IMG/VR virus record: IMGVR_UViG_3300002835_009731 | Span: 1 to 30,682 of that record | DNA length: 30,682 nucleotides | From: a virus | Direction: 5' to 3' (one strand) | Shown: piece after piece, positions 1 through 30,682 of the stretch | Layout: every line of letters starts with the position of its first letter | Numbering within the stretch: the first letter of the stretch is position 1 | Made by a program: the position numbers and the translations under genes | Notes under the pieces: model-generated | Database searches by the model: none | Seen by the model: the letters and a program-made list of their open reading frames with translations, nothing else | Told to the model about the DNA's origin: nothing

Positions 1-982
<982 letters not shown>

Positions 983-986
<4 letters not shown>

Positions 987-3301
987 GGTAGTGGATTAAT
1001 ATCTGGTGGTAAGTCTGATGAAAGACAAGGTATTGTTGCTAAAGTTTCGTAATTGATAACATCTTGACAATTTCCATTTGAATCTACTGATGCACAATCT
1101 GAGAATGCTGACGTTGGTGTACTTGGGCATCTACTTCCAAATTGTACAATTGGAGTATTACCATAAACATTAACAAACTCTGCTAGCATCTGCTCCTGAG
1201 TAAGATCGCAACATGAGTCTAATACAATCTCATTTGTGCTAGAGCTTAGATTTGGTACGCACAAATTATTTGTTTTAATACATCTTAATGTTTGCTTGCA
1301 TAATACATAAATCAAATTATCGCACGGTCTGAGAGTTGTAGTCGTGGTGGTGGTTGAGGTGGTCGTCGTAGGAACTGTTTGTCCCTGAATAATAAGATCT
1401 TGTGATCCTCCATTCTGTGGCATACCATTGAGATAAAACCCAATTCTTTGATTCCAAGGTTCGTAACTAAATGATATTGGATTTAGCGCATTTAATACCG
1501 TGGGTGAAGTGGCAAAATAATATCCGGCTTGGTTTGAGAAGTAGTTAACGTATCCCATAAAAACAGAACCGTTAAGTGGAAATACAACACTAAGTGAGAA
1601 TGGCGAAATTGATCCACCGGCAATATTGTTTGTGAAATTTAGAGTATAAGTATAACTTGGTGGTGGCTCTGTAGTTGTAGTTGTTGTTGATGTTGTGGGT
1701 GCTGGCGTAGTACTTGTAGTTGTTGTAGTAGTAGTTGTTGTTGTGCCAATAAAAAATTGAGCATATATTTTATCATCACCGATGCTTTTTTTCTCATCTT
1801 TATAGTAAGTAACTACTAAGAATGTTTTTATTGTATCATCTAATGGTATGTCTATTGTTCTTGATCCAATACTAGTTGCTGTGCCTGTTAGTTGAGAATC
1901 AGAAAATGTAGCATTTGTAACTAGTGGTTTGTATTTTGTTAAGTTCGTATACTCTTGATTGTATTGCTGTGTGTGTTGTGTAGCTTTAGCTCCACTGGCA
2001 CTAACAATCCAAACGGAGGCGTAGTCGCGGCCTTGTTCTGACGCAACTCTCAGATTCCAATTTAATAGTCCAGACTTATTAATTTGTAGCCATAGAGCAT
2101 TAGTATCTCCGTGCTGCCCACCAAGCCATGATATTATCGGGTCATCTGGTGATCCTTCTCCATTAAGAGAAAAATCTGTAAATGGAGAAATAATGCCATA
2201 TGGAGTTTGTTGACCCCATAATGTTTGCATATTATTTCCATTAACGTTTAGTCCGCGATAAGAAAATGCAGGACCAGAACCATCCAGAGGTTTAGAAATT
2301 GGTGGATCGCACCTTGCTAGTTCTAGATTGTATGTTTTTTGTATCGTGTTAAATCTTTTGGGGTTAAACAAATCATCAACAGATACTGTAACGCTATATA
2401 TTCCAGTTGAACCCGTATTTTCCGTTAGGAATAATTCGTTGTTTTCTAGCAAAAAATAATCTTTACTTGGTCCATCCATAGTTACTACGTGTGGCCCACA
2501 GTAATCTATAAGATTTACATCTGCAACTTTGAGCTTAATATTTCTAGCTGGAGCAATTGTGGTGGTGGTTGTAGTAGTTGTTGTGCCTCTAGCGAAAACG
2601 TCTGTAAAAGTAAATATAGTAGCATTGGGTTTAGCTGTAGATATTTGTGAGATTGTTCCGTCATATCCAACGGCGAACCCCTTAGAGTTCACAGTGAATT
2701 GTTCTGGGATATTGTATGAAATACTATCTTGTTCAATATTTTTTGAGAAAACAATTTTTTCTGGGTCTGAATATGTTACATAGTCTTCTATTTTAAGTGG
2801 AGAAATTTCATGTAATCCAAGTAAGACGTTACTATCAAAAGAAAAAGATCTTTTAGATGGTAAAGACTGTAAATAATGAAACCATTCTGATATAATAAGG
2901 CCCATGCCACCATTTCTCACCTCGTTCAGAATTTGAGACTGTCCAGCGTCTGGCATTTTAGTGCCACCAAATGGGTTGTAGCTTGGAAGCAATAACATGC
3001 ATCCGAATTGCCCAAGTCCTCCGGGATAACCGCTAAAACTATACCATCTATTATAAACAGAGGTGCTATATCCAGCAGAATTCAAAACTTCAGCAACTAA
3101 GTTATCAAACAGAGTGTTTTCAGAACTTAGTAGAATAATGCTGTTAGAATTTCTGCGAGAAGACCAGTGTGCAGTATTTACAAATAGTCTTCTAAAGGAT
3201 GCATTATTCAAGTCTTGGTAGTTGATAGCTTTTGTGAAAGCTCCAACCCTACCTCTAGCAGCGCCAATTTCCCATCCAGCTAAACCTATTGCGTTAGCCA
3301 T
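983..3301 (-). CDS. Multidomain virion appendage protein with three polythreonine linkers
   Basis: 772 aa, ATG at 3301 preceded by an AAGGA ribosome site. There are four modules separated by Thr-rich linkers at about residues 239-247, 519-544 (with Pro/Ser) and 642-657. Module 1 (about 1-235) is alpha/beta-looking (SIILLSSENTLFDNLVAEVLNS, GLIISEW) and vaguely recalls ThuA or amidotransferase folds, a weak suggestion. Module 2 begins with a cadherin-like stretch (NELFLTENTGSTGIYSVTVS). Module 3 is probably a beta domain. Module 4 is cysteine-rich (about ten Cys), which suggests disulfides. The stop overlaps the next start as ATGA. PT/T linkers of this kind are known from modular adhesins and carbohydrate-active enzymes. 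A host-recognition or decoration role is inferred; no exact family is assigned. Confidence 0.85.
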
Positions 3302-3310
3302 AACATGTCC

Positions 3311-4069
3311 TTATTTGTCGTAATAAAAATATTCAGTTAAATCTGTTGTTTCCTCTATATTTGGCCCGCTCCAAGAAAATGTTAAATTGTCGCCACCGGC
3401 AGCTTCTCTATGAACAATTCTAATTGGATAAAAAGTATTACCAGTTAAAAGAATTGATGCGCTTTTTTTAGTGCTGCCTTGGCTACCAGTAACATTATTG
3501 TTTAATAGCGCATTAGTTATATTTCTGCCAACATCTATTTCAGCAAGAACCCCAAGCCATATGGCGCTTCCATCATCACTAGCTGTTGAAAATGTATACG
3601 TTCCATTAACTGGTGGTCTAAAATAACCAAAAGCCATAAAACTAAAATAGTCTCCACCGGCATTATTATAGCTAATATTTGACAGAACAATACCATTAGA
3701 TATTGGTAAGCTGATTCCAACATTACCCTCACTTATAGTTAATATAGAATCGCTACTCATATTAAACTTACCCTTAAGTCCACCTAATACATATAGTGGA
3801 TTAATAGTTGTGGTAGTAGTTGTGGTAGTCGGTGGGGCTAAAATTATTGGACAAGCTTTGCCACTTACTGGAATCACAATAAGATCAAGAAGATCTGGAT
3901 CGTATGGGGCAAAAGTAGTAGTGTTAGTAGTGGTCGTTGTGGTCGTTGAAGCTTTTTCGTTTGGTAAATCTAAATATGGCCTAGTTGGAACATCTAGTAG
4001 TGGGTCGTGTTTTTTGCCAGCTAATTTTGGCCGCTGGCAATCCTCATTAATAAAGCAGTCTTCGTTCAT
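3311..4069 (-). CDS. PA14/GLEYA-type domain adhesin with polythreonine linkers
   Basis: 252 aa. Two Thr tracts (about residues 42-50 and 81-88) precede a C-terminal domain of about 150 residues with typical PA14/GLEYA features: FRPPVNGTYTFSTASDDGSA, then IWLG, a variable segment, YPIRIVHREAAGGDNLTFSW and a closing WSGP. PA14/GLEYA domains are beta-sandwiches that often bind glycans, with Asp residues of the DDG loop coordinating calcium; that loop is present here. The N-terminus has paired Cys motifs (EDCFINEDCQ). No clear Shine-Dalgarno precedes the ATG; a TATAAT-like sequence lies just upstream on the minus strand. It sits between two other appendage genes and is probably a glycan-binding tail or fibre component. 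Confidence 0.85.
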   Translation of the reverse strand: MNEDCFINEDCQRPKLAGKKHDPLLDVPTRPYLDLPNEKASTTTTTTTNTTTFAPYDPDLLDLIVIPVSGKACPIILAPPTTTTTTTTINPLYVLGGLKGKFNMSSDSILTISEGNVGISLPISNGIVLSNISYNNAGGDYFSFMAFGYFRPPVNGTYTFSTASDDGSAIWLGVLAEIDVGRNITNALLNNNVTGSQGSTKKSASILLTGNTFYPIRIVHREAAGGDNLTFSWSGPNIEETTDLTEYFYYDK

Positions 4070-4073
4070 ATAA

Positions 4074-7000
4074 CTAACTATTATAGCTTACCCACATTGG
4101 TCTATATTCATCATTAACCTTGACAGCAATTACATAATCAGAGCCATTGATCTTTAAGAAAGGATCTCTGTTTATAATGGAGATAAATGGATTTTGACCA
4201 GCCGGAACAACTTTATCTCTCCAAACGCCACCAACTTTTTCTTTTGGTCTAATTCTACCCGTAGTTGGAGTGTTTGGATTTTGTGGCGCTGGTATGTTTT
4301 CTTGAGCAAAACCCTCAATTATTAAATTGTTGTAGGCATTAAGTAAATTATTAAATGAGTTTGTGAGAGAAGTTAGTGCGCTAGCTGTTGAAGAACCATT
4401 ATTACTAAGATTAGCAATATCTTGTAAAAAGCTAGCTGACTCAACAGATGTGGAGTCACTAAACCTAATAGCGCCAAGCAGTTTTAAATCTCCGCTGAGT
4501 TCAGCGTTTGGTCTTGGTGTTGCTGGATTTTGATAATTAGCACTCTTACTTACTGGATTAGCATTGTGGTCTAGCTTTAATAAATCAGACGAGTTGTTTC
4601 CCGTAAACTTAAATACCAGTTTATTGTCTGGATAGTTACTTCCACCGCTATCAATTACTTCAATAAGATTAGCCTGTACTTTGATGCTCTCGTTTGATGT
4701 ATTAGTTAAGAATAATTTGCCTTCTGGCATAATCATATTTTTAGTTATTAAATTGCCAGACATTAGAATATTATTGTCTGATCCAAGCACAAAGTTATTG
4801 CTGCTTCCAGAAGGATAGGTGCTTAATAAATTATTCCCAATGACTATATTATTAGATCCATTTTTGATAGATCTAGCAGAGTTATAACCAAGTATAACAT
4901 TATTACTTCCAGTTGTAATGCCGCTTCCAGCATTATAGCCAATAGCCGTGTTATTATTTCCACCAGCAACATATGATAAAGCCCTATAGCCCAAGGCGGT
5001 ATTATTTGTTGACATTGCCAAGCTGGCTTTGTTGTTTGGCGAGAATCTGCCACCAAGAGTGTTGCCAGAATTATCAGCTAACAATGGCTTGTCTAGATTT
5101 TGACCTAAAAGATCTATAGAATTCATTACAATTTCGAAAATGTTACCGCTTGCATCAACGAAATTTAATGACGAGACTTGTGAAGTATCTGATTTTGCTT
5201 TTGTGAACACTTGTGCGTAATTAGCATAACCAGAAGGTATACCAGAGCAGTGATATAAACTCACTACAGCTTCATGATTGTCTTTGTCTCCAACTGTTAA
5301 CATTGCGTGTGGAGTACCAGAATTAAAAATACTAGCGCGTCCATTATCCATAGCTTTTACAAAACTAATTTTATTTTCATCGCTATAGATGTTTATGTTA
5401 AATATCCCACTATTATTGAGATATTCTAACTCTGTGCCATATTTTAAGCAATTTTCTTTGCTAAGTAATTGTAGAGCAGAAACTGTTGAACCTTGGTTTT
5501 CTGCGGTGGCTCTTATTATTGCGTTTCCAGTGCTTCTTATATTGAAAATAGTATCTGGAAGCATGTTGTCAGAATATCCAAAATTACTTATTCCAACAAA
5601 ACCGTCTGCTGCGTCTTGAAGCAATGTGAAGGATCGTTTGGCATATGATGAATTGTTGTATGATTTAATAACAAATCTACTTGGGTTTTGTCCCACTTGC
5701 TCATTGAAAAACACTGGCTGTGTAAGTTGAGAGTCTGAAATATATGAGGTTTCAAAGCCAGTTAATTTTTCTTTATCAGTTTCTTGATCAATGGTTTTTG
5801 TTTTAACATTTGATAGAAACCTGTGGTTAATATTTACGCCAGATGCTGGGCTTGCGAATGTGATAGTGTATTTGTCTTGTTCTCCAGAATTGGCTATGAA
5901 GTTTACATTGCCGATGCCAGCTAGATTGCTGCGTAGATTGTGTTCATTTGTTGAATAGGTCTTGCCGCTGGCGATGAAATAACCAAGTCCATCGTTATAT
6001 GTTACTGCCGCAATAACATCACTACTTATAATTCTATCTGTTCTAACGTGACAGCCAGAGTTAGTATGAATACTAACATTTGAATTCCAATAAGAGCGTG
6101 AGTACGGGTTGTCTACTGATAGGTTTTTTAATGCTGAGTCTTGAGAGTGAAAAGTAAACTCATAAGTTCTTTCATAATCAACACCACGCGATCTAACGTT
6201 AAATCCAGCGCCATTTAGTTCTTCATCAACTAGATATCCAACAGGCAAAACGTTTTCTTCATTTGGATTGTAGTAATCGTATAGCCCTTTTGGTCCACCG
6301 CCATCAATAGTATTAATATGGCCACTAGATGCTAGGTGTACTGTTTTGTGTAGATAGTGAGCTTGTTCTACCGCCTCAAATCGTGTAAATCTACCAACGC
6401 CACTAACATATAAATTATCTACATAGGCATTTAACCAGCGTTTATCAAAGTCGCCCAAATTAAAAGCACTAGATACTTTAGGCTTTACGTGTCCGCTGGC
6501 ATCTATTCTGCCGTCAACGTCTAACTTACCACCAACATTAAGATAGCTACCGAAATCGGCGTGTCCAGTGGCTACTAAATTACCACTAACGTCCGTATCT
6601 CCACCTATAGATGCTGGACCGCCAATTACGGTTTTATTACTTATTAGAAACCTATTCCCAGCATTGTCATAAGTAATGTAATTACTATTTGGGAACGATA
6701 GGGTTTGTGATAAGTAAATATTGCGCCATCTATAAGTTCCGTGACCTATATCAAAAGATTGAAGAGAGTCAGACGGATGAAAGTGACCACTAATTTGAAG
6801 AGTGGCACCTTCATGGAGTCCAGAAACTGCGATACCAACTCTAAGGTTTCCAGAGGACATATCTCCTTGAATGAGAGGAACCAATCCTATCCCATCTGGA
6901 TTACCGCATAGATAAGTTTCGTCAATCGGGTGAGAGGCAATAAACAATCTATTATTGGTATCTCTATTAACATAGTAACCAGCACCATGTCCTATAGCTA

Positions 7001-7451
7001 TATTAAAATTACCAATCTTGTTATTGTGAAGACTATAGCTTCCAATACCAATATTACCAAAGCCATTGGTATTACCAGCTAGAGAATGATAACCAAGAGC
7101 GGCATTATCTTCGCCGTAGATATTACAACTTAGAGCATAAGAACCTATTGCAGTATTTTTTGATCCTTGATAGTTGGAATTTAATGCAGAAAATCCAAAA
7201 GCTGAATTGTCTACAGAAAAGTATCCATCTAAGCCAAGTTTTTGTAGAGTAAGATCGCCCGCTCGGGTAGATCTTACATCTATCGTATCAAAGTTTTTTG
7301 CTCTAAGATTCTGTGAACCAGTTAGTAAATGAACTGAGTCAATTATATCTAACAGGTTATGTCTAATATCATGTGGCGAAATTTGGCCAGTTGAATTATC
7401 TGATATCTCTCTAGCTATATTTTCTACCAGTTGTGGCTTTGATAGAATCAT
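4074..7451 (-). CDS. Long tail fibre protein with YadA-head-like repeats
   Basis: 1125 aa. Two regions carry the repeating pattern of trimeric YadA/adhesin heads (NTAIG, NAALG, NIGIG, NIAIG, then NTALGYRALS, NTAIGYNAG, NNVILGYNSA, NNIVIGN): residues about 80-155 and again about 830-900. Between them are beta-rich segments with recurring SG, SGN and SGH turns, as in trimeric phage fibres. The N-terminus (residues 1-45, ISPHDIRHNLLDIIDS) is helical and could be the tail attachment. No C-terminal S74 chaperone triad is visible; the last 40 residues end in PMWVSYNS. Assignment as trimeric fibre rests on these repeats and on the context between virion genes. Confidence 0.85.
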   Translation of the reverse strand: MILSKPQLVENIAREISDNSTGQISPHDIRHNLLDIIDSVHLLTGSQNLRAKNFDTIDVRSTRAGDLTLQKLGLDGYFSVDNSAFGFSALNSNYQGSKNTAIGSYALSCNIYGEDNAALGYHSLAGNTNGFGNIGIGSYSLHNNKIGNFNIAIGHGAGYYVNRDTNNRLFIASHPIDETYLCGNPDGIGLVPLIQGDMSSGNLRVGIAVSGLHEGATLQISGHFHPSDSLQSFDIGHGTYRWRNIYLSQTLSFPNSNYITYDNAGNRFLISNKTVIGGPASIGGDTDVSGNLVATGHADFGSYLNVGGKLDVDGRIDASGHVKPKVSSAFNLGDFDKRWLNAYVDNLYVSGVGRFTRFEAVEQAHYLHKTVHLASSGHINTIDGGGPKGLYDYYNPNEENVLPVGYLVDEELNGAGFNVRSRGVDYERTYEFTFHSQDSALKNLSVDNPYSRSYWNSNVSIHTNSGCHVRTDRIISSDVIAAVTYNDGLGYFIASGKTYSTNEHNLRSNLAGIGNVNFIANSGEQDKYTITFASPASGVNINHRFLSNVKTKTIDQETDKEKLTGFETSYISDSQLTQPVFFNEQVGQNPSRFVIKSYNNSSYAKRSFTLLQDAADGFVGISNFGYSDNMLPDTIFNIRSTGNAIIRATAENQGSTVSALQLLSKENCLKYGTELEYLNNSGIFNINIYSDENKISFVKAMDNGRASIFNSGTPHAMLTVGDKDNHEAVVSLYHCSGIPSGYANYAQVFTKAKSDTSQVSSLNFVDASGNIFEIVMNSIDLLGQNLDKPLLADNSGNTLGGRFSPNNKASLAMSTNNTALGYRALSYVAGGNNNTAIGYNAGSGITTGSNNVILGYNSARSIKNGSNNIVIGNNLLSTYPSGSSNNFVLGSDNNILMSGNLITKNMIMPEGKLFLTNTSNESIKVQANLIEVIDSGGSNYPDNKLVFKFTGNNSSDLLKLDHNANPVSKSANYQNPATPRPNAELSGDLKLLGAIRFSDSTSVESASFLQDIANLSNNGSSTASALTSLTNSFNNLLNAYNNLIIEGFAQENIPAPQNPNTPTTGRIRPKEKVGGVWRDKVVPAGQNPFISIINRDPFLKINGSDYVIAVKVNDEYRPMWVSYNS

Positions 7452-7465
7452 TTTTTAGAACTTTC

Positions 7466-8149
7466 TTACTTGAGGCTAATTTCAAGTGACTTAGGATCAA
7501 ACTTGATATTGTCGCCAGTGTAGATATATCTTGGATTTTTAAGAGCCGCATACATTAACACATTGCCTTGACCAGCAACTGAACTGTCTAATACAGCAAC
7601 TCCAGAAACCCAACCCCAATCAGAAAGGGCGGTATCAAACACTATTTGGTTTTGGTTCTTAATAAAGCCGTTTCCATCATACTGTACATATCCCGGATTT
7701 GTTGCACTGCCAGAAACAGCAATAGCTCTAGGCGCATAAAAATTTACATTTGGAAATGTTTTTGGAAAAGTGTAGGTATTAGAATTTCCATTATTATCCG
7801 CCGCTTCAGCTACGGATTTAGATAAATAGATAGGATAAAAATATCCACTATTGCCAACCTCTTGACTGTACACTTGAAATACTGTAGTATTATCCACGCC
7901 AACAGAAAACCATGTAGTGTCACCAACACCAGAGGGCGCTCCAAGATCTCTTCTTGAATAACCGGTGGTGACGTTTGTGGCACCTCTGGCAACGCCAGTA
8001 GGTAATTCTGGAAGAGTAGCGCCAGTATTTGAATCTAACGCAACGCTACTAGTGAGAGCTATAGCTATAGAAGAAGGCTTTACGAACTGCTCACTTCTAA
8101 AGATATGATTCAATATTTTTGCTTCAAGGTAGTCCGATATTGCGGCCAT
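7466..8149 (-). CDS. Virion structural protein (SDYLE/LNHIFR type, tail-fibre-associated family)
   Basis: 227 aa with a strong ribosome site (CAGGAGACAAAT before ATG at 8149). The N-terminus ISDYLEAKILNHIFRSEQF followed by IAIALTSSVALDS resembles a phage structural family often annotated as tail fibre protein, which starts with S-x-YLE-x-x-L-x-N and then a Y/I-x-ALxTS strand. The remainder is beta-rich and ends in SLEISLK. It is the first gene after the terminator behind the capsid gene and lies upstream of the long fibre, so a tail or baseplate-proximal role is likely. The family match comes from memory of the N-terminal motif. Confidence 0.65.
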   Translation of the reverse strand: MAAISDYLEAKILNHIFRSEQFVKPSSIAIALTSSVALDSNTGATLPELPTGVARGATNVTTGYSRRDLGAPSGVGDTTWFSVGVDNTTVFQVYSQEVGNSGYFYPIYLSKSVAEAADNNGNSNTYTFPKTFPNVNFYAPRAIAVSGSATNPGYVQYDGNGFIKNQNQIVFDTALSDWGWVSGVAVLDSSVAGQGNVLMYAALKNPRYIYTGDNIKFDPKSLEISLK

Positions 8150-8192
8150 ATTTGTCTCCTGAAAAATGAGTCCTGAACTTACAATCTATTGG

Positions 8193-8201
8193 TATATACA
8201 C
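8193..8201 (-). promoter_or_regulatory. Candidate late promoter element GTGTATATA
   Basis: On the minus strand GTGTATATACC lies about 45 bases upstream of the ATG at 8149 and just past the terminator at 8203-8235, where a tail operon promoter would be expected. It resembles the GTGTATAAT elements at 20888 and 11247. No good -35 is visible. Linking it to the gp55-like sigma is inference. Confidence 0.3.
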
Positions 8202-8202
8202 G

Positions 8203-8235
8203 AAAAAGCCACCCCCAAGTAAACGAGGGTGGCTT
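8203..8235 (-). terminator. Intrinsic terminator after the major capsid gene
   Basis: Minus-strand transcript: perfect 9-bp stem AAGCCACCC/GGGTGGCTT with a 12-nt loop, followed by a T run (TTTTT counting the stem end). It lies 33 bases beyond the capsid stop and separates head from tail genes, as expected for the highly expressed capsid operon. Confidence 0.88.
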
Positions 8236-8267
8236 AATCGATTAAGCTAATTAGATAGCTTTTACAA

Positions 8268-9275
8268 TTAGAATGAGCCTAGGATCACTCTGCGGTTGTC
8301 TAGAACACCAAAGCCAAGCTCTGCAAAGCCGTAGTAACCGGCGCGCTGCTGACGATGAAGAGTGGGGTCTTCAAACACCTGTAGCTGCTCCTTAACTGGC
8401 ATAACAAAACTGTCTCTTGTGGAGAGGTCAAGACCAACGACGAGTTCAAGGTCGCTAGCTTGCACTGTACCACCAAGTTCGTTCACGAAGAACGACTGAT
8501 ATTCTTGACCTTCGCCTAGTTCATCTAGGTCACGTAGATTCACACCGAAGATACGTGTGATTGGAGCGCCGCCTGTTGCAGCGGTATAGATCTCACGACG
8601 AGTTGTTTCGTCAACTTGATCAAAACCCCAGTTACGAATATCTTCTAGAGCTTCTGGTGACACGTAGATGTCTGTTAGACGGCCACGGCCAAGTGAAGCG
8701 GAGTTACCACCACTATTACGACGCATGACAGTTTGCATTAGCGAAACTAGTCTCTTGCTGAATAGACCGGCAGTTGCATCACCGTCATAGACGAGGATAT
8801 TGCGGTCAACGCCAGCGGCGAGAAGAGTGTGCCAACCGTCATCGTTCATCTTCTTGGTAAAACCAGCTTCCATCACCTGCATTGCGCGAGCAACGATATC
8901 CCATCTGGCTTCGCGGGCATAGCGAAGAAGATAGTCAACCGATGAAGCGATTGAGTAGGTGGGGATCATCACGTAGTCGCCTTCCACACTTCGCTCTGGA
9001 ATTCTACCGTGGCCGGGGTTGGTGTAAGCGACATGCTCACCTTCAAGGCCGGGAGAAACTAGGTCGAGTGGGAATTCGGTTGTTGAACCGGCTTCCACGT
9101 TGATGGTTTCGAAAATGTCACCAAGAATGTTACCAACTAGAACGCCCTTACGAAGAGGAAGCTCTAGAGCCTTGGCAAACTCACGTTGAGCAGCCGCAGC
9201 TACATTGATATCAGCATCCCCTGACTTGCGTAGGAGACTGATAAATTCGTCACTAGGTCTTTTGTTTTCTGGCAT
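8268..9275 (-). CDS. Major capsid protein (HK97-like fold)
   Basis: 335 aa with ATG after an AAAGGAG site. It follows the decoration and protease/scaffold genes in classical head-gene order and is followed by a strong terminator. Sequence features fit HK97-type capsid proteins: a helical, charged N-terminal region (about 1-45), an E-loop-like segment (EFPLDLVSPGLEGEHVAYTN), a long spine-helix-like stretch (REARWDIVARAMQVMEAGF) and a C-terminal beta region (ASDLELVVGLDLSTRDSFV). It forms the icosahedral shell. GC content and codon use look higher than in the neighbouring fibre genes, consistent with high expression. The assignment rests on context plus overall pattern. Confidence 0.85.
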   Translation of the reverse strand: MPENKRPSDEFISLLRKSGDADINVAAAAQREFAKALELPLRKGVLVGNILGDIFETINVEAGSTTEFPLDLVSPGLEGEHVAYTNPGHGRIPERSVEGDYVMIPTYSIASSVDYLLRYAREARWDIVARAMQVMEAGFTKKMNDDGWHTLLAAGVDRNILVYDGDATAGLFSKRLVSLMQTVMRRNSGGNSASLGRGRLTDIYVSPEALEDIRNWGFDQVDETTRREIYTAATGGAPITRIFGVNLRDLDELGEGQEYQSFFVNELGGTVQASDLELVVGLDLSTRDSFVMPVKEQLQVFEDPTLHRQQRAGYYGFAELGFGVLDNRRVILGSF

Positions 9276-9305
9276 GTTTAATTCTCCTTTTAGAATTTAC
9301 TTAGT

Positions 9306-9776
9306 TCAGGGTAGGTTGACTTCTACTTTAGCATAACCGTCAGCATCCTTACTTGTAAGGAAGCGACCGACTTGTAGCACACCAGAGCTACCGGGAGAGT
9401 CGGGACGGAGATTACCAGCGTTTACATGACAAGCATAAGCTGCATCACCGGCAACTGGAGTGCCTGTAATGTTATTAGTAACAACGTACCCCTTACGGAG
9501 AACAGTCACCTTGCCACCCTTTTGCACTTCATCCTTATGCTGGTTAAGATGGGTGCGAGTAAGATCCTTGTTAACAACGTCGTTAAGAAGAACGCCTACT
9601 GGGCGACTAGCTGCTGTTACGGCTGCATACTTCACAAGGTTGACACCTTGATCCATTGCTGCGCCAGAGCCAGCCGTAGTATCATGTACAACGACGCCAC
9701 CGCGAGTAGCAGTACCGGCATTGTAAAAGAAACTAATATCTGTCTGAAATTCATATCTATCTGATTTTAGGGCCAT
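9306..9776 (-). CDS. Capsid decoration/stabilisation protein (probable)
   Basis: 156 aa, ATG at 9776 after AAGGAGAAATAATT. The all-beta sequence is rich in Gly, Thr and Val (TRGGVVVHDTTAGSG, PVGVLLNDVV, GKVTVLRKGYVVTNNI, VGRFLTSKDADGYAKVEVNL). This is the pattern of DUF2190-like or head-decoration proteins, which sit directly upstream of the capsid gene in many phages, as here (30 bases separate the two genes). No catalytic motif is visible. A small tail protein is less likely given the location. Confidence 0.7.
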   Translation of the reverse strand: MALKSDRYEFQTDISFFYNAGTATRGGVVVHDTTAGSGAAMDQGVNLVKYAAVTAASRPVGVLLNDVVNKDLTRTHLNQHKDEVQKGGKVTVLRKGYVVTNNITGTPVAGDAAYACHVNAGNLRPDSPGSSGVLQVGRFLTSKDADGYAKVEVNLP

Positions 9777-9795
9777 AATTATTTCTCCTTGTAAA

Positions 9796-10449
9796 TCACT
9801 TACGTAGTACGTTTTCGGTTAACCACTGAGCTACACTTGCTCTGGTGGACTGAAGTTCATCATTTGCATCAGAAGCATCTACTAAAGCAGCCTCGGTTGA
9901 GCTTACACCATCAAAAAGTGTTTCAGTTACTTCTTCTGTTGTTTCTTCAGAAGCAACTACGGCAGCTTTAGGATTAGTGCTTTCGTTTTTCTCGTCCTTG
10001 GTAAGATTTTCCTTAAACTCTGATTTCTTTTCCATCTTTGCCATCTTCTTTTTGTACATGGCAACAATGGCTTCGAAAGCATTATCGTCTAAGTTTTCAT
10101 ATAGAGAAAGAGACTCGTCAGCTTCTGTTTCTTCAAAGCCAGAAGCCATGAGCTTATCCTTGCGCATTCTATTCTTCTCTTTCTTCTTCATGTTCATCAT
10201 CTCGGCGTCTTTAGCGGCGAGTGCATCTTGTAGTTCTTTGATTGCAGTTTCATGGGCCTTAAGTGTCTCTTCAAGAGCCTTAAAAGCTTCTGTTTTTTCT
10301 GTGAGGCTAGCTTCAAGTGCTGAAATTGTTTCCGCATAATTGGGAGTAACTTCTTCAACTGGTGTGCTAATGACCTCATTGGATTCTGTTGCAGCAGCTA
10401 ACTCGCTTGGAGCTTCGTTAACAATCTGCTCTAAATTGGTATCAGACAT
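9796..10449 (-). CDS. Nested in-frame scaffold protein (internal start)
   Basis: Inside the protease/scaffold frame, ATG at 10449 (residue 261, MSDTNLEQIVNEAPSELAA) is preceded by AAAGGAG with 8 bases of spacing, as good as any ribosome site in the window. It falls exactly at the boundary between protease and coiled-coil regions and would give a 217-aa free scaffold. Lambda C/Nu3 and several other phages use the same nested design. Expression from this start is inferred from the sequence. Confidence 0.65.
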   Translation of the reverse strand: MSDTNLEQIVNEAPSELAAATESNEVISTPVEEVTPNYAETISALEASLTEKTEAFKALEETLKAHETAIKELQDALAAKDAEMMNMKKKEKNRMRKDKLMASGFEETEADESLSLYENLDDNAFEAIVAMYKKKMAKMEKKSEFKENLTKDEKNESTNPKAAVVASEETTEEVTETLFDGVSSTEAALVDASDANDELQSTRASVAQWLTENVLRK

Positions 10450-11229
10450 TTGAATTTCTCCTTTAGGTACATTTAAAATAACATCGTCTTGTTTATTTAC
10501 GAGGAAGGCTCTGCTTGAATCAAGGATAATGCTTCTTGGATTAGCTGGTCTAGAAACTAATCCCTTACCAGAAAAAGAAATATCTCTTAATGATCTGCCT
10601 ACCTTGTAGCCCTCATATTCACCTGTGCCACCATAGGCTCTCAAGTGTTTAGTTAAGAATGATGATTGTTCATTCCTTGCTATGACTTTTGGATTGCCCT
10701 GTTGGTCTATTAGCGCGTAATCAAAACCCGCGAATAAACATTCCATTGAAACAAACCACTTACCTTGTTCGATTTCGTCAATGATCTTTTGCATTCTTTC
10801 CCGATTGTCGGGATTTGTCCAACTATTATATAGAACTGCTTCTGTTATAATGTCGAATTCGGTTGGTGCGGTTTCTGTGTCTGCTGCGATTGTCGCGCCC
10901 TGTCGGTCAACAACGTAACTACCAGTAATGTGTCCAATAATGTCATTTTCATTATGCATGAAATTGAATTGCTTGTCTTCTGGAGTTGTTCTAGCAGCCC
11001 AAGTTTGTTCTGGAGCAAATACATCGTCATTTTTATTCCAACCAGTTGATACCAAGATTGATTTAATATAGTATAGATCAATTTGCTTGGGGTTTGCGCT
11101 GGCTTGGATCTTATGAGCTACTTCTGGATTTGCTTCACAAACAACCGCCTGAGAGCAATAAGCGACTGTAGTATCGGCCTGAACTTTGTCAGCGACACCA
11201 TCTAACACTTCTTGTTTAAATATTTTCAT
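9796..11229 (-). CDS. Prohead protease fused to scaffold domain
   Basis: 477 aa, ATG at 11229 after GAGAGGAAATAT. Residues about 1-235 look like a herpes/HK97/T4 gp21-fold capsid maturation protease: FMHNENDIIGHITGSYVV supplies the probable catalytic His92, and GKWFVSMECLF the probable Ser161. Residues about 260-430 form a Lys/Glu/Ala-rich coiled coil (TISALEASLTEKTEAFKALE, MMNMKKKEKNRMRKDKLMAS), typical of a scaffold or prohead core. The tail is Thr/Glu-rich. It lies between portal and decoration genes, the expected place. An internal start at residue 261 has its own ribosome site (separate entry). Confidence 0.88.
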   Translation of the reverse strand: MKIFKQEVLDGVADKVQADTTVAYCSQAVVCEANPEVAHKIQASANPKQIDLYYIKSILVSTGWNKNDDVFAPEQTWAARTTPEDKQFNFMHNENDIIGHITGSYVVDRQGATIAADTETAPTEFDIITEAVLYNSWTNPDNRERMQKIIDEIEQGKWFVSMECLFAGFDYALIDQQGNPKVIARNEQSSFLTKHLRAYGGTGEYEGYKVGRSLRDISFSGKGLVSRPANPRSIILDSSRAFLVNKQDDVILNVPKGEIQMSDTNLEQIVNEAPSELAAATESNEVISTPVEEVTPNYAETISALEASLTEKTEAFKALEETLKAHETAIKELQDALAAKDAEMMNMKKKEKNRMRKDKLMASGFEETEADESLSLYENLDDNAFEAIVAMYKKKMAKMEKKSEFKENLTKDEKNESTNPKAAVVASEETTEEVTETLFDGVSSTEAALVDASDANDELQSTRASVAQWLTENVLRK

Positions 11230-11246
11230 ATATTTCCTCTCAAAAC

Positions 11247-11252
11247 ATTATA
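11247..11252 (-). promoter_or_regulatory. Candidate late promoter -10 element upstream of protease/scaffold gene
   Basis: Minus strand TTGTGTATAATG lies 18 bases before the ATG at 11229, in the 48-base gap behind the portal gene. There is no matching -35 (ACATAC at the 17-bp position), as expected for promoters read by gp55-type sigmas that lack region 4. It shares GTGTATA with elements at 20888 and 8193. Confidence 0.35.
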
Positions 11253-11277
11253 CACAAAATCCGAAACAAGTATGTTT

Positions 11278-13359
11278 TTAGGTTAAATTTTGCTCTATGT
11301 ATAAACCTAAAACACTTCGTCGGTAATTGTCAATTGGCATGTCTTCTAGCACAATGTTGTTATTTTTAAGCAGTTTTGCAAACTCTAGTGGTGTTTTAGA
11401 GTTAGATGATAATAGTTGTGCTATTGACTGTTCGTTAACTTCTTCAAAAAGAGGTAAATTAGTTAAAACATCTACTTTTAATTGCTCTAGATTATTAACT
11501 TCAGCCTTTGTTAATTGCCTAAGATTCTTTTTGTTGTTAGACTTAAGATAAGCATTAGTTAATATATCAGATAGATGTTCCCAAGAAGTTTCTGACCATA
11601 CTACTAATTCTGCAACTCCCGGCTTTGATTTTGGGTTAGCTATGCGTTGCTTTCTTGGACCTGTATCATTAGATAAAGGTGGTCTGCCATTGTTTTTGGG
11701 TGGTTTAGATTTAGGTGCCACTGGACCCGCTCCCGGAACTACGGGTTTAGGAATAAGGACATCTTTAGGAACACTAGTTTTTAGTCCAACATCTTGCGGA
11801 GTAACCTTACCGCTTTGTAGAGCAATCTTTTCAAGGTTTTGCTTATGCTTTGGATCGTGATATGGACTAGCCTTTGGAGCAGACTTGCCTTCATCTCTAG
11901 CTGATATTTCTCTCTTAAGTCTAATTTTTTCAATCTCCGGTATTTCCTTGAATCTTTCAAGAATGGTTTCATGACTAATAATATCTCTATCTGCTAACTG
12001 TATTAAGAGATTTTTTTCTGTAGCTTCATCCGACAAACTCATTTGATCAAATTGAATGTGAGCGCGATATCTAAAACCCATAGCCTTTCTGACTATTTCA
12101 ATTTCTTTTTCCCAGAATTTTACAAGCATATCTCTTCCGTACTGCAATCTTTCAACCAAAGTTTTCAGCGAAATGAAGTTATTGGTAAAGCCACCGCCAT
12201 TTGTTGCCATTCCAGTTAGGGTTGGTGGAACACCTAGTCCAGCATAGATGCTATTTAATACTGCGGTATATTTTTCTGAGCCTAAGAACTTGTAAACTTC
12301 GCTGTTTGATTCGTGGAATGATAGCTCTGGACCCCAAACTAATTCCATTGTGCCGCCACCAACGTTACTAGCTAAAATGTCTCTTAGCTTGTTAATTGCT
12401 GCTTTATTTGGAAGAATCTTATGCTCAAGACTACCAAGTGTCCAAAGACGAATATTAGAGATAGCACCATCAAGTGCAGATAGGTCTGCTAGTCTCATCT
12501 TTTCTAACATGATAATATCATCTAGAATAGCATAAATCATGGGGTTAGCCCATTGTAGCCAATCGTCCTTCTTGTAATGAAATACGCTTAGTCTAGATTG
12601 ATCTAGAGGTATTTGCTTTTCCCCTCTCTGGAGGCTTTGTTTAATAGCTGGCGGTAATGTATCAAGAACTGTGCTTGGGATATCGCCATTTGGGAACTTG
12701 TCCAAGAATGTATTAGCTGATAGAGTATAGTCTTTCGCACCCATGAATAATGATAGATTACCGTTTATCATTTTAACAGTCATTGGATTGAAGAAGTTGT
12801 AACGCCAAGGGATTTGGTTTGCTGGAACTGTTGGAACATCAACTCTAATATCCTTAGACAAAGCCTTCATATACTTTGTTAATTCTGGAGTCATATTAGC
12901 ATAGCTACGATAAATAATAACATTGCCAGCTTTATAGAGATTATTTAAGAATCTCTCTGACCTTTCTTTACCATTGACGCTCCTGAACCACTGCTGGTAG
13001 AACTTCTCTACGCTGCTATTTTGGTGAACTATTTCTATGCCTTGGCTACCAAAATCGCCCATGAGATCAATAATATTTCTAATAATACCAACTTTATCAT
13101 AAGCATCCATGCACATTTTAATAGCGCGGCGCTGTTGGTGTGGAACGGCCTCATCTGGACGAAAAGCATAATAATCACTAGGATTAAATCCGGGTTTTAC
13201 AGTTCTATTAGGTTCAATATCAGTGAAGTTACGATAATGATTTCCTTGAGCTTTGGGTAAGCCGACATATGATGAGATATTATCTGAAAATTTAGCAAAA
13301 GCATCGGTTTTGCTGGATGCGTCATCGTCATTCCACGTTATCATTTCTTCATTGCTCAT
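11278..13359 (-). CDS. Portal protein
   Basis: 693 aa. The long alpha/beta protein lies between large terminase and prohead protease. Portal-type features include AYDKVGIIRNIIDLMGDFG near residues 85-105, KFYQQWFRSV, LYKAGNVIIYRSY, WLQWANPMIYAILDDIIML (clip/stem region), VWGPELSFHES, and the conserved turn NSIYAGLGVPPTLTGMA before a long C-terminal helix (TLVERLQYGRDMLVKFWEKE). Residues about 490-600 are Pro/Lys-rich and probably disordered. The dodecameric portal is the DNA entry channel and the docking site of terminase. The length is within the usual 450-750 aa range. Confidence 0.9.
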   Translation of the reverse strand: MSNEEMITWNDDDASSKTDAFAKFSDNISSYVGLPKAQGNHYRNFTDIEPNRTVKPGFNPSDYYAFRPDEAVPHQQRRAIKMCMDAYDKVGIIRNIIDLMGDFGSQGIEIVHQNSSVEKFYQQWFRSVNGKERSERFLNNLYKAGNVIIYRSYANMTPELTKYMKALSKDIRVDVPTVPANQIPWRYNFFNPMTVKMINGNLSLFMGAKDYTLSANTFLDKFPNGDIPSTVLDTLPPAIKQSLQRGEKQIPLDQSRLSVFHYKKDDWLQWANPMIYAILDDIIMLEKMRLADLSALDGAISNIRLWTLGSLEHKILPNKAAINKLRDILASNVGGGTMELVWGPELSFHESNSEVYKFLGSEKYTAVLNSIYAGLGVPPTLTGMATNGGGFTNNFISLKTLVERLQYGRDMLVKFWEKEIEIVRKAMGFRYRAHIQFDQMSLSDEATEKNLLIQLADRDIISHETILERFKEIPEIEKIRLKREISARDEGKSAPKASPYHDPKHKQNLEKIALQSGKVTPQDVGLKTSVPKDVLIPKPVVPGAGPVAPKSKPPKNNGRPPLSNDTGPRKQRIANPKSKPGVAELVVWSETSWEHLSDILTNAYLKSNNKKNLRQLTKAEVNNLEQLKVDVLTNLPLFEEVNEQSIAQLLSSNSKTPLEFAKLLKNNNIVLEDMPIDNYRRSVLGLYIEQNLT

Positions 13360-13401
13360 AGTTTTCTCTGTAATTGGATTGTTAATTGGATTGTCTAATT
13401 A

Positions 13402-15399
13402 CTAATACACATCTTTCATTTGATCTGCAAACCAGCTTGGTCCAGTATAAAGTTTTTCGTTTTCATAGGAAGGCTTATCACCGCCACCTCTGCCAGTTGC
13501 AAAGCCACCATAGAAGTTGTAAGCTTCTTGTTCTGGAGTTCTCTGCAATACTCTAGCGGCCATATTGGCCATTAAAAGCGCGGAATATCGGTCTTTACGC
13601 ATCTTGCTCTTTTTACCAGTGCCAACAACAACTTCTGGGGTATCCCACCTATCTCTACCATTATTAGTCTGAGTCATTTGTATCATAGAAAGCTCATCTT
13701 TTAATTCTTCAATATCCATAACGCACTCTTCTAATGTATCAAACATCCTGTGCTTAATATCGTCTTGAGCATTTGATAGACCTAAACTAACAGCGTCAAA
13801 GAATGGAAACAATAAAACTTTATCCTCAAAGTCTTTTCTCATTCCGTGATTTGCTTCTGATAACCATTCGTACTTGGCAAATTGGCACATCTCTATAATA
13901 TGCAAGCCGCGTTCGCCGTCAGTATCTTTTGGTTTATCATCATCAATTGTAGGCCACATGGGAAGCTCTCCCGGCTTTATTTTATCTTGATCGTGCAGAG
14001 ATTCTGTTACAGCAACACCACCACCTTGAGCGTCGATAGCGATATGTACGCACGGGTATAGTAACATTAAGTCTCTTATTTTTCTTGCGCAATAAGAATA
14101 GAAGTCAGTTTCATTAGAATACCCCTTCTTGACTTTCTCTTTATGTTCTGACCTTGTGGTGGTCCAGCAATGTACAATTCTTCTGTGATCTGGATTTACT
14201 TCAAGCACAACAATGCTAAAATTATCTACTTCTGAAGCTGGGTCAACACCAAAGATATATTTTTTATTTGGATCGCCAATTAAATTAGCTTCGAAATGGA
14301 TTGGAGTACCCTTGCTATCTTTGATCTCATTCTCTTGAGAGATAACGCAAGACTCAATTAATGATCTCTTAAAGAATCCTTGGCTGTCTCTTGTGAAACA
14401 TGCGCCGTATTCCATTTGGTAAATACCAGTATGTACAGTAGCTTTTGATCTAGCAACTTGGTCTGCATCCATGAAACCCTTTGGTAATAACTCGTATGGC
14501 ATACGTATGATTGAATATTGAGTCCAATCAAAAGTTTCTGGATAATCTTCGCCACCAAACACTTCTCTTAGTTTAGCGGGATTGCCTTGACTCTTAATGA
14601 TAGCTTTCCATTTTTTCCAGTAAGTTGCAAAATGATTAAAATCATAATATGCCGTGCCAGATAACACGATCTGGTTATCTTTAGATTGTCTTGAAGAAGA
14701 CTTATCATCTTCTATTATAATTCCTAATTCTTCTGCTTTTTGTTTTGCAGCAAGACGTTTAACATTTGCCACTGGATCAGCACTAACTGCGGCGAAACCA
14801 GCAACAACGTTTTCAAAAATATCTCTAGGAATAGAAGCAAACTCATCGCTGATAATATCATTGGCTCTTTGACCTCTAATTTTTTGACCATCACCAAGTG
14901 GTAAACAAGTAATAGTGCTTTCATTAAGCCTCATTACGCACCTATCTGTATCTCGTCTTGGTCCGCTGTCGGCATCGCATATATCCCTTAACATTGGAGA
15001 ATTGCGCCAAATAGTTTCCATGTATTCGAAAATAACCTTGGACTGCCTAAACGCTGCACCAACAACGACGATCTTTCGTCGCGGTAAAACCAAAGCTCTA
15101 AGCATAGCGTATAAAGATAGCATGAAAGACTTACCAAATCCTCGGCTAGCAATAAGCATTGGAAATTTTCTATTCCAAACTTCATCTAGCACTAAAGCCT
15201 GAGATGGTAATAGCTGAACGTTTAAGATGTGATGACAAAAAAACGATAGATACTCTGGCCTAGTCATAAGCCAAGCGAGTTTCAAATGAAAGTCATCTTC
15301 GCTTGGTCGCAAGATGCTCATTGGGTTAAATAGATCTGTATCTACAGAATCTAGCCCAAGCCAAGCCTCATCTATTTTTTTGAGTTTAGCTTCACTCAT
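13402..15399 (-). CDS. terL: Terminase large subunit
   Basis: 665 aa from ATG at 15399, chosen over an upstream in-frame ATG at 15432 because it overlaps the ClpP-like stop by 8 bases (ATGAGTGA) and a GGAATAGGA sequence precedes it. The ATPase domain has Walker A ASRGFGKS (about residues 84-91) and Walker B DIISDE (about 181-186). The RNase H-like nuclease domain has YIFGVDPASEVDNFSIVV and CVHIAIDAQGGGVA, giving metal-binding Asp residues. It cuts concatemeric DNA and pumps it through the portal encoded next. Strong assignment. Confidence 0.95.
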   Translation of the reverse strand: MSEAKLKKIDEAWLGLDSVDTDLFNPMSILRPSEDDFHLKLAWLMTRPEYLSFFCHHILNVQLLPSQALVLDEVWNRKFPMLIASRGFGKSFMLSLYAMLRALVLPRRKIVVVGAAFRQSKVIFEYMETIWRNSPMLRDICDADSGPRRDTDRCVMRLNESTITCLPLGDGQKIRGQRANDIISDEFASIPRDIFENVVAGFAAVSADPVANVKRLAAKQKAEELGIIIEDDKSSSRQSKDNQIVLSGTAYYDFNHFATYWKKWKAIIKSQGNPAKLREVFGGEDYPETFDWTQYSIIRMPYELLPKGFMDADQVARSKATVHTGIYQMEYGACFTRDSQGFFKRSLIESCVISQENEIKDSKGTPIHFEANLIGDPNKKYIFGVDPASEVDNFSIVVLEVNPDHRRIVHCWTTTRSEHKEKVKKGYSNETDFYSYCARKIRDLMLLYPCVHIAIDAQGGGVAVTESLHDQDKIKPGELPMWPTIDDDKPKDTDGERGLHIIEMCQFAKYEWLSEANHGMRKDFEDKVLLFPFFDAVSLGLSNAQDDIKHRMFDTLEECVMDIEELKDELSMIQMTQTNNGRDRWDTPEVVVGTGKKSKMRKDRYSALLMANMAARVLQRTPEQEAYNFYGGFATGRGGGDKPSYENEKLYTGPSWFADQMKDVY

Positions 15400-16030
15400 T
15401 CCTATTCCAATCCGTGAGTATCGCGTCTGCAAATCCGTAATAGACTGCTTCTTCTGCGTTCAAATACCAATCTCCAGATTTCAGCTTTCGAATAAGATAT
15501 TGCTTAACTTGTTTTTCGCTGGGCTTCTTGCCAAACTTGTCCTTAAAGAACTGCCCCTCTACGCATCGCTTTGCATATAAATCAAACATAACGCTAGCGC
15601 ACCTTCGTTCATAATCAACAAAGTTCTGAACACTTAGATAATCTGAACCAACCGCCGTAGAACCATAGTGGCTCATAAAATATGAATTAGGAGTCATATA
15701 TCGATAGTCTGCTGATTGTAGTATAATGCTACTCATTGACTCTGCTTGTCCATAGACTATAATGCTAACATATGATCTACACATTGCTATAGCATCAAAA
15801 ATAGCCATACCATCTGGCCATTCTCCACCAACACTTTGCATATGTATTGTGATTGGATTATTATTTCTAAGATCTAACGCTCTAAGGTTTTTAATAAAAG
15901 TGTTAGACATTCTGTATTCAACGCCGGGGTTTTGATTATCTTCAGCGTGATAATGGTTATGTAGAAAGATTTCTCTGGTGTTAATATTGGCACCATAGTC
16001 GTGAAAATCTTTCAGAAGTTCTGGTTCCAT
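15392..16030 (-). CDS. ClpP-like serine protease
   Basis: 212 aa from ATG at 16030, which has GGAAGGAAAA 6-9 bases upstream; a longer frame to 16117 overlaps the nuclease gene and lacks such a site. ClpP-fold motifs: PITIHMQSVGGEWPDGMAIF (strand and loop), GQAESMSS with nucleophile Ser98, PNSYFMSHYGS with His121, and GDWYLNAEEAVYYGFADAI with Asp187. These match the ClpP Ser-His-Asp triad in order and spacing. Phage ClpP-like proteins are often capsid maturation proteases, but the His/Ser protease fused to the scaffold already fills that role here. This one could act on other substrates or on host proteins. Confidence 0.9.
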   Translation of the reverse strand: MEPELLKDFHDYGANINTREIFLHNHYHAEDNQNPGVEYRMSNTFIKNLRALDLRNNNPITIHMQSVGGEWPDGMAIFDAIAMCRSYVSIIVYGQAESMSSIILQSADYRYMTPNSYFMSHYGSTAVGSDYLSVQNFVDYERRCASVMFDLYAKRCVEGQFFKDKFGKKPSEKQVKQYLIRKLKSGDWYLNAEEAVYYGFADAILTDWNRNE

Positions 16031-16031
16031 G

Positions 16032-16526
16032 TTAAGTTTTCCTTCCAGTTGTGTACATTTCATGAACTCGCTTAAGAATGCTACTAACAGCCAAGAATCC
16101 GTTGTATTTATTTCCACAGAAAATAACCTGTACGTTGTTATATAGTGCGAATTCGAACAAGCATTTCATCATATACTTGCCCGTGATTTTGACTGATGCT
16201 TTGTTTTTTAATGGTATCCTAGTTTCTTCTGGGAATTTTGCCAATTCTTCAAAGGTAAATTCTAGAACTAGAAACTTGTGAGGGAATGGCTTCATGCGCT
16301 CTATTTCGTCTAGGAAAGCGTACTTCTTTTGACCCAGATTTGTAGCCAATTCTTCTACGCAGCCCTTGCGCTCTATACATATTTTGTCTTCTAATCCCTC
16401 TATAGAGTAGTCGCCGGTATCAAGCTTACGCTCAATCATCCCACCACAAGTATTATAGTCTTTAAAGTAATATCCGTCTTGTTCGCGGGTATCTTTGATG
16501 ACCATAAATTTTTTAGTTTCACTCAT
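16032..16526 (-). CDS. ERCC4-type (XPF/Mus81) nuclease
   Basis: 164 aa. The compact ERCC4 nuclease domain covers nearly the whole protein: VIKDTREQDGYYF (first Asp), LDTGDYSIEG, and the catalytic ERK of KICIERKGCVEEL, followed by YAFLDEIERM and VLEFTFEELAKF. There is no helix-hairpin-helix tail, so it is smaller than cellular XPF. Known relatives cleave branched or flap DNA; a role in trimming replication or recombination intermediates before packaging is plausible. The start overlaps the HNH gene stop as ATGA. Confidence 0.88.
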   Translation of the reverse strand: MSETKKFMVIKDTREQDGYYFKDYNTCGGMIERKLDTGDYSIEGLEDKICIERKGCVEELATNLGQKKYAFLDEIERMKPFPHKFLVLEFTFEELAKFPEETRIPLKNKASVKITGKYMMKCLFEFALYNNVQVIFCGNKYNGFLAVSSILKRVHEMYTTGRKT

Positions 16527-16783
16527 AAATTATCCAATATTAATTTGAATACATGAACATAATGATTTTCTTGACCTTTAATAGAATCATGACATTTTCT
16601 ACATAAAGTAATCCCGTTAGATAAGTCGTATCTTAGTGCGCTAGCGGTTGACCATTTTTGTATGTGGTGAACCTGTAAATTAATTCTAGACTTACACCCC
16701 GGCATTTTACATTTTTTTCCATCTCTTTTTAGTACATCTTTGCGCCACTGGGTGTATGCTTCATCGTTATAGTTCCTTTTCAT
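16523..16783 (-). CDS. HNH endonuclease
   Basis: 86 aa. A classic small HNH protein: WRKDVLKRDGKKCKMPGCK with a first Cys pair, LQVHHIQKWS with the central HH, and GITLCRKCHDSI with a second Cys pair and terminal His. The Cys residues make the usual structural zinc site. Standalone HNH proteins near terminase genes often assist packaging cleavage; a homing role cannot be excluded. It overlaps both neighbours as ATGA, which argues for an integral operon member. Confidence 0.92.
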   Translation of the reverse strand: MKRNYNDEAYTQWRKDVLKRDGKKCKMPGCKSRINLQVHHIQKWSTASALRYDLSNGITLCRKCHDSIKGQENHYVHVFKLILDNL

Positions 16784-17028
16784 AATTGTGCTATTTTATC
16801 TATTCTCATGTGTTTTTTAATTTTTTTGCATAGTATTCTAGTTTTAAGCGACGGGTCTTGATCCATTAACAATTTCATTAATTTAATAAGCACAGTATAA
16901 CAGGCATCATCTGGGTCGTTTGCTTCTACGAAAATCAATGAAAATGGTAAACTATATTCTCTAAGGGAAAAGCTTTTAAGCTCTATGTATAGGTCTGATA
17001 AATCTATTGACAGTCTAAAGTTTCTCAT
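16780..17028 (-). CDS. Hypothetical protein
   Basis: 82 aa, not recognised. It has an N-terminal amphipathic beta/alpha pattern (FRLSIDLSDLYIELKSFSL) and a basic C-terminus (TRILCKKIKKHMRIDKI). Its start lies 14 bases inside the end of the dehydratase gene and its stop overlaps the HNH start as ATGA, so it is translationally coupled and probably real. Confidence 0.65.
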   Translation of the reverse strand: MRNFRLSIDLSDLYIELKSFSLREYSLPFSLIFVEANDPDDACYTVLIKLMKLLMDQDPSLKTRILCKKIKKHMRIDKIAQL

Positions 17029-18076
17029 TTCCGTTAAGTAGCATAAGCTTAATTAAGCCCTCTAGATCGTGGCTGGGCGTCCACCCTAGCTTTTCCTTGG
17101 CTTTCTTAAAACTCCCTTTCAGATATGTGACTTCAGATGGTCGATAAAACTCGGGATCTATTACTATATAATCTCTCCAAGCCGGTAAGCCTAGAGAGTT
17201 AAAGGCTATATCTAAAAATTCAGCTACGGTGTGCGTTTGTTCTGTGCATACTACATAATCGTCTGGATGCTCTTGCTGTAACATCAACCACATGGCCTCT
17301 ACGTAGTCACCAGCGTAGCCCCAATCTCTATACGTGTCTATGTTGCCAAGTCTTAATTTTTTAAAGCTCATGCCTTGTACTGGTCCATAAATGTAGTCTC
17401 CAGATGGACACATGTGTTCTGGCTTTATTTCGTATTTGTGCATCCAAGATGAGAAGTCTTTTATCCAGTTGGTTATCTTTTTGGTCACAAAGTTATCACC
17501 CCTTCGCGGGCCTTCGTGATTAAATAATATTCCGGCACTTGCATGTAAGCTATATGCGTCCCTGTACATTCTTACAGCATAATGAGCGGCGCATTTTGCA
17601 ATGGCATATGGAGAATTCGGCATAAACTTGGTATTTTCATCTTGATATTTATTACCATGATTGTCAACATCATAAGAACTACCAAACATTTCGCTGGAAG
17701 AAGCTTGATAAAATCGTGCGCCAAACATATGACAGTCAACGATTCCTTGTAATAGGTTGATACAACCCTTGCCAGTAATATCCCAAGTAAGGGCTGGTTG
17801 CTTAAATGAAGTTCCAACATGCGATTGTGCGGCTAGATTATAGATTTCATCTACATCGTCGTAATTTCTAAAGATATTAATTACACTACTTACATCCGTA
17901 ATGTCGCCTTCGACCAGCTTGAACCTTTGTGATCCTTCTAGGTGCTTTATTCTTTGAGTATTATCTGTGCTGGTTCTTCTTGAAACCCCAATAACATGAT
18001 AATCCTTTGATAGTAAAAGATCTGCGAGATGGCTTCCATCCTGTCCGGTTACTCCAAATATAATTGCACTTTTCAT
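17015..18076 (-). CDS. gmd: GDP-mannose 4,6-dehydratase
   Basis: 353 aa from ATG at 18076 (AAGGAAAA just upstream; overlaps the methyltransferase stop as ATGA), chosen over a longer frame to 18157. Extended short-chain dehydrogenase: nucleotide-binding GVTGQDGSHLADLLL, NADP-type GVSRRTS, NLAAQSHVGTSF, catalytic SSSEMFG and YAIAK (Tyr-x-x-x-Lys), NHEGPRRGDNFVTKKIT. These match Gmd closely. It converts GDP-mannose to GDP-4-keto-6-deoxymannose, precursor of fucose, rhamnose or perosamine sugars. In a phage late operon it may serve virion glycosylation or alter host surface glycans. Start, length and motifs are intact. Confidence 0.93.
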   Translation of the reverse strand: MKSAIIFGVTGQDGSHLADLLLSKDYHVIGVSRRTSTDNTQRIKHLEGSQRFKLVEGDITDVSSVINIFRNYDDVDEIYNLAAQSHVGTSFKQPALTWDITGKGCINLLQGIVDCHMFGARFYQASSSEMFGSSYDVDNHGNKYQDENTKFMPNSPYAIAKCAAHYAVRMYRDAYSLHASAGILFNHEGPRRGDNFVTKKITNWIKDFSSWMHKYEIKPEHMCPSGDYIYGPVQGMSFKKLRLGNIDTYRDWGYAGDYVEAMWLMLQQEHPDDYVVCTEQTHTVAEFLDIAFNSLGLPAWRDYIVIDPEFYRPSEVTYLKGSFKKAKEKLGWTPSHDLEGLIKLMLLNGNEKL

Positions 18077-18684
18077 TTGTTTTTCCTTAGTATTGCTACC
18101 CATAGTCCATTCCACCAATTTTCTAAGTCGCCATTTCCGTTTGCTGGCAAATCCCACTCTTTAACAATAGAGAGATTTTTTGATTGTATCGCTCTTGATG
18201 TTCCATTTTTAACGTCGGGCCAATTCCAATCGTCGCACATGTATATAAATTCATCGTCCATGTTGTCATAGTAATATTCTATAGCTTTGAATTGACTAGA
18301 TTCTAAATGGCAACCGTCGTAGAAGTATATGTTGAATTTTTTTGATTGTAATTTGTCTTTAGTAGCGAAAGAGTCAGAGTTAATAAATTCAAAAGGAACT
18401 CCAACATCGTTTAAATTTGCCTGAAATATTTGTTCACTTCCTTCAAATTGTGAGAAGTTATCTATTGCAACGGCGAACTGAGGAGAATTACCATATAGTG
18501 CTGAATAAAAAGTTGCACCCTGCCACACACCAATTTCTAAATACCTAGCATCTGGTATCTCAAGAAGTTTGTTAAGAAAATTTCGAACCTTAAAGCTAGA
18601 CATGCCACTCATTTGTAAAGCTTTTTGATTCAGCTTAGTATTTTGATCTACTGTGAATAGTGAACGTTGAACTTGCTCTATCAA
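18073..18684 (-). CDS. Class I SAM-dependent methyltransferase
   Basis: 203 aa with a TTG start at 18684 behind AAAGGAG; the downstream ATGs are less well placed. Motif I YLEIGVWQGATFYSAL, then FAVAIDNFSQFEG (acidic end of strand 2), FNIYFYDGCHLESSQ and FIYMCDDWNWPDV fit the Methyltransf_24/sugar O-methyltransferase class. It overlaps gmd as ATGA, so the two are co-translated, which suggests the methyl group goes onto a sugar nucleotide or glycan made with GDP-deoxymannose. The substrate is inferred from the neighbour only. Confidence 0.82.
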   Translation of the reverse strand: MIEQVQRSLFTVDQNTKLNQKALQMSGMSSFKVRNFLNKLLEIPDARYLEIGVWQGATFYSALYGNSPQFAVAIDNFSQFEGSEQIFQANLNDVGVPFEFINSDSFATKDKLQSKKFNIYFYDGCHLESSQFKAIEYYYDNMDDEFIYMCDDWNWPDVKNGTSRAIQSKNLSIVKEWDLPANGNGDLENWWNGLWVAILRKNK

Positions 18685-18695
18685 AATATACTCCT

Positions 18696-19481
18696 TTATT
18701 CCTGTACAGTGTCTGGGGTTAAAAACGGCTGATCAACCAGCCCGTCCTCATACTTATGGAACGCGCTTAAGCGTTCCTTCTCTTTTAACATAGCCATCTT
18801 CATCTTCTCCATCTCAATCCCGTACTGCTTCATAGTCTCTGGGTCTTGCATCATATTAGCCACCCACGAAATGAAACTCTGCTTGCTATCTTCTAGTCTC
18901 TTAATTCGCTGTTCGCGCGTACCCTTCATCTCGCGCAACATACTAGCTTTCTTAGTTTGAAGCTCACGGTAGTCCCTGTTTAGACTTTCTTGTGAAGCCC
19001 GTAAGGAAGCTATCTGTCTTTCTAAGTTAATAATATAATCTAGGTCTTGATCGTCTTTATCTTTAGACCGCTCATCTTTAACCATAGTTTCATAGGTGGA
19101 AATCTGTTGAATATTATCTTTATTTCCCTTTAGACACCTGTTCATCAAAAGTTCCAATTTGATAACGTCTATAACTTGCAACTCTTCTGTTGGGAAAACG
19201 TCATCTTTAAACTGGGCGATAATGCGGCTCCAGTGATATTTAAATAGTTCCAACTCATCATTTGTGAATTGGCTTTGCAATTCTATCCAGTACGGGCGAT
19301 CTTCAAGAGAGAAAGCAGCTTCTTCTTCCAGTGAAAGTCCGTGCTTAAGCTTCCTCTTCATGAACTGTTCGACAGAATCAACGTCCCGGTCTAGAGATTT
19401 AGCTATATCTTCTAAAGTCATAGACTCGGCATTGCGAGATATAAATCTCTCTTCTTCTTTTGAAATTCGCCCCTTACGCAT
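18696..19481 (-). CDS. HTH/coiled-coil protein, possible small terminase
   Basis: 261 aa, not firmly recognised. Residues about 8-45 look like a helix-turn-helix (LEDIAKSLDRDVDSVEQF). The middle is a long charged coiled coil (about 130-200, IINLERQIASLRASQESLNR), and the C-terminus is again helical (KMKMAMLKEKERLSAF). A DNA-binding N-terminus plus coiled coil is the usual build of terminase small subunits, and no other candidate lies in this packaging operon, but the gene is 3 kb upstream of terL. It is equally possible that it is a transcription partner of the sigma factor it overlaps. Confidence 0.55.
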   Translation of the reverse strand: MRKGRISKEEERFISRNAESMTLEDIAKSLDRDVDSVEQFMKRKLKHGLSLEEEAAFSLEDRPYWIELQSQFTNDELELFKYHWSRIIAQFKDDVFPTEELQVIDVIKLELLMNRCLKGNKDNIQQISTYETMVKDERSKDKDDQDLDYIINLERQIASLRASQESLNRDYRELQTKKASMLREMKGTREQRIKRLEDSKQSFISWVANMMQDPETMKQYGIEMEKMKMAMLKEKERLSAFHKYEDGLVDQPFLTPDTVQE

Positions 19482-19968
19482 TTCCGTGGTCTTTCATTAT
19501 ATTCTTGATAAGTGAGATAATTTCCGCTTTACGTTTCTTTGGTACATAAACATCACTGAGGATCTTTAAATAGTCTGAGCGGCATTTTGACGGGAGGTGT
19601 TGGTCAATAACTTTACTCATGTGGGAGACATCTATATTAATATCTACATCATCGTCTTCAGTCTCAAGACAGTCATCATAAGATAATTGTGAGGGGTTTA
19701 AGATCTTTTTCTTTTCGGTATCATTCTTAGTAAAATAGTTGTCGCGGACGAAATTCTTGAGTCGATTAGATAGATTGACTGATAGGAAGTTTTCAAGGGG
19801 GCGGGCTTCGTCATAGCGATCAAGGGCGTCCATGCATATAATATAAGCTTCTTGCTTTATATCATCAACGTCATAACCATTGAAGGTATACTTGGGAGCA
19901 ATACGGTCTACTACTAATAATATCTTTTGCATTACTTCTTTTTCTGACATATTTTTTGGTATCTTCAT
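19474..19968 (-). CDS. Late sigma factor, T4 gp55-like
   Basis: 164 aa from ATG at 19968, which overlaps the upstream stop as ATGA. Residues about 25-85 read as sigma70 region 2: YTFNGYDVDDIKQEAYIICM, ALDRYDEARPLENFLSVNL, RLKNFVRDNYF. The FNGYxxxxxKQE and YDE elements closely recall T4 gp55 (FNFSGY, WKQEM, FDE). No region 4 is seen, matching the short gp55 type that needs a sliding-clamp coactivator in T4. The C-terminal basic helix (VPKKRKAEIISLIKNIMKD) could contact polymerase. Likely directs host RNA polymerase to late promoters. Confidence 0.85.
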   Translation of the reverse strand: MKIPKNMSEKEVMQKILLVVDRIAPKYTFNGYDVDDIKQEAYIICMDALDRYDEARPLENFLSVNLSNRLKNFVRDNYFTKNDTEKKKILNPSQLSYDDCLETEDDDVDINIDVSHMSKVIDQHLPSKCRSDYLKILSDVYVPKKRKAEIISLIKNIMKDHGNA

Positions 19969-20738
19969 TCGTCTTCGAATCTCCATAATAGTGTTCGCCA
20001 ACGAGATCCGTCGAAGTATTGAATAGTGTCGTGTTCTTCATTGTAAATGATGCTGCCTTTTTTTATTTGCGCTGGTTTACTTGGGGTCAACTGTAATATT
20101 TTGGTTTTTAACTTCTTAACGTCTAGTTGAGAGCAGGATAAGATAATTTGTTTAGTGCAGTCAAGTAGCAGATTGGTGGCTTTGGTGCATATATCTGAAA
20201 TAGAAAGTGAGGTAACATTACCATCAAGTCTTCCAATAAGGGAGTTTTCATCTACATTGACGATATTGACGGGGTTATCTGGAATAGAAACTATTAATGA
20301 GTGGGGGTCAACTAATAATTCTGGAAGAGAGTGGGCGTGATAAGAGTGAACAACTAAGTAATCGTCAGGATCGTGACATCCAAAAGCATTAACTGGTCTT
20401 ACAACGGGGCCAATCTGCTCGTCACCGTGCTTATATAGCAAGGGCTGAGATCGTTTAAGAAGAATAATATTGGGGGCTTCTTGAAAGAGATGGCCTATAC
20501 CTATCTCTAGGTCAATTAGCTTGCGCTTATTATACTTTTCAAGCCTGTAGTAAAACTTGTGATCTAATCCAAAAGCGACTAGAAAACTGTTATTAGAAGA
20601 ACAGGGGGGATTTTTTTGATAACGAAGCTCTGGAAAATATTCACATACCTGTTCAGTACCAGATAGAAATATATCGCAGGAGTTTTCTGTGGGCAATCCA
20701 CGTTCAAGAATCTGTATGGGGCTTGTCTTTAACTTCAT
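19965..20738 (-). CDS. Hypothetical protein, possible virion component
   Basis: 257 aa from ATG at 20738 (GAGG shortly upstream; an in-frame TTG at 20747 is the alternative). Not recognised. The body is beta-rich without enzyme motifs. The last 35 residues (KKGSIIYNEEHDTIQYFDGS, then RWRTLLW) match the Y-N-x-x-x-x-x-x-Q/K-Y-F/Y-D-G-S-x-W pattern common at ends of phage fibre proteins. It opens the late operon after a short acidic ORF, and its stop overlaps the sigma factor start. Confidence 0.65.
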   Translation of the reverse strand: MKLKTSPIQILERGLPTENSCDIFLSGTEQVCEYFPELRYQKNPPCSSNNSFLVAFGLDHKFYYRLEKYNKRKLIDLEIGIGHLFQEAPNIILLKRSQPLLYKHGDEQIGPVVRPVNAFGCHDPDDYLVVHSYHAHSLPELLVDPHSLIVSIPDNPVNIVNVDENSLIGRLDGNVTSLSISDICTKATNLLLDCTKQIILSCSQLDVKKLKTKILQLTPSKPAQIKKGSIIYNEEHDTIQYFDGSRWRTLLWRFEDE

Positions 20739-20868
20739 CGTCCTCAAGTTCCTTTAGTAATTCTTCCATTGGAACGTCTGGCTGTTCCAAGTCCACCATG
20801 ACGGATCGCTTGACTTCGGCTGTAGCTTTACAATTCAATTCACAATCTAATTGTTTCTTTTCATTCAT
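20704..20868 (-). CDS. Small acidic leader ORF of the late operon
   Basis: 54 aa, too short for common gene calls. ATG at 20868 with GAGGAG upstream, immediately behind the promoter at 20888-20916. Sequence is acidic at its C-terminal half (MEELLKELEDDEVKD) with three Cys-free helical turns there and two Cys near residues 9 and 13. Its end overlaps the next gene by 35 bases in another frame, so it may couple translation to it. Function unknown. Confidence 0.6.
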   Translation of the reverse strand: MNEKKQLDCELNCKATAEVKRSVMVDLEQPDVPMEELLKELEDDEVKDKPHTDS

Positions 20869-20887
20869 ATTAGAATCTCCTCATGGT

Positions 20888-20916
20888 ATTATACACTCTT
20901 AGACGAAATGTAGCAA
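20888..20916 (-). promoter_or_regulatory. Promoter of the minus-strand late operon
   Basis: Minus strand TTGCTA, 17 bases, TATAAT (20893-20888), about 20 bases before the first ATG at 20868. This is the best sigma70-like site on the minus strand, and it also holds the GTGTATAAT form shared with candidate late elements. Confidence 0.65.
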
Positions 20917-20959
20917 AAAATATGGTTTTTTATTGGAGGTTGTTGTATTATATATTAAG

Positions 20960-20992
20960 GACGTAACTCTAAAAACAAGAAGGGACTCTCAT
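20960..20992 (+). repeat. Possible degenerate single 33-bp unit at the divergent region
   Basis: GACGTAACTC at 20960-20969 is identical to the left arm of units at 23702 and 24568; the right arm (GGGACTCTCAT) is poorly conserved. It lies between the diverging subtilase and late operons. It could be a decayed relative of the six modules or a chance match. Confidence 0.3.
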
Positions 20993-22196
20993 GTTACATT
21001 TTGAACAATTAAATTCTAGACAAATGTTGAGTTTGAATACGTGGGGTTTAGAGCAAATTAATCTACATTTAGCTCATACTATAACAAGAGGATCGCCAGA
21101 TATCGTAGTAGCAATTATTGATAGTGGAATGAATACTAAGTTGGGTAATGTGTGGGTAAATAAAGGCGAGATTGCAAACAACGGGATTGACGATGAGGGG
21201 AACGGATATATAGATGATATAAATGGATGGAATTTTGCAAATAATACAAACGACCCTACAGATAAATATGGGCATGGAACGCATGTTGCTGGCATCGTGG
21301 CTCAAGTTGCTCCAACAATATCTATAATGCCACTAAAGTTTCTAGATGATAGAGGAGTGGGAAATACTGGTGGGGCAATACAAGCTATTAAATACGTTAA
21401 CATGATGAAAGAAAAGTATAATGTGAATATTGTCGCTGTAAATGCTAGCTGGGGTGGTGGTACAGGATTTTCAAATATGCTATATCAAGAAGTAGAAAAT
21501 CTTAATAAGAATGAGATTATGTTTGTTGCTGCGGCTGGTAACTCTGCTAGGAACACTGATTTAACTCCATCATATCCTTCATGTTTTCCGTCTAATAACG
21601 TAGTGAGCGTGGGTGCTTTGGGCTACTACAGTAAGAACAATCTAGTGGGGTTTTCTAATTATGGAAAGAATAGTGTGGACTTGGCATCTCCGGGTAGTGT
21701 GATATATAGTACATTACCAAATAATAGATATGGATATTTAAGCGGAACAAGTATGGCTGCACCATTCGTAACTGGCACAATTGGACTCATGAAGAGTGCA
21801 AATCACAGTATGACGATAAGTGAGATCAAGATGGATCTGTTAAGTAGCGTGAATTTGTTACCATCCTTAACAGATAAAGTAGTGTCGGGCGGGGTTTTAG
21901 ATGCTAATAATGCTGTGAGGTTATCAATAGATTTAGATAAAATTGATTATATTTCCATACCGGCAGAGCCAAGTGTAGTTAAAGCGACATTAACCAAAGT
22001 GTTTGGAGTAATTAAGCAGCCGTATCCTGCTGATATTTCTGTTGTGATCAACGGGCGGGAAGCTAAAACGTTTACAACTATTGGGCAGTTCAGTGAACCG
22101 TTAAGAAGGAGTATGTTTCGTAGGGGTTGGAACAATGTTGAAATATACGAGAATGGGGTACTGTTGAGTCGTATGCGAGTTAGAAGGATCGTGTGA
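20991..22196 (+). CDS. Subtilisin-like serine protease (S8) with LEPR-XLL-like N-terminus
   Basis: 401 aa, ATG after AGAAGGGA. Full S8 domain (about 30-300): Asp44 in VVAIIDSGMN, His95 in YGHGTHVAGI, oxyanion Asn184 in AAAGNSA, Ser254 in LSGTSMAAPF. All catalytic residues are present. The first residues FEQLNSRQMLSLNTWGLEQIN resemble the LEPR-XLL leader of planctomycete extracytoplasmic proteins, and TWGLEQIN is a usual start of S8 domains. No hydrophobic signal peptide is visible. The C-terminal about 85 residues form a small beta domain. It stands alone between divergent operons, like a moron gene probably acquired from the host. Possible roles: lysis, surface-layer degradation or exclusion; unproven. 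Confidence 0.93.
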   Translation: MLHFEQLNSRQMLSLNTWGLEQINLHLAHTITRGSPDIVVAIIDSGMNTKLGNVWVNKGEIANNGIDDEGNGYIDDINGWNFANNTNDPTDKYGHGTHVAGIVAQVAPTISIMPLKFLDDRGVGNTGGAIQAIKYVNMMKEKYNVNIVAVNASWGGGTGFSNMLYQEVENLNKNEIMFVAAAGNSARNTDLTPSYPSCFPSNNVVSVGALGYYSKNNLVGFSNYGKNSVDLASPGSVIYSTLPNNRYGYLSGTSMAAPFVTGTIGLMKSANHSMTISEIKMDLLSSVNLLPSLTDKVVSGGVLDANNAVRLSIDLDKIDYISIPAEPSVVKATLTKVFGVIKQPYPADISVVINGREAKTFTTIGQFSEPLRRSMFRRGWNNVEIYENGVLLSRMRVRRIV

Positions 22197-22264
22197 TGCT
22201 AATGGATTGGGTAATACATTAATGTTATTTGTTTCCTATTGTTTTTGGACCACCCCGAGGTTTT

Positions 22265-22290
22265 CTGCCAGTTTGGCAGCTTCCGTTTTC
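22265..22290 (+). terminator. Possible terminator of the subtilase gene
   Basis: Hairpin CTGCCA, 3-nt loop, TGGCAG, followed by CTTCCGTTTTC. GGTTTT and AAAACC further out (22259, 22297) could extend pairing. The T run is imperfect, so confidence is modest. It lies 70 bases after the stop. Confidence 0.45.
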
Positions 22291-22305
22291 TAAGATAAAA
22301 CCCCC

Positions 22306-22391
22306 ACCGTAAGTCCTTACGTACCAAGGACTTAGAGCATACATAGTGGGCCAAAATCGCCGTAAGTCCAATGATATCAACCACTTACATC
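22306..22391 (+). repeat. Bipartite palindrome module, copy 1
   Basis: Units 22306-22338 and 22359-22391, 20-bp spacer. Unit a has a perfect 9-bp inverted repeat TAAGTCCTT/AAGGACTTA with a 7-nt loop. Unit b keeps GTAAGT/ACTTAC. The spacer here is the least G-rich of the six (GTGGGCC). Followed by a promoter at 22429. Confidence 0.9.
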
Positions 22392-22428
22392 AAAAGAAAA
22401 TAATTTTGGAAAAATCTGAAGATTTCCC

Positions 22429-22456
22429 TTGACAACGCCGATATATACTGTATAAT
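22429..22456 (+). promoter_or_regulatory. Early promoter 1 (module 1)
   Basis: TTGACA, 16 bases containing CCGATA, TATAAT. Just upstream lies AAATCTGAAGATTT, a small inverted repeat also seen in part before other early promoters. Confidence 0.9.
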
Positions 22457-22493
22457 GGTAGTAGAAGAGAACGATAGAGAAAAGGATAGAAAA

Positions 22494-22697
22494 ATGGAAA
22501 AGGTTCAAAGCGTCAACGGTTTCATCAGCAGTCTCCCCAAGATTCGCAAGCGTCGAATCTGGAAGGTGATCATTAACGGTACGGTTGTTCAGGGCGTTTC
22601 CGCTTCTGACAATCGCAAAGAGACTGCACAAGCGTACATCGCTAGCAAGTATCCGGGTCAAGCTTTCACCCTGAAATTTTCTCACTGGAAAATCTAA
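22494..22697 (+). CDS. Small early protein, hypothetical
   Basis: 67 aa. I use ATG at 22494 (AAAAGGA upstream) because an earlier in-frame ATG at 22455 overlaps the -10 box and could not be in the transcript. Basic protein (SLPKIRKRRIWKVIINGTVV) with an alternating beta pattern; a nucleic-acid-binding role is possible but unproven. First gene of its block. Confidence 0.75.
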   Translation: MEKVQSVNGFISSLPKIRKRRIWKVIINGTVVQGVSASDNRKETAQAYIASKYPGQAFTLKFSHWKI

Positions 22698-22702
22698 GGT
22701 AC

Positions 22703-22731
22703 TTGACACAGGCCGACCGATACTATATAAT
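22703..22731 (+). promoter_or_regulatory. Early promoter 2
   Basis: TTGACA, 17 bases (CAGGCCGACCGATACTA), TATAAT. It begins 6 bases after the previous stop, so this small gene has its own promoter. CCGATA lies 3 bases before the -10. Confidence 0.9.
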
Positions 22732-22766
22732 AGAGAAACAAGAGAAAAGGAAAAAGGAAAAAGAAA

Positions 22767-22961
22767 ATGGTTACTTACGAAACTTGGCATACGATGAAAT
22801 TTGGCAACACTACTGCAACCTTCAAGGTTTATCGTAGTGGTGCATTTGTTATCCAGACTATCTTGCGTGATGGTAAGGATGTTACGAGTAACCTTCTCAC
22901 TAACCGTAATGTCTCTGGGTTGATTCGATTCAATGTCGCAAATAAAATTATCGACTATTGA
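22767..22961 (+). CDS. Small early protein, hypothetical
   Basis: 64 aa, AAAAAGGAAAAAGAAA leader. Beta-rich small domain (TATFKVYRSGAFVIQTILRD). Not recognised. Its TGA stop is part of the TTGACA -35 box of the next promoter. Confidence 0.72.
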   Translation: MVTYETWHTMKFGNTTATFKVYRSGAFVIQTILRDGKDVTSNLLTNRNVSGLIRFNVANKIIDY

Positions 22962-22986
22962 CAACCCATAGCCCATACTGTATAAT
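22958..22986 (+). promoter_or_regulatory. Early promoter 3
   Basis: TTGACA, 17 bases, TATAAT. The -35 contains the stop codon of the preceding gene. The spacer has CCCATA instead of CCGATA. Confidence 0.88.
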
Positions 22987-23012
22987 ATCAGCACAAGAGA
23001 AAAGGAAACACA

Positions 23013-23162
23013 ATGACCATTCAAGTACAACACACAATTCGCCGCCTTGTCGCTCGTCATGGTTATTCTGCTACATTTGTACAGCACATGGGCGAGGGTA
23101 TTTGTTTGTATAGTGTAGGCGGTATCATGTATCGCATTCGTGGCGATGGTACGATTCTCTAA
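23013..23162 (+). CDS. Small early protein, hypothetical
   Basis: 49 aa with AAAAGGAAACACA before ATG. MTIQVQHTIRRLVARHGYSA then a short beta stretch. Basic; unrecognised. Supported by its own promoter, ribosome site and tight spacing to neighbours. Confidence 0.65.
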   Translation: MTIQVQHTIRRLVARHGYSATFVQHMGEGICLYSVGGIMYRIRGDGTIL

Positions 23163-23179
23163 GAAATAAGGTATATAGA

Positions 23180-23293
23180 ATGATTACGATGATCGAATAT
23201 GTTCAGTTGTTTGCGTTGATTTGTGGTGCAGGCTTTTGTAGCTATACTGCACATGAGGTAGGTAACGCTATTCAATCTATACTGAACGACTAA
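23180..23293 (+). CDS. Small membrane peptide (probable)
   Basis: 37 aa with AAGG upstream. One hydrophobic segment (about residues 8-22, QLFALICGAGFC), likely membrane-inserting. Its initiation region TAAGGTATATAGAATGA is identical to that of the next gene. Confidence 0.5.
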   Translation: MITMIEYVQLFALICGAGFCSYTAHEVGNAIQSILND

Positions 23294-23310
23294 CACACAC
23301 ACACACACAC
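23293..23310 (+). repeat. (AC)9 dinucleotide tract
   Basis: Nine AC units between two small genes, just after the stop. Slippage here would change only the intergenic length. Confidence 0.9.
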
Positions 23311-23323
23311 TAAGGTATATAGA

Positions 23324-23644
23324 ATGACACACTACGAAGCTACTAACATGGTGCATGGTAAGACTAAGCGCACTACTCGCAAGGTAGGTAACAATACATA
23401 TGCGGAGATATTGCCCGATGGTAGCGTAGGCATTATGCTACATGGTACATGCGTTGTACGTATTCATTACGATAACAGTGCAACACTTAATACAGGTGGA
23501 TGGTATACCAGTACCACTAAGGATAGGATTAATCAGTATTCACCTGTACGCGTGTACCAGAAGAAGGGTGAATGGTATCTGAACGATGGTACACCATACG
23601 TAGATGGTATGAATGTTAAGGATGATAAGACATGGATATGGTAG
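23324..23644 (+). CDS. Conserved early phage protein of unknown function
   Basis: 106 aa. Contains TLNTGGWYTSTTKDRINQY, a motif I recognise from small proteins of many phages (GW-T-TTK-RIN), flanked by beta strands (TYAEILPDGSVGIMLHGTCV) and a W-rich C-terminus (GEWYLNDGTPYVDG). Function unknown; family resemblance from memory. Last gene of block 1; module 2 starts 4 bases after its stop. Confidence 0.8.
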   Translation: MTHYEATNMVHGKTKRTTRKVGNNTYAEILPDGSVGIMLHGTCVVRIHYDNSATLNTGGWYTSTTKDRINQYSPVRVYQKKGEWYLNDGTPYVDGMNVKDDKTWIW

Positions 23645-23648
23645 AGTA

Positions 23649-23734
23649 GACGTAAAACCTTGCAGCGTAAGGACTTAGGGCGAGGCGGGCGGCGGTAATT
23701 TGACGTAACTCCTTATGTAGTATAGACTTAGGAT
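23649..23734 (+). repeat. Bipartite palindrome module, copy 2
   Basis: Units 23649-23681 and 23702-23734, spacer GAGGCGGGCGGCGGTAATTT. Starts 4 bases after the preceding stop. The inner stem of unit a is CCTT/AAGG. Confidence 0.9.
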
Positions 23735-23760
23735 GTATTTCCCTATATAACCAGCTAGCG

Positions 23761-23810
23761 CCACGCATGGCACGGGAGTTGCATACAGCAATTACTGTGC
23801 CAATGTGTGG
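23761..23810 (+). other. 50-nt strong hairpin between module 2 and its promoter
   Basis: CCACGCATGGCAC (23761) pairs with GTGCCAATGTGTGG (23797) with one bulge and one mismatch, and an inner stem AGTTGC/GCAATT closes a 5-nt loop. No T run follows on either strand, so it does not look like a terminator. It could be a structured RNA, a replication structure or a protein site. Confidence 0.75.
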
Positions 23811-23866
23811 AAAAATCGGGGGAATTAGTGTCAAATTCTCTTGACAATATTCTTGGAATTTTTCGC

Positions 23867-23894
23867 TTGCAATCTAAAGAATGTGCTGTATAAT
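23867..23894 (+). promoter_or_regulatory. Early promoter 4 (module 2)
   Basis: TTGCAA, 16 bases, TATAAT. A perfect TTGACA at 23841 lies 42 bases from this -10 and cannot serve it. Confidence 0.7.
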
Positions 23895-23925
23895 GTCGAT
23901 ATAAGAAGTAAGAGAGAAAGAGAGA

Positions 23926-24150
23926 ATGAAAATGAGAAAGCCTCCAAAGATTGCAACTGTCAAGGGTAAGATTCAGGCTTATGCCTATAAGTGTGGGTTT
24001 AGCTATCATCCTCAGATGGATGGTACGTTCGCCCTGTTCGATATCCATATGGGATATTACGTTTGTCGCGGTTCGCACGATAGGGTTGTCCAGTTTGTGA
24101 TGGATGACCTTTGGGCGAAGTATTATCGGTCTAATCCAACTAACGTCTAG
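23926..24150 (+). CDS. Small early protein, hypothetical
   Basis: 74 aa, purine-only leader without a true Shine-Dalgarno. The in-frame ATG at 23932 is an alternative start. Basic N-terminus (MKMRKPPKIATVKGKI) then an aromatic-rich domain (GFSYHPQMDGTFALFDIHMG). First gene of block 2. Confidence 0.7.
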   Translation: MKMRKPPKIATVKGKIQAYAYKCGFSYHPQMDGTFALFDIHMGYYVCRGSHDRVVQFVMDDLWAKYYRSNPTNV

Positions 24151-24160
24151 AAAGAAAACT

Positions 24161-24334
24161 ATGAGAATGATTCAATATCCTTTCGTGTGGGTCATGGGTG
24201 CTTTCCTGACTGTAATGGAAACGTTGTGCGAAGTATGGCAGCGTTTTAAGGAATATGATGAGATGAGGGCAAGGGGCTATACTCTCATGAAGAATGATAA
24301 GGGCGATGATTTTTGGGTTGGATACGGCGACTAA
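24161..24334 (+). CDS. Small membrane-associated protein, hypothetical
   Basis: 57 aa from ATG at 24161; a longer in-frame start lies inside the previous gene. Hydrophobic residues about 4-23 (IQYPFVWVMGAFLTVMETLC) could cross the membrane, followed by a charged tail. Confidence 0.6.
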   Translation: MRMIQYPFVWVMGAFLTVMETLCEVWQRFKEYDEMRARGYTLMKNDKGDDFWVGYGD

Positions 24335-24352
24335 AAACAACGAGGTGCAAGG

Positions 24353-24466
24353 ATGTACAGTATAGACTTTGTTAGTGTGACTCTTGGATATGTTGTTGGT
24401 GTGGCATTGTGCTATACCACTATGAAAATGATCTACGAATTGGAAAACCACGACAATGACGAATGA
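24353..24466 (+). CDS. Small membrane peptide (probable)
   Basis: 37 aa with GAGGTGCAAGG upstream. Hydrophobic segment VSVTLGYVVGVALCYTTM, then acidic ELENHDNDE. Single-span membrane peptide, unknown role. Confidence 0.55.
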   Translation: MYSIDFVSVTLGYVVGVALCYTTMKMIYELENHDNDE

Positions 24467-24536
24467 ACAGATGTATAGCTTGTGGGGCTTCTCATTCTTT
24501 CTTGGTTGCCTTGCGACGTATCTCCTTACAGCATAA
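24456..24536 (+). CDS. Possible 26-aa membrane peptide ending inside module 3
   Basis: ATG at 24456 overlaps the previous gene by 11 bases. Hydrophobic throughout (LWGFSFFLGCLATYLL). Its stop lies within the first 33-bp unit of module 3. Without homologues it could be chance. The stretch 24467-24775 otherwise holds module 3, short repeats, a terminator and a promoter. Confidence 0.35.
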   Translation: MTNEQMYSLWGFSFFLGCLATYLLTA

Positions 24537-24600
24537 GGACTTACGACAAGGCGGGCGGGCCAAATTTGACGTAACTCCTTTGCTACCAACGACTTACGAC
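24515..24600 (+). repeat. Bipartite palindrome module, copy 3
   Basis: Units 24515-24547 and 24568-24600, spacer AAGGCGGGCGGGCCAAATTT. Both units end in ACTTACGAC and start with GACGTA. Confidence 0.92.
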
Positions 24601-24605
24601 GAATT

Positions 24606-24646
24606 GCAAAATGCAATGCAAAATGCAAAACGCTGAAGCAAAATGC
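24606..24646 (+). repeat. Three GCAAAATGC direct repeats
   Basis: Exact copies at 24606, 24618 and 24638, right behind module 3. Short iteron-like repeats; possible protein binding sites or a slippage product. Confidence 0.85.
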
Positions 24647-24647
24647 T

Positions 24648-24676
24648 ACACTGCCACTCTGGCATAGTGTGTTTTT
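24648..24676 (+). terminator. Intrinsic terminator of block 2
   Basis: ACACT and GCCA pair with TGGC and AGTGT around a 3-nt loop with a 2-nt bulge, followed by GTTTTTC. It lies between module 3 and the next promoter, so the module itself is probably not the only stop signal here. Confidence 0.75.
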
Positions 24677-24705
24677 CACGGGAAAAATGGCACAAAAATC
24701 TTTTT

Positions 24706-24735
24706 TTGATTGGCACGGAAGATGCACTATATAGA
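24706..24735 (+). promoter_or_regulatory. Early promoter 5 (module 3)
   Basis: TTGATT, then TATATA at 24728 (16-bp spacing) or TATAGA at 24730 (18 bp). Weaker than the others. Confidence 0.6.
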
Positions 24736-24775
24736 GGTAGAAAAAGAAGAAAAAGAAGAAAGAAAGAGAAAGAAA

Positions 24776-24964
24776 ATGAATATCAAGACTTTTACCGAAT
24801 CCCTCAAGCCTATCTACATCTACGATCATCTCGTACACATGAAGAATGGAAAAGCCTATAGGGTTTATCGTTGTGGTAGTGATCGTGCAGTTTACGCATA
24901 CATGCGTTCTCAGGGTTTCGATACCAAAGAAATCGTAAAAATCGATCTGGTTGCAAAAAAATAG
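24776..24964 (+). CDS. Small early protein, hypothetical
   Basis: 62 aa from ATG at 24776; an earlier in-frame start at 24710 overlaps the promoter. The leader is about 40 nearly pure purines (GAAAAAGAAG type). Sequence SLKPIYIYDHLVHMKNGKAY then YRVYRCGSDRAVYAYM; basic end. Function unknown. Confidence 0.7.
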   Translation: MNIKTFTESLKPIYIYDHLVHMKNGKAYRVYRCGSDRAVYAYMRSQGFDTKEIVKIDLVAKK

Positions 24965-24967
24965 GGC

Positions 24968-24995
24968 TTGACAAATAAAAAAAGTGTGGTATAAT
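24968..24995 (+). promoter_or_regulatory. Early promoter 6
   Basis: TTGACA, 16 bases, TATAAT, 3 bases after the previous stop. No CGAT in its A-rich spacer. Confidence 0.88.
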
Positions 24996-25020
24996 GTTAG
25001 AAAGAGAAAGAGAGATAGAG

Positions 25021-25146
25021 ATGATTGATAGAGAAAAGATGATTGCTGAAATTCAAGAAAGTTTCGCCAAGATTGGTGCAAAGCCTCTTAGCGAAAAGAG
25101 ACTCAATGAAATCATTGATGAAGAAATTGCAAGATTCAAGGCTTGA
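25021..25146 (+). CDS. Small helical early protein
   Basis: 41 aa behind a purine-only leader. Predicted almost entirely helical and charged (MIDREKMIAEIQESFAKIGA, KRLNEIIDEEIARF). The TGA stop lies inside the next -35 box. A short promoter-gene-promoter unit, which supports it as real. Confidence 0.65.
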   Translation: MIDREKMIAEIQESFAKIGAKPLSEKRLNEIIDEEIARFKA

Positions 25147-25171
25147 CAACTAAAAGCCGATACTGTATAAT
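25143..25171 (+). promoter_or_regulatory. Early promoter 7
   Basis: TTGACA, 17 bases with CCGATA, TATAAT. The -35 contains the previous stop codon. Confidence 0.9.
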
Positions 25172-25203
25172 AGAAGAACAAGAAAGAAAGAGAAAGAAAG
25201 AAA

Positions 25204-25518
25204 ATGAAAAACAAGTTTCCCATCATTGAAAAAGCAAAGCGTCAAGCTCGTCTGTGTTTCCTTGGAATTGCACTTCCCACCGCTGTCAAGAGCATCGATG
25301 GTGAAATGGTGCAAGTTGAAAAGGTAATCAAGTTCAATCGTACCGCTCTCAAGAATATCGGAAAGCGTAAGACTGAAAGTGTCGATCCGCGATATGTTGG
25401 CGGTGAAGATAAGATGCGTTATAAGGTTGGAAAGCCGGGAAGTGCTGAACGTGTTGAAGCACTGATCGTGCAGTATGCTAGTCTCGCTGAAGATGAAATG
25501 TCACCCTTTGAGGATTGA
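25204..25518 (+). CDS. Basic early protein, hypothetical
   Basis: 104 aa, ATG after a run of GAAA repeats. Lys/Arg-rich (EKAKRQARLC, ALKNIGKRKTES, KMRYKVGKPG), acidic C-terminus. Could bind nucleic acid; not recognised. Coupled to the next gene (ATG 3 bases after the stop). Confidence 0.75.
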   Translation: MKNKFPIIEKAKRQARLCFLGIALPTAVKSIDGEMVQVEKVIKFNRTALKNIGKRKTESVDPRYVGGEDKMRYKVGKPGSAERVEALIVQYASLAEDEMSPFED

Positions 25519-25520
25519 AA

Positions 25521-25706
25521 ATGGACACACTAACATTCAAAGAAATTGTAAAGATGGCCCGTGAGAATGATTTGCATATTCTTATTAAGTCTGAAGGATA
25601 TGCTTTGTGTGATGAAAACTTGGAAACGCTAGTGATAACTAGCAGCCTGCGTAAGATGGCGTGGTATATTAACAACTGTGACGTTCTTGGAATTGTGAAG
25701 GTATGA
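25521..25706 (+). CDS. Small early protein, hypothetical
   Basis: 61 aa from ATG at 25521 with GAGGATTGAAA upstream. Alpha/beta small domain (TFKEIVKMARENDLHILIKS, GYALCDENLETLVI). Its stop overlaps the next ATG as ATGA. Unknown function. Confidence 0.72.
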   Translation: MDTLTFKEIVKMARENDLHILIKSEGYALCDENLETLVITSSLRKMAWYINNCDVLGIVKV

Positions 25707-25957
25707 GTATGTATAACGGCTATGCAAATTATCAAACGTGGAATGTTTGCTTGTGGATTAGTAACGATGAAATGTTGTATGGTCTAGCACAACGTTGTGA
25801 GTCTTATGAGCGTTTCAAGATTTTCCTGCGTGAAGTTTTCGAACATCATCCCGTTAGATTCGAAACGCCCGATGGTGTGGCATGGAATGATAGCGGAATA
25901 GAACTGGCAGAAGTAGAAAAATATTGGGAAGAAAGTTTTTCTCAAGTTGAAGCTTGA
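25703..25957 (+). CDS. Conserved YNGYANYQTWNV-type phage protein
   Basis: 84 aa. The N-terminus MYNGYANYQTWNVCLWISND is the hallmark of a small, widespread phage and plasmid family of unknown function (DUF7249-like by memory). The C-terminal part has TPDGVAWNDSGIELAEVEKY, also typical. ATGA overlap at the start; TGA stop within the next -35. Confidence 0.85.
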   Translation: MSMYNGYANYQTWNVCLWISNDEMLYGLAQRCESYERFKIFLREVFEHHPVRFETPDGVAWNDSGIELAEVEKYWEESFSQVEA

Positions 25958-25982
25958 CAACTGCCGATAAGTATAGTAGACT
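25954..25982 (+). promoter_or_regulatory. Early promoter 8
   Basis: TTGACA, 17 bases with GCCGATA, TAGACT. The -35 contains the previous stop. Same CGAT position as in promoters 1, 9, 10, 11 and 12. Confidence 0.75.
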
Positions 25983-26022
25983 AGCGTAAGTGTTTTTCAA
26001 TTAGCAAAAGAGGTGTTTTAGT

Positions 26023-26412
26023 ATGAGTGATTTTCTGATGATTTGTTTGGTTGCTGCGGTTGTGTTCTGTCTGACTTTTTATTGTGTGTATCGTGGAGTG
26101 TACGGTTCGCTGTCTTCTGCGAATCTTGGTGAAGTTTATAACTTCCATTATCTCCAGCCTCTCACGGGAGAGTATGAGCGTTATCTTGCCAAGGTAATCT
26201 CTAAGCGTGATATGAAAGAGCAGATTGGTTATCTGAACGCTACGAGTAACTATCGTAGACATGATAGCCAGTTTGAGCGTAGTAACACGCTTGTCACTTG
26301 CGAATTGTCAAACGGTGAAATTCGTAACTTTTACGCTGAACGTGTGAGAGATTGCTACCGTTCGATTTTCGGTAGACTTTTGTACAGTACGGGCATGGCC
26401 TGCATGTTCTAA
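26023..26412 (+). CDS. Membrane-anchored early protein, hypothetical
   Basis: 129 aa with a weak ribosome site (AAAGAGG upstream). Residues about 4-25 form one strong transmembrane helix (FLMICLVAAVVFCLTFYCVY). The rest is a soluble alpha/beta domain: YNFHYLQPLTGEYERYLAKV, SNYRRHDSQFERSNTLVTCE, GEIRNFYAERVRDCYR. The soluble part feels like a family seen in other genomes, but I cannot name it. N-out or N-in topology is undecided. Last gene of block 3. Confidence 0.75.
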   Translation: MSDFLMICLVAAVVFCLTFYCVYRGVYGSLSSANLGEVYNFHYLQPLTGEYERYLAKVISKRDMKEQIGYLNATSNYRRHDSQFERSNTLVTCELSNGEIRNFYAERVRDCYRSIFGRLLYSTGMACMF

Positions 26413-26426
26413 AAAACGCGACACTC

Positions 26427-26512
26427 GCTCTAAGTCTATATCCCACAAGGACTTAGGGCGAATCGCCGCCGCCCCGCGAAGCGTAAGTCCTTTGCTGGCA
26501 TACACTTACGTC
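26427..26512 (+). repeat. Bipartite palindrome module, copy 4
   Basis: Units 26427-26459 and 26480-26512. Unit a pairs over 11 bp (CGCTCTAAGTC with GACTTAGGGCG, one T/G). Here the usual G/C pair next to TAAGTC is changed to C/G on both sides. The spacer is C-rich (CGCCGCCGCCCCGC), the reverse of the G-rich spacers. Confidence 0.9.
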
Positions 26513-26569
26513 AAGTCATGACGCAAAAGCTGTGCCAAAAATATTTTGAAAATTCTCTGAAGATTTTGC

Positions 26570-26598
26570 TTGACACGGGCCGATATATAGTATATACT
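26570..26598 (+). promoter_or_regulatory. Early promoter 9 (module 4)
   Basis: TTGACA, 17 bases with GCCGATA, TATACT. Upstream CTGAAGATTTT resembles the sequence before promoter 1. Confidence 0.85.
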
Positions 26599-26622
26599 TG
26601 AGAGAAGAAAGAAGAGTGAAAG

Positions 26623-26826
26623 ATGAGATTGCTGAATAAGACTGAAATTGCTGATCTGGAATTTGATGCTGATCTGATGGGGTTTCGGGTGGTTTATATT
26701 GCAAAGCCTCTTGACGAAAACCATTTCGTACTGTACCATAAAGAACCCGTGTTGAAGCATGTCGGACACTACAGGAATCTGCGTGATCTTCATTTGGCTA
26801 TGCAAGCGAATTACGTAACCAAATAA
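26623..26826 (+). CDS. Small early protein, hypothetical
   Basis: 67 aa, purine-rich leader. LLNKTEIADLEFDADLMGF, VVYIAKPLDENHFVLYHK, GHYRNLRDLHLAMQANY: alpha/beta, unrecognised. Confidence 0.7.
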   Translation: MRLLNKTEIADLEFDADLMGFRVVYIAKPLDENHFVLYHKEPVLKHVGHYRNLRDLHLAMQANYVTK

Positions 26827-26843
26827 ATTTTTAAAGTTGCCCC

Positions 26844-26872
26844 TTGACAGTTGACGATCTAAGGTATAGAAT
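26844..26872 (+). promoter_or_regulatory. Early promoter 10
   Basis: TTGACA, 17 bases with GACGATC, TAGAAT (or TATAGA with 15-bp spacing). Confidence 0.75.
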
Positions 26873-26896
26873 CAATCACACAAGGAGAAAGAAACC

Positions 26897-27070
26897 ATGC
26901 GATACGATTTTGATGATGTCAACGCGATTCTCTCCGCTCTTGCCGATGCGGATATTGTGGAGCCGATGGTCGAGCCGATTGACGATCCCAGCGTGGAAGT
27001 CAACTTCTGGGATTGGGCCGATGTTGTGGGTGCTGTTGACGATTTTGTTCCAGAGGAGTATACTGTGTAA
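26897..27070 (+). CDS. Hyperacidic small protein
   Basis: 57 aa from ATG at 26897 (ACAAGGAG upstream); a different-frame long ORF over this region is spurious. 16 Asp/Glu, one Arg, no Lys (MRYDFDDVNAILSALADADI, NFWDWADVVGAVDDFVPEEY). Helical with strong negative charge, as in DNA-mimic proteins; this is an inference from composition only. Followed at once by two further small genes. Confidence 0.75.
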   Translation: MRYDFDDVNAILSALADADIVEPMVEPIDDPSVEVNFWDWADVVGAVDDFVPEEYTV

Positions 27071-27071
27071 T

Positions 27072-27131
27072 ATGGCGTTCATTCTACTGTGCGTTTTCTT
27101 TCTTTACCTTTCCTGCATTGTTGAGGACTAA
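27072..27131 (+). CDS. Possible 19-aa membrane peptide
   Basis: ATG one base after the previous stop. MAFILLCVFFLYLSCIVED: a single hydrophobic helix with acidic end. Tight spacing and GAGG for the next gene inside it support expression, but the length makes chance possible. Confidence 0.45.
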   Translation: MAFILLCVFFLYLSCIVED

Positions 27132-27135
27132 TAAC

Positions 27136-27372
27136 ATGAGCCACCCTGACCCGTTGTTTGATGCCGATAACTCTTACGAGGATGATGACATGGAAATCCA
27201 TGATGATACCGCTGATGCTCTCTATGACGATTACCACGATTACCATGATGATAGCATGGATGGCGACCACGATTCCGCGATGACTTCCTGCGGATGGGGA
27301 ACGGATGAGGATTACGGTCATTATGGTGATGACATTGAATCTTTCCGCGATTACTATGGAGATGATTTCTGA
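27136..27372 (+). CDS. Extremely acidic Asp-rich protein
   Basis: 78 aa from ATG at 27136 (GAGG upstream). 24 Asp and 4 Glu against one Arg and no Lys; also many Tyr and His (ADALYDDYHDYHDDSMDGDH). Net charge near -27. Such proteins can imitate DNA phosphates (Ocr-like anti-restriction proteins) or bind metal ions; His-Asp pairs make metal binding a real alternative. Stop overlaps the next start (TGATG). Confidence 0.8.
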   Translation: MSHPDPLFDADNSYEDDDMEIHDDTADALYDDYHDYHDDSMDGDHDSAMTSCGWGTDEDYGHYGDDIESFRDYYGDDF

Positions 27373-27599
27373 TGAAACTTGGATATCAAAAGTTTGTAGA
27401 GTTTGATAACGGTTATTCCGCGAGCATTGTATCTAACGATATGAGCTACGGTAGTGATCGTGGACTATTTGAGATTGCTATCCTACACAATAGCGATATT
27501 GTATACGACACGGGTATTACAAACGATGTGATCGGATTTCTTGATTTTCAAGGGGTAGCAGACACACTCAAACAAATTGAAAACCTTCCGCGACGTTAG
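27372..27599 (+). CDS. Conserved small phage protein
   Basis: 75 aa. FDNGYSASIVSNDMSYGSDR, GLFEIAILH, YDTGITNDVIGFLDFQGVAD and a Leu-Pro ending follow a pattern seen in many phage early proteins of unknown function (NGYxxSVV..SYG...GLxExAVL...ITxDVIG). The last base of its stop is the first base of module 5. Confidence 0.8.
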   Translation: MKLGYQKFVEFDNGYSASIVSNDMSYGSDRGLFEIAILHNSDIVYDTGITNDVIGFLDFQGVADTLKQIENLPRR

Positions 27600-27684
27600 A
27601 CGTAAACCCTTGTGGCATAAGGACTTACGACGCGGCGGGCGGGGAAAATTTGTCATAAGTCCTTTACTACCATATACTTACGAC
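27599..27684 (+). repeat. Bipartite palindrome module, copy 5
   Basis: Units 27599-27631 and 27652-27684, spacer GCGGCGGGCGGGGAAAATTT. The promoter follows 23 bases later, the shortest distance of the six. Confidence 0.92.
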
Positions 27685-27707
27685 GAGTTTTTACCTAAAG
27701 AAAGTGC

Positions 27708-27736
27708 TTGACAGGTGACGATAACTATGGTAGACT
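27708..27736 (+). promoter_or_regulatory. Early promoter 11 (module 5)
   Basis: TTGACA, 17 bases with TGACGATA, TAGACT. Confidence 0.78.
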
Positions 27737-27755
27737 ACCTAGGGAGGACTGAGAG

Positions 27756-27899
27756 ATGAGTGAATATGTAGAAGATAGGGAATATATACAACCTGAGCAA
27801 GAGACGATAGATTGGCTAGTCTACGCAGAATACATAAGCTGCGAACTTAGGAAGATTAGGCAAGATGCGGGGAATGAGGTAGATGGGATGTCTGCATAA
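27756..27899 (+). CDS. Small early protein, hypothetical
   Basis: 47 aa with GGGAGGACTGAG upstream. Helical, charged (QPEQETIDWLVYAEYISCEL, RKIRQDAGNEVDG). No recognisable family. Confidence 0.65.
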   Translation: MSEYVEDREYIQPEQETIDWLVYAEYISCELRKIRQDAGNEVDGMSA

Positions 27900-27987
27900 G
27901 ATAGGTAAGATGGATAAATTGGGGTGAGTCTTTGCCTATCTAAGCGGGTCATGTGTTTTTCGCCATAGTCAGCTAAAAGGAGATTTT

Positions 27988-28149
27988 ATGAAGAACGTGC
28001 ATGTTTATGATATTAAGTCTGAAGATGGTCAATCATTGATGGATTTGATTATCCCCGTGGATATTGGATATGAGTGGATGGATGTGTTTGAGAAGGTTCA
28101 GGGAGCATATCTTGACAACGTAGACAGCTATAGCTATACTGAAGTGTAG
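27988..28149 (+). CDS. Small acidic early protein, hypothetical
   Basis: 53 aa with AAAAGGAG upstream. VHVYDIKSEDGQSLMDLIIP, DIGYEWMDVFEKVQGAYLDN. Acidic alpha/beta peptide, unknown. It lies directly before tRNA-Lys and may be co-transcribed with it. Confidence 0.68.
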   Translation: MKNVHVYDIKSEDGQSLMDLIIPVDIGYEWMDVFEKVQGAYLDNVDSYSYTEV

Positions 28150-28156
28150 CTTGATC

Positions 28157-28230
28157 GGGTCATTAGCTCAGTTGGTCAGAGCAAGGGTCTTTTAAACCTT
28201 TGGTCGTAGGTTCGAATCCTACATGACCCA
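28157..28230 (+). tRNA. tRNA-Lys (UUU)
   Basis: Cloverleaf: acceptor GGGTCAT/ATGACCC, D arm AGCTCAGTTGGTCAGAGC, anticodon stem AGGGT/ACCTT with loop CTTTTAA, T arm GTAGG TTCGAAT CCTAC. CCA not encoded. Confidence 0.97.
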
Positions 28231-28259
28231 TTGAAATTGTTAAGGATTGTGAGTATAAT
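28231..28259 (+). promoter_or_regulatory. Promoter after tRNA-Lys
   Basis: TTGAAA, 17 bases, TATAAT, starting directly after the tRNA. No CGAT motif. Confidence 0.7.
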
Positions 28260-28303
28260 ATGAGGATGCGGCGTATTCACAAATATCAACTAAGGAGTAA
28301 ATT

Positions 28304-28558
28304 ATGTCATGGCGAGATGAATTCTTCTTCTATAAAGGATATAATTGTAGGATTGAACATGAATATGAAGAAGATAATGTCAAGGCTTGGCATATCGTGG
28401 TTGATAAAGATGGTAAACAAATAACTGCCGATATAACTCCATATGATAGTTCTACTGAAACTCTACGTTTGTGGATTGACGCTGGTATGCCTAGTCGCAT
28501 TAACAACGGACCACTTCATAGAGAAGAATTGGAGAAGATGATCTATGAGCGAGCCTAA
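28304..28558 (+). CDS. Small early protein, hypothetical
   Basis: 84 aa, AAGGAGTAAATT before ATG. FFFYKGYNCRIEHEYEEDNV, AWHIVVDKDGKQITADITPY, LRLWIDAGMPSRINNGPLHR. Compact alpha/beta domain, unrecognised. Overlaps the next ATG by 14 bases. Confidence 0.75.
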   Translation: MSWRDEFFFYKGYNCRIEHEYEEDNVKAWHIVVDKDGKQITADITPYDSSTETLRLWIDAGMPSRINNGPLHREELEKMIYERA

Positions 28559-28688
28559 TGTCTATTATATCTATAACGAATACGTGTTGGGCGACGTAGA
28601 TTATTATGAGGATATCTATGAAGAAATCGTAGAGTATGATGACTCTAACGAATGGTACAATATTGATGAAGCGGAGGCTGATGTTTGA
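28545..28688 (+). CDS. Hyperacidic small protein without basic residues
   Basis: 47 aa. 16 Asp/Glu and no Lys, Arg or His; nine Tyr (DVDYYEDIYEEIVEYDDSNE). Overlaps the previous gene, so likely translationally coupled. It resembles in composition the two acidic proteins at 26897 and 27136. Confidence 0.7.
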   Translation: MSEPNVYYIYNEYVLGDVDYYEDIYEEIVEYDDSNEWYNIDEAEADV

Positions 28689-28699
28689 GTTGCGATGGT

Positions 28700-28772
28700 G
28701 CCGATGTAGCTCAGTTGGTAGAGCGTTAGTTTTGTAAACTAAATGTCGCCGGATCGTTCCCGGCCATCGGCT
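28700..28772 (+). tRNA. tRNA-Thr (UGU), unusual T loop
   Basis: Acceptor GCCGATG/CATCGGC, anticodon stem TTAGT/ACTAA with loop TTTGTAA, T stem GCCGG/CCGGC. The T loop is ATCGTTC: A at 54 and T at 58 replace the normal T54-A58 pair. Confidence 0.92.
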
Positions 28773-28773
28773 C

Positions 28774-28844
28774 TCCGGGATGGTGAAACGGTATCACAAA
28801 GGATTTTGGTTCCTTTTTTCTACGTTCGAATCGTAGTCCCGGAA
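28774..28844 (+). tRNA. tRNA-Gln (UUG)
   Basis: Acceptor TCCGGGA/TCCCGGA (T1-A72 as usual for Gln), anticodon stem AAGGA/TCCTT with loop TTTTGGT, T arm TACG TTCGAAT CGTA. Lies 1 base after tRNA-Thr. Confidence 0.95.
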
Positions 28845-28865
28845 CTAAACACAAAGGAGGTTGAT

Positions 28866-29294
28866 ATGCTTGGTGATAATGCGGTTTATCTTGCTAAAGA
28901 AATTGAAAAACTGAATATGTATGAAGAAAGTTGCAATAGAGATGATTTTATTGCTATCATGCGTAACAATAAAGTGTTGATAACCTCTTTTTATCATGCC
29001 GTTGGTGATATGTGCGAAATGATGTTTCGCTTTGAAGCTGGTAATGATCGTGGAAACAATATGTATGGCCTTAAGGGGAAGTTTGATGAAATCTCATTTC
29101 TAGCTCACAATCTGTATTTATGTGCTAATGATGATGGTGGAATGGTGGATATATATCCAAAAAACTTCGCTAAGATAGCTGATGATCTGGAGGATATGTC
29201 TATTCGATTGAATTATGAGATTCACAACAACATGACAGTGATTAATAATTCTAGGAATAAAGAATATAGCAAGATGGAACGGGTGATGTGTTGA
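28866..29294 (+). CDS. Hypothetical protein between tRNA clusters
   Basis: 142 aa from ATG at 28866 with AAAGGAGG upstream; a longer in-frame start lies inside a tRNA. Mostly helical (NAVYLAKEIEKLNMYEESCN, FYHAVGDMCEMMFRFEAGND, FAKIADDLEDMSIRLNYEIH). Not recognised. Embedded between tRNA genes of one transcript. Confidence 0.75.
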   Translation: MLGDNAVYLAKEIEKLNMYEESCNRDDFIAIMRNNKVLITSFYHAVGDMCEMMFRFEAGNDRGNNMYGLKGKFDEISFLAHNLYLCANDDGGMVDIYPKNFAKIADDLEDMSIRLNYEIHNNMTVINNSRNKEYSKMERVMC

Positions 29295-29300
29295 TTTGAT

Positions 29301-29372
29301 TGTCCGATAGCTCAACGGTAGAGTAGGCGGCTGTTAACCGCTTGGTTCTAGGTTCGAATCCTAGTCGGACAG
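29301..29372 (+). tRNA. tRNA-Asn (GUU)
   Basis: Acceptor TGTCCGA/TCGGACA, discriminator G, anticodon stem GGCGG/CCGCT with loop CTGTTAA, T arm CTAGG TTCGAAT CCTAG. Confidence 0.95.
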
Positions 29373-29375
29373 CTT

Positions 29376-29460
29376 GGAAGAATGGCAGAGTGGTCTAATG
29401 CACCGGTTTACTAAACCGGCGACTCTAACGGGTCCGTGGGTTCGAATCCTACTTCTTCCG
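29376..29460 (+). tRNA. tRNA-Ser with rare ACU anticodon
   Basis: Class II tRNA: acceptor GGAAGAA/TTCTTCC, discriminator G, long variable arm GACTC/GGGTC, T arm GTGGG TTCGAAT CCTAC. Anticodon stem CCGGT/ACCGG with 7-nt loop TTACTAA gives anticodon ACT where bacterial tRNA-Ser normally has GCT. Confidence 0.93.
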
Positions 29461-29463
29461 TGC

Positions 29464-29536
29464 GGCCCTATCGTCTAGTGGACTAGGACACTACCCTTTC
29501 ACGGTAGATACTGGAGTTCGAATCTCCATAGGGTCA
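29464..29536 (+). tRNA. tRNA-Glu (UUC)
   Basis: Acceptor GGCCCTA/TAGGGTC (one G-T), anticodon stem CTACC/GGTAG with loop CTTTCAC, T arm GGAG TTCGAAT CTCC. Close to the bacterial consensus. Confidence 0.96.
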
Positions 29537-29538
29537 CT

Positions 29539-29611
29539 GTGGCTATAGCTCAATTGGTAGAGCAACAGGTTGTGATCCTGTAGGTTGTGGGTTCAAGTCT
29601 CACTAGCCACC
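29539..29611 (+). tRNA. tRNA-His (GUG), no encoded G-1
   Basis: Acceptor GTGGCTA/TAGCCAC, discriminator C, anticodon stem ACAGG/CCTGT with loop TTGTGAT. The base before position 1 is T, not the G usually encoded at -1 in bacteria. Confidence 0.95.
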
Positions 29612-29615
29612 TATT

Positions 29616-29689
29616 GGGAGCGTAGATCAATTGGTTAGATCGCCAGCCTGTCACGCTGGAGGTTGCGGGTTCAAGTCCCGTCGCTCTCG
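29616..29689 (+). tRNA. tRNA-Asp (GUC)
   Basis: Acceptor GGGAGCG/CGCTCTC, anticodon stem CCAGC/GCTGG with loop CTGTCAC, T arm GCGGG TTCAAGT CCCGT. D arm is TAGATCAATTGGTTAGATC. Last gene of block 5; module 6 starts 6 bases later. Confidence 0.95.
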
Positions 29690-29695
29690 TTATTT

Positions 29696-29781
29696 GATGT
29701 AAGTCGTTATCTATCAAGTGTTTAGGACTAGCGGGGCGGGCCGCGTTTTTCATAAGTCCTTATCTACCAACACCTTACGAC
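29696..29781 (+). repeat. Bipartite palindrome module, copy 6
   Basis: Units 29696-29728 and 29749-29781, spacer TAGCGGGGCGGGCCGCGTTT. Here the module follows a tRNA gene rather than a coding sequence. Confidence 0.9.
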
Positions 29782-29828
29782 AAATCTCTCTAGCAAATAC
29801 CATACCAAAGATTTTCTAAAGATTTCTC

Positions 29829-29856
29829 TTGACGTTGACGATCTATATGGTATGAT
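29829..29856 (+). promoter_or_regulatory. Early promoter 12 (module 6)
   Basis: TTGACG, 16 bases with TGACGATC, TATGAT. Preceded by GATTTTCTAAAGATTTCTC, similar to the region before promoters 1 and 9. Confidence 0.7.
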
Positions 29857-29879
29857 GAATGAACACAAGGGAGAATGAT

Positions 29880-30584
29880 ATGAAAACTGCTGATGGTAAT
29901 GATAAGTTGGGTAAAGGTTGCATTGTTGTTTCGCGTCCAGTGGGTGACACTTGCCCGCCAGATTGCGATTATCTAGGGAACGGTTGCTATGCCGAAGCTA
30001 CTGAAAATCAATATAAGAATGCCCGCACGGCTGGTTTTGCGAATGTTGTGACTGAGAAGAATAAGATTCGTGCGATGATTCTTGACGCTAAAAAGCGAGA
30101 GAAGTCTATTCGTTGGCATGAACGGGGCGATTGGTTTCTCAATGGCGAACTTGACCTAGACTATGTTGCTAATGTAACGTGGGCTTGTGAGAGTATTCTT
30201 GCCGATGGTGATACGTTGCCCGATATGTGGTTCTATACTCATATCTATGATTCACGGCTTGTGAGTCTGGAAAAGTATATGAATGTATATGCTAGTGTGC
30301 ATGATGATAATGATATGGGCGAAGCAATGGCCCAAGGTTTCAAACTGTTCGCATGGTGTGATAGTGATATGAAGATTGCACCCAAGCGACCAAAGAGCAA
30401 GGTAAAGGCCGAAGCATGGCGACAAGCACTGCCAAAGCTGGTGGTTCTCAATGCTACCAAATTCGTGGTGTGTCCAGAAATTCGTCGCGGTCGTGCAGAA
30501 ATCACTTGCACTGGCACCAAAGATAGTATATCATGTGATCTGTGCGTTCGCGGTCTTGCTAATGTTTTGTTCCCTGCCCACTAA
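29880..30584 (+). CDS. Cys-rich protein, GP88-like
   Basis: 234 aa from ATG at 29880 (AAGGGAGA upstream; an earlier in-frame ATG at 29859 is less likely). Conserved-looking Cys cluster near residues 25-38: GDTCPPDCDYLGNGCYAEAT, then C-terminal Cys (VVCPEIRRGRAEITC, then ISCDLCVRG). This layout (TCP..C..GCYA, late C-x2-C) recalls phage GP88/DUF5131-type proteins, which look like metal or iron-sulfur binding proteins. Middle part: RWHERGDWFLNGELD and WFYTHIY. Function unknown; first gene of block 6. Confidence 0.7.
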   Translation: MKTADGNDKLGKGCIVVSRPVGDTCPPDCDYLGNGCYAEATENQYKNARTAGFANVVTEKNKIRAMILDAKKREKSIRWHERGDWFLNGELDLDYVANVTWACESILADGDTLPDMWFYTHIYDSRLVSLEKYMNVYASVHDDNDMGEAMAQGFKLFAWCDSDMKIAPKRPKSKVKAEAWRQALPKLVVLNATKFVVCPEIRRGRAEITCTGTKDSISCDLCVRGLANVLFPAH

Positions 30585-30595
30585 AAGGATATAAA

Positions 30596-30682
30596 ATGAC
30601 GATTGTTGGAAGTTATGAAAACCGTGGAAGCCGTTCAGCTTTCTATGTTATTGATAGTAAGCGTGGATTCAAAGAGTTTAGT
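30596..30682 (+). CDS. Partial hypothetical protein at right edge
   Basis: The first 29 codons (MTIVGSYENRGSRSAFYVID, then SKRGFKEFS) with AAAAGGATATAAA upstream. Truncated by the window. Beta-type N-terminus; too short to identify. Confidence 0.6.
   Translation, partial: MTIVGSYENRGSRSAFYVIDSKRGFKEFS

Follow-up and report, generated by a model that had tools for sequence, protein, structure and literature searches.

A planctomycete-type leader on an optional S8 subtilase gene in a family of uncultured phages

The window analysed here, a 30.7 kb virus record (IMGVR_UViG_3300002835_009731, all 30,682 nucleotides), carries an open reading frame whose 401 aa product starts MLHFEQLNSRQMLSLNTWGLEQ and which, judged by family and catalytic residues, encodes an S8 subtilase, its proteolysis itself being predicted. 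The protein opens with a leader of the kind found on planctomycete extracellular proteins, and the gene can be missing from related phages. We lean, by no great distance, towards reading it as an accessory (moron) subtilase that an uncultured tailed-phage family took from a planctomycete long ago and that would be exported through its host-type leader and act at the cell surface. The features of the gene are:

20980..20985, plus strand: RBS-like AAGGGA, read directly, 5 bp 5' of the ATG
20991..22196, plus strand: S8 subtilase gene, 401 aa, start at ATG 20991, AF2 model pLDDT 92.2
21000..21038, plus strand: leader FEQLNSRQMLSLN (Planc_extracel-like), from the motif in 25/25 phage homologues and PF07595 on relatives
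21099..21851, plus strand: Peptidase_S8 catalytic domain, from PF00082 and Foldseek
21120..21122, plus strand: codon of catalytic Asp44, invariant in both alignments checked
21273..21275, plus strand: codon of catalytic His95, invariant in both alignments checked
21540..21542, plus strand: codon of oxyanion-hole Asn184, invariant in both alignments checked
21750..21752, plus strand: codon of catalytic Ser254, invariant in both alignments checked
21972..22193, plus strand: all-beta domain at the C-terminus (residues 328-401), modelled by AF2 with seven strands

The window protein scored 140.7 bits against PF00082, whose cut-off is 21.8 (142.5 bits by genome search), and D44, H95, N184 and S254 showed no variation across 69 homologues, so that the S8 triad, which the first-pass annotation had already described as intact, and the oxyanion Asn are preserved. 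An AF2 model built from 69 sequences has a subtilisin fold followed by the seven-strand beta domain, with the leader disordered (pLDDT <50 for residues 1-13). Its top Foldseek match, and the closest solved structure, is deseasin MCP-01 (PDB 3vv3; TMt 0.87, 40% identity), a bacterial enzyme from Pseudoalteromonas that was compared as its catalytic domain only; the same protein was the best match in a comparison with solved structures (E 4.7e-57). For the C-terminal domain, which as modelled is probably Ig-like, Foldseek gave a phage Ig-like domain as a weak match. Most S8 homologues have an AAGGAC/AAGGGAC-type sequence upstream of the gene.

Two viral-contig scans and a terminase scan recovered the combination of leader and S8 domain in 39 viral contigs, from which a non-redundant set of 25 phage proteins was drawn (window included; 34-100% identical). 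All 25 have the relaxed motif at the N-terminus, and eight have the strict form ExLExRxLL, as in VESLENRKLLS, VEYLENRQLLS, IENLENRSLLT, FESLESRRVLS, VERLESRHVLS and IERLDSREMLS. The window leader, FEQLNSRQMLS, meets only the relaxed form (EQLNSRQML), with N in place of the second E and M in place of L relative to the PF07595 consensus, and appears to be a drifted form close to the IERLDSREMLS of contig L097. In a nine-sequence alignment, leader positions E5, L7 and L13 are invariant and the linker (residues 14-40) has no invariant column. PF07595 matched four of six tested phage leaders with 12.5-18.6 bits, so that even the best (18.6) stayed under the 25.5-bit cut-off; these low scores do not count against the phage leaders, because a true planctomycete homologue, L237, also reached just 14.8 bits. 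Conservation among homologues is the decisive support, and at sequence level confirms that the window leader is real and of planctomycete type. The identification made from the window alone was borne out by the 25 homologues and by PF07595 on relatives; its more specific label, LEPR-XLL, did not hold, since NCBIfam model NF012209 found nothing in related phages and PF07595 is the model that matches.

The phage leaders resemble Planc_extracel (PF07595) in their N-terminal position, their E-x-L-E-x-R-x-L-L core and the extracytoplasmic-type enzyme behind them, and differ from it in a short N-terminus, a frequently absent RR pair and sub-threshold scores. With LEPR-8K (NF012209) and LEPR-XLL proteins they share the LExR-x-L core, yet NF012209 had no match in any of 15 records from related phages, even at E values as high as 10, and their N-termini matched none of the NCBIfam leader models. 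Over the full length of three records, two of them large and one of 49 kb, the leader heads the S8 gene. Two further open reading frames picked up by a regular expression (L172 at 11464 and L185 at 15896) were chance-like and were rejected as leader-bearing secreted proteins.

The ExLExRxLL leader has been regarded as a putative export signal since 2004, and we know of no export machinery assigned to it. For Rhodopirellula surface proteins the consensus RRLxxExLExRxLLA was given by Studholme et al. (2004), as quoted in PMC8567305; in Tuwongella, eight of 20 detected motif proteins were confined to the Tris/SDS-soluble fraction S3 (PMC8567305), and the PF07595 entry presents its motif as a presumed new export signal. 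This published work makes leader-driven export plausible, not proven. Across many phyla, 79 bacterial S8 relatives were compared (L018, discussed below, being set aside), and the leader was found in 6/11 planctomycete proteins versus 0/68 others (Fisher p 1.7e-6). Most of the best S8 loci in one planctomycete family carried it, and it was seen in none of the best eight Verrucomicrobiota S8 loci, several of which stop short of the protein N-terminus. The leader is nevertheless not strictly exclusive to one phylum, because PF07595-type starts reading LVENLEPRFMLSGEG, above cut-off, head giant proteins of 12-15 thousand aa (L325, L326) in two of 60 Pseudomonadota genomes; the same whole-genome scan gave 2/59 Planctomycetota and 0/59 Verrucomicrobiota, counts with too little power for phylum specificity. 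Given these giant proteins, the name of PF07595 (planctomycete extracellular) is too narrow. LEPR-XLL proteins have also been published for Vibrio and Limnohabitans.

An S8 phylogeny, proposed in the first-pass annotation as a check, placed two leader-bearing planctomycete proteins as the nearest cellular relatives. In the last two trees the phage enzymes formed one clade of 17 sequences (99% SH-aLRT) that joins planctomycete S8s L073 and L237 (leaders LEYLENREMLS and LESLENREMLS) with SH-aLRT of 89 and 95%, values from quick searches that amount to moderate support. The first tree placed L073 beside a divergent phage sequence, L118, which may represent a lineage separate from the other phage S8s. 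With the same phage query, the best planctomycete-sample S8 scored 308 bits versus 281 for the best from Verrucomicrobiota; best-hit score therefore fails to discriminate Planctomycetota from Verrucomicrobiota, while tree and leader do separate them. The capture, previously proposed to be recent, is instead judged to be old because the phage enzymes fall to 34% identity to that of the window; the phage clade is diverse (34-100%), and its members are only ~40-50% identical to any cellular S8.

The planctomycete leader-S8s (L073, L237, L017, L198 and most of L218-L235) belong to the same subfamily as the phage enzymes (~40-52% identity) and differ in architecture. They have a propeptide-like segment of ~100 aa or more and often extend far beyond the core at the C-terminus (with fn3 repeats in L073), whereas the phage form has neither and finishes with a short beta domain. 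Leader and core are at least ~110 aa apart in the planctomycete homologues, where the propeptide-like segment has no Pfam match, compared with ~20 aa in the window and ~0-2 aa in the L010 group. The phage enzymes thus appear from their sequences to lack this segment, the leader sitting directly on the predicted mature enzyme. Other S8 cores are likewise encoded by phages, namely phrog_3677 and those of Bacillus phages (SP-15, the Goe group, vB_BcoS-136), but these are at most ~40% identical to the window enzyme over the core, and all leaderless S8s in viral contigs are ≤39% identical to it.

The subtilase gene is optional and forms a one-gene accessory cassette, set among these features:

20896..22202, plus strand: single-gene accessory cassette (subtilase), absent in L246, which has ~50 bp instead
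13402..15432, minus strand: terminase large subunit in the divergent late block (phrog_2, 94 bits; 53-98% in relatives)
17015..18157, minus strand: GDP-mannose dehydratase-like epimerase, a backbone gene (phrog_540; conserved in relatives)

Contig L246 aligns at ~90% identity up to 20895 and at 88% from 22202, both flanks being adjacent there, and the S8 gene is also missing from the majority of the remaining close terminase relatives whose sequence extends far enough to judge. As far as position 20883 the DNA of contig L097 matches that of the window without a difference; beyond it, an S8 allele of 68% identity occupies the site of the window gene. Contig L002 has a backbone ~70% identical and an S8 protein 91% identical to those of the window. 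To judge from these comparisons, the pattern looks like allele exchange at the S8 gene. The abrupt change of identity at 20884 suggests a recombination hot spot or a strain-chimaeric assembly, the latter because L097 ends soon past the breakpoint. Terminase, epimerase, sigma-like and other backbone genes keep their order among the relatives, and records of this phage family reach ~240 kb. The S8 gene runs opposite to the leftward late block. A promoter-like TTGAC-N-TTTTCTGATA lies 5' of many S8 genes, the window copy having no clear form of it, and since the same motif also precedes small rightward genes, expression together with the accessory genes is suggested.

Three other features of the window were recorded. 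Within 22429-23015, one small rightward gene after another is preceded by a strong TTGACA/TATAAT promoter with AAGAGAAAAGGA-like sequence after it, a recurring arrangement of early promoters. Poly-threonine linkers (TTTTTTTT) occur in three consecutive leftward structural-type genes (1-50 and 3-4069), and the contig end falls inside such a trinucleotide repeat, which is probably why the assembly breaks there. Lastly, eight tRNA genes are clustered at the right end (28157-29690).

As to the host, leader and S8 ancestry make a planctomycete the best inference and a probable one. The infection of a planctomycete, as earlier proposed, is favoured by these two lines; it drew no spacer-like or prophage match from a comparison of 14.9 kb of the window with 296 genomes of one planctomycete order, a comparison of low power that returned conserved coding motifs only, and the leader on which it leans is not phylum-exclusive. 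A DNA match between the window gene at 9796-11229 and planctomycete contig L243 was rejected as a sign of a related phage, as L243 encodes no related protein; the match is confined to a charged, coiled-coil-like stretch. A search of 50,697 phage records returned nothing related to the putative capsid and portal proteins (8268-9275 and 11278-13359, assigned by position); the window terminase had distant relatives only. A contig binned in a Gammaproteobacteria MAG (L176/L018, RGPR01000093.1) belongs to a phage and scarcely differs from viral contigs L114/L115, and probably reflects binning contamination of a public genome; its near identity to L115 rules it out as a bacterial S8 or as host evidence.

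Could the likeness be accidental or convergent, the leader being no more than an ordinary N-terminus? The window protein matches neither PF07595 nor any of the NCBIfam leader models, as such a reading would expect, but the relaxed motif arose in 88 of 200,000 shuffles of its first 60 residues (a figure for the window alone), and its recurrence in every homologue, with PF07595 on four of the six tested, has already refuted this very remote explanation. We also consider it unlikely that the host lies outside the planctomycetes, for instance in a proteobacterium that also has LEPR/ExLExR leaders, the S8 gene having crossed phyla and the leader carrying little host information. The giant Pseudomonadota proteins, the published Vibrio and Limnohabitans proteins and the same-family contig L018 in its Gammaproteobacteria MAG all point that way, and the near-equal Verrucomicrobiota score (281 vs 308 bits) counts against the favoured reading; set against a host of this kind are the absence of leader-S8s from the 68 non-planctomycete relatives and the best eight Verrucomicrobiota loci, and the planctomycete affiliation of the nearest cellular S8s, while L018 is one misbinned contig and weak as evidence.

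A different function for the protease is a more doubtful proposal: that it is a virion or intracellular enzyme, either a tail part or a processor of phage or host proteins, with the leader a functionless inherited tail. Bacillus phages, among others, are known to encode S8 enzymes, some of them annotated within structural proteins, and the window leader has drifted from consensus. Against this, the leader is better conserved than the linker behind it and is kept by all 25 homologues, the gene is optional and points away from the structural genes, and at 15392-16117 the window already has a ClpP-like head protease.

Under the favoured reading, that of an exported accessory subtilase, the phage lineage would long ago have captured a planctomycete S8 gene and kept its leader and mature catalytic domain, with loss of the propeptide-like segment. 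Orientation and upstream motif suggest that the gene would be transcribed with the rightward accessory genes and not with the late structural block. From the known association of the leader, an uncharacterised export system of the host could recognise ExLExRxLL and deliver the enzyme to the envelope or beyond it, where it might cut host surface proteins. Such cleavage could benefit the phage by loosening a protein-rich envelope at lysis, or by removing receptors and so blocking superinfection. Planctomycete envelopes are protein-rich, and a surface protease would therefore be a sensible phage tool. Planctomycete cysteine-rich cell-wall proteins are discussed in PMC8567305.

Phages of planctomycetes are hardly known, and a full-text literature search on them found no relevant paper. 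A leader joined to a mature protease, with almost nothing between, is a compact natural construct suited to asking if the leader by itself suffices for export, and the combination of leader and S8 domain offers a marker by which uncultivated viral contigs could be screened for candidate phages of planctomycetes. The wider picture can be offered only tentatively: these may be large planctomycete phages with an exchangeable subtilase cassette, which would hijack LExR export to place a propeptide-less enzyme where it could remodel or digest the protein-rich host surface during infection.

Follow-up and report, generated by a model that had tools for sequence, protein, structure and literature searches.

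Six 86-bp elements were present in the window (the whole 30,682-nucleotide stretch of viral DNA analysed here), each composed of two 33-bp palindromes and a 20-bp linker (33+20+33) with palindrome starts 53 bp apart, an arrangement far above chance. In kind they probably represent a phage operator array, the sites being repeated, sequence-specific and oriented to the promoters of one module. The element is probably an operator in tandem form, bound by a dimeric protein that would act on RNA polymerase at the promoter next to it. It is a feature of an uncultivated phage clade, not a quirk of the window contig.

Anatomy of the element

All elements were placed on the plus strand. Element 1 spanned positions 22306-22391 (palindromes 22306-22338 and 22359-22391), element 2 positions 23649-23734 (23649-23681 and 23702-23734), element 3 positions 24515-24600 (24515-24547 and 24568-24600), element 4 positions 26427-26512 (26427-26459 and 26480-26512), element 5 positions 27599-27684 (27599-27631 and 27652-27684) and element 6 positions 29696-29781 (29696-29728 and 29749-29781). 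Copy number, coordinates and the 53-bp start-to-start distance were thus exactly those given in an earlier note on this DNA. The arms, which that note had read around an 11-bp centre, were refined to 13-bp arms GnCGTAAGTCCTT and AAGGACTTACGnC around a 7-bp centre, giving the palindrome consensus GnCGTAAGTCCTT-7-AAGGACTTACGnC. Element 2 begins 4 bp past the stop codon of ORF 23324-23644, element 5 directly adjoins that of ORF 27372-27599, and a tRNA-Asp gene ends 5 bp before element 6; the left palindrome of element 3 contains the end of a small ORF (24456-24536).

Scanning the window with a symmetric 33-bp weight matrix recovered the 12 palindromes, with scores of 26-38, and nothing else, while mononucleotide-shuffled windows yielded a mean of 0.75 matches above a much lower cut of 8. 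Since this matrix was trained on the window's own 12 palindromes, the independent evidence lies in recurrence in other contigs.

A consensus was built from 279 elements, aligned and oriented without using promoters. The left half read GACGTAAACCCTTG...YAAGGACTTASGGC and the right half GACGTAAGTCCTTA...CAACGACTTACGAC. The linker consisted of a G+C-rich box (approximately positions 38-47 of the element) followed by T-rich sequence (positions 51-53). Near-invariant TAA/TTA cores were located at positions 6, 28, 59 and 81, all on one helical face.

Distribution and spacing among relatives

To gather loci, the viral collection was scanned three times with exact patterns covering one palindrome or half of one, and once for the terminase; one pattern scan of bacterial genomes was added. 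Counting the window itself, this gave 242 loci (2.34 Mb), of which 176 displayed a total of 1035 sites; the contigs derive from metagenomes and include related ones. Neighbouring sites were spaced by 53 bp in 306 cases, 52 bp in 41 and 42 bp in 22, with few others; 54 and 41 bp were further lineage-specific values, 53 bp being the mode. As spacing was left unspecified in the searches, which relied on single palindromes or on terminase, the recurrence of 53 bp is an unbiased confirmation of the conserved spacing that the earlier note had proposed to look for in relatives.

Each lineage has its characteristic spacing. Among the 66 loci with at least three close pairs, the modal spacing accounted for 93 % of close pairs, and it was 53 bp in 53 loci, 52 bp in seven and 42 bp in two. 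Most contigs with 52-54 bp carried the terminase family of the window at 51-92 % identity. The 42-bp spacing, one helical turn less than 53 bp, marked a sister clade: both contigs concerned (L112 and L133) encoded a distant sister terminase (28-31 % identity), which was also encoded by L115 (41 bp) and L099. With this shorter spacing the TAA/TTA cores fell at positions 6, 28, 48 and 70, still on one helical face. Of the 40 element-bearing contigs tested, 36 encoded the terminase family of the window or the sister family, and neither was found in seven contigs displaying only isolated palindromes (L005, L006, L008, L009, L010, L030 and L038).

In two relatives, several elements kept the G+C box and the right palindrome while the left palindrome was undetectable. 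The geometry described earlier as invariant was therefore so within the window genome but not among relatives (52, 54, 42 and 41 bp). The two observations that the earlier note had set against its own reading, variable spacing and loss of one half, were both encountered in part: spacing differed between lineages and the left half was sometimes missing.

Genomic context

Nine relatives (24-238 kb) were read along their length. Sites formed essentially one cluster per genome (11-39 sites, at most about 18 pairs), and the cluster occupied a module made up of tiny genes, adjoining the block of structural genes; in the 238-kb contig, all 32 sites were confined to 112.7-130.7 kb. Elements lie between genes, less than 20 % ORF overlap being displayed by 49 % of elements versus 14 % of random positions. 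Gene direction as returned by a greedy ORF caller was uninformative and was left out of the argument.

Four genes were shared by all ten genomes compared: terminase, the adjoining gene in portal position, an ERCC4-type nuclease and a sigma70 region 2 protein. The latter (19474-20001, minus strand, 175 aa; Pfam Sigma70_r2 E=1.5e-6; PHROG sigma factor 1.2e-6) may be a regulatory partner of the system.

Promoters and helical phasing

Once the orientation of each element had been set from the element alone, a sigma70-like promoter was found within 200 bp downstream of 86 % of 211 confidently oriented elements, against 44 %, 33 %, 31 % and 30 % in controls (other orientations, other side, shuffles); about 14 % lacked a recognisable promoter in this interval. 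Distances from the element end to the -10 box peaked at 39-40, 50, 60-61 and 71-72 bp. For 236 promoters the best period was ~11 bp (Rayleigh p ~1e-21), and after thinning at 70 % identity, which drops close relatives without eliminating shared ancestry entirely, the 97 elements left still gave p ~3e-8 at 10.5 bp, with a best period of 11.0 bp. Several steps of this ladder could occur within one contig, such as 50, 60 and 71 bp in L141.

In the window, plus-strand promoters followed element 1 (22429-22456; TTGACA-16-TATAAT with CCGATA in the spacer, -10 beginning 60 bp past the element), element 4 (26570-26598; TTGACA-17-TATACT, CCGATA, 81 bp), element 5 (27708-27736; TTGACA-17-TAGACT, ACGATA, 47 bp, approximately 3 bp off a phase peak) and element 6 (29829-29856; TTGACG-16-TATGAT, ACGAT, 70 bp). 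Two of the six copies lacked a strong promoter with its -10 box within 150 bp: the nearest good promoter to element 2 (23867-23894) has its -10 at 155 bp, and none was detected within 150 bp of element 3. A CGAT-containing spacer was displayed by 180 of 237 promoters; it was also encountered at element-free promoters of the window (22703, 25143 and 25954) and so belongs to the promoter rather than to the element. Promoters were near consensus, with A+T-rich sequence upstream of -35.

DNA site or RNA structure

The inverted repeats could in principle fold, and a two-hairpin RNA in the transcript of the upstream gene (a terminator, antiterminator or processing site) was considered, a fixed two-hairpin RNA having been offered earlier as an alternative. 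Only two of the six window copies were predicted to fold as two hairpins, the remaining ones folding otherwise. Across 147 thinned elements, arm pairing was that of shuffled controls (left, 0.715 versus 0.706; right, 0.692 versus 0.707) and none of the covariation expected of RNA stems was detected between arms; the strongest statistical dependence linked neighbouring bases within a half-site, as expected for recognition by a protein. Searches against Rfam at gathering threshold returned tRNAs only and nothing for the element. No terminator-like site (G+C-rich hairpin plus T run) was located inside any element, on which ground the reading as an intrinsic terminator was rejected, and L133 displayed a separate G+C-rich hairpin with a T-containing tail beside its element. 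An RNA structure would moreover leave the phasing to the downstream promoter unexplained, and we regard it as very improbable.

Proposed mechanism

A protein-binding operator accommodates these observations best. Each 33-bp palindrome would be able to hold one protein dimer, the two lying five helical turns apart (four in the sister clade) with the G+C-rich box between them. Bound protein would occupy one DNA face upstream of the sigma70-like promoter and act on RNA polymerase directly or through DNA bending; acting from one face, it would tolerate changes in element-promoter distance mainly in whole helical turns. With such operators ahead of its transcription units, the small-gene module could be set as a whole by a single regulator, which may be phage- or host-encoded. 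The earlier suggestions of a regulatory role and of a protein on two same-face sites both gained support, the latter from the step between 42 and 53 bp and from the cores lying on one face.

Phasing shows that there is an interaction, not what its sign is. Near-consensus promoters would be compatible with the boosting of a strong promoter as well as with its repression; that they may not need an activator counts against the explanation preferred here. Within the operator model we lean slightly towards activation, at little better than even, repression being possible but less probable. A more complete architecture may hold clade-wide, in which the regulator on its four- or five-turn palindrome pair and G+C box wraps or bends DNA and controls the whole module by a contact with RNA polymerase that is in phase with the helix, while the geometry evolves by whole turns; we rate this fuller version somewhat below an even chance.

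Comparison with known systems and alternative readings

In Bacillus phage phi29, the regulator p4 recognises, as a dimer, imperfect inverted repeats of the form CTTTTT-15 bp-AAAATG, which occur at promoters in groups of two per region; it bends the DNA there and acts on RNA polymerase (PMC3100819). With its paired imperfect inverted repeats at promoters, this system is the closest working analogy. It comprises four sites in one switch region, whereas 8-20 pairs were spread here across a module. The consensus given above differs from the p4 repeat CTTTTT-15-AAAATG, and the proteins scanned included no recognisable p4 relative; membership is not claimed.

An array of repressor or stoperator sites is a rather unlikely alternative, in which a phage protein on the pairs would silence the module by promoter looping or by blocking upstream read-through, for early shut-off, superinfection immunity or lysogeny. 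In its favour, the copies are numerous and oriented and sit in the gaps between genes of a single module; this and the near-consensus promoters resemble repressor-controlled early regions, and looping would likewise depend on phase. The stoperators of mycobacteriophage L5 are similar in being numerous, oriented and located in short gaps of a single phage genome; they are short, asymmetric, single sites acting on elongation, in contrast to the paired 33-bp palindromes phased to promoters encountered here. Sites were clear of -35 and -10, a roadblock alone would not explain why they are phased to the promoter downstream, and neither repressor nor integrase was recognised among the proteins scanned. 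This reading overlaps with the repression branch of the operator model.

Phages could also have borrowed a site through which a nucleoid or growth-rate factor of the host raises the output of strong promoters. At E. coli rrn P1, Fis sites and an UP element lie upstream of, and in helical phase with, a near-consensus promoter, a likeness shared by the present sites; here too A+T-rich sequence precedes -35, and early promoters would need a factor already present at infection. Fis sites, however, are degenerate and do not form fixed pairs, and evidence for a host factor was not obtained here. A scan of GTDB restricted to the exact near-consensus core found it to be rare in bacteria (11 stretches), the near-consensus core occurred in only three of 199 genomes of the sampled phylum, and no 53-bp pairing was displayed by the bacterial loci examined. 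A host factor is on these grounds improbable.

A recombination site of the serine-resolvase res type would likewise consist of inverted-repeat subsites that are paired and in register along the helix; in res, subsites I and II are about five turns apart, as are the palindromes here. Res of Tn3 and gamma-delta is a single recombination locus per element, unlike the 8-20 directly repeated copies per genome that were found upstream of promoters and phased to them. Single right halves persisted, and no recombinase was recognised among the proteins scanned from these partly annotated genomes. Such a site is hardly to be expected, and the roles in replication or recombination listed in the earlier note received no positive evidence.

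Candidate regulators

Among the proteins of the module and its neighbourhood that were scanned, family searches pointed to one weak candidate for the operator-binding regulator and to none better. This protein (18696-19481, minus strand), encoded beside the sigma-like gene, displayed an N-terminal helix-turn-helix-like region and a long coiled coil, with a PHROG D5-like regulator match (6.4e-7) over residues 4-50 and an AlphaFold pLDDT of 81. It could equally be a small terminase subunit: no fold or sequence match was significant otherwise, and HK97 small terminase was among the weak fold matches. Comparison with the neighbour in the 42-bp clade gave a weak profile match (12 % probability). 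The most widespread module protein (25204-25518) had no family match and a low-confidence model (pLDDT 67).

Relatives, host and significance

Terminase comparisons placed Bacillus phages as the best cultured relatives (~26-29 % identity). The planctomycete host guessed at earlier found no backing, as no relative of the terminase was present in 246 genomes from the phylum to which a Planctomycetaceae MAG belongs, where the palindrome core was also rare. When element 5 was searched as DNA together with its flanking sequence, only short spurious matches came up. In the literature, among the papers listed, motif strings occurred only in unrelated work; topic searches gave no match, and passages of candidate papers on aquatic phages gave no description of the element.

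The element probably flags the regulon of a module of small genes in an abundant uncultivated phage clade, of which almost every gene is unnamed. It offers a sequence handle by which the module may be located, its transcription units predicted and its regulator fished out. From sequence comparison alone, selection on helical phase emerged at two levels, inside the operator and from operator to promoter; evidence this clear is seldom obtained without experiments. A related terminase was encoded in at least 598 stretches of the viral collection.

Isolated palindromes and tRNA genes

Perfect palindromes standing alone were encountered in bacterial MAGs from Treponema (L018, L019, L020 and L022) and Planctomycetaceae (L013), with the core of the element, CGTAAGTCCTT-n7-AAGGACTTACG or near it. 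As read from their sequences, these palindromes lay directly 3' of tRNA genes and were unpaired; they may constitute a mobile or terminator-like element unrelated to the phage elements. In the window, an eight-gene tRNA cluster (28157-29690) ended with tRNA-Asp, and element 6 (29696-29781) started 5 bp beyond this last gene. Eight near-perfect palindromes with the element's core were irregularly spaced at L010:4299-4875, on a 38.8-kb viral contig in which no relative of the window's large terminase (same or sister family) was found.

Promoters and reading frames of the module

Sigma70-like promoters of the small-gene module had GCCGATA or ACGATA in common within their -35/-10 spacer (window 22703, 25143 and 25954, together with many other module promoters), whether or not an element stood upstream. 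A 26-aa ORF (24456-24536) reached into element 3 (24515-24600), its stop codon falling within the left palindrome.

Terminase insert and other features

The large-terminase ORF of the contig bearing locus L062 (L292:151-3243) displayed an in-frame insert of ~340 aa, and that of the L134 contig was likewise interrupted in frame. The insert was positioned at the Walker A motif, running from ALSPDTPV to VTHN between GFGK and S, and contained LLGDGC, features typical of an intein with a homing endonuclease.

The window phage encoded both a subtilase-family protease (20991-22196) and a Clp-protease-like protein (15392-16117). A GTA triplet repeat (1-45) was located within an open-ended ORF (3-986).
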